This document shows, one piece after another, positions 1 through 64,000 of a stretch of DNA of 64,000 bases (its first letter is position 1; each line of letters begins with the position of its first letter). Origin of the DNA: Porphyra umbilicalis (lineage: Eukaryota; Rhodophyta; Bangiophyceae; Bangiales; Bangiaceae); NCBI GenBank assembly GCA_002049455.2, contig KV918777.1, forward strand, positions 1 to 64,000, read 5' to 3'. The notes under the pieces are model-generated. The model searched no databases. It was not told the origin of the DNA and worked only from the letters and a program-made list of their open reading frames with translations. The position numbers and the translations under genes were made by a program.

Positions 1-360
1 GGCGCCGGCAGTTAAGGGCGTTGGGGGGGGGGGGGTGACGGCATCGTGGGGGTATGGTGCCGGTTGACAAAGGCAGCTTGTACGGTGCAAGATGATGCGC
101 CTTCTCGATACACCCGAAAATGGAGACACAAGCGCCCGTGGTGGGCGCCAAGCCCGGGCTGAGACGAGCGGTGGCGGCACAACTAGCGCCACGTGTGTGG
201 CCACGTGGTCCTCACCGACCGGTATATGGCGTGGGTCGGATGACCCCAGATAGCCACAAATGGGTTCCAAATGTGGGTAACGGCTGCTACGTGGCACGAA
301 ACGTGTCCTCGATCCACGCCGCCGACCCACATTTGACTTGCCGGACGCTCTCTAATGGCC
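1..360. other. Unassigned left-edge sequence
   Basis: No gene is visible. It holds a G homopolymer near 25-36 and mixed sequence. The dispersed repeat that follows may have extended into this stretch, but I see no clear match to its other copy here. Confidence 0.4.
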
Positions 361-718
361 GACGCTGTCGCGAGAAAGCGGCGCGCCGCTCGGCAGACTG
401 CCACCACCTGGTGCGAGCTTGATCCCGATCGAATCGACTTGATCCGTAATGTTTCGGGCACTGCGACGCTGAGAAGCGCTATGTGCGCTCAACCCATCGA
501 TCACTGCCCTTTTTTTTTCGAGCCTACGAGCGCAACTGGCACCAAAAGAAGCGTCCTCCCTAGAGCTTCCCTGCAGGTATGTTTATTCCCTGTTTCGGCT
601 ATATATCAAGGCAACGGCGTTCGTGGGGAGAAAAAGCAATGGGCAAACAAGCTGGAATCGACGATTCTGGTGATCCACTTTGGGCGTCGTTGATCCAGAA
701 TCGCGTCAGGGACAATAC
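361..718 (+). repeat. Dispersed DNA-element copy (right end), without foldback insert
   Basis: This stretch matches 42780-43279 closely, except that the later copy carries a 132-bp foldback element in the middle. It ends in CGCGTCAGGGACAATAC (702-718). The same 17 bases stand at 43263-43279 and, inverted, at 41495-41511, so this is probably the right terminus of a non-autonomous DNA transposon whose left part is missing or diverged here. No coding capacity is recognised. Confidence 0.7.
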
Positions 719-1344
719 CGCACGCTGGTGCGCCTGGAGGCCACCTCCACCACCGCCATGAACGCGGCGCCCTCATTGGCCGAGAGAGCTGACGCTGGTC
801 GCCATGGTCGCCATGGCGCGACTTTTTTTCTCGACTTGATGGTGATGGCCCTGTGCGCCCCCTCACGAGCGGATCGCTCACGGCCATGGCCTGGACTGGA
901 GAAGCAAGAAACACCATCATGACCACCCCGCACCCTCATGCCCTTGGGTCGCATGTTTTTCCTCCTCACAGAGCGCACGGTGGCCGAGGCCGTCAAGCCC
1001 AAGAAAAGGGTTGGTCACCCCGCGCGCGGGCCCGCCACCGGGGGGGTCGGCCCGCCGCCGCCGCCGACCGGGCGCGCCGGGCGCCCGCGCGGGCGCGCCG
1101 CCCCCGGCGGCGCGGCCGCGGTCGCGTGCCCCCCCCCTCGGGGCCACCGCCCAACACACGTTGCCCGCGCGACCCCGACGTGGCGCCGCCGTTTGGGCGC
1201 TAATGATGCCTAAGCGGATATTGGGACGGGACCGTCTGCAACCAGCATCTGCCACCACACGTGCCACTGCCAGATTTGCAGGATACCGAATGAATACAAA
1301 CTTCCGTGGTTAAAATTTAGCCGCTGCCCCCCTGTCGACAGCGG
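719..1344. other. Intergenic, GC-rich, no gene seen
   Basis: Short overlapping ORFs exist on both strands, but none has a recognisable domain. The 1020-1150 part is an extreme GC tract. It leads into the promoter of the AAA+ ATPase gene. Confidence 0.4.
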
Positions 1345-1352
1345 TATAAATA
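1345..1352 (+). promoter_or_regulatory. TATA box candidate for the AAA+ ATPase gene
   Basis: TATAAATA stands out in a GC-rich context about 150 bases before the ATG at 1503. An earlier in-frame ATG (1364) lies only 12 bases after it, so that ATG is unlikely to be the start. Confidence 0.5.
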
Positions 1353-1502
1353 CGGACCGGTCGATGAGACTACGGCGACCGCCGCCGACGGGCGTCGACG
1401 TCACACCGAGGCGCCCTCGTGCGAGACCGCGCGGCTCGCTCGGCGGTGCGCGGGTGCGCGCGGTGCCGCCGCCCTGTCGTTTTGCCCCGCGTCTGCAGCA
1501 CC

Positions 1503-2567
1503 ATGCCCCCGCCGTCGCCCTCGCCGCGCGGCACGCCCCGGGGTGGTCGTTCCGCGCGGGACCGCGCGGCGCTTGCCGCCGTGCGAGACGTGGCGTTGCG
1601 CTTGGACGGGCGCCTCCACACCCTGCCGCCGGCGAGTGCCGCGAGCGCCGCCAACCGCGTGCCCCCCCCCCGCCCGTCGACGCAGGTGGCTCGCCGGTGC
1701 GCTCCGTCGGGGCCAAGCGCGCCCGCACCGACCGGTCAGTGTCGGGCGGGGCGACCAAGCGCCGCCGGCGGGGCGAGAAGCGTATTTTTCCCGAGCCCGA
1801 GCCCCCCGCCCCGCTCCCGTGGGCAACGGTGGCGGGGCACGACGCGCACGTGTTGCGGCTGCGCGAGGTGCTGGCGCTGCTCACCGCCAAGCCGCGCGGG
1901 GGAGGTGTCGGGCGGCCCCTGCCCTTTCCCCGGGGTGTGCTGCTGACCGGTCCGCCCGGGACGGGCAAGACGCTGAGCGTCCGGGTGCTCGCCTGACACG
2001 CGTGGGCGGCCAATGGTGGCGCCTCCGTGCCTCTGTACCTCATCCGCGGCGGCGAAATCCTCTCCAAGTACGTCGGCGAGGGCGAGCGCCGCCTCCGCCG
2101 CCTGTTTGACGCTGCGACCGCGGCGGCCCCGTCCATCTTGTTTTTCGACCAAGTCGACGCCCTCGCGGCGACGCGGGACGACAACCGCGACCACTCGCGG
2201 GTCGTCAACACCTTTCTCGCCTTGCTCGACGGCTTTCGCTCGCGCGGTCGCGTGTTGGTCCTCGCCGCAACCAACCGGGTGGACCTGTTGGACTCGGCGT
2301 TTCGTCGTCCGGGCCGGTTTGACTTGGAGCTCGACTTTCAGCTGCCCGACGCGTCCGACCGCCGGCGGCTGATGGAGCTGCACGCAGGCACGTCGGCAGA
2401 CGAGACGGCGGTCTCGTACGTCGTCCGACGCACAGACGGCTGGTCGGGAGCGGAAATCCGGGGCCTCGCCACCGAAGCGTGTGCTGCGCGTGGCGCCGGA
2501 CCGACCCGCAGTGGCTCGAGGCGGTGGCGACCGCCGCCACAGACCCGGCGACAGTCGGGGGTGGTGC

Positions 2568-2599
<32 letters not shown>

Positions 2600-3675
2600 C
2601 CGCGGCCGCTCCCAGACGTGACGCACGCGGACTGGGACGTGGCGCTGGCCTCCCGAGCGCAGACCGCCCGGGCGGGGGTATCCCCGGCGCTGCACCGGCC
2701 GCTGCCGTTGCGCCTGAGCGCGCTCCTCGAGCCGACCGTGTCGGGGTGGTGGGGGTCCTCGACATGCGCTTTCCGCTGGACAAGCTGACCACCCCCGGCG
2801 CCGAGTGGGCCGCCCAGGCCGTGGGCGGGCCGACGTCGAGTGCGTCTGCCGCCGCCATGCTCGCCGCGTGGCCGGTCCTCCCGCACCGCCTCTGCATTGC
2901 GGGGCGTGCGGGCATGGGGCAGTCGCTGGTTGGGGCTGCGGTGCTGTGCCACCTGCAGTCCCTGCCCGTGTTTGACGTCGGCTTCCTCTCCCTCACTGCG
3001 AGTGGCACCGACGGGCAGCTGCCGCTGCTGCTGTCCACGGTGGCAGCGGCCGTCCGCGTCGCGCCGTCGGTCCTGTACATGCCCGACGCCGAGATGTGGA
3101 TGGCCGAGTCTGCCGCCGCCGCCGACGGGCCGCCCACCGCGCTGCTGCGCAGCGTGCTGGCCCGCATCCCCGTCGACACGCCCGTGTTGGTGCTCGGCAT
3201 TGCCAACGCGACCGAGGACGTGACAAACGCGTGGGCGCCGACGTGGTCGACGGTCGTGCGCATGGGCGGGGCGTCGGAGCAGCGGCGGCGGCAGTACTGG
3301 TGCCCGGTCGTCGACGCGCTCAAGGCGGTCGTGCGCAAGCACAAGACCGGCGTCGCGCGTGCCCGCGTCGCCGACTTGGACGTGGCGTTGGACGGCGTGC
3401 ACCTCACGCACGCACCCGTGGACGAGATGGAGCGCGTTTTTCAGCAGCTCCTCGACGCCCTCGCGAGCGTACACGAGGCAGCAGCACCTGCGGCGCACGG
3501 GATCGACGCGTGGGTGGCGACGGTGTTGGCGGCCATCGACCAGCTGTCTAACAGCGGCGGCCGCACGTCCCTCGGTGGCGCACGTGCCGCTCGGTCGGCC
3601 TCGCACGCACCGGACGGTGTGGCTGCTGCCGCATCTGTGGGGCACCGCGCCGGTAGCCGCGACACAAACGACTGA
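1503..3675 (+). CDS. ATAD2/Yta7-type AAA+ ATPase, reading frame interrupted
   Basis: A two-AAA-domain ATPase of the ATAD2/Yta7 family, nuclear chromatin factors that act on histones. The N-terminus is basic (KRARTDR, TKRRRRGEKR), a probable nuclear localisation signal. AAA1 has Walker A GPPGTGKT (1949-1972), pore region SKYVGEGER, Walker B LFFDQVDAL (about 2138-2164), sensor AATNRVD and arginine finger RRPGRFD. The linker VTHADWDVAL followed by a degenerate second AAA domain (RLCIAGRAGMGQS ... APSVLYMPDAEMW ... VDTPVLVLGIANA) is the ATAD2 layout. I see no C-terminal bromodomain. Oddities: the Walker B glutamate is glutamine (codon 2150-2152); an in-frame TGA (1994-1996) follows Walker A where arginine is expected; and the frame changes in the C run at 1662-1671 and in the long G run near 2570-2594. 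It is either a decaying paralogue or a gene with homopolymer errors. The ATG at 1503 fits the TATA spacing. Confidence 0.8.
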
Positions 3676-4592
3676 CGCGACGCCTGTCCCACCGTCGGAC
3701 GAGGCGTCGACCGCGCCGACACCCCGAGCGGAGCGGGGCAAGCGCAACACCCGTCCCGTTCGCCGCTGCAACATCATGCTGTGGGGTGGGGGGGGGGTGT
3801 GGCAGCCACAAACCGCCGCAGCCGAGCGGCATGCGTCGACCGTCCATTGTTCCTGCGAGTGGGGTGGTCCGTGCGCGTGGCACGGTGTGCCGACGTAGCG
3901 TGGATGCGATTGGCCGAGGTCGTCACGTGACAGTATGCCGGTACTGTACGGATCCCCGCGTACGTTTACACCACTGTATACCGTCTGTGCAGGGAGATTT
4001 TCCACGTCTTGGGTGTTTGTAATCCCTCTTTTGCAACAACTGTCAAACGAGATGTCGACAATCCGGCAACGCCTCGCCCGGTGTGGCGACACACGCCGCT
4101 GCCAACGGTCGCGTGGTCTGTCCCGCATGGCTGCACGCGTCTCGGCCCGCGCCAGGGGGTGTGCACAGGCGTCGCCGCTCCATCGCGTCGGCTGCCGCGC
4201 CAACGCGCCCATCCGCACGTGCGTGGCGTGCGGGCGCGCACGGGTGAGACCCCCTTGTCAGCCGTGATTCGCTTCGCCCTGTGCCGTCCAAATGATTACG
4301 GGAGCAACCCCGTGCGGCCGATGCGGACAGACCACACGAGCACTACATACGAGAGGCGGGCTACAAGCTTCTCACAGAGACCTCGGGCTGACCCTGCCCT
4401 TTCCCCGGCGCAGTGGCGCTTCACTGGGGGTGGGACGCAAATATCATTGCTGGCAATGGGGACCCACATTGGAATCTGAAATCGGCCTGTGTGTGGTCAC
4501 CAGGGCCGATTTTTTCTTCGAGCCCATGTGGATTACTTTCCGGCCGACGGGGTGTTTTGCTTACAGGTTGGAGCGTCTCAACGCGATGAAGA
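3676..4592. other. Intergenic, no gene seen
   Basis: This holds the 3' flank of the ATPase gene and mixed sequence with only short, unconvincing ORFs. Confidence 0.35.
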
Positions 4593-5276
4593 ATGCCCGC
4601 CGTGGCTTCGAGCTCACCGCACCGGAAGTGTGCTGCACATGACTGGTGGAACGCGGCGCAGCGCACTCCACATCGGCATGTGAGGATGGAAGCCAGTCCT
4701 CCTCAGCGACCATGGCATCGTTTGCACCCCCCCCCCCCCCCCCCCCGCCACCGCCCCCCCCCCCCCCGCCGCCGCCGGCCTTGCGCTGCCGCTCGCCGCG
4801 CACCTCCCACTGAAAGGCAACCCTTCTTCGTGTTCTCTGGATCGGTTTTCCCCTTCCGCGCTTTGTTTTCAACAACCAGTCTGCCGCGCCATCGACGACA
4901 ACACCGCCAGGGAGCTGCTTGGGGCCGCCAATCTCGTCGTCAGCTGCTGCTCGACGGGCGGATGGGCTCAGTAGCCTTTGTTGCGACTGCAACTGACGAC
5001 CTGGACGCCCTCCATGTGGCGGCTGAGCTCGGCATCAAGGGGGTGGCGACCTACGGCGGCATCTCGGAGGCCGGAGCGCCACCCCCCACAAGCTGGAATG
5101 CAGGGACGTTTGTGATTAGCCAAGAGGAGCAACAGCAGTGCATGTCGGTTCCCATCTGTACAGAACGTGCCCGTACGGCCCGCAAACGTACAATCGGCGC
5201 ACTCGTTTTCTCAGAATATTTGAGAATCCTGAAGAAACTCTCGATACTCACTGCTCTGGGCTACTTTACCACATGA
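4593..5276 (+). CDS. Hypothetical ORF, unknown function
   Basis: An open frame of 227 codons that I do not recognise. The first half is low-complexity and crosses long C runs at 4728-4770, so it may be spurious. The second half (about 4960-5150) has ordinary protein-like composition, with segments such as DDLDALHVAAELGIKGVA and SWNAGTFVISQEEQQ, and ends in a basic/hydrophobic tail. An antisense frame (4561-4992) is also open and cannot be excluded. There are no neighbours that suggest a role. Confidence 0.2.
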   Translation: MPAVASSSPHRKCAAHDWWNAAQRTPHRHVRMEASPPQRPWHRLHPPPPPPRHRPPPPRRRRPCAAARRAPPTERQPFFVFSGSVFPFRALFSTTSLPRHRRQHRQGAAWGRQSRRQLLLDGRMGSVAFVATATDDLDALHVAAELGIKGVATYGGISEAGAPPPTSWNAGTFVISQEEQQQCMSVPICTERARTARKRTIGALVFSEYLRILKKLSILTALGYFTT

Positions 5277-5474
5277 GACGACTGAGAAAGGAAGAATATC
5301 CCAAGAAAACGGAGAATCTCGATTCTGCACGAACCTGGCGGTTGGAGAGCCAATGGCGCGTCGAAGATACGCACTCAGCAGCTGTTTGATGCTGTTCTAG
5401 ACCAATGGTTGGCCTGTTTTACAAAGCAGTCCCGGTCTTGGCCGATGAGGACAAAAATGGGGGATCAGCAACAC

Positions 5475-6281
5475 ATTGAGGGAGAATGTCTTTTCGAAGC
5501 TGTCATAGAATTCCGAGCTTCGTCACTGTAATGGCGGCTAGTCGTCCTGTCCCTTTGCTCTTGTGACCACCATGGCGTTGGGTCCCTTCATTCTTACCAA
5601 GTTGTCGCTGTGTCTTTTTCTCTTCTCCAGTTGTCCCGTCCCCATTGTCGGTCCCCATTTGATATGTTCATCTTTGTCGTATGGTTCTCAGTATAAAACA
5701 ATGGTCAGCAAAGCAAACAAGCACAGCTCCCGGCGCGCCGCCACACGCAGGGGGAGGTCGACAGCGGAGGCCGCCAGATGCCTCAAGAAATGAACAAGAG
5801 ATGAGTAAACACTCCGGCAGGGACCGGGGGGGGGAACGGGGAAGGACGTGAAACACATGGAGGAAAAAAACGAACGTCAGTACAGCTCGACTTGCATGGC
5901 GTGCGGATGGGGGGAGGAAGGGGGGCAAAGAATGGGGCAGATGCGGCGCGCGGGCGCAAAGAAAGGGGGAGGGGGGGGGGGCAAAAAAAGGGGGCGGCCT
6001 TGGTGTGGAGTGTATACTGTACAGTGGGGGTTCCCCGAAGGTAGCTGTAAACGCTTTTGGCGGAATCTGTAATCGCTTGCGTGTGTAATCCATCTGGACC
6101 AGAGCGATCGTGAGCCATCGAATGCTGAAACGTGGATATTCTTGATTGGGCTTGCAGATGGGACCATCCAATCAAATGGCCTAGAGGGTGACCATCAAAC
6201 CGACTAGGGCCATCCATTCTATGCAACGTGGCTGCCTGAGCGTTGTGAACCCGAATGGATCCCTACTAGAAGCTTCGCTAA
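5475..6281. repeat. Dispersed ~0.8-kb repeat, copy 1
   Basis: This matches 35300-36230 over most of its length, with small indels and a block of more than 100 bases present only in the second copy. Both copies end in the same bases (..AGAAGCTTCGCTAA) followed by an A-rich stretch, as expected for a retroposed 3' end, although a truncated DNA element is possible. Just before it, GGGGGATCAGCAA (about 5459-5471) resembles the end of the 399-bp TIR element at 53046-53444. No coding region is recognised. Confidence 0.65.
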
Positions 6282-7211
6282 TAATAAAAAGAAAAAAAGA
6301 TGAGCTTCACACTGATGGGGCTGCCGGTGCTTTTCCGCTCACGCATGAAGCCTCAGCGGTGCTCCCCCCTCCGGTGAGCCACCCCTTCCTCCTTCAACCC
6401 CACGCAGGCGCTCGTCTGACAGTCAAAGGGGGCAAGGGGCGGGAGGGTTGTGGAAGGGGGGGGGCGTAGATCCGCTCCCACACGGCGCAGCGTCAGCCGC
6501 CTTGCGGGACACTGGTACGTACCCACCCTACAATGTACAGTCGGGGCACCGTCACGGTGCTTCGATGGAGCCCCCAAACGTCACCCGCCTTTGCCCCCTT
6601 TACGGTAGTATTACTCTTGACAGTCCACCCCGCCGAGGTCGCCCGCCTTGTGCGCTCAGGCCGAGTTGGTGGCCCCGCCGGCGGTGGGGGGAGATGGGCG
6701 GGGGGGCAGGGCGGTGCCGGGCCACCCGCTGCGCGTCGTGGCGGAATCCGTCCGCCGCCATGAGGCGGTCGGCGCTGAGTGACAGCGGGGGAGGGCGGTG
6801 ATGGGAACGAGGCAGGTACAGGATTGGATCCCCGTTGGGGAACACTGTCATTGCCGCAGCGGCCGCCCGCAGGGCGCTTCTGGGGGGAAATAGTTCGGGG
6901 CTACAGGGCCAGCACGCGCTGCGGCTCCACGGCGTGAGCCCCCAGCGTGGCTGTCTTGCCTACAGGTCCCGGGCGGGACCGCACGGCGGGCGGCAGCCGC
7001 CGTCTGCTCACGCGCAGTAGAAGAGGGCCCCGACTGTGGACACCTCCCGACTGTAGCCTCCACGTCTCCCATCTCCATCCCAACACCCGCACACCCCGCC
7101 GTTCCGCCTGTCCTTTCCCTGCACCCGCCCCCCCTCCGCCTTCCCTGTCCACTTTTCAACGTTGTAACCCCTCCCCCGGCTTCCATTGTGTCTACACCCT
7201 CTCTTTCCTTC
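6282..7211. other. Intergenic, upstream of the glycine-rich protein gene
   Basis: Several overlapping short ORFs exist without recognisable domains. The last about 150 bases are pyrimidine-rich and precede the ATG at 7212, so they may be the 5' leader of that gene. Confidence 0.35.
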
Positions 7212-7635
7212 ATGGCTTCGTCCAAGGTTGTTGCCGCGGCGGCGGCGCTGGGGCTTGCCTCCGTCGTAGCCGTAAGCACCGTCGGTGCGGCGTCGGCGGC
7301 CACCGCAGCCACTCCGTCCAATACCGCTGTCGGCGGCCAGGCGGCAGCCGCGACCCTCACCGGTGCGCCGTCGGCGCGCACGTACGACTCGGGCGGCTAC
7401 GGCAAGTAGGTCAAGCACTGCAAGAAATACTACGAGCGCTCTCACGAGCCGTGAGACCTCGACTGGGAGGACCACATGGCCGTGACCGCCCGCCCGGCTG
7501 GGTACAGCGGCTACACGTACAAGGGCGAGAAGGGCGGCCGCTAAGGTGGCGGCGACGGTGGCGGCCACGGTGGTGGCGGTGGCGGCGGAGGTGGCGGTGG
7601 CGGTGGCGGCGGTGGCGGCGGTGGCGGTGGTGGAT
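7212..7635 (+). pseudogene. Secreted glycine-rich protein gene, 5' part (split by transposons)
   Basis: The start has a clear signal peptide (MASSKVVAAAAALGLASVVA..., Ala-rich cleavage region) followed by a Tyr/Lys/Gly-containing region and then a pure Gly tract with occasional Asp and His. This suits a cell-wall or extracellular matrix structural protein. The frame stays coherent through three in-frame stops: TAG (7407-7409), TGA (7452-7454) and TAA (7542-7544). The Gly tract breaks off at the left end of the DIRS element. Gly-His-rich coding resumes after two further insertions, at 13864-13892 and 14284 onward. I read this as one host gene disrupted by three elements. It is probably a dead copy, since stops of all three types lie upstream of the insertions. 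Confidence 0.6.
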
Positions 7636-7943
7636 ACCCCTCCGTATTGTCTTGTCCGACGGTTATTTAATACCACGGGCGTCGACTAACGCGGGGTGGG
7701 GCGAAAGAACTTAGCAACGTGTTCGGGGGATGGGCGCGTTCCCATTCCCCACCGGGGATATTCTGAGAGGATCGGATCCCACAGGAAATCCGTTTTCTGT
7801 GGCACAGAGCTGCCCTTGGCAGCCCCCCCCCTGTAACCACACAGACGGGGGGTCCTGATCCGCCTCCAGACCGCTTAAGGAGACGCCGCCCGCGGCATCC
7901 CTGCGGCTCCCCCGGCTCCCCACGTCCGCTGTTTTTCCGCCTC
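7636..7943 (+). repeat. DIRS split direct repeat A1
   Basis: 308-bp left terminal repeat, which I find identical to 12261-12568, including a run of nine C. Confidence 0.9.
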
Positions 7944-8004
7944 TGACCAGGCGCAAAAACGGCGTCCACCGATCATTGGTGGGCGTGACGGAGCTGTGGA
8001 CCTG

Positions 8005-9048
8005 ATGTCGTCGATCTCGACGCCTACCCCCCTGGCGGGGAGCGGCTTCTTTGACTTTTGTCTCGCCGCGCCGGCCCGCTCGCGGGCTACGGTTACGACG
8101 GGGGTGATCACCCTCCCCCTTCTTGTCCTGTTCCTTTTCCCCATCCTCGCCGACCTCCCCGTCGCAGAGTGCGCGCGCGGCGCGGGTGGCGGTGGTCGCA
8201 AGGCCAAGGGCCCGGCATCTGCCGGCGGTTCGGCGGCTGGAGGCGACGCAGACTCCCCCCCCCCCCCCTCGCCGCCCGACGGCTCTGCCGAAGGCGGTGG
8301 GGGAGAGGGGGGTGGCGGGGGCGGACACGGCGGCGGCGGTGGCGGCGGCGACGGCGGCGGTGGTGGCGGTGGCGGCGGTAACCCTCACGACGGCAGCGTC
8401 GGCGACGACGACGACGACGTCACGGACTCGGACGACGACGACTACACGCCCGGAGACGGGCGGGTGGCACCATACCGCAGCGCCTTCGCCTACACCGAGA
8501 TCCGCCGGGTCCGGAACGTGCGCCCGGTGATCCGCGGTTTTTTCCTCACGCCGGAGGGGGAGGCCCACACCAAGTACCCGCACCCGTTTGACGTGGTCGG
8601 GGACACGCGCTACATCAAGGTCCAAGCCAAGCTTTCGGGCAAGCCCGCGCACGAGCTCGAGTTTGTCTACAACGTCGCCGCCTGGTTGCAATTGCTGCAC
8701 AACCGCGTGCTCAGCCGCGAGGAGGAGGTCGAGGACGCGGCCGGGGCGCCCTCGGCGTTCGACGTCAACACGCGGGTGGGGCTGCACCAGCTCTACACGT
8801 TGGTGTCGGCGCGCTACAAGGTATTCACGCTGGCCACCCACGACACGCCAGCGTCGGAGACGTTGCACACCCTGGTGTTTGGGCACGGCGACCAAGACGC
8901 CTACTGCCCCACCTGGGACTACCTGGCGACGGCGCAGAATTCCAGTCTCGTCAAATCCGCGGCGCGGGCGCACGGTCGACGCTATGCCGACGGCATCCGC
9001 GGGGACAAGAAGCCGCCCAAGGGGGGGCGCCCCACCCGGGGTGCCTAA
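8005..9048 (+). CDS. DIRS ORF1, gag-like protein
   Basis: First ORF of the retrotransposon. It has a hydrophobic N-terminal stretch, then a long Gly/Ser/Asp/Pro low-complexity region (about 8190-8450), then an ordinary folded-looking C-terminal region (about 8470-9030) with no family I can name. Its position before the RT ORF is that of gag in DIRS elements. The ATG at 8005 is preceded by an in-frame GTG at 7996. Confidence 0.6.
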   Translation: MSSISTPTPLAGSGFFDFCLAAPARSRATVTTGVITLPLLVLFLFPILADLPVAECARGAGGGGRKAKGPASAGGSAAGGDADSPPPPSPPDGSAEGGGGEGGGGGGHGGGGGGGDGGGGGGGGGNPHDGSVGDDDDDVTDSDDDDYTPGDGRVAPYRSAFAYTEIRRVRNVRPVIRGFFLTPEGEAHTKYPHPFDVVGDTRYIKVQAKLSGKPAHELEFVYNVAAWLQLLHNRVLSREEEVEDAAGAPSAFDVNTRVGLHQLYTLVSARYKVFTLATHDTPASETLHTLVFGHGDQDAYCPTWDYLATAQNSSLVKSAARAHGRRYADGIRGDKKPPKGGRPTRGA

Positions 9049-11281
9049 GCCGGGCGGCCTGCCGGCGACGCCGACCCCCCGCCGGACACGGGGGTCAGGG
9101 GAGTCCTCTCGCTTGCCGGGGGACGCTCCGCCAAAGAAGGCAAGCAAGCGCCGCCGCCCCGACTCTCGGTGGCGGCGGCAAGCCCGTCAGCAGCACGAGG
9201 CGGACGCGGCGGCAGCCGCCGCCGCGCCCTACGCAACGCTGCTGGCGGCGCTGAGGACTTGGGCGGCGATGGGAGCAGCGTACTGGGTGCTTCGGACGAT
9301 CCAGTTTGGCTTCCGCGTGCCCTGGGCGTCGCGTCCACCGCCGACCAATTCCAAGGGCTACGCCATGCCCGGCGACGAGCAGCTGTGGTCCGAGACGGAG
9401 GTCGCGCGGTGGGTGGCTGCCGGGTACGCCAAGAGGCTCTCCCCCGCGGCGGGCGCGGGCGCACCGTGGGTGTCGCCGACGTTCGTGGTGTACGGCTCCA
9501 AGCCGCGGCTGGTCATCGACCTGCGTCTGATCAACCTCCACATCCGGCGGCGCATCTTCCAGTACCAGAAGCTGCCGTCGTTCCTGTCGACGCTCTTACC
9601 GGGCGACCACCTCGTCTCTTGGGACGTGTCGGACGCGTTTTACCACGTCCGACTCCGACCGGCGGACCGCAAATACTTTCGGTTCGTCGTCGCGGGGGTA
9701 GTTTACGAGCCGCGGGTGCTACCATTTGGCATGCGGCTCAGCCCGTGGGTCTGGACGAAGCTGATGCGGCCAGTTGTGGCGGCCCTGCGGTTGAGGGGCT
9801 TCAAGATCAACGCCTACGTCGACGACTTTGCCGCCAACGGGCGGGGGTCCCGCCCCTCGACCAAAGCAACGGCGACGGCGGGGCGCGTCGAGATCCTGTC
9901 TCTGTTCGAGCGGCTCGGCATTCAGGTGCACCCGGCTAAGGGGGTGCCGGTCGGCACGACCTGTCTCCCCCTGCTGGGATACTTGGTGGACACGGCGCGG
10001 CGGCTCGTCTTGCTGCCGCCGCCGCGATTGGCCAAGCTCGTTGGCGGAGCCAAGGCACTGCTGTCGGCGTCCCGCCTGCGCTCCCGTCGCGTGTCCTCCA
10101 AGGCCTTGCAGCGCTTTTCCGGGATGGCCGTGTCGTGCCAGCTGGCCGTCCCCTCGGCGCGCTTCTTCCTTCGGCGCCTGTACGACTGCCAGTGCCTGAC
10201 GGGGCCGAGGTCGCGCCTGTCGCACGGGGCGGTCAGCGACCTCAAGTGGTTTACCAAGTTGAACACGGAGCCGGGCGTCGGGCGGGCCTTGTGGCCCAAG
10301 ACGTTGGGGGAGCTGACGACCGACGCGTCCCCCTACGGGTGGGGCGGGCATTGGCACCACCTGCTGCCAGCGGCGGGCTTCTTCACCGTCGCGCAACGCG
10401 ACCTCCATATCAACGTGAAGGAAGTGGTGGCGGTGCGTTTCTGTCTCCTGGCGTTCGGCGCGCAGCTCCTGGGCGAGGAGGGCCTCCTTCGCTTGCGGGT
10501 CGACAGCCGGGTGGCGATGCACGTTATCAACGGCTTCTCCAGCAGGTCGCCGGCGCTGATGGACGAGCTACGCAAGCTGCACGCCGTCGCCCAGCGGTAC
10601 CGCGTGACGCTTCGGGCGTCCTGGTTGCCCTCCGTAGCCAACGTGTGGGCGGACGCCCTGTCGCGGCAGTCCGACCGCCACGACTGGCGGATTGCCGACC
10701 GGACCTTCTCGGCGTTGCAGCAGCGGTACGGTCCGTACACGGTCGACCGCTTCGCCAGTCCCCTGAACGCGCGGTGCCCAAGGTTCAACACCAAGACGCA
10801 CGCTCCAGGGACGGAAGCGGTGGATGCCCTGTCGGTCGGGTGGGGCGCGGGGGAGAACAACTGGATCTTCCCCCCGTTCAACCTGGCCGAGTTGGTCGTC
10901 GCCAAGATCTGCGTGGACAAGGCGACGGTGACGGTGATCTTCCCGGTGTGGGGGGCTCAGCAGTGGTGGGCACCCACCGTCGAAGCCGCAAACGAGGCGT
11001 ACCTGCTGCCCAAGACGGCGGGCCCGTTCCCAGGCGGACCCGCCCGGGGTACAACCTCGCCCCCTCGGTGGCGGCTGGCAGTCTTCCGGTTCGTGGGCGG
11101 CGGCCTTCCCCCGTCGGGGATCGCCGCCAAGCGGGCCCGCCTCGAGCGGGCTGCTTACCGGCGCCGCCGGTTCAACGGCCGGCGGGGGCGGCAGAGTGGC
11201 GCCGCGACCGGCGTCGCGTGCTGGCGCGTGCCGCGACCGGACGCGGCGCTGATGCCGCTGCCGCTCGCTGGCTCCGCGTAA
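9049..11281 (+). CDS. DIRS reverse transcriptase-RNase H ORF
   Basis: The RT core includes LVIDLRLIN, SWDVSDAFYHV, LPFGMRLSPW and the catalytic YVDDF (about 9817-9831). It is followed by an RNase H domain starting TTDASPYGWGGHW (about 10318) with a later VDSRVAM motif. The frame overlaps the end of ORF1 and the start of the recombinase ORF, as is usual in this order, where the products are made from overlapping frames. The first codon is uncertain; the boundary given is where ORF1 ends. Confidence 0.85.
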
Positions 11282-12201
11282 ACAGCGTGGTCGACGGGAC
11301 GGCGGCGCGGTACGGCGGCTTGTGGGGGCGCTTTGCCGGCTACTGTGGTACGCACGGGCTCCGCGCCCTGCCCGCCTCCACCGAGACGATACTCGCCTAC
11401 GTCGGGCATCTGTGGCGCCGCAACTCGGTCGTGGCGGTTTCCCTCAAGCCTATCCTCGCCGCCATCCGCAAGCGGCACGTGGCCGCCGGGCAGCCAAACC
11501 CCTGCGACCACGCCTCTGTGCGCGAGGCCAAGGCGGGATTCCGCCGCGCCGGCTTGCTGTACCGGCCGGTTATCAAGCCGGTGCGGGTCCCCCTCCCCTC
11601 TGCGGTTGCTTGGGGGCTCGCTGAGCTCGCGATGCGCTCGCCGCGGGCCCGCCGCCACCAGCTGACTGCGGTGGTGCTCCAGTTTTGGTGGATGCGCCGC
11701 GCGGGCGACATCACCCGTTTGACGCTGGCCGACGTGGACGTGCGCGCCGACGGGTCGGCGGCCTACCAGGTTCCGCGACACAAGACGGAGGCGGACCGGG
11801 GCCTCATCGCCCGACGCATGCCCCCGTCCGTACACGGCGGGGTCGACCTCCCCTTCGCGCTCCTCGCGCGCCTCGTCGCGGACTTGCGCGCCGCGCACCA
11901 CCGGCCGTCCGCGCGCCTCTTCACCGAGTGCGCGTCGGCCGCGGCGTCGGCGCTCATCACCACCTGGTTGCAGGCCGGTCTGCACCTCTTGAAGGTCACC
12001 CCCTCCGTCGGCACGGTGTATGCGTCCCACTCCCGCAAGTCGGGCGGCGCCACGGCGGCCAATGCCGCGGGTGTCAACCGCGGCGCCATCTCGGCGCTGA
12101 GCGCGACGACGCAGCCGACGTTGGCGGCGTCGTACATCTCTGCGCTCACGGTTGCATCCAAGTATGATCGGTTTTTCTTCGCCCGCCTGCTCCCCCGATA
12201 G
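11230..12201 (+). CDS. DIRS tyrosine recombinase ORF
   Basis: A phage-integrase-like tyrosine recombinase: an N-terminal SAM-like region (GLWGRFAGYCGTHGL), the first catalytic arginine in MRRAGDITRLTL, HSRKSGG for the His-x-x-Arg box, and a C-terminal Tyr in the TLAASYISAL region. It overlaps the RT ORF in another frame, so the N-terminal limit is approximate. It carries out integration of the DIRS circle and replaces a DDE integrase. Confidence 0.85.
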   Translation, partial: AATGRGADAAAARWLRVNSVVDGTAARYGGLWGRFAGYCGTHGLRALPASTETILAYVGHLWRRNSVVAVSLKPILAAIRKRHVAAGQPNPCDHASVREAKAGFRRAGLLYRPVIKPVRVPLPSAVAWGLAELAMRSPRARRHQLTAVVLQFWWMRRAGDITRLTLADVDVRADGSAAYQVPRHKTEADRGLIARRMPPSVHGGVDLPFALLARLVADLRAAHHRPSARLFTECASAAASALITTWLQAGLHLLKVTPSVGTVYASHSRKSGGATAANAAGVNRGAISALSATTQPTLAASYISALTVASKYDRFFFARLLPR

Positions 12202-12226
12202 TGCAGGCGGGCGTACTCTTTCTGTT

Positions 12227-12258
12227 TGGCATCCGCGGGCCCCCTCTCTCCTTAGTAG
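12227..12258 (+). repeat. DIRS repeat B1
   Basis: 32 bp repeated at 12728-12759. It lies directly before A2 and so forms part of the internal complementary region used to circularise DIRS cDNA. Confidence 0.8.
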
Positions 12259-12260
12259 GA

Positions 12261-12568
12261 ACCCCTCCGTATTGTCTTGTCCGACGGTTATTTAATACCA
12301 CGGGCGTCGACTAACGCGGGGTGGGGCGAAAGAACTTAGCAACGTGTTCGGGGGATGGGCGCGTTCCCATTCCCCACCGGGGATATTCTGAGAGGATCGG
12401 ATCCCACAGGAAATCCGTTTTCTGTGGCACAGAGCTGCCCTTGGCAGCCCCCCCCCTGTAACCACACAGACGGGGGGTCCTGATCCGCCTCCAGACCGCT
12501 TAAGGAGACGCCGCCCGCGGCATCCCTGCGGCTCCCCCGGCTCCCCACGTCCGCTGTTTTTCCGCCTC
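12261..12568 (+). repeat. DIRS split direct repeat A2
   Basis: 308-bp copy of A1, two bases after B1. Confidence 0.9.
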
Positions 12569-12727
12569 CCTCCCTCCCACCCTGGGTCGGAGCGTGCGCC
12601 CACTGGTGCGCACAAACCATTGTTTTTCGTACAAAAGAGGGCTCTTCTTTGTACTACTTCTTTACTTCTGGACGTTTCCGGATTTTCTTTTTTCGTCTGC
12701 AGCTCAACTATTAAATACAACGTCACA

Positions 12728-12759
12728 TGGCATCCGCGGGCCCCCTCTCTCCTTAGTAG
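12728..12759 (+). repeat. DIRS repeat B2 (right end)
   Basis: 32-bp copy of B1 at the right end of the element, about 160 bp after A2. Confidence 0.75.
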
Positions 12760-12771
12760 TAACGGGCACGG

Positions 12772-13863
12772 CACAGTAGATCTTAGACCAGGTACCTGGA
12801 AGACCTTGAATTTGCTTGCATCTGGCTTGCACCGGTCGGTGCAAGGTGTCGATTCGGACCCTCTGAGGGCCGTTTTCTCGTACAAGCGCCATACAAAGGC
12901 GGGCTCCTCGGGGCGCAAAACGGTCTCCAGAGCCCATTTTGGTACCGTTCGCACTGCAGAAGAGGTGCATGTAAGTATATAAAAAACGAGCCCTGTCCGT
13001 CGTTTTGCGCACCGATGGCGGCCACAAACGTGTTTCTTGCATCCAGAAACTTGTATCTGGGACACTGTTTTCGTTCAAGCAGCTTGCACGAGATCTGCGC
13101 GGATTCGTGCAGAGACCTTGCACCGGGTGTAGTCCTTTCGCACCGAAGTGGACATTTCTTGCATCACCTGGCAGTGTCTGCTTTTCTCTGCGCTCGTCAC
13201 TGCTGGTACTGCTTCCGACCAGGACACCTGCCCTATGGATAATCAACCCAGTAACCTACACTACCCTACCCTCCCCGCACCTTCACCCCCCCCGCATGCA
13301 TATCACTCGTGCTGCCAGAAACGGCAGCTTTATAGCCCCACGCTACTCAGGCCGAACGGGCGACATGCACGCCCCTCAGATGAGCGGAAGCTGGTCTCTG
13401 TCGTCTCTAAAGATGCGAGAAGCACCTCATCGCATTGGTACACCTGTACTTTCGCTGGGGGGTGGTGGTCTGGAGTTGGATGCTTGACGTTTTGTATACC
13501 CTGCGTAGACTGCCCTGATGGGCAGTGAGGTGGGTTAGGACTGCTGTGGCTCAGTCTCTGTGGACGGGCACTGCCCCTGCAAGCCGCAGCTTTACTCTTC
13601 TCTATCGAGAAACGAGCCAAACGAGCTGCATGTAGCGCATGTACGACCGCCGTACAACCAGATACAGACAATCTGTACGGCACCGTGCAAGACTCATGCA
13701 ACGATTCGGTGCACTTCGTGCAAGCGTCGAGCAAGCGCCATACAAGAACTTTGTACGAAAAGCACCCGATCCGTACAAGAAATCGAGGCTTGTATCAGCT
13801 TGTATCCAACTGTATTCAAGCAGATACAAGATCTTCCAGGGACATGGTCTAAGCCCCACTGTG
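12772..13863. mobile_element. Non-autonomous DNA transposon, CACAGT ends, 3-bp duplication
   Basis: The left end reads CACAGTAGATCTTAGACC; the right end, reverse complemented, reads CACAGTGGGGCTTAGACC, and similarity continues inward for about 60 bases (CTGGAAGAYCTTG...). A direct CGG flanks both sides (12769-12771 and 13864-13866). CAC-starting inverted ends with a 3-bp duplication suggest a CACTA/EnSpm-like element. The inside (about 1.1 kb) has repeated TGTATC/GTACAAG words, possibly subterminal transposase-binding repeats, and no recognisable transposase. Confidence 0.65.
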
Positions 13864-13892
13864 CGGTCACGGCGGCGGCGGTGGTGGTCACG

Positions 13893-14283
13893 GTTGTGAG
13901 ATGGGGTCTGTAAGCCTCGGATTGATCCAGCACCTGATCCGGACTTGACCCGGCCTGTGGTGGTCAATCGTCAGTCCTCGACCAAGAGCAGGTCGGACGC
14001 CGGGCTGGCGTACGTGGTGCAACGGACTTCATCAAGGGCCGGGAGAGGGATAGGAGAGGGCCGGGAGAGGGACGGGGGAGGGACGGGGGAGGCGCGCGGG
14101 GCGGGCGGGCCAGTGCGCGCCGGGCTGAGCCGGCAAGGGTGCGCGGGCGGCGTGGGTCTGCACACTGCTGGGCGTGCTGTGGTCGTGGGTGGGAGTGACC
14201 CTCGACGGGGAATAAGAGGCGGGACAGTCGAGTCGGGCGGGACGACGACGTGGGTAGGAAGATAGAGCCTTTTATCTCACAAC
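13893..14283. mobile_element. 0.39-kb element with 7-8 bp target duplication
   Basis: The ends are GTTGTGAGAT and ATCTCACAAC. GGTCACG(G) stands directly before (13886-13892) and after (14284-14290). A 7-8 bp duplication with short inverted ends points to a hAT-like non-autonomous element; the family is not certain. It holds GGGAGAGG-type repeats at 14040-14095. It interrupts the same Gly/His coding tract as the DIRS element. Confidence 0.6.
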
Positions 14284-14661
14284 GGTCACGGCCACGGCTG
14301 GTACAAGCTCGTGGAGAAGCACGACGGGCGGTACAAGTACTACAACAGCCCCCTGTGCCGGGCGCTCATCCACATGGCCGCCGCCGCCACCCGCCCCGTG
14401 TCGCTCTCGCTCGCCGCGGCGGTGGCGGCGCTACACCCGCGCCGCGCGGCGGCTCGCGCGGCCGCTGCCGCCGCCGAAGCGGCGGCCGCCGCCGTCGACG
14501 GGCATGGGCCAGTAACATCCCTGCCGCTCTTTTTGCTTCCCCTAACCGTTTTCCCCGGGGGGGCTGCCGCCCAACGTCCCTTCCCCCCCTTGCGTTGGCC
14601 GCCTTTGGCCCCCGCATCGCCTCCGCTGCTGCCGCTTGCCATGGCCCCTCCAACAATTTAA
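14284..14661 (+). pseudogene. Secreted glycine-rich protein gene, 3' part
   Basis: Coding resumes directly after the target duplication as Gly-His-Gly-His-Gly-Trp-Tyr-Lys, then a Tyr/Lys-rich patch (DGRYKYYNSPLC), echoing the Tyr/Lys patches in the 5' part. After about 14370 the frame becomes Ala/Pro-rich and may no longer be the true protein, so the real stop is uncertain. Joining the flanks across the three insertions restores an uninterrupted Gly/His tract, which is the main reason to treat 7212-7635 and this piece as one gene. Confidence 0.5.
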
Positions 14662-15794
14662 GAACGCTCGGCCGCCCCCCCCGCGGCTGGGTAGGCGGCG
14701 CCGCCCCACCGCCATCCCGGTGGCGGCCGGGGGGTCGGCCGCCAGGTCCTCGGAAGACGCCTTCGTGATGCCGCTAAAGGAGATGACAAACACGGGCAGT
14801 GACCGCCACCAGGACAGCACGGCCGCGTCATCAGCCGCGGCAGGAGCGGGGGCCGCCGGGGATGTGGCAGCCGCTGCAGGGACAGAAGCGGAGGTTGTCG
14901 GAGTCCTTCAGGTCAGAGGGCTCCGGCACAGACTCCTCCGAAGACGATGACGACGGAACCTAGCCGCTCCAGCCGACGCCGACCGTCCAGCGCCCGGCCC
15001 AGCGGGCTCACGAGCGGAGCGCGCACGGCTTGTCGGCTCCTTGGCACCGCCGGTAGTGGCAGACGCCTCGCGACTGCTTCCGCAGCCCCCCGCACCACCA
15101 TACTCGGTGCCGCCGCCCCCTGATGCCGTCTTGAAATCCGGTCCCCCCGCACGCAGCCGCTTCGGTGCCGACATGCTGGGGAGGGGGCAGAGCTCGACAG
15201 GGACACGGATCCCCCGACCAGCAGCCGTCTGGTGGCGTGTGTGTGCCCGCCCTGTCACAAACCTAGTGCACATGGAGTCGCCCCGCCAAGACCGCACCAA
15301 TCGCTACCGCCGTAGGTGGGCGACACAAGCAGCGGCGGGCGAAGCCTCGCCGTAGCCGCCGCCTTGCAACCCGGCTGCCGCCGCTGGGCCCAGGCAAGGG
15401 CCATCCACTGTCGCTACGCACGCCGCGCCGCGAGAGAGGTCCGCCCACCTGTTCAAGGGAGAAGAGCCAAGCGAGACGGCGCAAGGAACAACGCGTCCGT
15501 GTCAGTGCCGCCACGCGCTCCAGTGTTAGGTGTGCGCGTCACAGGACCGGAAGCTGTATGCTGCGCAATCAAATCACGTATGTATGATTGGCCCGACTAC
15601 GTCGTGAGACCGGTCAAAGACACTTCTTGGCCAGATCGGGACCATCTTGGCTGTTGCCCAATGCGCACGATCAGCCTTCAACTTAAGCTGTCTTCTTCAC
15701 GTCTACGCGACCAGTTGGTTTGTGTTGCTACGCTGCTGGCGGCGCTCCCACCCCCCCAGCGCGGCGACTTGCACCGTGGCACGCCCCTCCGCCC
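14662..15794. other. Intergenic, no gene recognised
   Basis: Short frames occur on both strands. One ends in an acidic Ser/Asp-rich tail near 14900-14960, but none can be defended. Confidence 0.35.
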
Positions 15795-16434
15795 TCAGAC
15801 GCGGGGCACCACGCTCACATCGTGTGGCATCCCCAGCAGCCGCCGCAGGTTCACCACCTTTTCCCGCAACGCCAGCCGGTGGACCCCCCCCCCCGGCACG
15901 CGGGCGGGGAGCGCGCCCTCCCCCCCCCCCCCCCCCCCCCCTCCCCCTTCCCCATACAAGTACACTTCCAACCAGCCGAGCACCGCCGCCGCTCGCTCGG
16001 CGCCGCGCCCCTCGGTGGCCCCCCACCCCCGCCGCCCCCCCGCCAACACCGCGCCCGCGAGCGCGCCGAGCACCCGCCCGTCGTCGTGGCGCCGCCCGTG
16101 GCGCGCGACCATCCCCCGGTACACAATGACCGCCCGCCGCGGCTGGCCGCCCACCCCACACGCCGTCACGAGCGACGCGTACGCGCGGGCCGAGGGCATC
16201 GCCGCCGCCGCGGGGGGCCACCGCGCGTCGCGCAGCAGCCGAAAGGCGCCGTCCACGTCGCCGGCGGCGGCGACGGCGGCGAGGGCCGACTCGAGGGGGG
16301 GGACCGCCGCGCGGCCGTGGAGGTGGGGGGGGGGAGGGGGGGCGGGGGGATCACGCCGCCCCCCGGGCGGCCGTCGGTGGGGGGGCGGGCCGCGCCGGCG
16401 GTGCTGACGCCGCCGCCCCCGCCCAGTGCCGCAG

Positions 16435-16465
<31 letters not shown>

Positions 16466-17632
16466 GCGACCGACAAATGTGTCGAGCACCCCGAGCGCCA
16501 CCGCCGGCGCGCGGCACTGGCCCGCCGCGTCAATGACCGCCGCCACGACCGCCGCCGGCGGCGGGTGCCCGTCGGCGGCCGCCCGCTCCGCCGCCCCGAC
16601 GGCGGCGCGGAGCTCGTGGAGCGCCGCCCAACAGGCCACCACCGCGGCGCGGGTGGCGCCGTCGCCCGCCGCCGCGGCGGCCACGCCCGGCACCACCGCC
16701 GCACCCGCCGCCGCCGTCGCCGCCGTCGCAGATACCGCCGCGCGCGCCGGCGGCGACCGCACGGGCCGCCCGCCCGTGACGGCCGGCGCAGCCGCCCCGC
16801 CCCGCTCCGCCGTGCGCGTCCACGGGCGGCGCCCATAGCTGCCATAACCGCCATCGCCGCCGCCATCGTCGCCGTCAGACGGGGGCAGGCCGAGCGCCGC
16901 CTCCGCGTCGGCGGGCCGCCGCGCGCGGCAGAGGAGCTCGACGAGGGCGGCGGCGACGCGGGGCGGCAGCCGCCGGGGCGCCGCCGCCGCCGCCGGCGGC
17001 GCACCGTCCCCGCCGCTGCCGCCGGCGCGCGGCGCGTCGGGCGCCGCCGCCACCGCCGCCACGGCCGCGTCGGCGAGCACCCCCGGTGGCGGCACGCCGC
17101 CGCGGCGGCGGCCGCTGGCGGCCGCCGCCCGCGCGGCGGCAATGACAAACGCGGCACGCCCCGGGTGGGTGCCCCCCGCTGGCAGCGCCGCCGCCACGGC
17201 CGCCGCGTCGCCGAGGCGCCCCGCGTGCGCGAGCACCCCCGCCGTTGCCGCCGCCGCCGCGGCCGTCGGTCGCGGCAGCGTCCCAGCCGAGGTCGTCGCC
17301 CCGCCGCCCCGCACCTGCACGGCGTGCAGTGCCGCCGCCGCGTCGGCGGCGGCGGTCGCCAGGCGCCGCCGTGGCGCCCGGTCGGCGGCGGCGGCGGCTG
17401 CCAGCACCGCCGTGGCGGCGTCGGCCAGCTCCGCCGCCGTCATGCCCCCGTCGCCGCGGTCGCCGCCGCCGCTTGACGCCACGGGCCGGGCGGCGGCAAT
17501 GGCGGCAATGGCCGCCGCGACGCTGTCCACGGTCGGCGGCACGCCAGTGCCGCGGGGGCGCCCGCGGCGCGCGGCGCCGCCGGCGGGGCGCCCAAAGCGG
17601 GTGCCCGGCGGGTGCGCCCCGAGGGTGGCCAC
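15795..17632 (-). CDS. Pentatricopeptide-repeat (PPR) protein, frame change at a homopolymer
   Basis: An Ala-rich helical-repeat protein. PPR units are best seen near the C-terminus: DGAFRLLRDARW... then ARAYASLVTACGVGGQPRRA and VIVYRGMVARHG. Weaker units lie upstream, for example ATRAAVVACWAALHELRAA and AAVVAAVIDAAGQCRAPAVA. PPR proteins bind organellar RNA and act in its processing or translation. The frame changes within the G runs at about 16320-16350 (plus strand), between two well-conserved stretches. The N-terminus is uncertain: an ATG at 18002 begins a transit-peptide-like Ala/Arg/Pro sequence but is separated by more homopolymers. No intron is apparent. Confidence 0.65.
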
Positions 17633-18002
17633 GACCGACGCGGTGGCGCTGAGGATGGGGCACGGAGAGACGGGGGGGGGGGGGAGGGGGAGGGCGCCAC
17701 GCGTCGTTGGGGGGGGGGGCGCGCCGCCGCCGCGTCGCCGGGGGGAGGGGGGGGAGGCGCCGCCCAGGGGCGCGCGCGATCACGGGGGGGGGGGGGTGCC
17801 GACGCGGGCACGCGGGGGGGACCCACGGCGACGCAGCGGGGGGTGTGGCGTGGGGGGGGGGGGGGGGGGGGGGGCGCCGCGTAGTGCCGGCGGCGGCACC
17901 GGCGGCGGCACCAGCGACGGGGTGGCGGCGGCCGCCGCGGCGGCCGATGGGGGCGGGGGTGACAAAGGGCGCCGCGGGGGGCGGACGCCCACCAGGCGCC
18001 AT

Positions 18003-19079
18003 GGGGGGGTCGGCCTGAAACGAGCGCGCCGTGGTTGGAGGGTGCTTGGTGGGGGGGGGGGGGGCGGAGCTTGCTCCGCAGCAACGACCGAGCGCGTGGC
18101 GACGACGGCGGCGGCCGGCCGGCGCGGAGCGGGCGGACCTGCCGTCTGGGGCAACGGCGCTGTGCTGCTTAACTGGGGTCGGAGCACATCGGCCTTTTTC
18201 CCGATGCAGAACACACATTCTGGTGTGTGTGGCCGCGGCATTTTGACTCGGCATTGGGCGTTCGATGGGAGTGAAGCTCGGCACATTCTGCGAGGGTCGA
18301 TGCACAATGCCCAAATGTGTAATATCTCCCTTCATCGCGGTGCTGATACCTCTGTGAGGGCCAATAGGCTGGCGCCTCTCGGCGGCCAATGGTTCAATGG
18401 GAGCCATGCAGCACCTTCCGTGGCGGACGAGACCTGATATGAAACATGATGTCTGACCCGCCTCCGGGAATTGGGCAAGTTCTTGCTGCAGTTCGACGTG
18501 GAGGACGAGTATTTGGTCGTTGCCCAGCCATGTAGTATCTGAGGATCTCAACAACGAAGCAAAATTCTGTTTCTGGCGAGAGCTGAGGAGCTCTCTGCGC
18601 TCTCAGAGCTCCTCGCGAATCGACCGGCGGCGGCGCTGGGCCGCCTCCGCCGACCGGCACCAGGTGCCACGGGTGCTGCCACGGAGGGTGACACGTGCCC
18701 CAGTGACAATACGTAGTTGCCTGTGGTCAAGACCGCCATGACCATGAGCACGTCCACCGTACCCTCCTCGACCCCTGCCCTGCCTGCCGTCCCCGCCGCG
18801 CCCACCGCCCCCCCCCCCCCCCCCGCGCCCGATGCCGCGCTTTCATCCCCCTGGCGTTGCCTTGCTCCGCCTCCCCCCCCTCCTGGAACTGGAACTGCTC
18901 CCCCGTCCGGCACCCCCCGACCACCAAACGCCAGCCGGGTATCGCGGTCGTCGGCTGGGCGCACGGGCACCGGTTGTGCGGCCCCACCCCCACGCGTGGC
19001 TGCGGCCCCCGCGCTCCGCCCCCTCCCCTCCCACCTCTCAGTCGATACGGCCGCGGGGTGCTCTTCCGCAGTGCACCCA
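18003..19079. other. Intergenic, no gene recognised
   Basis: G-run-rich sequence upstream of the PPR gene, then mixed sequence. Nothing is supportable here. Confidence 0.35.
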
Positions 19080-20250
19080 CGGTCCGGCGGCTGCGGCGGC
19101 GGCGACGCCAGCGGGTGCGGTGTGGGGGGGCGCCGGCAGCGCCGCCGCCGCGCGGCCGCCGCGCCGCTGCCGCCGCGGGTGCCCGTCGCCCCCCCCCCTC
19201 GCCCCTCGCTCCCTCCCCCTTCCGTTCCCTGCCGGCCACACCCCCGTCGTCGACGTGGCCACCGGGTGTGCCTGCGGGCACGGTCTGGCGGCTACGGCGG
19301 CGACGACGCCGCCGGGTGCACGGTGGGGGGGCGCCGGCACCGCCGCCGCCTCGCCGCCGCCGCCGCGGCTCCTCGTCGCCAGGCGGTTGCCCCTCCCCTC
19401 CCCCCTCCCTCCCCCCTCTCTCCCCCCTCGCTCCCCCCTGCCTCCCTCTCCCTGCCGTCCCCCGCCGGCCACACCGCTGTCGTCGTCGTGGCCACCGGGC
19501 GTGCCCGCGGGCACGGTCTGGCGGCTACGGCGGCGGCGACGCCGGCGGGTGCGGGGTGGGGGGCGGCCGGCAGCGCCGCCGCCACGCCGCCGCCGCCACG
19601 CCGCCGCCGCCACGCCGCCGCCGCGGCTGCTCGTCGCCGGGCAGTCGTCACCCCCTCTCCCCGCTCCCTCCCCACTCCTTCACCCCTCCCTCCCTCCCCC
19701 TGCCGTCCCCCGCCGGCCTCGCCGCCGTCGTCGTCGCGGCCACCGGGTGTGCCCGCGGGCACGGTCTGGCCGCTGCGGCAGTGGCGACGCCGCCGGGTGC
19801 GCTGTGGGGCGGCGCCGGCAGCGCCGTCGCCTTGCCGCCGCCGCCGTGGCTCCTCGTCGCCGGGCGGTCGCCCCCACCCCTCCCCCCTCTCTCCCCCCTC
19901 CCTCCCCCCTCCCTCCCCCCCCCTGCCGCCCCCCGCCGGCCACACCGCCGTCGTCGTCGTGGCCACCGGGTGTGCCCGCGGGCACGGTCCGGCGGGTGCG
20001 CGGTGGGGGGGGGCCGGCAGCGCCGCCGCCACGCCGCCGCCGCCAAGCTGCCGCCGCGGCTCCTCGACGCCGGGCGGTCGCCACTCCACCTCCCCCCTCT
20101 CTTCCCCCTCCCTCCCCCCTCCCTCCCTCCCCCTGCCGTTCCCCGCACGCCACACCGCCGTCGTCGTCGCGGCCACCGGGTGTGCTCACGGGCACGGTTC
20201 GGGGGCTGCGGCAGTGGCGACGCCGCCGGGTGCGCGGTGCTTGCGGACCC
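19080..20250. repeat. Tandem repeat, ~205-245 bp unit, about five copies
   Basis: Each unit contains GCCGGCCACACCGCCGTCG, then GGCCACCGGGTGTGCCYGCGG, then a Gly/Arg-codon GC block and a CTCCCCC-rich spacer. Copies of the first motif start near 19229, 19465, 19709, 19934 and 20140, so spacing is irregular (206-244 bp) because of the CTCCCCC spacer. The long ORFs across it on both strands are by-products of the repeat. Confidence 0.75.
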
Positions 20251-21311
20251 ATGTGCGTAGCAACACGTGTGTGTAGTTTCCCCACAGACCATCGTACACA
20301 ACGAAGTGGGCCGATGGTGACCTCTTTTTACCAGTAGGTGCCAGAGTTCATCAGTGATAAAACCGCCTACGAGGCGTCATGACCTACAGCTACGAATGGG
20401 CGGGGATCTCCTGGGACTGCGAGGGAGGGCCTAGAATGGTTTGGCGGCATGGCACCTGCGCAGGGGACTCGTACGCGCGATATTGGGGTGGCTGGGTTGG
20501 CTGAAAGCACACTACGTGCAGTGGGGATCCTATGACAGTGCCGGTGTGGCTTTTTAGTCTCTATTGAGAGTATACGATATAGCACAGCCAACGAACACAG
20601 AAGGTTGGCCAGCAGACGTGTACGGCACCGTCGGGAGGTAGCGGCATATCTGGCCACTGTGACCTTGGACGGGCGAAAAAAGAAGGAAGGAAGCGTTTGT
20701 GCGCTTAGCGACTTATTATTTCCTTCCCAGGACCCTTCAGAGCATCAGCAACGAGTCTCTCTAAAAAAAAGTGGTGTTTTGGTCGAGTTCGGCCCGGACG
20801 TGCCGTATGCTCCTCCTTCTTGGACCACATGCCAGCGGGAAACGCGGCGGTGACCAGACTATACCGATCTCCACAAAAGTTCAAAACAATGGGGACATGG
20901 TACTGTAGGAGACATAAGACGTTGTTTTCTTTGCAAAAAATTATGCAGAACTGTCGTAGGCTACAAGAGAAGCGCAGAGTCACAACCCACTGGATGGAAC
21001 AGTGTCAGAGAAAACAAGTGATCCACTGGATGGGGCAGTGTCAGTGTCGATCTGCCGAATACACTGGATCTGAGATGCTGTCAGCGGGGGTCCATTCACA
21101 CTGCCTGGTGGAGTCATCTCCAGCCTGCTCTGCCGCCAGGCCCCTCAGCTGGATGCCACAACGGCTACGCCTGCCGTCGTCAGTGCCTTTCTTTCCTTTG
21201 CACTGTTTCTGACATGATGTTAGAAGGGTCCACCTCCCTCCTGCCCCCGTCCCCCATCTCTTTCCCCCAGCAGTGATGCTTCTTCGCTGACCTCCCCCTG
21301 CAATCGCTGTT
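20251..21311. other. Intergenic, no gene recognised
   Basis: AT-richer sequence with short ORFs only. Two near-identical short segments (CCACTGGATGG..CAGTGTCAG) lie around 20990-21050. Confidence 0.35.
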
Positions 21312-21535
21312 TCCCCCGCCCGCTGCTGCCTCCCCCGCCCGCTGCTGCCTCCCCCGCCCGCTGCTGCCTCCCCCGCCCGCTGCTGCCTCCCCGCCCGCTG
21401 CTGCCTCCCCCGCCCGCTGCTGCCTCCCCCGCCCGCTGCTGCCTCCCCCGCCCGCTGCTGCCTCCCCCGCCCGCTGCTGCCTCCCCCGCCCGCTGCTGCC
21501 TCCCCCGCCCGCTGCTGCCTCCCCTGCCCGCTGCT
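21312..21535. repeat. 19-bp minisatellite
   Basis: About 12 head-to-tail copies of CTGCTGCCTCCCCCGCCCG, with one shortened copy near 21390. Decayed CTGCTG/CCCCC words continue to about 21700. There are no spacers, so it is not a CRISPR array. Confidence 0.85.
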
Positions 21536-22287
21536 TCCCCCCCCCCCTCTGCTGTCCCCCCCCGCTGCTGCATCTCCCCCGCTGCTGCACCCTCCCCCGC
21601 TGCTGCTCCCCCCCACCTCTGTTACTTCCCCCCCACCGTGGCTGGTCCCCCTCACCGCCGCTGGTCCCCCCCACCGCCCATGTGTCCCCCACCGCCGCTG
21701 CCTCCCCCGATCGCCACTGCTTTCCCTCTCCACCGCGGCTCTCCTGCCGACCGCCCACGCGTCGGGGTCGCCGCCGCCGACCGCCAGCGGGGGCGGTCGC
21801 CAGCGGCGGGGCGGCGGCCAGGGGTAGTGGCGGCGGCCGGAAGCGCGGGCAGCGGCCAGGGGTGGGGGCGGCGGCCAGCGGCGGGGGAGGTGCCCGGCAG
21901 CGCGGGAGGCCGCCAAGTGCGGGGTCGGCGACCAGGGGCTGGGGTCGTGGCCGGCAGCGCGGGCGGCCGCCAAGGGCGGGGGGGTCGCCCAGAGGCGGGG
22001 TGGCTGGCTGGCCGCGCGGTCGGCTGCCGGCAGCAAGGGTGCCGCCCGGCGGTGGGGAGGTGGCTAGCGGCGGGGGCGGCGCCAGCAGTGGGAGCGACAG
22101 CCAGTGGCACGGCCAACAGCTGGGGGGGGTGGTCAGCTGCAGAAGCGCGCGAGTAGCAACTGCGGCTACCGAGGGGGAGGGAGAGACAGCCAGTTCCCCC
22201 CCCCCGCTCGCCAGAAGCAAAGTTTTGCTTCGTGTTTGAGATGCTCAGATACTATCTCACGTGAGCCCGCTTTCTTCTGCAAAGGTA
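21536..22287. other. Intergenic low-complexity GC sequence
   Basis: Decayed continuation of the minisatellite and GGC/GCC-rich sequence. No gene is supportable. Confidence 0.35.
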
Positions 22288-22419
22288 CAGCCGTTCTCCC
22301 AGAAATCCCGCACTCCAACATTTGCAAAAGAGTGTCCAATCGGCCTCTATGACCCCGCAGAGGCCGATTTGGAACTATTTTGCAACAGTTGCAGTGCGGG
22401 ATTTTTGGGAGAACGGCTG
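22288..22419. mobile_element. 132-bp foldback MITE, copy 1
   Basis: A nearly perfect palindrome: CAGCCGTTCTCCC...GGGAGAACGGCTG, with GCAAAAGAGT and AGGCCGATTT arms and a short loop near 22350-22356. TA flanks both ends (22286-22287, 22420-22421), so it inserts at TA like Tc1/mariner-type MITEs. It has the same length as the copy at 42896-43027. Confidence 0.85.
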
Positions 22420-23386
22420 TAGCAAGATTTTTCCACATGAACAGTCCACTATGGATAGTATTATCTTCCCAACCGTCGGCCCGTACGGACCTCTGCCTTC
22501 CCAGTTACACGTGCATGTGCACACCAGCCTCATCAACACGAGTGTGCTCGTTGTGGTCTCGCATGACATGGCCGCATGGAGCACCCCGATTGTGTGCCGT
22601 TCGAACCTAGAGCTGAGTCATTTTGTTGGACACAGCCTCCGCGGCAACGTCGATTCTCTGGCAAGGCGGCCTCCGACAAGGCGGAGCCCTTTGCAGCCGG
22701 TGCTGAGTGCACCGCTGGACATCGAGAGGTGGCGGATGAGATGACGGCCACGCCACGCACCATGTCGTATGGCACACGAGCCACTGCTGTGACTGCTGCA
22801 CTCTTCCCCGACGCATGGTGGTCGAGGTCTACCTGTCGCGTCGCACTTGTGCTTTCTGCGGTGCACGGCAGCAGCGTTGTTTTCGTTTCTCAGTAGCCGC
22901 GTACTTGTGCTGCGTGAGGGTCCATCCGTGAGGTACAAAGATCCAACGAATGTGGGAACGGGTTTGTTTGCTCAGTCCATCAACAACGGGCTGTTGTGTA
23001 TTTTCTCAGTCTACTGTATCAGAACGGCAGGGTGATCACGGGTCCAAAGCCAGGGAAAAAGGAGGAAAAAAGAGTCGCGCGCGCACTGCAGCAGCAGACG
23101 TACGGTGGCGTGCGCTGCGGGGCTGCTGAGCTGCCCTGCGTTGCGGCGCGCGTTCGTGGTGCGGCGCGGTCATCGGTCGGTGTACGTGGGAGCGGAGAGA
23201 GCAAGCGAGGAAAAGAGCAAAAAGAGAAAAAACGAAAAAAAAAGGGACAGACAGACAAGCTTGGGCGCGCGCCGTCCTCCTCCTCATCGTCACCATTGCC
23301 GCCGTCGTCGTCGTCGTCGTCGTCGTCACCGTCGACGACACAAACACTGACGATGCGCTTCTGGCACCCAGCACGCGTGCACGAAA
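22420..23386. other. Intergenic, no gene recognised
   Basis: Mixed sequence with short ORFs; a GTC-rich microsatellite lies near 23300-23330, downstream of the kinase gene. Confidence 0.35.
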
Positions 23387-24242
23387 TCATGACGGGCGAC
23401 CATCGCCGTGTGTGGCGACGACCGCATTCATGACCGCCAGTAGTTGCCACGACGACGGACGGGCGTCGACGTCAAGCGCTAGGGCAGATTGGCCAAGCTG
23501 CTGTATATCGCCAAAGCCCGGTGGGGCCGCGTCGGGCCACTGCAGCTGCTTGCCGTCGAGAATGTCCAGTCGGATGTATCGAGGATGACCGACGTGACCC
23601 CACGCGTCCTTCCCCGTGACCAGTTCCCACGCGAGGATGCCCCATGACCACACGTCTGACATTGGTGTCCAAGGACTGCGCGAGCGCTGGGGCTCCCGAC
23701 CACGCAGCACCTCTGGGGCGGATATCGCCGGGGAGGTGCACACCTCTCGACACGGCCACGCCGCGACGCCAGGCACCCGCATGTAAATGCTGTTGAGGTC
23801 ACCAGGGATACGCAAGTCGCGCACCGTGCCCAAGTCTCCCAAACGTGCGACGGGCCGCGCCGAGTCGCAGGCGTGATGGTCTGCCATGGCACACAACCAA
23901 GAGTCGGGCGTCATGTGAAGCATCACGTTGCCCTTGTGGACGTCCCCATGCGCGTGCTGGTGCTTGTGTAGATATACCAAAGCGGAAGCCACGTCTCGGA
24001 GCACGCGAGCGGCAAATGCAGCCGGCAGCCGCGGAGCCTCCTCTCTGGCCCGGACGGGCGCCGTGGTCGCCTTTGTCATCGTCGTCGTCGTCGTCGTCAT
24101 CGTCGTCGTCAGTGTCGACGTTGACGTTGTCGTCATCGTCTGCGCGGCGAAACGGCTCGACGGCCGCGAGGTCATGCGGTCCGCTGCTGTCCGGAGCACC
24201 GTCAAGAGGCGGTCCTTAGAAGTGACAGCTGGCGCGGAGCGC

Positions 24243-24299
<57 letters not shown>

Positions 24300-24835
24300 G
24301 CTTCCGCTGCTGCTGCCTCTCTTCGAGTGTCGACAATGGCGTCGTGTAATGAGCCACCTTCCATAAACTCGAGCACGAGGACGCGCTTCCTATGTAGCGT
24401 CAGCGACCCAAAGCAGCGCAAAAGTGCTGGGTGGTTGAGATAGCCGTACAAGTATGCCTCCTTTCGAAGGAGCGACTCGGCAAAGACGGCAGAAGCGTTC
24501 TTGCTGCTGTGGTGCTTTACGTTGGCACACTTGAGGGCGACCTTGATGTCCGCGCCGCGTGTACCGGTACCCGCCGGGTCGCGAAACATGCCCACAGCGA
24601 TGGTGCCGAAAGCGCCGACCCCGACGGAGCGTCGGCGGGTCATCTGCACAGACGACGCTGGAAGGTCTGTGGCGACGACGGCGGCAGCGGCTGCTGCGCC
24701 GCCGCCGCCGCCGCCGCCTCCCCCGCCGCCGCCGCCGCCCCCGCCGCCGCCGCCGTCACAGCAATCGTTGACGGCTCCGTCTCGCGCAGTAACCAAAGGC
24801 GTGGCACCACACGAGAGCGTGCAGCGGGCCACCAT
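23387..24835 (-). CDS. Protein kinase domain protein
   Basis: A eukaryotic protein kinase. Visible in order: glycine loop GVGAFGTIAVG, the lysine in VALKCA, the alpha-C glutamate in LLRKEAYLYGYL, hinge VLVLEFMEGGSLHD, catalytic loop HGDVHKGNVML (Asp and Asn kept, the usual Arg replaced by Gly), DLG in place of DFG (RLGDLGTVR), SAPEVL for APE, and SDVWSWGILAWELVTG. These features fit the tyrosine-kinase-like group, presumed Ser/Thr specificity. A poly-Ala and Thr-rich insert (from the GCA repeat at 24245-24300) separates N-lobe and C-lobe, and a poly-Gly tract precedes the kinase. The first in-frame ATG is at 24835; upstream the frame opens only from a GTG at 25021 through a GGCA microsatellite, so I choose the ATG. 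Intronless, about 482 residues. Confidence 0.85.
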
Positions 24836-24954
24836 TGATCGGGACGAGCAATCGACAAAGAACCGTCCGTGTTGGTGACGACGTGCAGCGTGAGCGCCAG
24901 CACAAGAGCCCGCTCCAGAGATGGAGAGGGAAACAAGCGCCAGGCAGGCCAGGG

Positions 24955-25016
24955 CAGGCAGACGGGCAGACAGGCAGGCGGGCAGGCAGGCAGGCGGGCA
25001 GGCGGGCAGGCGGGCA
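24955..25016. repeat. GGCA/GGCG tetranucleotide microsatellite
   Basis: Repeated GGCAGGCGGGCA words upstream of the kinase start. Translated on the minus strand it gives an artificial Cys/Pro/Leu-rich leader. Confidence 0.75.
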
Positions 25017-25424
25017 GCCACCCGCGCACACGTGGATTCAAAACGGACGGCGCGTGATCGGCAAGGTGATTTCGGAAAACGCCAAGTATCCTAGCCGTCG
25101 GTTGCAAGGAAAGCTGCGCCGTGATGAAAACAATCGGGGGGCACGTCCCGTCCCGTGCGCGCGCCAGATTCCGGATGTGCACGAAAGCAGCACGCGGGAG
25201 ACTCGTTGGTCCACTTGTGGTCCACGCCGCCGGCATTGTACGGCTGTCCGCGGGCACCGCCGCGCCGTGCGACGCACGCACCCGCCCCCCCACTCGTCCT
25301 GGCCGTTCCCCCCGCGCCCACCCCCCTCCCCCCACGCCCTCCGACGACTCTTGGTCGTGCGCGCCACGCACGACTTGGGGGGGTGCTGGCGGCGTGCTGT
25401 TCGTGTCTTGGAACACCGCCTCGC

Positions 25425-25927
25425 ATGGAGCCGGCGGAGCAGCTGATGCGCGCTGCTAATGCCAAGGCGGACGACGGGGTTGGGTACGCACTCGGCGTCG
25501 CGGGAGGCGCGCTGCTCGACGAGATGAACAGCAGCGGCCCGTCTGATGCCCATGATCGCACAAGGAGGTGGGCCGTGCGAATGAGGCGCACCCACCGGCT
25601 TACTTTGACGAGCACTCCGACGAAGAAGACAACATTGCGGATGTCTGCGAACCGTCGTCGGAGCCCGATCCGGTGCTGTGTGCGGTGCTGGTCGGCGATG
25701 CACGTCGCATTGCTGCGCTACTCGAGCTGGGGTGCAGCTGGAAAGGCCGGACGTGGCGTCGTCGCGGGGCTTTGCACTTGGCGGCGCGCTGTGGGTCGGT
25801 CGCGATGGTTCGGGTGCTACTCGGTAGCGGTTGTAGCGCGGACGGCGCGCCAGACCTCTACGGCCACTCGTCGCTACACCTCGCGGCGCGGACTGGGCAC
25901 CTCGCCGTTGCGCGGGTGTTCATCTGA
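25425..25927 (+). CDS. Short ankyrin-repeat protein, possible frame change
   Basis: The clear part (25568-25927) has an acidic stretch (FDEHSDEEDN) followed by two to three ankyrin units: PVLCAVLVGDARRIAALLEL, RGALHLAARCGSVAMVRVLL and HSSLHLAARTGHLAVARVF. It stops abruptly in the third unit, so it is a very short protein or a truncated one. The ATG at 25425 opens another frame with reasonable composition (MEPAEQLMRAANAKADDG...) that would need a one-base shift near 25560; the ATG at 25568 is the alternative start. It is probably a fragment of the ankyrin family seen in full at 37125-40349. Confidence 0.55.
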
Positions 25928-26198
25928 CCCATGTACAACAACTCCGTCCTCAACTTTGGTTTAACAAAACTATATTCATCCCTACTATGGTGCGTGTCCC
26001 AAAATCGGCCATCGCGGTTTTTTCCTTTTTTCTCGGCCCACTGGCCTTCTGCAGTGGTCACGCCAACACCGGCGGCGGCAGCAGCAGCACCTCCCCCCCC
26101 GCGCCGACCGCCGCGCCAAACCGTACCGAGCCACCCTCCCCGAGAGAAAGCGTCGCCGTCGTCGCCGCCCGCGGCCGCGGCCACGCGGCCGTACTTGT

Positions 26199-27574
26199 TC
26201 ACAAGGGCGGCGGCGGATTTGCCGCCGCCGCGGTCGCCGCCGTCGTCGTCGTCGTTGTCTCCGGCCGATTGGCCTGCGAAAGGGCGGCCCACATCGGGGC
26301 GGCGGGCGGATCGGCCGGCCTCGCCGGCAGAGCCTTGCACGAGCGGAGAGGGGGCGGCAGGCTGCCGAGCGCCTGCCCCCCCCCCCGCCGAGCACCGCGC
26401 CGCCGGCGAGGCCGCACTAGGGTCCACTCGCCGGCAGGGCTTACCGCGGCGGTGGTGGCGGGAGGGTGTCCTCCCGCTGGTGGGACGGAGCCATTTTGGT
26501 GGGGGCACCGGGCTCCCCACCGCCCGGTGGCACCCCACTCCCCCCCAGCACCCGCCCGCACCAGCGGCAGCACCCCCCACAACCACCCCCGCAGTCCCCG
26601 ACGCGCGCGCGTCCCCGCCAGCGGCGAGGGCGGCGCCTGTGGCGCGACCACTCGCCGACGGGGCATGGGCCGGGGGCGTGGGACCCCCGCGCGCTGGCAT
26701 GCGCAGCGGTGGGTCCCCCCCCCCTCCACCCAGAGCCCCCCCGGCAGAGCCGCACCCCAAAGCCACCCCCGCCGCAACACCCCCCGCCCCCCCGACAGAC
26801 CGCCCACCGACAGGAAGAGCACCGCCAGAACGAGAACGAGGGGAAGAACCGGCACCGCCGCCGCGCGCACCGACACCGCCGCCGACCGACCCGACCGCCC
26901 GAGCAGCAGCACCGCCAGCACCGCCAGCGACAGCAGCGCCACGCCCGACCGCACCACCAGCACCCCCACCGCCGGCACCAACACCAACAGCCGCGACACC
27001 GCCGGCCGCCGCGGCGGCCGGGACCGGAACACCGCCCCCCCCTCGGGGGGGCGCGACGCACGGCGCTGCCGCCAGACCGCCCCCCGTAGGGAGCGCGGCG
27101 ACGAGGGGACGCAGGCCGGCCGGCGCATCAGCACGACCGGCGGGGTCCCCCGCCGAAAAAACACCGCCAATGTGCGGGGGGGGGAGGGGAAGACACTTCC
27201 ACCCATCCCCCCGAGGGTCCCCCGAGGGGACGGGTGGAGGTGTCTTCTCCTCCCCCCCCCGCACATTGGCGGTGTTTTTTCGGCCCCGAGGGGGGAGCCC
27301 GCAGCACGGCGACCAGAGGAGGGACGGGGCACGACCCCCGCTCTCACCCCCGTCGGAGGGGTGCGGTGGTCGGCGGCAAGACCGCGCCGCCGACCACCAC
27401 AAACGCCGGCACCCGATTGGACCGAATCGCGTCAAATACGCGAGAAAAGAATTGCATCCTCGCCGACTGCGACAGCGTCGCGATCGCGACGTTGATCGCC
27501 GCCGCGAACGCCGCCCCCACGGCCTCCTCCGCGGCCCGATCCGCGATCCGCGTCCATAGCGGCCCCCCCGCCAA
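26199..27574 (-). CDS. Doubtful membrane-protein gene carrying a foldback insertion
   Basis: Low confidence. On the minus strand, 27344-27574 gives an amphipathic alpha-helical segment (AAEEAVGAAFAAAINVAIAT) and FVVVGGAVLPP. Further on (about 26780-27010) one frame encodes two strongly hydrophobic helices, around LLVLVPAVGVLVV and VLPLVLVLAVLFLS, with the CTG/GTG codon preference of the other genes here. Between them sits a 131-bp palindrome. No ATG opens the first segment and frames change, so this may be a relic. The opposite strand has long Pro-rich frames that cannot be excluded. I do not recognise a family. Confidence 0.25.
27153..27283. repeat. 131-bp foldback sequence
   Basis: CCGAAAAAACACCGCCAATG at the left pairs with CATTGGCGGTGTTTTTTCGG at the right, and the G-rich and GAAGACAC arms also pair, leaving a small loop near 27215. 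It is probably a MITE or other foldback element. Only one copy is seen in the window. Confidence 0.75.
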
Positions 27575-27658
27575 ACCGAAGCGGTAGGGGGGTGTCCCCC
27601 CCCCCGCACCCGCCAGTCACGAAAAAAGCACACGCAGGGCGCCCGAACACACCACAAC

Positions 27659-27730
27659 TACGCCGGCGGGGAATCGAACCCCGGTCCATCGCATGGGAAG
27701 CGATGATGATTACCACTACACTACCGGCGT
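27659..27730 (-). tRNA. tRNA-Gly(CCC)
   Basis: All arms fold: acceptor ACGCCGG/CCGGCGT (7 bp), D-arm GTGTAGTGGTAATCATC, anticodon stem ATCGC/GCGAT with loop TTCCCAT (anticodon CCC), T-arm CGGGG-TTCGATT-CCCCG and discriminator A. No CCA is encoded and there is no intron, as in eukaryotic nuclear tRNAs. It closely follows the eukaryotic tRNA-Gly(CCC) consensus and contains GGTTCGATTCC as B box. Confidence 0.95.
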
Positions 27731-28522
27731 AACTTGCTGATGACCACACGGTATGTCGCGTTTACTTAAACCAAAAGGTTTTAATGGACGAGAGATTCTG
27801 ATTCAGCTCGTGGTGAAGAAAAGTGGCCCTCGTGGACTGCAATGCAGGACTTGCGACTCATACATCTTGTACAATATAATGACAGATGTCATCTGTCTTT
27901 TAAATATGTCTATGTGCATATGTAAGAAACGGGAATGCACAGTACAGAAATCGTTTGTACATTTTGTGCTGAGGATTCTTGCTCTTGCGTACCTACAGTA
28001 TGCTGTCAGAATAATCTGCCTGAAGGGATAAGAGCAGGAACAGACAAGAGCACATCACTGTGTCCCGCTGTTGCGCGGACTGTGACAGGACTATGGTCGC
28101 ATCACCCCGATGGAGTGTTCATGGCAGGCCTCGGCGCTTCCGCGGGGGTGCAGAGGTCATCCGACTGAATCACACCACGCTGTCCCTTGCAAGGCTCCCA
28201 TCTCTGGCAGCCAGCAACACAGCTAGATTCGCTTCCACCGTGACCCAAGCGCGCGGTCATGCTCTCCGACACATACCCACAGTGGGCGGACGCCACCTCC
28301 TATCGTCAAAGTCGCCCTTCAAGTAGCCATACTGTTGTCACAAGGGGAACGCGCACTGCAGAAGCCTGCCAGCCTCATGGCGGGGCGCCTACCCTTTTGG
28401 TGGTGTCACCACAGCGCCCCAGAGACGGCGACGAGTGCTCAGTGTCGAGCACGCATGCCCAGCTAGACCCCACCCGATTTGTCATTCAGAGCACCCCACG
28501 CAGCGCGCCCCGGCGCCGACCG
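27731..28522. other. Intergenic between tRNA and phytochelatin synthase
   Basis: AT-richer than its surroundings up to about 28030, then mixed. No gene or repeat is recognised. Confidence 0.4.
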
Positions 28523-29395
28523 TCACCCCCTTCCCCCCAGCGTCAGCGCCACGCACCCCCGACTCCGCCCCGACCCCTTATCCACCGTCGCCGCCGCCGC
28601 CGCAAGCACCCCCGTCGGTACCCACACTGGCCCCGTCGCTGGCCACACGTCCATGACCAGCAGCCGGTCGGTCGGCGGGTGCCACGCCGCCACCGGACTA
28701 ATGTGGCCGCCGAGGGCGTCGCCCTGCCCGGCAGCACGCATCTCATAGTTGACGAGTAGCGCCGCCGCGTCGCAGGCGGCGTTGCGCAGGGCGGCGGGCC
28801 AGCCACCCCAACCGTCCGTGTCCGCGTCAGCGTACGTAACCGTAACTGTGAGGGAGTCGGGGAAGGGGGACCGCGGGCCCGGGGGGGGGGGGTGCGGAGG
28901 GGGTATCCCCGCGGGGGTGATGGTTGCGGAGAGGAGGGCCCCCAGCTGGGCTAACGTCATGCCCCGCGCGTCGACCGCCTCGCCCGTCACGCCGGCAGTG
29001 GTAGCGGCAGCGACGGCCAGGTGCAGGGGTGATCGTACCGGCGGTGACGGTGGGGGCGGTGACGGTGGCGGCGGCGACGGCGGTGGCAGAGGAGGTGGGG
29101 GTGGCCCGCCACCACCACTACCACTGTCCGTGCCGGGCATACCAACACCGCCATTCCCGGCATTGCCGGCGGCCGCGTCAAACCACCCGTCCTCGGCAAA
29201 GACCTCCGCCCCCGCGAGCGTGTTGAGTACGACCGCCGCGGAGCGCAAGCCGCAGCGGCGGCGGTGCACTTGTGGCGCCCAGTAGGGTGCCAACCGGCTG
29301 TATGTGCAGGTGCCAGCGTCGGTAGCGGCGGCGAGCAGCGCTTGGCCGTCGGGGGTGGCCAGGGGGATGAGCGTGCCGTCGGTGTAGCCCGACAT
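28523..29395 (-). CDS. Phytochelatin synthase-like (glutathione gamma-glutamylcysteinyltransferase)
   Basis: A 290-residue papain-like enzyme that would join gamma-Glu-Cys units from glutathione to make metal-chelating phytochelatins, or act as a glutathione peptidase. The family pattern is clear: SRLAPYWAPQVHRRRCGLRS with catalytic Cys48 followed by AVVLNTLAG, VNYEMRAAGQGDALGGHISP with His231, and LLVMDVWPATGPVWVPT with Asp249, then RSRGCVAL. Usual domain length is about 220 residues; the excess is a Pro/Gly-rich insert at residues 92-120 and another at 162-178. The FKYPPHW motif usual after the Asp is reduced to a single Trp. The ATG at 29395 is clean and there is no intron. Probably a cytosolic metal-tolerance enzyme. 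Confidence 0.85.
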   Translation of the reverse strand: MSGYTDGTLIPLATPDGQALLAAATDAGTCTYSRLAPYWAPQVHRRRCGLRSAAVVLNTLAGAEVFAEDGWFDAAAGNAGNGGVGMPGTDSGSGGGGPPPPPLPPPSPPPPSPPPPSPPVRSPLHLAVAAATTAGVTGEAVDARGMTLAQLGALLSATITPAGIPPPHPPPPGPRSPFPDSLTVTVTYADADTDGWGGWPAALRNAACDAAALLVNYEMRAAGQGDALGGHISPVAAWHPPTDRLLVMDVWPATGPVWVPTGVLAAAAATVDKGSGRSRGCVALTLGGRG

Positions 29396-30195
29396 GGTGG
29401 AAGGGAGTGAGACAGCTACAGGCGGCAGAGCGGAGGCGTGGGACCAAGGACATTAACAGAAGGGGGGGGAGAGGTGGGGAGGGCTTGGCCGGTGTCAACC
29501 CCTGGAGACTGCGTGGGGAGAACCTGGGTGGGCAATGTGCAATTCATCATATCATACACTACAGTATTTACCAGGAAGAACGCCCGTCGAAGGCTTAGTT
29601 GAGGCTTGGGTGGGTGACTAAACGGTAGATGCGTGCAATTATCCAACCCCACAGATCACTATTGATCCAGGCCCTGTCGAGTGGAATGGGGTGACGGTTC
29701 GGGCGCGCATGCGCTTCGTGGCTGAGATTGCATGCGGGCCCAAGCCCCTCGAAGCCCAGCAGCCGCGCGCCGCCAATATGGAACCACGGGTTACGAGCGG
29801 TGCGGCGCACGGCGGTCTTCGTGGCGGCGGGACGACGAGTTTGCAGCCACGTCAGCTCCCGGCTGCGGATACCGTTGTTGGGGCGTGGCGCCTTTGGCAC
29901 CCCTGCGCCTACCTCCTGCACCTGCATGGCGCCCGCAACGCATTGGGTGTCGCACAAACCCGCCTACATCATTCTGGGTGCACCATCAGGACGCCACGAC
30001 TTCCTCTCCGGCCTCTACCATCCGGGTGTCTGACGCGGCCGCGTGTGACGAGTGTGAGTGGTGGTCACATCGGCGGGCACGGACGGCCGTCGGCAGTGCG
30101 GTCGGTGACCACGGCACCCCGTTTCCATCGCGGGGCTTGGCGGCGGCAGCGACGGTAGCGGCGGCTGTGGCCGCATCGGCAGCGGGTCGGCTCGG
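29396..30195. other. Divergent intergenic region between phytochelatin synthase and LtrA genes
   Basis: The two genes are transcribed away from each other, so both promoters should lie here. No clear TATA box is seen. Confidence 0.4.
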
Positions 30196-32195
30196 ATGGT
30201 GCGCTGGGGCGACGGTGTCGACCGCGTGTACGCGTGCTTCCCCACCTCCTACCTGCACCAACATCATGGCACACACCGGCAGCCGGTGGCGGCCGAAGAG
30301 GGCGAACACGACACCGTCAGCGAGTTTGGCAAGGGCCTCCCGACCCGCTACTATGACGAGCCACCCTCGTCTGACGAGGAAGCCGCGACCGCCGACGGCT
30401 CGACGGCCGATGACGGCGACGGCGACGGTGGCGGCGACGGCAACTCTTGCTTTGGACCGGTCCCACTTCGGCGGGTGCGCCGTGGCTTGTGGCGCCCCCG
30501 CCACCTCCGCCAGTACATCCAAGGCGGCACGCTGGTGCGGCAGAAAAAGACGCGCGTGGCGGGCCACTCGGAGCTCTTCTTCGACTTGATCATTGTCAGC
30601 TGCTTGGCGGCGCTCGGCCACCAGGCGCGGGACAAGTTTGGGGACAGCGGGGACCTGCAAAAGATCTTTTTGCTCTACACAGTCGTCTGGTTTTCGTGGC
30701 GCGACACGGTCTTTCTGATCAACGTCCTTGGCTCCGAGTCGGACCTACTCGAGACGGTCGCGACGCTGCTCATCATGCTGCCGCTGACGGGGATTGGCGT
30801 CGGCTCCCACGACTTGCTCACGTCCACCTCCACGGCCGTGCCCGCGTCGTGCTTTGTGAGCTTCCTCTTCATTTCCGTCGGGCTGCTGCTCGCGTCGCGT
30901 GCCACGCCGCCGCCCGTGCCGAGCGCCGACCCGGCGCCCAACCCCAACTTTGACGCGGCCGCCGCGTCCGACCTGTCCTCGTCGGTCGACGCCGAGGCGC
31001 CCGCAACGGCCACGTTTCCCTACCTGGTCATTGCCGCGGCCATCACGCTCGTCGCGGCGACGCCCTACCTCGCTGCCGCTTTTGTGTCGTCCAAGTCAGC
31101 GATTATCGGCTTGCTGTGGGCGGGGGTGGCGCTCAACTTTCCACGCGAGGCGCTCATGCAGTGGATTGCGACGCGGCGGGTGGTGGGGCGGCCCAACTTG
31201 GTCATTCCGGCGGTGAACATCGAGGCTTTGAGTGAGCGCTATGGGCTGTTGACGATCATTGTTACGGGGGAGAGCCTGCTGTCGATCCTGTTTGAGGCGA
31301 GCAGCGTGCTCACCGCCAACACGGACCGCGTGTCGGTGGTGCGGCTGTACGTGGCGTCGGCGTTTGGGTTGACCATTGCGTACAGCTTTTACAGGTATGT
31401 CGTCCCGACCCGCTCGCACGCTTGCTCCTCTACTTGTTGTGGTTTGCTGAGGGCTTTTGCATCATCATGCCTCTCTCGGGACCCCACCCACTAACAACCC
31501 CCTGGTCCGTTGGCCGCTTCTCGTGGCGCTACGCACCACCGCTTCAAAACCCTCTTGTCTTCCCTCTTCATAGCTGGTACTTTAGCGTCGACAATGAGCT
31601 GCTGCCCCACGGACGTCACGCCATCCGCTTCCACCGCTCCACCGCCATCATCTGGACGCACCTGCACCTGCTCTACCACGCGGCCATCCTCTTCACCGCC
31701 ACGGGCGTCGGGTTGGCCGTCCGCGCCGCGTCGCTGGTGCTCCCCCCCCCCGCATCCGCACTCGCAGTGGCCGTCCGCGCGGGCGGCGGCGCGCCCGAGA
31801 GCGACTTTGAGTCGGCCGCCCGTTGGGCCACGGTCCTCGCCTGGGCCGCCACCGCCATCCTATCGGCGCTCATTGGGGCAGCGCACCAGGGGGGCCCCCG
31901 CGCGTGGACGCGCCGCATTCGCCTGCCGCTGCGGGTGCTCACCGTCCTCGGCGTGGCCGTTGCCCTCGGCGTGGCGGGGCAGGAGCGCGTTGGGGCGTTG
32001 GCCCTCCTCGGCATCTTGGCCGCCGTCGGCCTCGGCTGCAGCCTCGTGGAGCAGGTGGCCGTGGCCGCCGACTGCGTCGGCCTCTTTCGTCGAGAAAATG
32101 GGGAGGAGGGGCAGTACGTGGGGCAACCCCGGGGGGTCGAGGCCAAGCATCGGGCGGCGCGGAGGCGGGAGAGTCAAGCGCCGAGCGACGTGTGA
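30196..32195 (+). CDS. Low-temperature-requirement A (LtrA) family membrane protein, two exons
   Basis: A multi-pass membrane protein of about 606 residues, joined 30196..31394 and 31574..32195. A cytosolic acidic N-terminus (DGDGDGGGDG) precedes the family signature HSELFFDLIIVSCLAALGH, then FSWRDTVFLINVLGSESDLL, and RYGLLTIIVTGESLLSILFE, the conserved LtrA block. The C-terminal exon carries the remaining hydrophobic helices (about nine or ten in all), with HGRHAIRFHRSTAIIWTHLH between them. The family was named from a Listeria cold-growth gene; its molecular role is not known. The first ATG is at 30196 and the frame is open throughout. The intron is phase 2. It converges on the Hint-domain gene. 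Confidence 0.85.
31395..31573 (+). other. Spliceosomal intron in the LtrA gene
   Basis: GTATGT donor after ..TTTTACAG and a pyrimidine-rich acceptor ..CTTCATAG; 179 bp. Removing it joins two hydrophobic-protein frames without a stop. It is the only convincing intron in the window. Confidence 0.8.
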
Positions 32196-32516
32196 AGGGG
32201 GGGGCGGGGGGGGGGGGGCGGGGGGAGGAGGAGGAGGAGGAAACGCATGCGCACCTCAACTGTTTATGCGGCTAGCGCCGGGCACCGGTTGGCATGGCAG
32301 CGTGTCGCGGCCGCCCCGCGCACCACGCTGCAGAGGGCGCCCGCCGCCACCCGAAACGCGAGCGCGGGCTGCCACTCGCTCGACGGGGCGCCCCGCACAC
32401 GGCTGGCCGGTGCGCCCGCCTCGCCTCCATCGCACGCCTCGTGCTTGCCCCACCCCCCCTCCCTCCTGCCGACCCCCGCTGCCATGGACGCCCCGCCCTT
32501 GGCCGACCGCCGCGCC

Positions 32517-33883
32517 CTACACCCCTCCCCACGACAGCGCGGCGACGGCCCACCGGGCAGCGGCCAACCCCCCCTCGACCGCGTCGCCCGCGGGCGCGCC
32601 CACCACCCCAAACGCCCACCGCACGGGCGCGAGCAGCGCCGCCGCCACCGCCGGGCGCACGGCGGTGGTGTAGCAGCTGGCCACCACCCCATCCACCACC
32701 ACCGTCCCCGCGAGCGTGTGGGGCGCGTACAGCCCCGCCCGCCGCCCGCCGCCCGATACGGCCGTGACCGTCGAGCACACGGCGGTGCCATTGACGACCA
32801 CGTCGACGGCGTCGCCGGCGGCGAGCGCGGCGGCGGCGACCAAGCCACGACGTGCCGACGGCACGAGGTGACCGCCGCTCGCCGTCAGGACCGGCCCCGC
32901 CGCGGTGGCGACGGACACCACGGGGTGGGCGCCCCCCGGCTGCCGGTGGGAAAACGTGTAGACGGGGGAAAAGGCGGCGGGGCCGTCGCCGGCGGCGACG
33001 CGCACCACGTCCCCAACGGCGAGCGAGCGCATCGGCACGGTCGCGCCCGACGCCACCTCGACGGCCGCGTCGGCCGGGAAGCACGCGCGCGCCTCGTCGC
33101 GCGCCTCGTCGCCGCCGGTCGGCGCCGTGGCCCCGACGGCACCCCCCCGGTACAGGCAAAACCGGGGCCGCAACGGGCGATCCCCTCGAACGACAACGAG
33201 CAGCAGGTGGACGCCCGGCGGGCGCGGCCACGCCGGCGGCCCGACCGTCGACGGCACGCGCCCCGACGACAGGGCCATGAGCTGCACGCCGACGGCGGGG
33301 TACCGGTTGCACACCCGCGTCGCGACCGTGGAGCCGCCGAGGGCGGTCGTCAGCCCCGGCGTCGGCGCCGCCCAAGACCGGAGCGCCGTGCCAATGACGG
33401 TACCATTCGCGGCGGGACCGCCGGCTGCCAACGCGGCCACCGCCGCGGGCGCGGCCAAGCGAGCCGGCAGCGCGTCGAGGCCGCCCGCCGCCGCCACGTC
33501 GGCGAGGCGCACCCCCGACGCGGCGCCGCCGCCGCACGTGAGGCCGTCGAGCTCAATGTCTGCGTCGCGCGCGTAGGCGCTCGCGCCGCCATCGTCGACC
33601 GTCACGGCCGTAAAGGCAACGGTTCGCTCGCAGATGGAATCGTCGTCGACGCGCTCGGGGACGGGCTTGGGCGCGTCCCCCGCCGCCCACGCGTCGACTT
33701 CAGAGGTGCCTTCGAGGGTAAAGGTGCGGCGGAGCACCCCCACCGTGAGGCCACCACCCGCGGGCGTCGCGGCGGCAGACGCGCCGGCAGCGGTGGCCAC
33801 ACAGAGCAAGGCGGCCGCCGCGCAGCGCGCGGCGACCGTGGACCACCGGCGGCCGCTAGGGGGGGGGGGGGAGGGCGCGCCAT
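32517..33883 (-). CDS. Secreted protein with C-terminal Hint (hog-like) domain
   Basis: From the ATG at 33883 the start reads MARPPPPP, and after the G run at 33859-33871 it continues as a typical signal peptide (AARCAAAALLCVATAAGASA). The frame needs a length change in that run; without it the ORF opens at a TTG at 33809. A Cys-poor extracellular region of about 240 residues follows, of no known family. The C-terminal third is a Hint fold: RACFPADAAVEVASG with the nucleophilic Cys at the CFP junction, MRSLAVGDVVRVAA, a PVLTASGGHLVPS block in place of TxxH, and APHTLAGTVVVDGVVASCY near the end. Hint domains cleave or transfer at that Cys in hedgehog proteins and inteins; hog-type Hint proteins outside animals have unknown roles. 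About 430 residues are open. Confidence 0.8.
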
Positions 33884-35299
33884 GGCGCCACGCGCAACGA
33901 CCGGGAGGCTGCTCTTTTTTTGACAGCGTGGCGTCCTTGGCGGCGTGGCGCCCGCAGACGGCGGCGACGCTCTGGTGCCGCCGCGTCGACCGTCACCCGC
34001 GGTGCAGGGGCGACGCCGGCGGCGGTACAGCCGCGTCGGTCGCGTACGCGGCGGAGGATCCTGCGTTAAAAGGGAGCACGGAGGGGGCGAGCGGGGGGGG
34101 GGCGCGCGGGGGGGAAGGGGGGCACTGCGCCGCCGCCGGTCAAGTCCTGTGCCGACGACGCCACCAAAGACGCTGGAGGCGCGCCCGCGACGGCGACGCG
34201 GCGCCGCGCCCCGCCCAGCGCGGCGGTGTGGCCTCGCAGACGCGGGCGACGGGCGGGCGGTTGCGCGGCGCCGCGTCGACGCGACGCGGCGGCGCCACGC
34301 ACCGGCGTTCGCCGTCTGCCCTGACGCGCACGCTGGCGGCGCCCTGACGTGTACGCACCGTGCGCCCGGGCCGGCCCTGCCGCGCGCGAGCGCCCCGTGC
34401 GCTACGCACGTGCCGCCGCGCGGCGGCGGCGGCGGCGGGCGACCACCATCCACCGGCTGTCAACCGCCCGTTGGGGCGGCGGGGCAGCCGTCCACGCCCA
34501 GGACGATCGAAACGCAAAGGGGTGGACAGGAGTGAGTGGAAAAAGACGGTCATCTGGGGATCAGTGTCAGGGGTGGGGCCAACGCGACGATGGCGCCTCG
34601 GTCGGGGGCCCCAACCGTTGCGGCGCCGCCGCGTCGGCCGCCGCCACCGTATCATATCGCGTCAGCTTCCGCTAAGATGCCCATCGCTCTCTCAGTGCCT
34701 CGAGACGGTTCGGATGGTATAAAGTTGACAAACCGGACAACGCGCTCTTTCGCTGCGCAAGTTGTTGTGGCCGAAAGCGCCCTTTCCGGCTCCATCCAGG
34801 CGGGTCCGCAAGCTTTTCACGGAGCTTTTTACAAGAATTGTGCGTTTGCGCGTGAACACACGATACGCACCACTGCGCAGTTAGCACTCTCACGGGCGGA
34901 ACTGGGACCACGCCGTTGCCTGGAAACGCCCATCCGAAAAAAAAACAAGTTGGTCCCCCAGGGCAGGGACCAGGTAGCGAAGCTTCCACTTTTCGTGAGA
35001 ACACAGACACACAGTTTGGGAAAAAGCCAGTAGTCACCAGTGCGCATCCACCAGTTCTTGACATTCGATCAGATTGACTTTGAGATAGCCTCACAGGACA
35101 GATCTCGATGAGCTGAGTCGAACGGTGTGTCCAACTCCAAAATAAAGTTTGCTCAAACAATAAGGATTCTATCGTAAGGGGCCAAATGTGTTTCCCGTCA
35201 CACAAGCGAGTGCTTCACCCATTCTACAAATATTGTTGGGATGACTGACAGAGCAATTAACTTATCATGTGATGCAGTATTCAGCATAATGGTTGTACA
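33884..35299. other. Intergenic, no gene recognised
   Basis: 33900-34500 is GC-rich with overlapping low-complexity ORFs. 34500-35300 is AT-richer and has no coding signal that I can support. Confidence 0.35.
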
Positions 35300-36230
35300 T
35301 CGGGGGAGCGTCTCTTTTCGATGCTGCCATAGAATTCCGAGCTTCAGCACTGTAATGAGGCCTTTCGTTCTGCTCCTTCACTCTTCTGACCACGAAGTCG
35401 TTGGGTCCCTTTCCTCTTTTCCAGTTGTTGTTGTGTCCCTTTGTCTTCTCCAGTTAAAGCGTCCCCATTGTCGGTCCCCATTTGGTATCTTCATCTTTGT
35501 CGTATGATTCTCAGCACAAAGAAATGGTCAGCAAGGCAGACAAGCGCAGCACCCGGCGCGCCGCCACACGCAGGGGGAGGTCGACAGCAGAGGCGATCAG
35601 ATGCCTCAAGAAAAGAAGAACAGAAGAGTAAACAACCCGGCTGGGGCTCGGGGGGGGGACGGGGAAGGACGAGGAACACATTGAAGAAAAAACGTACCTG
35701 AGTGCAGCGCAACGTGCATGGTGTGCGGAGGGGGGGAAGGGGGGGGGGAAAGAAATGGGCGGATGCGGCGCGCGGGGGCAAAGAAAGGGGCGGATGTGGC
35801 GAGCGCGTCCAAGAGAAAGCACGGTGGTGCGGTGACGACGATGGAGGGGTGCTGTGAAAGGCCCGACGGAGGGGCGAGATGGCGAGACGACGGAAGAGGG
35901 CGGAGACGCGGTGCTGATATGGCCGCAAAGATGCGCGCTGCTGACCATTTCGGGGCTCTTGTGTGGAGTACAGTGGGGGTTCCAGGAAGGCATCTGTAAA
36001 CGCTCTTGGAGGAAGCTGTAATCGCTCGCATGTGTAATCCTTCTGGACCAGAGCGATCGTAGGCCATCGAATGCTGAAACGTGGATACGCGTGATTGGGC
36101 GTACTGATGGGATCATCCAATCACATTGCCTAGAGGGTGACCATCAAACAGACCAGGGCCATCAATTTCATGCAACGTGGCTGCCTGAGCGTTGAGAACG
36201 CGAATGGATCCCTACTAGAAGCTTCGCTAA
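35300..36230. repeat. Dispersed ~0.9-kb repeat, copy 2
   Basis: Second copy of the repeat at 5475-6281, with the same right end (AGAAGCTTCGCTAA) followed by A-rich sequence. It includes a block at about 35790-35950 missing from copy 1. Confidence 0.65.
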
Positions 36231-36232
36231 AA

Positions 36233-36352
36233 AAGCCCATCCGTCCCATCCGCGACGGGTTTGGATGGGCTTTGGGGCCCCATCCATCCCCATCGCTCAA
36301 GCCCAGCGGACCCCATCCAAAGCCCATCCGCGATGGGTTGGATGGGCAGTCG
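36233..36352. repeat. GCCCATCC / GGATGGGC inverted and direct short repeats
   Basis: Multiple copies of AGCCCATCC and GATGGGC in both orientations, able to fold back, directly at the 3' end of the dispersed repeat. Confidence 0.65.
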
Positions 36353-36360
36353 GCGGGCCA

Positions 36361-37124
36361 CGACGATGGGGACGCGGCCGCCGCAGACGCGGCAGGGCGG
36401 CGGCGCGCGGGCGGGCGGCGCTGCCGCCCGCCCGCGCCCCGCGCCGTCGGCGCCGACGCGCCGCCGCGCGGCGGGGTGCGCGACGCGCGGCGCCGCGCGG
36501 CGGGGGGCGTCCGCCGCCCCACGCGACCGGTGCTCGCCCGCGCCCCGACGCGGCGGGCGCACGCGCGGCACGGCGACGGGGAAACCCCCCCCCCTCCCCC
36601 CCCCCCCCCCCGCGACGGCCGTCGCCGCGCTGCGCGCGCCGCCGCACCGCTGTGCGGCGGTCCGTCGCGCCCGCTGCGTCGCCGCCGCCGCGCGGGCGGG
36701 GCGCGGTCGCGGCGGGCGGCCGCGCGGCTGCGCATGGCTGCGGGCGGTGGCGGCTGCGCGGCGGCGGCGCGTGGCGGCGCCCGTGGTGCCGGCGGCGCCG
36801 GCCGCGCCGTTGGCGGCGCCGGCCGCGGCGGGGGGGGCGGAGGGGGGACGCCTCGCACCGCCACCGCGTTGCGACGGCCGGGGGGAGGGGACTGGGGGGG
36901 ACGCCGAGTGCCCCCACACCCTGTGGGGCGCGCGCGCGGGTGACGCGGCGTGCGCGCCGCCGCCGCCGTCGCTGCCCCGCGGTGCCGTCGGGGCTGGCGG
37001 TGGTCTGCGCCCGCTCCAAAGACGCACGGGTGCAACGCAAAGGGGGTTGACTTGAAAAAACAGTACTGTGCACCCACGCCATCAAACCCCCCACACGCAC
37101 GCACAGCGACTCGGTGGCGGCGCC
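36361..37124. other. Extreme-GC stretch, no gene supportable
   Basis: Five of six frames are open for 200 or more codons, purely because of base composition (CGC/GCG words). I cannot pick a coding frame. Confidence 0.4.
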
Positions 37125-40100
37125 TCACTGGCGGGCGGCGAGCGCGCCCGCCGCGGCCGGCTCCTCTTTCGCGGCGCCCCCCTCGATGCGCCCACGGATG
37201 CGGCGGCCGAGGCGGAAGCGCACGGCCTGCCGCACGCCGAGGCCGGCCGTACTCCCCACGATGCGCGAGACGAGGTGCGCGCCGGGGACGCTCAGCCCGG
37301 TCGCCCGCGCGCCCGCGTGGAGCAGCGCAACCACCGACGCGCGCGCCTCGTCCAGCCGCCCCGCCATCCGCGCACCGACCGCCGCCCGGTCGCCCGCCGT
37401 GCGGTCGACGCGGAAGCGGTGGCCGGCGGCAACGGCGCCGACGCCCCCGTCGGCGCGCCCGTCAGCGCGCGTCCACCCAAATAGCCGCGCGTCGGCAATG
37501 GCGCGCTCCATCCACCCCACGACGGACCCGATGGGCGTCTCGCCACGCTCGTCGCGCGCATTGACGAGCGGCGTGGCGCCCGCGCGGAGGGCGGCTACGA
37601 CCATGCGGCGGTCCGCGCGGCGGCCGGCCGTGTGCAACACCGTGTTGCCGACCTCGTCCGTGTCGGTGAGCGACGCGCGCACTTGGGGGACGTCCAGCAG
37701 CGCGGGGCGGCCGGCGGCGGCAGCGACGAGGGCGGGCGTGCCGACCGCCCGGGCGGGGTGCTCGGCGGGGAGGAGGGCGGCAATGGCCGCGTGGCCGAGC
37801 TTAACCGCCACCGTCAGGGGCGTTGCGCCCGTGGTGTTGATGGGCGTCGCGTGCGCGCCGTGGCTGAGGAGCGCCATCACGGCTTCCGCGTGACCGCGGA
37901 GGGCAGCGACGTGGAGGGGCGTTTGCCCGTCTTGGTCGGCAATGTTGACGTCTGCGCCGTGGCGGAGGAGCACCGTGACCACGGGCATCACAAACATGGG
38001 GGTCCAATGGCAGCGGCTCCCAATGGCGCAGTGGAGGGGTGTCTTTCCCTCCCCGTCGGCGGCGTTTACATCCGCCCACGCAGATGCCACGACGGTCGGG
38101 TTGGTGGAGGAGGCGGAACTCGCGGAATGCCCGTTGTCTGACGGGCCGCGCGTGGCGGGTCGCTCGCCAAGCAAGAGGGACACGACGCGCCGTCGGGTGC
38201 CTTCGGAGGCGTCGTGCAATGGCGTGCGACCGCGGTGGTCTCGCACACCGGCCTCGGCTCCTGCCCGCAGCATCAAGCCAACCGCCGCAGCCGCATCATA
38301 GTCCTGAAGCACCGCTCCGGAGCCGATCGATGCCGCGTGGAGACAGGTGCGGCCGCTTGCATCCCGGGCGGTGACGTCGGCGTCTGCCGCCAGAAGTGCT
38401 CGCACCGTGACGGGGCTGCGCCTCGCCGCCGCCCTGTGAAGTGCCGTCTCACCAGTGTTGGACTTGGACTCCACGTTGGCGCCTGCGGCCAGCAGAGCCC
38501 GCACAGTGATTATATCTGCGGCCGAAGCTGCATTGTGCAGCGCAGTGGCGCCACCGTCGTTCTTGGCGTGCACGTCGGCTCCCGCCGCCAGGAGCATCGG
38601 AACGAGCGATGCGCTGTCCTTTCCGAGTACTGTCGCCTCGTGCAAAGCGGTCATGCCTCGGCGGCCTGCAGCTCGGGGGTTAGCGCCGACCTCGAGGAGC
38701 GCCCGCACCATCGCGGGCCTTTTGGAGAAGAATGCTGCCCATCTCAGCAAAGCGTCGAACCCATTGGGGCCCCGGTGGCAGATGCCCGCGGCCCGCAGCA
38801 GGCGAACGTTCTCGGCATGCTTGCCACGCTCCGGTTGGCCCCCCGCCGTGATACAGTCGTCGCCTACCGCAGGCACAATAGTTGTCTCACGGTACGCACC
38901 CAGGAGCATGCGCATCACGTCGGCTTGGCCTCTGCCAATCGAATGGTGCAGCACAGTTGATCCGTCCCCGTCTGCAGCATCGACATCCGCACCGGCCGCA
39001 AGCAGCGCACGCGCAACGTTGACATGCCCGCACCTGGACGCACAGCGCAAGGCCGTGTCGCCATTTTCGGTCACGGCGTGCACGTCAGCACCCGCTTGGA
39101 TCAACAAGCGAACCGTTTCGACGTCGCCACCCACGCATGCCATGCGAAGCATGGTGGCCCCGCAGATGCCCTTGTCTTTGACGTCGGAGACCGCCGCCCA
39201 CAGCCGCACGACTTCGGCGCTGATCTCCGAGATACCTCTTTGAGCAATCTGTCGTTTCCAATGGTGGCGGTCCTCGGCGTGCGTGGCAGCACCAGCTGCC
39301 TGGAGCAGCCGGACGGCCTCGGCGCTCCCACCGATGGCCGCAGCGAAAAGCACCGACAGACCATAATGATCCCTGGCGGTCACGTCCGCCCCACCCGACA
39401 CCAGCGCACGCACAGTCTCGACGTGGCCGCTCCTGCCCGCCAGGTGTAAGGCCGTCTCGCCGCTCCGGGACTCGGCTCGCACGTCTGCACCCAACTCTAC
39501 CAGCAACTGCAGGGCCTCGGCACTCCCGCCCCGAGCCGCCGCGTGGAGCACCGTCTCGCCAGCATCATTCGTGGCCGTCGGGTCCGCCCCACCCGCTACC
39601 AGCGCCCGCACGGCCTCGGCACTACCGCGCACGCTCGCCCAGTGCAAGGCACAATCTCTGTTGCTGTCCTGAGCGCGCACGTCTGCACCCACAGTCACGA
39701 GCAGCTGCACGGCTTCGGCGCTCGCGCCTCTGGCCGCCGCGTGCAGCACCGTTTCCCTAAACCGAGCCCACCCCACGCAGGGGCCGCTCTGGGTGACAGC
39801 CTGCACGTCCGCCCCCGCGTCGACGAGCAGCCGCACCGCGTCGGCGCTCCCGGCCCAGCCAGCATAGTGCAAGGCCGTCCCGCCGTTGTCGTCGGTGGCC
39901 CCAACATCAGCCCCCGCGTCGAGCAGCATACGCACAGCCGCAGCGCACCCGCCACGGGCGGCCCAGAGCAGTGGCTGCACCTCGTCGACACCTCTTCCGT
40001 CTAAAACTGATTGGGCGGCCCAGTTTGCAGCCTCGTCGAGGAGCAGGCCCATCACGTCAACGTGCCCGCCTGCCGCCGCCCAGTGCAAGGCAGTGTCCCC

Positions 40101-40349
40101 CCAATCGGTCGTGGCGTCCACGTCCGCGCCCGCGGCCAGCAACGCCGCCACGGACGCGGTGGACCCCGCCCGCGCGGCCTCGTGGAGGTCTAGCAGCACA
40201 TCTTGGCGCACGTTGTATACACGGGCCCAGAACTCGTTGTCCAGCGGCGGCGGGGGCGGCAACAAGGCGCCAGCGTCGGGCGCCAAAGCCGCCACCACGG
40301 CGACCTCGCGGCCCGTGGCGGCGGCGCCGCCCCCGACGACCGGCGGCAT
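37125..40349 (-). CDS. Large ankyrin-repeat protein (1,074 residues)
   Basis: An intact intronless ORF from an ATG at 40349. After a short Pro-rich leader come about 22 ankyrin units of roughly 33 residues with the usual TALHxAAxxGHxxxVxxLLxxGADV pattern, for example DTALHWAAAGGHVDVMGLLL and ETALHLAGRSGHVETVRALV. Longer loops interrupt the array between units 8 and 9 and again around the CITAGGQPERGKHAENVRLL unit. The last about 130 residues lack ankyrin units and end basic (RFRLGRRIRGRIEGG). Ankyrin arrays bind other proteins; no enzymatic domain, signal peptide or membrane segment is visible. Repeat-to-repeat similarity is high, so the array may change length readily. The short ankyrin ORF at 25425-25927 may be related. 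Confidence 0.9.
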   Translation of the reverse strand: MPPVVGGGAAATGREVAVVAALAPDAGALLPPPPPLDNEFWARVYNVRQDVLLDLHEAARAGSTASVAALLAAGADVDATTDWGDTALHWAAAGGHVDVMGLLLDEAANWAAQSVLDGRGVDEVQPLLWAARGGCAAAVRMLLDAGADVGATDDNGGTALHYAGWAGSADAVRLLVDAGADVQAVTQSGPCVGWARFRETVLHAAARGASAEAVQLLVTVGADVRAQDSNRDCALHWASVRGSAEAVRALVAGGADPTATNDAGETVLHAAARGGSAEALQLLVELGADVRAESRSGETALHLAGRSGHVETVRALVSGGADVTARDHYGLSVLFAAAIGGSAEAVRLLQAAGAATHAEDRHHWKRQIAQRGISEISAEVVRLWAAVSDVKDKGICGATMLRMACVGGDVETVRLLIQAGADVHAVTENGDTALRCASRCGHVNVARALLAAGADVDAADGDGSTVLHHSIGRGQADVMRMLLGAYRETTIVPAVGDDCITAGGQPERGKHAENVRLLRAAGICHRGPNGFDALLRWAAFFSKRPAMVRALLEVGANPRAAGRRGMTALHEATVLGKDSASLVPMLLAAGADVHAKNDGGATALHNAASAADIITVRALLAAGANVESKSNTGETALHRAAARRSPVTVRALLAADADVTARDASGRTCLHAASIGSGAVLQDYDAAAAVGLMLRAGAEAGVRDHRGRTPLHDASEGTRRRVVSLLLGERPATRGPSDNGHSASSASSTNPTVVASAWADVNAADGEGKTPLHCAIGSRCHWTPMFVMPVVTVLLRHGADVNIADQDGQTPLHVAALRGHAEAVMALLSHGAHATPINTTGATPLTVAVKLGHAAIAALLPAEHPARAVGTPALVAAAAGRPALLDVPQVRASLTDTDEVGNTVLHTAGRRADRRMVVAALRAGATPLVNARDERGETPIGSVVGWMERAIADARLFGWTRADGRADGGVGAVAAGHRFRVDRTAGDRAAVGARMAGRLDEARASVVALLHAGARATGLSVPGAHLVSRIVGSTAGLGVRQAVRFRLGRRIRGRIEGGAAKEEPAAAGALAARQ

Positions 40350-41494
40350 ATCCCAACGCGCGCAGCGGCGGCGGCGCGAGGCGGTCCTGGCCGCGGCGGC
40401 GACGGCAACACGCGGGGCGACGATGGGGTTTGGCCGCAGGCAAAGGGGCAGTCACCTGCGGCAAGTGGGCCGGTGGCGCGCGGCGGCAGGCGGGCGGCGT
40501 GGACGGGCGGCCGGCGTTGTCGACGCTGCGGCGTGCGAGCGCCGGCGGTCGGGCAGCTGCGGCTGCGGGGTGCGCCTTGATCCACCACTGTCGGCGGCGG
40601 GTCGGCAGCGCCGACGCGCTCGGTGGCCCGCCGGTATGGCCGCGCCCGCGCGCGCGGGGCGGGGCGGGCGGCGAGTTCCACCCTCCGTGGACTGCCCCCC
40701 GGGCTGCCACCGCCCGTGGCGGGGCCACACCCCACACCCCGTTCCGGTCACACCCCCACGCGCCTCGTGGGGGGGCGGCGAGTCGGGCGCCCGCCGCCGG
40801 CCACGCGCCGCGGATGGCGGGGTGGCGGCACGGCGGCCGCTGCGCGGGGCGTTGGCGGGGGGGGCGGGCACGTCCCCCCCCTCGGCTGCCGCGGTCCAGC
40901 TTGCCGGGGCGCCTCGGGCGGGGCGCCATCTCCCCCATGCCAAGCGGCGCCACTCGACGGGCGCCCGCAGTAGGATGTTTCACGGTTTGCCGGTTGGTCG
41001 GTGCACACGGACGGTCGGACGCTCATGTCAAACATCAAATTCGTTCGCTTCCAACAGAAAGAGCCACAGAAGAGAACGTACCACTTCAAGAGCCTCAATT
41101 GTGGACGCAAATGGCGGACAGGCAGCCGCGGGGTCGCAAGAAGCCCTCTGGGAGCTGATGCTCAGCGGAATGAGAACGTTTGTCATGTACTTATGCCTCC
41201 ATTGTGCGCCTGACCGAACGCAAGGGCCTGGGTCATCGCCGTTACGACCGTAATGACAGGTGGAACTGAAGTATGACCAAAGGCCTCGCCCGAACGCCTG
41301 GTTGGCACCGACCGTTCGCACCGACCGACCGTTCGCACCGACCGATCGAAAAAACTGTGAAACCCCCTAGTGGTCCACGTGGGGGGCGGGTGGGGAGGAG
41401 AATCACCGTGATTCTCCGGTGACCGGGGCCGTGGTGCGCGCGTGTCGCCGGGGGGGACAGGTGCGCAATCATTGCGCCCCATGATGGGGATACA
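40350..41494. other. Upstream region of the ankyrin gene, no gene recognised
   Basis: GC-rich up to about 40980, then AT-richer. A short tandem of GACCGTTCGCACC lies at 41309-41345. Confidence 0.4.
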
Positions 41495-42089
41495 GTATTG
41501 TCCCTGACGCGTGTTTGGATCACTTTTCTCGCTATGGAGCATAGCGTGGTGGGATGTTGTCAGAAAAGAGATCTGAAGGCAGGTCTGAGAAGGCCGTGAG
41601 GAGAGCGTTCTTTTGCCTACGGCATGTGCTGCCTTTTTCTTTGTTCTTCTTGCCCTTTCTGTAGGCCGAAGTTGTGTTTCACTGACGTCGTTTTGTTACG
41701 CCAGCGACGCGAAAATGGATCACTCAAAATTGGATTGATTACACGGGCTACTTGATAACTGCTGGCGATCATGATTCTGAGCAGTCCGATCGAGTCCTCT
41801 GCATCGATGGTCCACCACGCGGACGCCGCGCCCTTCTCACCGAGTTGCTGCTGTTCCTCGCCAAACGCCATCGCCCACCCACACCCCCTCCCCTTCCGCC
41901 TCTTCCTCCCGCGCGGCTCCCCTCCGCTTTCTTCCCCCCCGCCCCCCCCTAGACGTCTTTCGAACATTGGCAGCGGCCGCCGGTGGGGGGCGGATGCCGG
42001 CAGCTTGATCGCACACAGCTACGCTGTGGCCGTCGCCGGCGGTCGGCGAAGGGGGGGCGAGGCGGCGGCGACGGCGGGGAAACGCGTCT

Positions 42090-42310
42090 GGGACGGGCGG
42101 GCGAGGCGGTGGCGACGGGGGGGCCAGGCGGTGGCGACGGGCGGGCGAGGCCGCGGCAACTGGCGGCAAGTGGGCGGCGACGGGCGGCAAGTGGGCGGCG
42201 ACGGGCGGGCGAGGCCGCGGCGACGGGCGGCAAGTGAGCGGGGACGGGCGGCAAGTGGGCGGCGACGGGCGAGCGAGGCTGCGGCGACGGGCGGGCGAGG
42301 CCGCGGCGAC
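42090..42310. repeat. GACGGGCGGC-type minisatellite
   Basis: Degenerate tandem units of about 20 bp such as GGCAAGTGGGCGGCGACGGG, inside the 41495-43279 element. Confidence 0.7.
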
Positions 42311-42895
42311 GGGAGGGCGTCAGTTGCGGGATGACGGTGCTGTGTTGCAGGTGTCGGTGGAGCCACAATTGCACTGTCGGCTGCCCCGTGCTGCGTCGCG
42401 GGTAGGTACGAGGTGGGACGTATGAGGTGGGACCTGGGGCGGAGTTTGGGGCGGGGGGCATCGGGCGACGAGGCGGCATGCTGGTTTTTACCGCCGTCGA
42501 GCCATCTTGTGCGGACTAAGAGAGTGCAGGCAGTGTGGGGGGCGGTGGGGGCGAGGGAGGCAGCGGCGGCGGCGAGGGAGACAGTGGTGGCGGGGGGGGG
42601 AGACTCATTCTCGACAGGATAGGCCGCGGTTTTTCGTATGCACGTTTCATTTTGAGCCACTGCTTGGCAAGTGAGGAGGCTGGGCACGTGGGGAGGACCG
42701 AGCGGGAGCGAAGGTTGGAGCGGGAGGGTGCGGATGGCGGGACTGTCGTTTTGCCTGTCGGCTGAGAGACAATGGCCAGTGCCGCACGATGTGCCGACGC
42801 TGCCGCGAGAAAGTGCGCGCGCTCGCAGACTGCCACCACCTGGTGCGAGCTTGATCCCGATCGATCGACTTGATCCGTAATGTTTCGGGCACTTA

Positions 42896-43027
42896 AAGCC
42901 GTTCTCCCGAAAATCCCGCACTCCAACTGCTGCAAAAGAGTTCCAAATCGGCCTCTGCAGGGTCGTAGAGGCCGATTTCGAACTCTTTTGCAACTGTTGG
43001 AGTGCGGGATTTTTGGGAGAACGGCTG
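42896..43027. mobile_element. 132-bp foldback MITE, copy 2 (nested)
   Basis: Palindrome AAGCCGTTCTCCC...GGGAGAACGGCTG with TA on both sides (42894-42895, 43028-43029). The related repeat at 361-718 lacks it: there GGGCACT runs directly into GCGACGCTG (about 460-472). This gives an empty-site comparison proving insertion into an older element. Confidence 0.9.
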
Positions 43028-43279
43028 TAGACGCTGAGAAGCGCTTTGTGCGCTCAACCCATCGATCACTGCCCTTTTTTTCGAGCCTACGAGCGCAACT
43101 GGCACCAAAAGAAGCGTCTTCCCTAGAGCTTCCTGCAGGTATGTTTCCTCCCTTTTCGGCTATATATCGAGGCAACGACGTTCGTGGGGAGAAAAAGCTA
43201 TGGGCAAACAAGCTGGAATCGACGATTCTGGTGATCCACTTCGGGCGTCGTTGATGCAGAATCGCGTCAGGGACAATAC

Positions 43280-43977
43280 GGCGCGGCGCTGTTGCGTGGG
43301 AAGGGGCGCGGTGGGGCAGAGTGCGGCGGGGGGGGGGCTGGCCCCGCCTGCGCCGCGGCGCCCCGGCGCGAGCGGGGCCACGCGCCGTGGCCCCGCTCGC
43401 GGGTCGGCCGTCGTGGTCGGCCAGCCGCCCGTGGCCACCGGGGCCGCGGTGGTTGGCCGTGGCCGGCGCCAGCGGCACAGCGGGGTGCCGGGCATGCCCC
43501 GCCCGTGCCGTCACGGGCGGCAAGCCGGGCGCCGCCACTCCGATACAGACCGCCAAGGCCTGAGACCCAAGACATCGTCGCGAAAAAGTACCGCGTACAG
43601 GCATTATTCGGTTATATCCATCGCCATTTGTTTACAGTCGCTGACAGTACTTAGGTTCGTCTGGCTCGACTTGCGATCGGCTGCCGTGCGGTGATTTCAA
43701 TACTACTGGGCAGGAAGAGAAGCACGAAAGACAGCATTTACGGGGAACTGCGACGAGATAAAATCCAATTGTACTTGTCTTCGCCGAACCTGATCACGCA
43801 AGAGTGTGCCTCGTACCGACCCACCATGCCCCATCACTCTTCTTCGTCCGCCCCAGCCAAAACCACGTCAACCGTCTCATCGACGACCTCAACATCGGTC
43901 TCGGCCACCACCCAGCGACGCATCACTTGCGCATGGTCTTGACCGCTTACGCTCTCGAACTCGCGCTACAGCGTCGT
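43280..43977. other. Intergenic between two transposons
   Basis: A GC-rich block at 43280-43560 with short self-complementary words, then AT-richer sequence. No gene is recognised. Confidence 0.35.
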
Positions 43978-45450
43978 CCCTACGGGAAATGCCGGATCAA
44001 AAAGCACGATCTCTTAGGGTTAGGAAACCTCTATACCCCACCAGGTTGGGAACCGGGGGTGAGACCGAGGGAGGCTCCCCATTGGTCCGATGATAAAAAA
44101 AGCGCGCAAAAAGGAACTCTGGAAAGGGTCTGACGCACCGTGACATATTGTGGGGCTGTCATTGATTTGATTGGATGGCTGCTGTTGATCCTAGGACCAT
44201 GACCCGACGAATAGCATGCCCCCATGAAGTCATGATGCGGCCTGGCGTCTGTGTCATGGCCAATGAAAGACAGATACGTTTGACGAACGTGTCACGGAAA
44301 ATTTGTATCTTACACTGCGTGGCGGCGCACGCTTCGCCCTCGCACCTGCCCCCACCAGCTGGGACGCCCACCTTCCGCCCCCTTCCTCCGTTCTCCTTGA
44401 TCGCCCCCCCGCCCCCCCCCACTCCTTCCGCTCCGCCCCGCCCCGGCCTACCCCGCCCCACACCGAGCACCCCGCTCAACCCCGTCCCGCCCAGGCCCCA
44501 CCACGCCCAGCAACGATACGCCCTCCCTCGCCTCGCCCCGCCCCGTCCCGCCCAGCGACGCCCCGACCCACCCCGCCCATCTCCGTCCCGCCCAACATCT
44601 ACAAACCGCACCCCACCCCGCCCCGCCCCGCCCCAGAACACCCTGCTCTACTCCACTCCGCCCTACCCCGTCCCGAACCGCCCCGCCCAGCACCGCCCCG
44701 CCTCGCTCCGCCTCGCCGCGCCTCGCCGCGCCAAACCCGACCCCGCCCGGGAGCGCCCCGCCCCGCCCTGCTCCGCGCCGCCCCACTCTGCCCAACCCCG
44801 CCGCACCCCGCCCTGCCACGCCCCCCCTACCACGCTCCACCCGGCTCTGCCCCACCCTGCCCAGTCCTGCTCTGCCCCCCCCACCCAGCCCCGCCCCGTT
44901 CCGCTGCGCCCCGCCTCTGCAGATGCACACGCGACAGGAAACTCATGGTGGGTGCTACAGGGCTGCGTTCTTGTAGTCACGCGGACCACGGCCTGCGGGG
45001 CGCGAAGGAAGCCGTCGGCGGCGGAAGCCGGCAGTTTTGAGAACAAAGCACCCCTGAAGTTGCAGGCCGGATGGGGTGGCCAGGTCTTCGCATGCGGGAC
45101 ACCTGTCCAGCAATCTACTCCGGCAGTCGGTCCGTGAAGACGGTGGAGCCAGCAACGGCGACGAATTCATATAGGAATGGAACAGTTCTGTGTCGAGATC
45201 AGTCGCGTAGGCCACTTCCGTCGTCACGCTCTGAAACCCAGTCTACTTGAGTTGGCAGTGTGTGGATCATGCAGGCTCATTGATTCCGAGTCGGCAGCGA
45301 TTGTTGTTCATCGTCAAGTCGGATCAAACCAGAGACTTCGACTGGTGCGCTCCACTGTCCAAGCCACTTTCGGTAGCGGGTCAACATACGGGATTTTGAT
45401 TGGCCAGCGCTTGGGATATCGTGCTTTTTGATCCGGCATTTCCCGTAGGG
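43978..45450. mobile_element. 1.47-kb non-autonomous DNA transposon with perfect 33-bp TIRs
   Basis: The left TIR, 43978-44010 (CCCTACGGGAAATGCCGG...CACGAT), is exactly inverted at 45418-45450. CGT flanks both ends directly (43975-43977, 45451-45453), a 3-bp target duplication. No transposase is seen. The middle (about 44370-44920) is a decayed CCGCCCC-rich tract. The superfamily is undetermined: 3-bp duplications occur in Harbinger and CACTA, but neither has these ends. Confidence 0.8.
44370..44920. repeat. CCGCCCC-type degenerate tandem tract
   Basis: Strand-asymmetric, C-rich pentamer to heptamer repeats (CCCCGCCC, CCGCCCCG) within the TIR element. ORFs on either strand here are by-products. 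Confidence 0.8.
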
Positions 45451-45814
45451 CGTGTTGGCCATCATGGCTACTAGAGAAGACACGTCCACCTTTTCGTTGT
45501 CAGCAACAGGCTGAACGTCATCAGGCTGGCGTCTGAGCTCAGTGTTGGCCCTGTTGGGCAGGCAGTCCGCCCTCAGGCAGACCGGCGGGCAATCTGCGCG
45601 GGCAACATCGCGTTCCATTCCTCCAGGACGAGCTCGGATTTGTGTGAGTTGATCCTGCCTGAGAACAAGTTCCGCAGGTCGACCATAAATGTGTTTGCGG
45701 CCCACATTCCCAGTTCTCTCGGCGCCTGTGGTGCGTTCTTCGGCCCGGTTACATCGTCGCAATTAGGAACCACGCTACTTGGGGACTTACCCCGGTGGTT
45801 TTCAGATTCGTGCC

Positions 45815-45970
45815 AGTACGTCTGAAATGGCTGTACTGGGCCATATTCGACCCCGCTTTTCCACAGTGTCTACACTATCAGTATAGATGGCATATTCGCA
45901 TTTAAGAGGTACAGTACGCGGCCAGCACGATTCTGACACTGTTTAACGACATGTCTGGGAGCCCCCCCCC
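45815..45970 (+). repeat. Short dispersed repeat, copy 1
   Basis: Similar to about 48570-48720. Shared words include CCAGTACG, TACAGTGT or CACAGTGTCTAC, AGATTCGCATTT/ATATTCGCATTT, and the right edge GTGTCTGGGAGCC or TGTCTGGGAGCC. Function unknown. Confidence 0.5.
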
Positions 45971-46389
45971 CCCCCCCTTACAGCTCCAATTGGGGGCATC
46001 ACCGCGCCTGCTGAGACAAGTCACGTGGCCCCCCTTGGTGCGACGATTGCGAGCGTGCCTGGGCATGATTCGTATTCAAGCGGCGGTTTGATACGTGATG
46101 CCAGATGGAGAGCTGTCGTACAGGTCCACACCAGCTGAATACGTTGCAGAAAATAGAAGCATCTTTTATGGTTCACTAGCACCTCCTGGCCGGGGGTATT
46201 GCACCCTCTGCCGTGCCCTCCTCGCGCCCGGCCCTCGCCGCCCGCCCCGAGCCGCATCCAAAAATACCCAGAGCAAAGCAAGGACAGGGAGATAAGAACA
46301 ATTAGCGCCCCCCCCGCCCTCGCCGTCCGCATCCGCGCCATCCGCCATGGCTATAGGGGTAGATGGGGCCGTATGAGCAAAGGAGGCTG

Positions 46390-46540
46390 CAGAACGAAAT
46401 GATGCAGTAGGAGAAGAATGCACAGTACGGCAAAAATGGGCAGCTGGGGGAAAAGAGGCAGTAAAGGGGAAAGAGCAGTAGGGAGGCTATAGGCAGTAGG
46501 GGAACAGGGGCAGTAGGAGAAAAGGCGGCAGCCAAGACCA
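46390..46540. repeat. GGCAGTAGGGGAA-type degenerate minisatellite
   Basis: Purine-rich imperfect tandem units of about 12-20 bp, such as GGCAGTAGGGGAACAGGGGCAGTAGGAG (written here as overlapping words). Confidence 0.6.
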
Positions 46541-48030
46541 CATGGACAGAGAGGTTTCAGCATAGCACCGGACGGGATCACATCTACGGGGGGACAACGG
46601 CTAACCAAACCATTCACAGAGCAAGCAGCATACCCATACCCATGTCGTACTCCTCCGCTCGATACCGGACGTACATGAGAACCGAAAGTAGAAGCAGGGC
46701 AAGGGGGGCATCAGCGATGCGCATCTCGGGTGTGGCGGGTTCGTTCCGCGATAGAGGATGCATTCACACCGGCGTAACTCGCGGCCAAACCTTCACGCGA
46801 GACGACGCCGGTAGCCGTAAGCGGCCACTGTCCCGCAGCCGATCGCCTTTTAGGCGCAGGAGGGGCGGGGGGGGGGGGGGTAGGCTCGCGAGGGCTGCCG
46901 GAGGATGGGGGGCACGGCCAGGTGGTATCATTGGGGGCCGAAGGCCCACATGAAGCCATTACCCGAGGAGCTTCCATGTCGGCTGACCCTTCGAAGAGAG
47001 ACATACACAGCACCAATCAGTGATCACCCGAAGCAACAGATAGTCAGAACGCGGCCACAGAAGATCCCATCCTAGGCTCTGTCTGTGAGAACAAACGACC
47101 ATTGACCGCCCAGGAAGGCTCACAGTGTGAATAAATGAGAATCCAGATCCCCGCAGGAGGCGTGCCGCCCTCCACGAAACTGCGGGTGAGGAGTGCTAGG
47201 TCCACAAAATAGGTTAGCAGCTCTTCACATGGCGGAATATTGACAGAATAGCACACTGAAGCATGACTTCTCGGCTGACACGGACCTTCTACACCCGACT
47301 TAGGAGCTCTCTTCAGAGGGTTACTTTACTGTCAACAAGACAGATGGGTGGCCGTGAGCGCAGTATGCAAGAAGGTGACGTCAGGTAAGACGAGATGTGA
47401 CCGGCCGAATGATTGCTGGCGGCGGGTGTGAGTGGGGCGTTGACAGAGTGAGGGCATGGGCACCCCTGAGCAACTGCGGCGGGTGGGGGGGGGGTAGTGC
47501 GTATCGGGCGTCGACGGAGAGTCCGCTGCCGTTGACATCGACGAAGCGGAGGCGTTGGCATGGCCGCAGCCTTGCTAGCAGGTGTAGACGTGACGGTGAG
47601 ATCTGACCCGGGGGATCACTGGGGGTTTAGTGAGGGCCACGTACAGCGCAGCGCAGTGCTCCAGAATCCAGCGATGAACCGCCGGAGTTGATCCGTGACC
47701 AGTATCGTCCAGGCCTCGCAGCGAGGCATTGAATCGTCTCATGCGCGAACATTCCCTCTCAACCCGGCGAGGCCACATGAGTGATCCGGCGAGGCTACAT
47801 GATGGAAAACCCCGCCGAATCCCACCGCCGTCGGCGGGGACACCACCAGGACTGAGGGCGCCACTTGTAGCCTGCGTTTCCACGGGCTGGTGAGAGGCCA
47901 GTGGAGCCCGCGCCACCCGAGCATGGATTTCACTTTCTGGGTATAAATTCTAGGCCGCAGTACGCCCCAGTACACCCTTTGCGCACCCCAGTAGTGTGGT
48001 ACCTTTTTGAGACGATCCACTGTGGATATA

Positions 48031-48479
48031 TTGCTAACCTCCAAAAAATGGCGGTTGCAGAGAGAAGGCAGGCAGAGCCGACGACACAGCATAGAAATGA
48101 AGTCGGATTGGCTGTTCGACAAGCCACGAGCGTACTATTGGCTGAGAGTTGCCTCCAGTAATCTTGCAAGCCAATCAACGTGTCTTGCAGGGGTCATGCA
48201 GAGCCATTGCAACCCACAATGAGATTTTCTGAAAATTTTGAGCCCCTTGCTTGGGCCTGAAGAGGGCATGGAGAGGGTTCTGGGCCAGACCTGTGATTTG
48301 TCATGAGATCAACAGATTTCTTCAGATTTCTTGAGATCCTGATGTGCGTTTCCAGCGCCCAGAGCTGCATGAGGAGACTATGTAAGGAACTCACATGATT
48401 CCTAGCGTTTCGATTGGTACACGTACGCTGTTGAATGATTGCAACCACTCTGCAACCGCCATTTTTTGGAGGTCAGCAA
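48031..48479. mobile_element. 449-bp MITE, copy 1
   Basis: Inverted ends TTGCTAACCTCCAAAAAATG ... and its complement at 48450-48479 (about 30 bp with one or two mismatches), with TA on both sides (48029-48030, 48480-48481). It is nearly identical to, and the same length as, 53667-54115. No coding capacity; probably mobilised by a TA-targeting transposase. Confidence 0.9.
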
Positions 48480-50491
48480 TAACCGGGACGGATTTAACCG
48501 AATAATGACTGTACTGAGAACGTGCTGGATGACTTGGCCAGCGATATTACAGGTCGATCTGAAACGGTCAACGATGGGCGCCCAGTACGATTTTTTCTGT
48601 TTCTTGTCGCGTACTGGACCCCTCTTCTCTACAGTGTTCTTCCAAATGGGTCAGGTCTCAGATTCGCATTTTAGATCCCCAGTACGATCTAACACTGCTC
48701 AAAGTCGTGTCTGGGAGCCATGTGCGCACCTTGCGCGCACCCCAGTAGGCATTTTGGAGGCACTCAGAGGCACCCAGCCGAGTCCCCAGGGGCGGCGGCG
48801 GCAGTGGCCGCCGCCGCCGCAGCGACGGCGGCCGCCGACGACCACCAACGGGGAAAAGCTCGTGCGCAGCGACCAATGTTTGGAGGAGGTGATGCATGCG
48901 CTGAATTCGGGGACGAAATGGTAGAAATTAAAACCTCCAGAAAAACAAGACGGCAAGTGTTGTTGAGATTCTGGTCTGGTGCGGATGGCGTCGCGCTCCC
49001 CGACGCTTTAGGGGTCCATAGAGATCACCTCGCGTACGCTACGCTGGGGGAGGGGCACGAGTCAACGGGCGTCCATGGCATGCCGGCCGTAGTGGAGGTG
49101 GCCGCGTCGCGTCGGTACGACAGCAGCGCTGACCTCCATCAAGCGGGTAGGATCACAAAACGCAGTCTTGACTCTTTTGCACACCGCAGGATTGTGGAAA
49201 CCCCTTGTTAAGGCAATCAGGGAAAGTTTTCGAAGCAATTCATTGAGCAAGGGTTTCGCGTGGCGGATGACTGGAGCGCTTTTGACCGACGTGAGAGCAA
49301 TCCCAGCAACGTCGGCCCCATCTCATAATCGTTACACGTAGCGCTACGTTGCAGAAACGTGTCTGTTTGTTGAGGATATGGGGCCAGTCGGCTTCTCGGT
49401 AAATGTGATCGACCCCAATCTGGTCTCCCGCGCTCATGACGGAATTCTGCAAGTACGAATCCACTCCGAAGCACAGAAATGGGGCGGGTGGCGGACCTAC
49501 CCCAATCGCGAGGCAAAATGGGGTAGGTCCGTAGTCGGCCCCAACGCTGTCCGTGTTCTCATTGGCCGATCGACTCCACTTATATATCAGTTTGTATCGG
49601 ATTAGAGCAAAACGTGTTCGGGCACGCCCCTGACCACTTTCGAAACTGTATAGCAAAGATCAATGGCGTGGACATCGGCACGCGAGATCCGACCAACAAT
49701 CATCGTCCACTGGGACTGGTCAACAGAGCAGAGTATTGGTGTCCCGTGCTTAAATCATCGAGAGGGTCTTTGTGCGCCACGCGGGTTGCAACTGGGCGGG
49801 TGATCGGCTGAGCTGGCCAGCCCGCTACCGTCACAGAGCGTTAGGAGAGGGGGAGGGTAGTCGGCCGGCCAGATCGGGGCGCCTGGGGCGGATGCAAGCG
49901 GCTGTTTCGAGCAGGCTCGTGGTCCAGGACCATGCACAGAGCGTCCGGTCGACACCGCCCACAGAGTGTTTAGAGAGAGGTGGGGGGGGTCGGCGGGGTC
50001 GAGGCCCCAGGTGGGTCCCCCATGCAGCGTTTCTGGGGGCACTAGTGGACCATCGTCGCGCATGTAGGCTTTTGTTCGGGGGAAGGGGGGCCGGTCCGCC
50101 TGCCCGGCGTGCCGCGGCGCGCCACGCACCGGACCCGTCGACGTCACGCCTACGGTTTCGACACGAACGGCCCGCATCACCACCCGTTTCCCCGCTCCCG
50201 TCCGTAGCCCTCTTCCCGCATGATCTCTTGGCCCCGTCCGTTGCCCCTGCCACCGCCCTTGGTTTGAAAAGAAGGACCCGCGCACCATCCCCTCTCCTCC
50301 ACGTTCCCCCCACCTGCACTCTCATTCTTATTTCTACCGCACCACGTCTAGCTCCCCACGGCTGCGACAACCACCATCCTTTGCGGCCACTCACCGCGAC
50401 GCTTGCCACTACCGGCGTCCGCGCGTGGCCACCACTGTCGGCGTCGCCCCGGTGCTTTCGCCACACGCTGTTTGGCGCGTTTGCCCGGAGG
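48480..50491. other. Gene-poor region upstream of the Harbinger relic
   Basis: Contains the second short dispersed repeat (48570-48720), a perfect hairpin at 49494-49529 (GACCTACCCCA...TGGGGTAGGTC) and mixed sequence. The region after 49830 may belong to the Harbinger element, but no terminal repeats are identified. Confidence 0.4.
48570..48720 (+). repeat. Short dispersed repeat, copy 2
   Basis: Counterpart of 45815-45970 with the right edge GTGTCTGGGAGCC. CCAGTAGG/GCGCACCCCAGTAG words also recur on both sides of the neighbouring MITE. Confidence 0.5.
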
Positions 50492-52128
50492 CATGAAGAC
50501 CCACGAGGACGAGCCGTTCCCGATTGCCGTGCTACTATCTGAGGACGACGGCGCGGCCATTGGCGCCGCTGTGCAGTCGCATGTGGTGGCGGTAATGGCG
50601 CTGCGGATGCGTGTGAGAGCGTGGCGTATCAGCCGACGTGGCCGCTGTTGTGACTCCCTTCCTGGACTTCGGCCGAGAAAGCAACGGGACTTCGATGCCG
50701 GGCTAAAAAAACATGGTGCATGACTACTGTGGAGTTGATTGGCAGACACTGTCTAAAATGTGCACGACTTTGAGACGCATTTCCGCGTTCCGCGTGCTGT
50801 GTTCCGGCGCGTCTACTCGGGACCCCGCCTTCTTCCGGCGGCGTATCAACGCTACGGGCTGCCCGCAGGCGCACCCTGTACAAAAAGTGGTTGCTGCCTT
50901 CCGTATGCTCGTGTATGGGGAGGCGGCAGACCGCGCCGACGATTACGTTCGGCCTTTCCGTTCAACCATCCTCTTTTTGGTCAAGTGTTTGGTGGCATGC
51001 ATCGTGTCCAAATGGGAGTCTACCTTCTTGCGGCGGCCCAACAACGCGGAGCTGATGACGGCTCTGTATCGGAACGCCGAGCGTGGCTTTTCCGGGTGCA
51101 TGGGCTTGCTTGATAGCAGCCACTGGGCGTGGCACCAGTGTCCCAGAGGTATGGCGGGCAGCTACCAGACCCGAAAGGGCTCGCGCGGCATCGTTGTGGA
51201 GGCTGTGTGCGACGAGGACCTTTGGATTTGGCACCTGTTTGTTGGCGCACCTGGGAGCCTCAACGACATCAACGTGATGCACCAGTCCCCCCTCTACCTC
51301 GACGTGACGGCAGGCCGGTGGCCGCCTCGCAACCAGTCCTACACGCTGAACGGGACAAGTTGCACGCTGCCGTACTACCTGGTGGATGGAATGTACCCGC
51401 GATATGCCTTCCTCATGTTCCCGCACCCTATGCCCTCCACGGAGGAGTAAAAAGTCTTTAACTGCCTGCAGGAGGCGGTTCGCAAGGACGTGGAGCGCCT
51501 GTTTAGTGTCCTGACGCAACGCTTCCACATCGCGCTCCACCCTGGGCGCTATCGGCCGGTTAAGATGCTGGTCCTCACCTTCAAGGCGATCTGTATACTG
51601 CACAACATGTGGGTTGAGAGCCGCCGCGAGGGCTTTTTGAGCCGCCGCAGACACGCAGAGGGACCATACGGGGGGGGGGGTGCTGATGCTGTGGATGGTG
51701 ACGACGAGGGATCTGGGAATGAGGACGGTAACGGACTTGATGGTGGGCCAGCTGGCGGTGGCGGCAGTGGAAATAGTGGTGAGGCGGACGTCGCGGCGGT
51801 AGCCGCCGCCAGAGGAGCTGCACCTAGCAACGTACACGCCGGCGCCAACGCGCCCCTCCTCGTCAACCCTGTCGTACAGCCACCAGCGGGTGGCATGGCC
51901 GCCGTATTTGACGCCTGGGGCGAGACTCGCAATGTTGCTGAGCACGAGCAACTTCGTGCTGACATCACCGCACATGTGTGGAACGACCGCGGTGACATAT
52001 TGGCCCCGTACCTTTCGAAGAGCGACAGCAGGCGACATACAATGGTTTTTTTTCTCCCGTTGGGTAGGGTTTTTTTTTTCCTATATTTTGTTGTCTATTG
52101 CCAAAGACCAGAGTGCCGAAGTCGATAG
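50492..52128 (+). pseudogene. PIF/Harbinger transposase (plant-transposon type), broken
   Basis: A DDE transposase of the PIF/Harbinger superfamily. Signs: FETHFRVPRAVFRRVYSG near the start; HPVQKVVAAFRMLVYGEAAD; GCMGLLDSSHWAWHQCP holding the first catalytic Asp; WIWHLFVGAPGSLNDINVMH; YYLVDGMYPRYAF with the second Asp; and AVRKDVERLFSVL with the catalytic Glu. An in-frame TAA (51448-51450) lies between the last two blocks, and an N-terminal block (50760-50815) is in another frame, so about two frame changes and one stop separate it from a working gene. The C-terminus beyond 51660 is Gly/Asp-rich. The start is uncertain; MKTHEDEPFP at 50492 is a candidate N-terminus. Terminal inverted repeats and TWA duplications were not found. 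Confidence 0.85.
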
Positions 52129-53045
52129 CGCCACGGTCAGAAATGGCGTGACCGGCCGAGCGCGCGGCTGAAGCTCAGCTTCGGCGGGGGCCTGTGGGGA
52201 CACCCCGTCGCCCTTGCCGCCCGCGCGGCCGCCAAGCCGCCGCGTCCACAGTGTCGACGCCGCGTCGTCGCCTCGTCACCCGCCGCGTGGTCACCAGCCG
52301 CAGGTCCGCCGCACGCATCGCGCCATGCGCGATAAGGAGAGACAGCCGCCGGTCAGAGACGGCCTCGCCAGCGACGGCGCAACGCCGCGTCCGGGCGCTC
52401 CCTCGCGGCGTGCCGCCCTCTGCCGCTCGCGCGAGCTCCCGTCCTGTTCGCCGCCGTCTGCCGCTCGCGCGTGCTTCCTCCCTGTCTGCGACCGGTGACG
52501 CATGCCAAAGCGCCCTTCTGGCCCGCCGCACAGGCCCGCGTGCGTGCTCCCTGGCGGCCCGCTGCCCTGCTCCGCGAGCGCGCGCTCCCTCGTGGCGCGC
52601 CGCCATCCGCCGCACGCGTGTGCTCTCTCCTGGTCCGCGGCCCCCTGCCGCATGCGCGTGCTCCCTCGCAGTGCTGAGCCCAGATCCACTCGCGCGCGCT
52701 CCCTAGCGGTGCGTCTCCTCGTTTTTCGCGCGCTGTGGGCGTGCGCCCGCCACCCCACGCGCTGGCTCCTGCTGTGGCCTCCCGCCATGCCCTCTCGGCA
52801 CTACCCCGGGCTTTCTCGCCATTCTCTCCCCGCGCGTGCGAGAGGGGTGCCGTTTTTTGTTTAGGTGGGGGTGTAGGGGATGGGTGCTGGGGGATGAAGT
52901 CTGGCGGGTAGGGGGAACGTGCAGTTAGTTAAGATAGGGGGCGGTACTGTCTGATGGCTACGAGTGGTGCGATTGTGTCGCAGTGCCCTTTGCTGCAGAC
53001 GCAGGCCGCTGTGATATTTATAACGTTGGTTCAATTTCCGGTGTA
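52129..53045. other. Intergenic, repeat-derived
   Basis: Mostly a degenerate GC-rich tandem (listed separately), then AT-richer sequence to the 399-bp TIR element. Confidence 0.4.
52380..52800. repeat. Degenerate ~50-bp tandem, GCGCGCTCCCT units
   Basis: Recurring GCGTGCTCCCT / GCGCGCTCCCT words at roughly 50-bp spacing with CCGCC-rich spacers. Overlapping ORFs in all frames are by-products. Confidence 0.55.
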
Positions 53046-53444
53046 TTGCTGATCCCCGAATTTTGTCCTTGGGGACGGAAACAGAGACTGACTGTGAATA
53101 ACAGCATTCTATTGGTCGAAAACGACAGTAAGAAGGCATCGAAGCCAATAGAAAGCCCGCATTCGATGCCAGGACATTGTATCCAGCAGAACGCACTGTT
53201 TGTTGCCCCTTGATCCGACCTTCTTGGCAAGGAGCAAGCTGCCCATGCGACATCTTGAGATTTACTACAATCTCCTTGCCAGAAGTGCAGAAAAAAAGAG
53301 GAGCTGATGTCGATTTCCAGGCTGGATGGGCACATGTAAGCAATCAGGCGCACCAAGTCAGTCCCAGGGGCGTATCTGATTGGTGGAGACAGTCGGTCCG
53401 CAAGTCAGTCTCTGTCCAGCAGGACAAAATTCGGGGATCAGCAA
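53046..53444. mobile_element. 399-bp TIR element related to the 449-bp MITEs
   Basis: Ends TTGCTGATCCCCGAATTTTG and its complement, with similarity inward for about 50 bp (GGACAGAGACTGACT). TA flanks both ends (53044-53045, 53445-53446). It shares the TTGCT..AGCAA termini and TA duplication with the two 449-bp elements but not the inner sequence. Confidence 0.85.
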
Positions 53445-53666
53445 TACTGAGACCGATCGTGGCCGAGTAATAAAGCGGGTTTTACCGCCGTCACGGCAAG
53501 GAAGAAAGGCCTTTTGTTTGAGAGCATCCGATGGGGAGCCGGGTGGTGCCCACGACGGCGACCCCGGACCCACCGTGATTTAATATAAACGAGAGCACCA
53601 GTCGATCGACCGTCCAATCACAAGCGATCGTATTGAGTCCTGGCAGACAGATAAGACAGGCAAATA

Positions 53667-54115
53667 TTGCTATCCTCCAAAAAATGGCGGTTGCAGAGAG
53701 AAGGCAGGCAGAGCCGACGACACAGCATAGAAATGGAGTCGGATTGGCTGTTCGACAAGCCACAAGCGTACTATTGGCTGAGAGTTGCCGCCAGTAATCT
53801 TGCAAGCAAATCAACGTGTCTTGCAGGGGTCACGCAGAGCCATTGCAACCCACAATGAGAATTCCTGAGATTTCTGGGCCCCTTGCTTGGGCCTGAAGAG
53901 GGCATGGAGAGGGTTCTGGGCCAGACCTGTGATTTGTCATGAGATCAACAAATTTCTTCAGATTTCTTGAGATCCTGATGTGCGTTTCCAGCGCCCAGAG
54001 CTGCATGAGGAGACTATGTAAGGAACTCACATGATTCCTAGCCTTTCCATTGGTCCACGTACGCTGTTGAATGATTGCAACCACTCTGCAACCGCCATTT
54101 TATGGAGGTCAGCAA
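53667..54115. mobile_element. 449-bp MITE, copy 2
   Basis: Same ends (TTGCTATCCTCCAAAAAATG...) and same length as 48031-48479, with TA on both sides (53665-53666, 54116-54117). The few base differences suggest both copies moved in the recent past. Confidence 0.9.
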
Positions 54116-55390
54116 TAAACAAACAAACAAAAATGAACAATGCGGAAGTAACCCCCTAAGGGCGTGCCACAGGCCAATTCGCACAGTACGTGGGCTTTGG
54201 CAAGTCAAGGGGGCTACCGGTGGAAAGTTGCCAATTGCGGGCGAAGATATGCTACATCTTTCAACGCGAGATTCAAACCGTCGCGGTGAGATCCGAGGAT
54301 GGTGACACCCGATTGGGCGATCGCGAACTCTTACGGGCCCGCGCGGGCGTAACCGCCCGGGCGGCGGGAGTCGTGAAGGGGCGCCGATCCGTCCCAATCG
54401 GGGAGAGGTGGAGGTTCGCCGGAGTCGGCCGCGACCGTCCGATCACGTACGCGCGTGCATGCGTGGCGGGTAGCTTGCGCTGCGGGTCAGACCGACGCTT
54501 ACGCGTACGCTCGCCCGCGCAGGCAGGTCTACGCATGAGTGCGGGTGAGGGGGCCGGGGTTAAGACCCGTCGGTGTGCAGGCTTGTCAAGCAGCACGTAC
54601 TGGGGTTGCCGTCGTCGGTGCCGGGTGACGCCAGCTTCGTTGGGGTTTGACTGCCCCGGCGCTAAGGCGAAAGCCGGGGCGCGGGTTCGTGGTGTCGAGG
54701 GGGTGTGTACCCTGCGGCCGGTTGACCCCGTGTCTTGCACAGGTCTGCGAGTTGTCGGTACGATGCTACCCCGTGTCATCGTGCTCGCGTACAGGTTGAG
54801 GCCTAACGGCATTACTTTAGTTGGGGCGCTCCACCGTGAGGTGGGCAACAGCGAGGTTGAGGACCCGGTGAGTGTCAGGGGGGGGGGGGGGGTGGGGAGC
54901 GGGGCGGCCTGGGGCGACGTGCCCGGCGGCGGTGGCGGCGCGCCACGGCGGCAAGGCGCAAGGGCGGCAAGTTCTGCAAGGTCGGCAACGCGGGCGGCGC
55001 GCCCGGTGGCAAGGCACAAGAGCGGCAAGGGCGGCAAGACCTGCGGTGCGGGCGGCGCTCCCGGCGGGTCAGCGCGGCGGCGGCACGGGCGGCAAGGCCT
55101 GGGGCACGGTCAAGGGTGGCGCCGGTCGGCGGCACGGGCGGCGCGCCCGGCAGCTAAGCGCGGCGGCGGCACCGTCGGCAAGGTCGGGGGCACGGGCAAG
55201 GGTGGCACCAGCCGGCGGCACGGGCGGCAAGGGCGAACGGCGCCGGCGGTTCGCCTTGCGGTGCGGGCGACGAGGGCCGGCGGCGCGGGCGGTTCGCCTT
55301 GCGGCGCGGGCGACGAGGGCCGGCGGCGCGGGCGGTTCACCTTGCGGCTACCTAAGGAGGCGGCAAGGGTTAACACCCAGGTACACCAGC
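54116..55390. other. Gene-poor, with degenerate Gly/Arg-codon repeats
   Basis: No gene is supported. 54870-55350 consists of GGCGGCACGGGCGGCAAGG-like words repeated imperfectly. The long plus-strand ORF across it is a by-product. Confidence 0.4.
54940..55350. repeat. GGCGGCAAGGC-type degenerate tandem
   Basis: Repeated GGCGGCAAGG, GGCACGGGCGG and GGGCCGGCGGCGCGGGCGG words, including two adjacent near-identical copies at about 55250-55340. Confidence 0.6.
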
Positions 55391-55681
55391 ATGGATCATC
55401 CCGCGGCGATGGCGGTGGGCGGCGGCAACGCCAACGGCAAGGCGCATGTGGTTCACGCCGTTGCGGGTGACGAACCCGATGTCTATCGGTCCACCGACTT
55501 CGAGATGTATGTCAGCCTGAGCCTCGCAGCTTGTTCTACGCGCACGTTGGCCCGACCGAGGTGGTCGATGAGATCCCGGTCATTGCTGCCCAGAGTCTGG
55601 ACGACGTTTGCGTCCGCAACCGCGCTGGTGCGCACACTCGGCGTATCCACTTCGCAGTTTCCTGTCAGTCATCATAGCGAT
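55391..55681 (+). CDS. Hypothetical ORF fragment, unknown function
   Basis: From the ATG at 55391 the frame has ordinary composition up to DVYRSTDFEMYVSL. From about 55525 the neighbouring frame looks better coded (LFYAHVGPTEVVDEIPVIAA ... RNRAGAHTRRIHFAVS) and ends at a TAG near 55672. This suggests a host gene with one frame change or a short intron, cut short near the Ty3/gypsy remains. I recognise no family. Confidence 0.3.
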
Positions 55682-55739
55682 GAAGAAAGTGGCAGGCCAG
55701 CATGGCCCATGGTGTCGGATTTACATCCCTCGCATCTGT

Positions 55740-56300
55740 TTATAAAAGTACTTCGTACTTGAAACATGCGCGTATGGCGGTTGCGTACCAACTGGTGTTG
55801 GTCAATTGTGGTATGACCACTGTTGCTTCCTCTGTGGTCGTCACCAGGCGTCGAAGGACTGAGTTCAAGTGCTGTACCGGGGGTGCGAGAAACCCGTTGG
55901 GGACCACTGGCATAGAGGGATCGCTCCCCATCAGTGTCGCTTGCGCGGATTTTGGCCACACACACGTGTACGGACCGTACTCACGGTTCAGCCGAGGGAA
56001 ATGGCGCAAAGCAAGTTGGGAGTTATACGCAAAGCTGCGTGTCATGGAGGGCAGAGTCGACTTAAGCCACGAGACAGGAATTACTTCCTTCATTGCAGCG
56101 GCGGTACTTACATATGTCCACGAGACATTGGCATGGATAACTCCGTCACCGGTAACATGGACATGTTGGATAGTGGGTATCCAGCGAAGTCCATGACGAT
56201 GTTGGCCACGGTTGTCAGCCCGGCTTGTCGTCGACTTCGCCGCGTTGGCGTTTGCCACTCGTACCCCGGTACATGCTTCTTCTTCTGTCAAAGAAAGCAC
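55740..56300 (-). CDS. ORF downstream of the Ty3/gypsy integrase, unknown
   Basis: An open frame of up to 187 codons on the element's strand, just past the integrase. It contains VSWTYVSTAAAMKEVIPVSW and REYGPYTCVWPKSAQATL. It could be an extra 3' ORF of the retroelement, part of its long terminal repeat, or chance. No family is recognised and no membrane or signal segment is convincing. Confidence 0.25.
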   Translation of the reverse strand: MLSLTEEEACTGVRVANANAAKSTTSRADNRGQHRHGLRWIPTIQHVHVTGDGVIHANVSWTYVSTAAAMKEVIPVSWLKSTLPSMTRSFAYNSQLALRHFPRLNREYGPYTCVWPKSAQATLMGSDPSMPVVPNGFLAPPVQHLNSVLRRLVTTTEEATVVIPQLTNTSWYATAIRACFKYEVLL

Positions 56301-56383
56301 ACCACCAGGTTGCGTGGGAGGTTTTCCAGGGGCTTCCAGGTGCCGATCTTCGACCCGTAGTCGAAACAGCGCATCTTAGCGCT

Positions 56384-57595
56384 CTAGCAGTCTCCCGTCT
56401 GGCGTAAGCCTGGGAGTTTGTCTATCACATACTCGTCGGCGGTTGCCGGGCGTGGCTTGTGTTGGTCTTGACCATCTATAAGGGGGAGCGGCACAGTGTC
56501 CGTCGTCATTGGACGAGGAGCTGGGGTGACATGGACACTACTGACGCGCTTTTCCTCCCCGTCAATGTCAATGACAAACGTGGAGGCATCCGCATCCGCG
56601 TCAATGACCACGAAGGGTCCAATGGCCTTGCTTTGCGGCTCGTTTTGCCGATCGTGTTTGGTCGTGTATACGTAGTCGCCGATCTTGACGTCCGCATTGC
56701 GGGCTGCGACCCAATGGTCGAGGATTCGTCTGGAACGTTGTTGCGTCTTACGCAAGGCCTTGACGACGACGGGGATCTGGCTGCGAAGGCGGGCCATGAA
56801 CTCGCGTTTGCGCGCTAGGGGTGACCCATCATTGAGCGTTCCCTTATTGGCCAGCGAAGTGCCCGGGGGCAAGTTGCGAACCGTGAGGTTGGGGATCCGC
56901 CTTGGGATAACGGGCTCAAATGGAGCGATACCCGTAGACCGGTGCGGTTGGCTATTATATGCAATGGTGATTACCGGGAGTAGCTCGTCCCATCGTGATG
57001 GGTCATCAGCGACTTCGTGTGGCAGCTGAGTAGCCATGGTACGGTTGTACCGTTCAACTTGCCCATTGGTTTGGGGATGACACGCCGTGGTGCGAACCGT
57101 TTCAATGCCAAGCATTTTCATCACAGCGATGAAGAAGTTCGACATGAACTGGGGCCCTTGGTCCGATAGGATCCGGTCCGGTGGCCTGTGGGCGGACACC
57201 CACGCGTCGATGATGGCTCACGCCACGGACATGGCGGATTTTCATCGTAAGGCGACACACGTAGTGAGCTTGGCGAAGCGGTCGGTAATAACCAAGATGA
57301 AGCGATTGGCCTTCTTGGAGGCCGGGATGGGCCCAAAGATGTCGATGGACAGTTCCGTGAGAGGCTCAGTAGCCGAGAACAGCGTCAGAGGCGTGGTGTT
57401 TCGCCGCAAGGCGAGGCGGTCTTGAGCACAAGTTGTGCACTTGGTGATGGTGGTGTGGATGTCCGCTACCATCGAAGGCCAGTAATATGCCTTTCGCATG
57501 GTGTAATACATCCGGCTCATACCAGGATGGGCTGCCACTGTGGCGTGGTGCTCAAGCGTCAAGACACATTCGCGCAAAGATTTTGGTATGACCAA
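56384..57595 (-). CDS. Ty3/gypsy integrase region (fossil)
   Basis: The zinc-binding N-terminal region (HHATVAAHPGMSRMYYTM, CTTCAQDR), the DDE core (LSIDIFGPIPASKKANRF, LSDQGPQFMSNFF) and a C-terminal GPF/Y-like module (IGPFVVIDADADASTF) can all be seen. Part of the fossil element, broken. Confidence 0.8.
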
Positions 57596-59044
57596 TTAGT
57601 TGCCGTAAGGCGTCCAACGATACAGAGCGTGATGCTCGTTGCGGAAGAAGGCCTCGGCCGTTCCGTGTTCCACGCGAGAGAACATCTCGACACAGTAGTC
57701 GTCTGTTTGTTGTGCTTCGACAACGTCGTCGAACGCCACCGGTTCGGGTGTGTTGGTACACGTGTACCTCCCCGTCCTTAAGCCGTTGGCCGTCTCGGTC
57801 AATGCCAGGCAACGTATATCATCATGGATATCTTCTGGCGACGCCATCTTAGAGGCGCGTGACAGGAATTCGGGCAAATGGTGCGATGCAACTGGTTTAT
57901 AAACCATATCGAATGTGTATTCGGAAAGGCGAAGTCGCCATCGCATCAAGCGTCCGCTTGAGTCGGTCGTGCTGTGGATCCAGCTAAGTGCTTGGTGATC
58001 CGTTCGGATGAGGAACTGTTGCCCGTCGAGGAAGTGCCTCAACTCTAGGACATCCCACACGACGCCGAGGCATTTGCGCTCCGTGTTGAAGTAGTTTTGC
58101 TCTGCAGCAGTGAGTCCTCGGCTCCAATATCCGACAGGATGAAGCAGTTCGCCCGGCTCCTCCTGGAGGAGGGTACAACTGACTTGGTCGGCGCATGCGT
58201 CAACGTCGACGAAGAGCTTCCGATTGGCCTTTGGCAAGGAAAGTACCAGTGGGCACAAAAGTGCGTTGCGAAGGTCCTTGAATGCGGCGATGGCCACGCC
58301 CGTTGGCGGAGGTAGATCCGGTAGGATCTCGGCCCTAGTCAGGGCGTTCAGGGGCTTCGTTCGTTTGGCAAAGTCCTTTACGAAACGTCGATAGACGTTG
58401 CACATGCCTAAGGAGCTTCTCACCTTGGTCTTTGTCGTTGAGAACTTGGCGTGCTTCAGAGCATCAACGTTCTTGTTATGCACGTGCAGTTGCCCGGGGC
58501 GGACAATGTGTCCAAGGTACTTGACTTCTTCGGAGAACCATGTGCACTTTTCCAAGTTCAGGGTAACCCTGGCTTCGCGCAGACGGTGCAGAACCGTGTC
58601 AACGTCTTTGATGAGTTTTTCGGCGTTCGCGGAGAAGATGATGACATCGTCTAAGTAGACGAGGCATATCTGCCACTTCAAGCCCGAGAGGATAATATCC
58701 AACGCGCGCTGAAAGGTAGCGGGCGCGTTTGTCAAGCCGAACGGCATGGATAACCAGTGGTATATACCACAATGCGTTGTGAACGCCGTCTTCTCTTGCT
58801 TGTCCTTGCGTAAGGGCGCTTGCCAGTACCCCTCGGTGCAGTCGAGAGACGTGAACACCTGGGCATCTCTCAAGGAGTCAAGGCAGTCCTCCATTCGAGG
58901 CAAGGGATAAGCATTCTTCTTTGTGATGTTGTTTAACCGACGATAGTCGACACAGAATCGGTCTTTTCCGTTCTTCTTTGGTACATGTACCACGGGGCTC
59001 GCCCAAGCACTATTGCTAGGGGCAGTGACGTTGAGCTTCAACAT
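57596..59044 (-). CDS. Ty3/gypsy reverse transcriptase-RNase H region (fossil)
   Basis: Classic motifs: VVHVPKKNGKDRFCVDYR, RMEDCLDSL, FTSLDCTEGYWQ, MPFGLTNAPATFQR, and CLVYLDDVIIFS with the YLDD box; then the RNase H/connection region LFVDVDACADQ, VGYWSRGLTAAEQNY and LIRTDHQALSWI. This is the best preserved part of the element. Confidence 0.9.
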   Translation of the reverse strand: MLKLNVTAPSNSAWASPVVHVPKKNGKDRFCVDYRRLNNITKKNAYPLPRMEDCLDSLRDAQVFTSLDCTEGYWQAPLRKDKQEKTAFTTHCGIYHWLSMPFGLTNAPATFQRALDIILSGLKWQICLVYLDDVIIFSANAEKLIKDVDTVLHRLREARVTLNLEKCTWFSEEVKYLGHIVRPGQLHVHNKNVDALKHAKFSTTKTKVRSSLGMCNVYRRFVKDFAKRTKPLNALTRAEILPDLPPPTGVAIAAFKDLRNALLCPLVLSLPKANRKLFVDVDACADQVSCTLLQEEPGELLHPVGYWSRGLTAAEQNYFNTERKCLGVVWDVLELRHFLDGQQFLIRTDHQALSWIHSTTDSSGRLMRWRLRLSEYTFDMVYKPVASHHLPEFLSRASKMASPEDIHDDIRCLALTETANGLRTGRYTCTNTPEPVAFDDVVEAQQTDDYCVEMFSRVEHGTAEAFFRNEHHALYRWTPYGN

Positions 59045-59695
59045 CTTGTTGATCTAATCAGAGATGATTTGACGTTTGAACGGCCCGGTCTGGTAGGGTT
59101 GAGCCCGTATGGGCAGAGCATCTGCAGGAGTGACGATGGCGTGCTCCGTAGCACGGATGACGCCAAGGGTTCCATCCCACATAGACGAATGCGTCTTGAG
59201 CATATCACGAATCTGCTTGTGCGGGTACTCGGGAGCCTCACTGAAGTCGAGGTCCTCGAGTGGGTCACGACTCGCGTCGTGCGATGAAGCATCGGTTCCA
59301 TCCTTTGTATCCTTTTTACTCAAGACGGCGGACAACATCGGCCCTTGGTACGTCTCTGGAAACCCCAAGGTTTGGTTCTTGCGAACAATGACTTGGCCCT
59401 TGCCGAAGTTGCATAACTTGACTAAGAAGGGTTCGTCGGGCTTGACGATGGCAAGACCGCGGGCGACTGCCATGGACTTACGTCGGCATAACCGCGCGTT
59501 CGGTGTGATTGTAACCATACCGGGGGTGTCCCATGTCGCCATGATACACTCCTCTTGGTGTCCGTCTACACGTACCTGTTTACAGGCTGGCACCATTGCG
59601 GGTTTATCTTTCCAATGACGGTCCCAGGCACTGTCATTCAGGAAAGCAAAGATTGGCGTTGGCCAAGGCTGTTTCTCCGTGCAGCGCACGTGTTC

Positions 59696-60253
59696 CTACC
59701 AGACGATCTTACGCAAACGCGGCAAGATCGCCTCGATGATTTTCTCAATGAACTCGGTGCCAAGGATGCACGGGACTGACAAATTGTCGGGAACGAAGAA
59801 TCGGTCAAACGGACTTACACCTCCGGTGTCTACATACACATGTATGGCATACTTCGTCACGAGACGGTTATTTTTTGCATCTCGGATGCGCGGAAGCGTG
59901 GTCAACCTCTCGGCGTAAGCCATCCAATTTGCAGGGAGAACACTAGTTCGCACTATGTTCACCCCGGCGCCCATGTCTAGTACAGGGCGGCAGCTCCGCA
60001 TCACACGCATGCACGGGCCAAGCGTGGTAGCGATCTCATATTGCCGTAAAGCACGGCGTAACAATCTCGTCAACCTACGCTTTCGCGTCCCGTCAGGCAA
60101 CCCTATGTAGGGCACCCGGCCTAGGCGTTTTTCGAGTCCTCGACGGCGTCGACCGGATGCTCGATCTCGTCTTCTTCGACGGCACTGTCTGCAATGGCAT
60201 GAACGCCGAAAGGCGGTTGGCGACGTTCGCGAGGGCGATACGGCTTGGCACAC
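59696..60253 (-). CDS. Ty3/gypsy aspartic protease region (fossil)
   Basis: A retropepsin-like stretch: VLDMGAGVNIVRTSVLP followed by a flap-like region and CILGTEFIEKI. The sequence between it and the RT (59054-59689) is the usual linker. Confidence 0.65.
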   Translation of the reverse strand: MCQAVSPSRTSPTAFRRSCHCRQCRRRRRDRASGRRRRGLEKRLGRVPYIGLPDGTRKRRLTRLLRRALRQYEIATTLGPCMRVMRSCRPVLDMGAGVNIVRTSVLPANWMAYAERLTTLPRIRDAKNNRLVTKYAIHVYVDTGGVSPFDRFFVPDNLSVPCILGTEFIEKIIEAILPRLRKIVW

Positions 60254-62142
60254 TGTGCGGCGAAGTGCCCCGACTTGTTACAGCTGTAAAAGATGTCAGC
60301 CCGATTGGCTTGAGAGACGGCGGCCCGAGGGGGCGTAGGGGTGCGAACCGGTGTGAACGGTCGTTCCGTCGTCGTCCGCTGGTCCTGTGTCGCGTAAGCG
60401 ACTTCGATCGCCGTGGGGCAGGTCATCTTGAGCTGCAAGCGCAGCTTGTTGGTGCCGTTTCAGTACAACTGGGCGGTGGCTACCCTCTCAGATAGCGTCC
60501 GATCCGGGAATTGGTCATTCAAGATCCGAACGTGTGCTTGCAAAAGGTCCGAAAGACCCGTTATGAAGACGTCCTTAACGTCTTGGACGTTAAAAAAACC
60601 GTTCAGAAGATCGCATTGCGTTTCTACGCGGTGACCAAAGGCCGTGGGCGCCTCGTTGTCTTGCTGCTTCGTCGTATTGACGTCTTGGTAGGCGTTAGCC
60701 ATAGTTGCGTGTGTCGCGTACTTCGAAAAAAGCCAGCTGAAGGCATCTCCGTATGTACGGATGGCATAACGCTTACGTCCGAGAGTGCTGTTAAGCGCGC
60801 CGAAGAAGGGCATCTTGGCGTTGCCGGCTGGTCGAAATACCATGAGCGGGAGGGCGTGACCGTGAGTCAGCCAATCTGCGTCGCACGCGCGGCGGAAGGT
60901 CGTCAATGACGTGAAGATGCCCAAGGGCAGGGCTCCCGTAAGTGGCTGTTGCCCGTGGAATGTTCTGTTCAAACGTTTGTTGAGACGATGCGACCATTGT
61001 GCCTCCTTAGGTGTGAAGTCGATGATGTTGATTGGGTGCGTTGTTTTACTAGACACGGCGTTCCCAGGCCTGCGAAGGCGTGCCTGCTATCCCCCAGGTC
61101 ACCTCAGCCGCAGGGCCTTCCCAGGCACCCCCAGTGGCGCGGCCGACAAGGCCCGCACGGCGCCTCCCAGGGCAGCTCCCGCACCTCCGGAGGGCGCCCA
61201 CAGCCTCATACTCAAGGCGCCGCTCCCCACACAAATCTCCTTCGGAGCTCAACCCCTAATGGGATCCCCGCTGAAACATCTACGAACAAGTACATGCAGT
61301 GTCACCACGCAAATACAAAGACTTACGACACACGCAAGGGCGCGTTGTCCCTCGGGGACTGCGGAAGTTCACTTCACTTTAGGCGTGTACGTCAGTTGAC
61401 GTCGGATGAGGAAGTGCGCCTGGTAGTCCAAGAGGGTCTTGAAGCGGCTATCAGCCGGGCGCATCTCCTTGCTCATGTCGGCTTATTCAGGTCGCTCCTT
61501 CCGTTTGGTGGGCGTCTCTGAGCGATTGCGCGCTGCTGCGCCCGACTCGCTCGAGCTGTCGCTCGGCGAGGACCCACTTGGGGGTGACGGCGGGCCTGGC
61601 GGCTTGTGGCCATCGTCCGAAGAGGACGTGTCCGTCGCGTTGAGGTTGTCGTCGTCTGACGACGTTGGGTTTGACCCAGAGGCTGCATCATCGGAGGATG
61701 AGGAAGGCACGGCGTGAGCCGGATCGTCCTTGCGGACGCACTTGACTTTCGTCACCTTGCTTGTCTTCTTGGCGTTCTTGGTCTGGTCGCCCGACTGACG
61801 GCGAAACATAGCCACACGGCGTTCCTTCTCGTGGGAGGCGACCTTGCGCAGGGCCTCGACGTCGTCGACCAACTTGTCGTTGGCTCGCGCCAGAGACTCT
61901 TTAGTCTGCTCTTGGGCCGTCAGGCGTAGTTGAAGTGCTTCAACTGCCGCCTTCAGGCTCTTTACCACCTGCATTTGCCCGGAGGCGGCTTGATCAGCAG
62001 GGATGGGAGGAGTAGAAGCACCGTCCGTTGGGGCGTCGTAGGCGGCAGGCGTGCCTCGTCCCCCGCCCGGCGGCTGGCAGCCAGCTGGCAGCTTGCCGTC
62101 TCTGGCTCTCCGAGTGCCACCGGCTCCACAAGTAGACATACT
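60121..62142 (-). CDS. Ty3/gypsy gag region (fossil)
   Basis: The N-terminal part (61483-62142) is acidic with a probable coiled coil (VKSLKAAVEALQLRLTAQEQ). A capsid-like helical domain lies at 60460-61056 (FRRACDADWLTHGHALPLMV, FGHRVETQCDLLNGFF). A zinc-knuckle region (CNKSGHFAAQC) near 60230-60270 precedes the protease. Broken. Confidence 0.65.
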
Positions 62143-62202
62143 GGGACCTAAACAAACTGTTCCGACTTGGCTAACGCCCTGCGCGCCAACGTCGAATATC
62201 AC

Positions 62203-63472
62203 AACCGTGATGCCCCCGGCACCACTCCCACAAGTCGATGGCTTACGCTTCGCGCGCCAAGCGACCGTATCGACACCGTCACAATGCTACGAGGCAGCGA
62301 GAAAGTTCTCGGGAACAGCGTGCCGCGAGGCACGATGAGGGTGAGGGTATCCCCTGCTGCTCCACCAAATGTGTACCGGTTCTAAGCACCACCACGTTGG
62401 TTCGTCGTCTGGCCGAATTGACCTCTTGATCAGCTCGGCCCGTCGAAGGAACTGCCCCAGAAATCTACCCACAGCCCAGCCTTCCCCCAACGGGAGGAGA
62501 GGATCACGGCAAAGCCCAGGGGGGAATCGTAGTCCGAAGCACAGTTGGTTTTATCCAACGGCGACGGGGACAGCGTCCGCGCTGTCAATAAGCCCCTCCC
62601 CAACCCGAACGCCGGTGGCCAAAGTAGCCATCCCAAATGCGCCAAACAGATAAATCCCTCCAAAGCGAAAAGTTCAAACAAGTAGTAGGGGGGTTGGGAA
62701 AACCACTGGGGAAAAGCCCCGCCCCCGACCGAATCCGATCTCCCCGAGATCTGGACAGATCATTCCCTTGCTGGCCCGGATCGGGATATCTTGGGACGGC
62801 CCCCGGGGGTGTGCTGCACACAGCTGAGGGGCCAGGTCCCTTCCAACTGTCAGACCCCCGACCGCCACACAGCCCCCTCGTCCCGTGACGTGGCGTCCCT
62901 GCCCGTCCCGCGACGACCCCTTGGGAGGGGGTTCCGGCCCGGCCCCCCGACCGGGTGCCGGCCACAACCGGCACCCCCCTTCCCCCCCTGATCCTCGCAC
63001 CAGAGGGGTTGTCGAGGTCGGTCCGCGGACTGGATCGGCCCAACGCCACACCGGCGTGACGTGGCGCGCGGCCCGCACCGGTGTCTTGCGGCCCACACAC
63101 ACCCCGTGACGCACGTTGGCCCCATCCCTCCCCGTGGGCCCACACGCACACCCCGGTCTCACCCCCCCACCACGTGCAACTCCGCGGCTCCTCCCCACCA
63201 CCCCGCGACGTAACCCATCCGCGCTGGTTGCGACGCGGTGTTCGCCGACTCGTTCCTCCTCCCACCCCACAACGTGCCGTCCACCCCCCCCCGTGGTGCC
63301 TGTCGCTTCTTACTTCTTGCTTCTGTGAGCCCTCGGGGGGTCCCCCCCCCCCCCCCCCTCCTCCACCACGCGGTTGCCCCCATCCCTCTCGTCGGAGCGA
63401 GGACCCGGCGGCCGCCAACCACAACGTGTCCGCGTCCGCGTCGTTCTCCGCGATGGTCGACAAGAAGATGAG
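62203..63472. other. Intergenic; possible 5' LTR area of the retroelement
   Basis: 62340-62700 may contain the element's 5' terminal repeat, but I find no matching copy. 62860-63380 is GC-rich with C runs (63341-63358). The open minus-strand frame here (62585-63463) has no recognisable domain. Confidence 0.35.
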
Positions 63473-64000
63473 ATGATATCCTCCACCGCCGTGGGCCCCC
63501 TACCCGTGTTGTCCGACCCGTCGACGTGGGCACCGGCGTGGGAGCGCGAGGAGGCCCGCATGGGCGTAGCGGACACGCTGGCCCACGCGACGTTCCGGGG
63601 CATCGACTCGGTGCGCCCCGCCAACCCGTTCGCCAAGCAGACTGCCGTCAAGCCGCACGCCCTCGTACTGTCCCTCGACGACCGAGCCTCGTCGATCTCC
63701 GTGGGGCGGCGTAGCTGCGAGGCGGGGTACCGTCGTTCTTACGTTGGCTTCATGGCCGAAGCCCCCGAGGACTCGCCGTTGGTGCCGACCTTCGCCTACA
63801 GCTTGACGTCTCCCCCGTTCATCGGGGCGTCCGACAAGGAAGACCTTACGACGGTCCAGTCGACGACCGCGCGCAAACACCACCTGGGCGGGCTCACAGG
63901 CCACCTCGTAGCCCTTCATCGAGCGGAGTACCTAAGTTGTGCCACGGCGACCAGCTCGCGCTTGAACCTGTCGACGCCCGCGTGGTGCTACGGGGTGGAG
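63473..64000 (+). CDS. Partial ORF of unknown function running off the right edge
   Basis: From the ATG at 63473 the frame stays open for 176 codons to the end of the window, with strong G/C third positions and ordinary protein composition (for example GIDSVRPANPFAKQ, ALVLSLDDRASSISVG, SPLVPTFAYSLTSPPF, HHLGGLTGHLVALHRAEYL). I recognise no domain. It could be a host gene or the first ORF of a mobile element. The frame is also open a little upstream, so the start is not certain. Confidence 0.4.
   Translation, partial: MISSTAVGPLPVLSDPSTWAPAWEREEARMGVADTLAHATFRGIDSVRPANPFAKQTAVKPHALVLSLDDRASSISVGRRSCEAGYRRSYVGFMAEAPEDSPLVPTFAYSLTSPPFIGASDKEDLTTVQSTTARKHHLGGLTGHLVALHRAEYLSCATATSSRLNLSTPAWCYGVE

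Follow-up and report, generated by a model that had tools for sequence, protein, structure and literature searches.

A probable interrupted gene and the elements within it

The window (the whole stretch of DNA analysed here, 64,000 nucleotides of Porphyra umbilicalis contig KV918777.1) carries on its forward strand, as do all features below, the 5' part of a dead gene for a secreted Cys/Gly/His-rich protein (7212..7637), recognised by translation and by tblastn matches to paralogues. Translation from the ATG at 7212 yields a Cys motif region and, in agreement with the earlier note on this DNA, a start that resembles a signal peptide (judged by eye, without a predictor) and a Gly tract running to 7634. 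The left remainder of this GGN (poly-Gly) tract, visible in the translation and as tandem repeats, occupies 7545..7634 and has a CNG density of 0.154 per base, versus 0.103-0.108 outside. Three in-frame stops, absent from the earlier note, lie in the left gene part (TAG at 7407-7409, TGA at 7452-7454 and TAA at 7542-7544; letters verified). Judged from its sequence, the gene is a pseudogene, unless the three stops are assembly errors, as is possible in principle.

The gene is first broken by a PAT-like DIRS tyrosine-recombinase retrotransposon (7636..12763) whose split direct repeats are arranged A1-B1-A2-B2: A1 (7636..7943) and A2 (12261..12568) are identical at 308/308 positions, while B1 (12227..12262), which forms a circle-junction-like B1/A2 boundary, agrees with B2 at the right end (12728..12763) at 35/36. 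One open frame (8588..11281) encodes a reverse transcriptase and a Dam-type methyltransferase, both above cut-off (Pfam RVT_1, 6.3e-13; Dam, 3.4e-11), and these matches and the split repeats bear out the earlier identification of a DIRS element in the first gap. A further frame (10135..12201), without a Pfam match, contains in its C-terminal part an HSRK...Y motif, found by eye, which we take to be that of a putative tyrosine recombinase. The ends of this copy have AC alone in common, with target duplication absent beyond it; in setting the boundary, AC at one end was assigned to the host sequence.

Host Gly-His coding then reappears for 8 bp (12764..12771), ending in the left CGG of a duplication (12769-12771 and 13864-13866) that flanks a 1,092-bp DNA element with CACAGT...ACTGTG ends (12772..13863); these ends and the flanking CGG are as previously described. 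Another 28 bp of Gly-His coding (13867..13894) end in the left copy of an ACGGT duplication (13890-13894 and 14282-14286), which encloses a 387-bp solo LTR of the Ty1/copia type with TG...CA ends (13895..14281). Gly/His coding had been reported to resume beyond the gaps, and was found at 13864-13894 and from 14282. The 3' remainder of the gene (14282..14358, with GHGHGWYKLVEKHDGRYKYYNSPLC from 14284; letters verified) was assigned by its match to the C220 paralogue, and the right-flank frame is open up to 14661; a C-terminus of the family was not detectable in the window copy or elsewhere on its contig. All three gaps are indeed filled by mobile elements, as had been claimed, but these do not abut. 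Between the DIRS and CACAGT elements lie 8 bp of host sequence, and between the latter and the LTR 31 bp (the 28 bp plus the second CGG). The three elements sit within ~36 bp of Gly/His tract.

The third element had been described as a ~0.39-kb element with GGTCACG(G) duplications, and a reading with terminal inverted repeats was considered. We rejected both: GGTCACG (at 13865, 13886 and 14284) is a Gly-His codon repeat, and the duplication is the 5-bp ACGGT. The element is a solo LTR, because related copies occur as same-orientation pairs, 6.2-6.6 kb start to start, on five contigs (C132, C102, C52, C175 and C215), and because reverse-transcriptase and integrase matches lie between the C132 pair (RVT_2 above cut-off in two pieces; rve, E 6.3e-4 and below cut-off, upstream of it in the same frame). 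TG...CA stands at the outer ends of both LTRs on C132 and C102. The 5-bp duplication is exact in five of the six two-ended copies, the diverged C203 copy (L053, included) agreeing at 4/5 letters; in this count L063 and L064 are one site, and L051 (3' end missing), L052 (contig end), L054-L062 (3' part aligned only) and L065/L066 (palindromic) were left out. The gene was thus hit by three unrelated kinds of element, as the earlier note had held of three superfamilies, with the third now a Ty1/copia LTR.

Relationship of the two flanks

Three paralogues match the left gene part in tblastn searches on the window: C395 (48% over 79 columns, E 2.8e-12), C220 (E 1.9e-6) and C6 (E 2.8e-5). Since one 321-codon open frame of the C220 paralogue holds the signal peptide, Cys motif, Gly/His tract and GRYKYY motif, uniting the signal-peptide/Cys/Gly part with the GRYKYY part, we take the two flanks as one gene. 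The proposal of a single interrupted gene therefore withstood a comparison with paralogues, with a link to the right flank that is short (~16 residues): 10/16 residues match C220 at a pairwise E of 1e-4, a score equalled by one of 5000 shuffles and one of 7500 control segments.

Excision of the three elements in silico leaves a virtual empty site with one reading frame running through all three junctions, for which the chance is 1 in 27 given the argued DIRS boundary. Conceivably, the flanks are instead two unrelated sequences joined by a transposon-mediated rearrangement, such that the secreted-protein gene comprises the left part only. The weak similarity of the right flank speaks for this (on the window its tblastn match, E 0.51, ranks behind two chance hits), as do the absence of the family C-terminus from the contig and the failure of the right flank, used by itself to search the genome, to recover C220 (E <= 0.1); YKYY is present in only one of four paralogues. 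Such a rearrangement would, however, have to reconcile these observations with the CGG and ACGGT duplications that bind two of the three junctions, with a Gly/His tract that runs on through both short host pieces, with a reading frame preserved throughout and with an order of parts that agrees with C220, and we regard it as very improbable. As the DIRS junction is without duplication, it is bound by frame and tract only. Most likely, both flanks are parts of a single dead gene from a small secreted Cys/Gly/His-rich family. Whether interrupted flanks are one gene can in this way be decided from a paralogue together with a virtual empty site that keeps the frame.

The CACAGT family and the choice of insertion sites

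Searches with the CACAGT element gave 63 matches, of which 30 were made into loci and 13 counted as distinct full-length two-ended sites, leaving out one-ended, truncated and duplicate rows. All 13 have CACAGT termini and 3-bp duplications; the duplicated letters are CGG/CCG in seven and ATG once, and CNG is the target of the family. As with the LTR, this recurrence of the duplication in other copies goes beyond chance. Long relatives (one of 11,507 bp) occur on C49, C145 and C71. Four frames of the C49 relative contained no Pfam family that could indicate a transposase, one showing a sub-threshold Kazal_3 match (E 0.059); among the Pfam matches there was no Harbinger transposase; and of 136 PF02992 matches reported for the genome, none was on C49, C145 or C71 (150/176 candidates scored; coding may be split). 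With one long-relative frame, three PDB sequence matches (E 0.16 to 0.96; stellacyanin and phytochrome) were taken as chance, and an IMG/VR search gave eight pattern matches, none confirmed. The family, without a recognised transposase, is a loose end. That its 1.09-kb and 11.5-kb forms, CNG duplications and large Pfam-less frames represent an undescribed DNA transposon lineage, with a CNG rule that steers it preferentially into GGC-repeat coding tracts, is a speculation that we think unlikely. If CNG targeting does concentrate the family in GGC-repeat genes, target choice would be linked to the decay and variation of secreted repeat proteins.

The earlier suggestion that Gly tracts attract insertions was not supported for the DIRS element or the LTR, albeit in small samples: a GGN run was present at one of 15 DIRS left flanks and at one of six LTR sites, in each case the window's own. 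The remaining 14 DIRS sites have none, an outcome with a probability of 0.22 under the null and hence of little power. (The 15 flanks, window included, derive from 42 matches, of which 26 stretches were taken; they include L096, matched from position 3, and L093, with a 58-base flank, and leave out L073, L074 and L086, where the match does not begin at the repeat's end, L098, whose flank is that of L079, and eight A2 copies that follow a B1.) For the CACAGT family there is a weak hint, with a GGN run at 6/13 sites (p 0.06), against 23% (0.234) for CNG sites taken at random. Real hot spots in GGN/Gly-coding tracts, acting through DNA structure or dense target motifs on several superfamilies, could account for this figure, for three elements inside ~36 bp of the window gene, for the raised CNG density of the tract and for two CACAGT copies that lie 43 bp apart within a GC-rich tract on C640. 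Against this, the window is the sole positive for DIRS and LTR, the CACAGT p value rises to 0.13 without the window and to 0.24 when the second C640 copy is left out as well, and the C640 copies may be one burst, since they differ at only 2/1091 bases. We therefore consider such hot spots improbable. Target-site data have thereby been obtained for three red-algal mobile-element families. Phycobilisome-linker matches on C665, regarded as the plastid contig, and on seven further contigs point to a red alga.

Repeats make up 13.7 of the 20 kb of the neighbourhood. Under uniform insertion (six insertion points, 6.3 kb of non-repeat sequence) 0.002 triples would be expected within 36 bp, while the genome-wide expectation ranges from 0.03 to 27 with the density that is assumed. 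If insertion is uniform, such close clustering at one locus is still improbable, which counts against neutral accumulation. The tight clustering apart, the locus looks like ordinary genome decay amid transposons.

Order of events and comparison with known elements

Private differences, which set upper bounds on age only, number 14/1091 in the window CACAGT copy and 6/387 in the LTR, compared with 0/308 between A1 and A2 of the DIRS element. The identity of its direct repeats over 308 bp suggests that the DIRS insertion is recent; under the gene's own minimum decay, zero differences have a probability of 0.004, although gene conversion can homogenise the repeats within an element. Probably, the gene had already died when the DIRS element arrived. 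The earlier idea of a dead gene as a landing site applies best to this element, with three nonsense codons in the gene versus no differences in the long repeats. The gene may have been alive until the LTR or CACAGT insertion and have acquired its stops later: the private differences mean that these copies could be old enough, but the data fit death before all three equally well, and killing by the DIRS element is unlikely in view of its repeats. We judge this sequence of events possible, if rather doubtful.

We strongly favour an account in which a pseudogene from a small red-algal family of secreted Cys/Gly/His/Tyr-rich proteins, in a transposon-rich stretch, decayed, took LTR and CACAGT hits and received the DIRS element last, by neutral accumulation. 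Selection on the gene was lost, as its three in-frame stops show, together with the failure to detect a C-terminus of the family. A Ty1/copia element inserted with the 5-bp ACGGT duplication and was later, presumably, reduced to a solo LTR by LTR-LTR recombination. In either order relative to this, the 1,092-bp element entered a CGG, presumably moved by proteins of the 11.5-kb relative; the many CGG sites in the GGC-rich tract may have given it a modest gain. Finally, to judge from the 308/308 identical repeats, the PAT-like DIRS element would have used its putative tyrosine recombinase to enter a TAC codon, leaving no duplication. On this account the three hits in ~36 bp accumulated neutrally at a locus that was dead and rich in repeats.

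PAT-like DIRS elements have split direct repeats, a reverse transcriptase with a Dam methyltransferase, a tyrosine recombinase and a target duplication of at most two bases. The window element is akin to them in its A1-B1-A2-B2 repeats, its reverse transcriptase and Dam methyltransferase, its recombinase-like motif and a duplication of two bases at most, and differs as a GC-rich red-algal member; among the papers listed, no title pointed to a description of DIRS elements from red algae, and those on glycine-rich proteins and target preference likewise held nothing that bears on this case. The window LTR and the C132 copy resemble Ty1/copia in the TG...CA LTR, the 5-bp duplication and the integrase-like match upstream of RVT_2, with no notable difference, the integrase match of the C132 copy being below the Pfam cut-off. 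Termini of CACTA/EnSpm elements are CACTA/CACTG. The CACAGT family shares with them CAC...GTG ends, a 3-bp duplication and short and long members with common ends, but begins with CACAGT, and a CACTA transposase was not found for it (four C49 frames; PF02992 on C49, C145 and C71). NuwaI transposons (PHIS/Harbinger) have CWG duplications (PMC4482050); the CACAGT family is similar in its 3-bp duplications of the C-x-G type, and unlike NuwaI as described there it also duplicates CGG/CCG (7/13) and, once, ATG.

A probable pseudogene and its two flanks

The putative gene for a secreted Cys/Gly/His-rich protein at 7212-14358 lies near the start of the 488.5-kb contig C17. From the ATG at 7212 its frame runs from a signal-peptide-like start through a Cys motif region (VKHCKKYYERSHEP) and ARPAGY into a poly-Gly tract; three stops, TAG at 7407, TGA at 7452 and TAA at 7542, interrupt this frame. 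The genome searched (83.8 Mb in 665 contigs) gave 12 phycobilisome-linker matches, on C665, taken as the plastid contig, and on seven other contigs, as fits a red alga. With the left part of the gene (7212-7637) it gave three further loci, on C395 (E 2.6e-15), C6 (E 1e-7) and C220 (E 3.9e-4), of which those on C395 (191 aa) and C220 (321 aa) are stop-free. Because of its in-frame stops, two of which (7407 and 7452) fall within the paralogue-aligned stretch, the window copy is by its sequence a pseudogene, barring assembly errors at the stops. The C220 protein as query added C94, matched in the Cys-rich C-terminus only, but for C17 nothing in the C-terminal part reached E <= 0.01; the C-terminus of the window copy is missing or unrecognisable. 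In the C6 family member (L011, ~667935) an in-frame stop precedes the Cys-rich C-terminal part, and this may be a second broken copy. On C94 (L071, ~21393) the C-terminal module comes after a stretch that by eye resembles a RING finger and is read in another frame, which would suit a fusion or a rearrangement.

The earlier note had joined the two flanks into one gene. In C220 the Gly/His tract runs on into YGFVAKHGGRYKYYSK, and the right flank, from 14282, reads YKLVEKHDGRYKYYNS, identical at 10/16 positions (pairwise E 1e-4), a score equalled by 1/5000 shuffles and by 1/7500 window control segments, itself Gly-rich. Against the join, the right flank alone found in the genome only itself and a weak C4 match (E 0.07), with C220 absent; the tblastn table places the C220 match (E 0.51) below two chance hits, and YKYY, present in C220, was not found in any frame of the C395, C6 and C94 loci. 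The best support for a single gene is structural, namely the duplications at two junctions and a tract that stays in frame.

Three insertions and their timing

The first element, a PAT-like DIRS retrotransposon (7636-12763), has split direct repeats A1-B1-A2-B2 (A1/A2 308/308 identical, B1/B2 35/36) and codes for RVT_1 and Dam; a further frame, for which Pfam gave no match, closes with a tyrosine-recombinase-like motif. As AC occurs once at the B1/A2 junction and at both ends of the integrated copy, one AC came from the target, giving the empty site GGA TAC GGG CAC. Five right ends were read, with TAAC in four (the window included) and AAAC in one. A stretch of C220 (L084, 76650-77350) holds a DIRS remnant of ~500 bp with seemingly one A and one B repeat, as if collapsed by repeat recombination.

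The second element (12772-13863) is bounded by CACAGT and ACTGTG and, like its relatives, is flanked by a 3-bp duplication, CGG in this copy. The third, a Ty1/copia solo LTR (13895-14281; TGTGAGAT...ATCTCACA), has ACGGT on both sides. On C132, C102, C52, C175 and C215 its relatives come in pairs of like orientation, spaced 6.2-6.6 kb; between the C132 LTRs lie, in order, a zinc-knuckle (sub-threshold), an integrase (E 6.3e-4, below cut-off) and RVT_2 (two pieces, over cut-off). In Ty1/copia elements the integrase precedes RVT_2, as it does here. Exact 5-bp duplications also flank the two-ended copies on C269 (AGCAG), C132 (ATGGC), C102 (AGGCG) and C45 (ACACG); in the remaining two-ended copy, on C203 and diverged, ACATC on one side faces ACGTC on the other (4/5 letters). 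The ACGGT flanks and the paired relatives led us to reject a third element with GGTCACG(G) duplications, as first proposed; that string is a Gly-His codon repeat at 13865, 13886 and 14284. On C298 (L065) the first 47 LTR bases stand in a short palindromic arrangement, possibly a hairpin-type derivative.

With all three elements excised, the sequence reads ...GGGGYGHGHGGGGGGHGHGHGWYKLVEKHDGRYKYY... in a single frame, the three upstream stops retained; the insertion points span ~36 bp of host sequence, and all three junctions would be in frame by chance in 1 in 27 cases. Departures from the column majority number 66/1091 in the CACAGT copy (14 private) and 8/387 in the LTR (6 private), private differences being upper bounds on age, while the long DIRS repeats show zero differences. 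For a DIRS element of the same age as the gene's minimum decay (3 per 330 bases), the probability of finding 616 repeat bases without a difference would be 0.004. Allowing for possible gene conversion between the repeats, the DIRS element was therefore probably the latest of the three and entered an already dead gene. The suggestion that a dead gene became a landing site thus probably holds for this element.

Glycine tracts as targets

The alternative suggestion, that such tracts attract insertions, was assessed by scoring runs of at least four GGN codons, with both strands counted, in 60-bp left flanks for DIRS and 120 bp for LTR and CACAGT copies. Such runs occurred at 1/15 DIRS sites (null 0.10; zero of the other 14 has P 0.22 under the null) and 1/6 LTR sites (null 0.18-0.21), samples too small to count against a moderate preference. 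CACAGT sites were positive in 6/13 cases, against 0.234 for randomly drawn CNG sites (p 0.06; 0.13 without the window, 0.24 when the second C640 copy is dropped as well), at most a weak hint of attraction. The left tract has a CNG density of 0.154, against 0.103-0.108 outside, and a CNG-targeting element would therefore strike there ~1.5 times as often.

Six insertion points over 6.3 kb make a triple within 36 bp improbable locally (0.002 expected); genome-wide the expectation is 0.03 to 27, at assumed densities of one insertion per 10 kb to per 1 kb and with half of the genome taken as host sequence. Repeats occupy 13.7 kb of positions 1-20,000 (1203-6285, the three elements, 15536-15701 and 18148-20000), a lower bound, as are all figures from these searches (31/893 and 40/2044 candidates scored). 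The repeat upstream of the gene (1203-6285) is present in high copy: at least 22 matches elsewhere start at 1203, with 94-99% identity, and the remainder recurs elsewhere in pieces. The cluster is a curiosity chosen from the whole window and not proof of a hot spot; the locus is real, ordinary in kind and was mostly seen correctly in the earlier note.

The CACAGT family

All 13 distinct full-length two-ended CACAGT sites, the window included, carry 3-bp duplications (4 CGG, 3 CCG, 3 CAG, 2 CTG, 1 ATG). On C640 (L021, 8316-10541) a GC-rich tract holds two copies separated by 43 bp, with only 2/1091 differences between them but with different duplications, CGG and CCG. A long relative of 11,507 bp (C49:47137-58643; L100, L101) has the same ends and CCG on both sides, and end pairs ~11.5 kb apart occur at C145:70013-81544 and C71:132286-143815. 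In the C49 relative, four long frames (two per strand) gave no Pfam transposase, one of them matching Kazal_3 below threshold; among the 136 CACTA-transposase matches listed genome-wide (150/176 candidates scored), none lies on C49, C145 or C71. The ~11.5-kb relatives may represent an undescribed transposon lineage. The CACAGT element resembles CACTA elements in the length of its duplication and in its CAC...GTG ends, a likeness that does not make it one of them.
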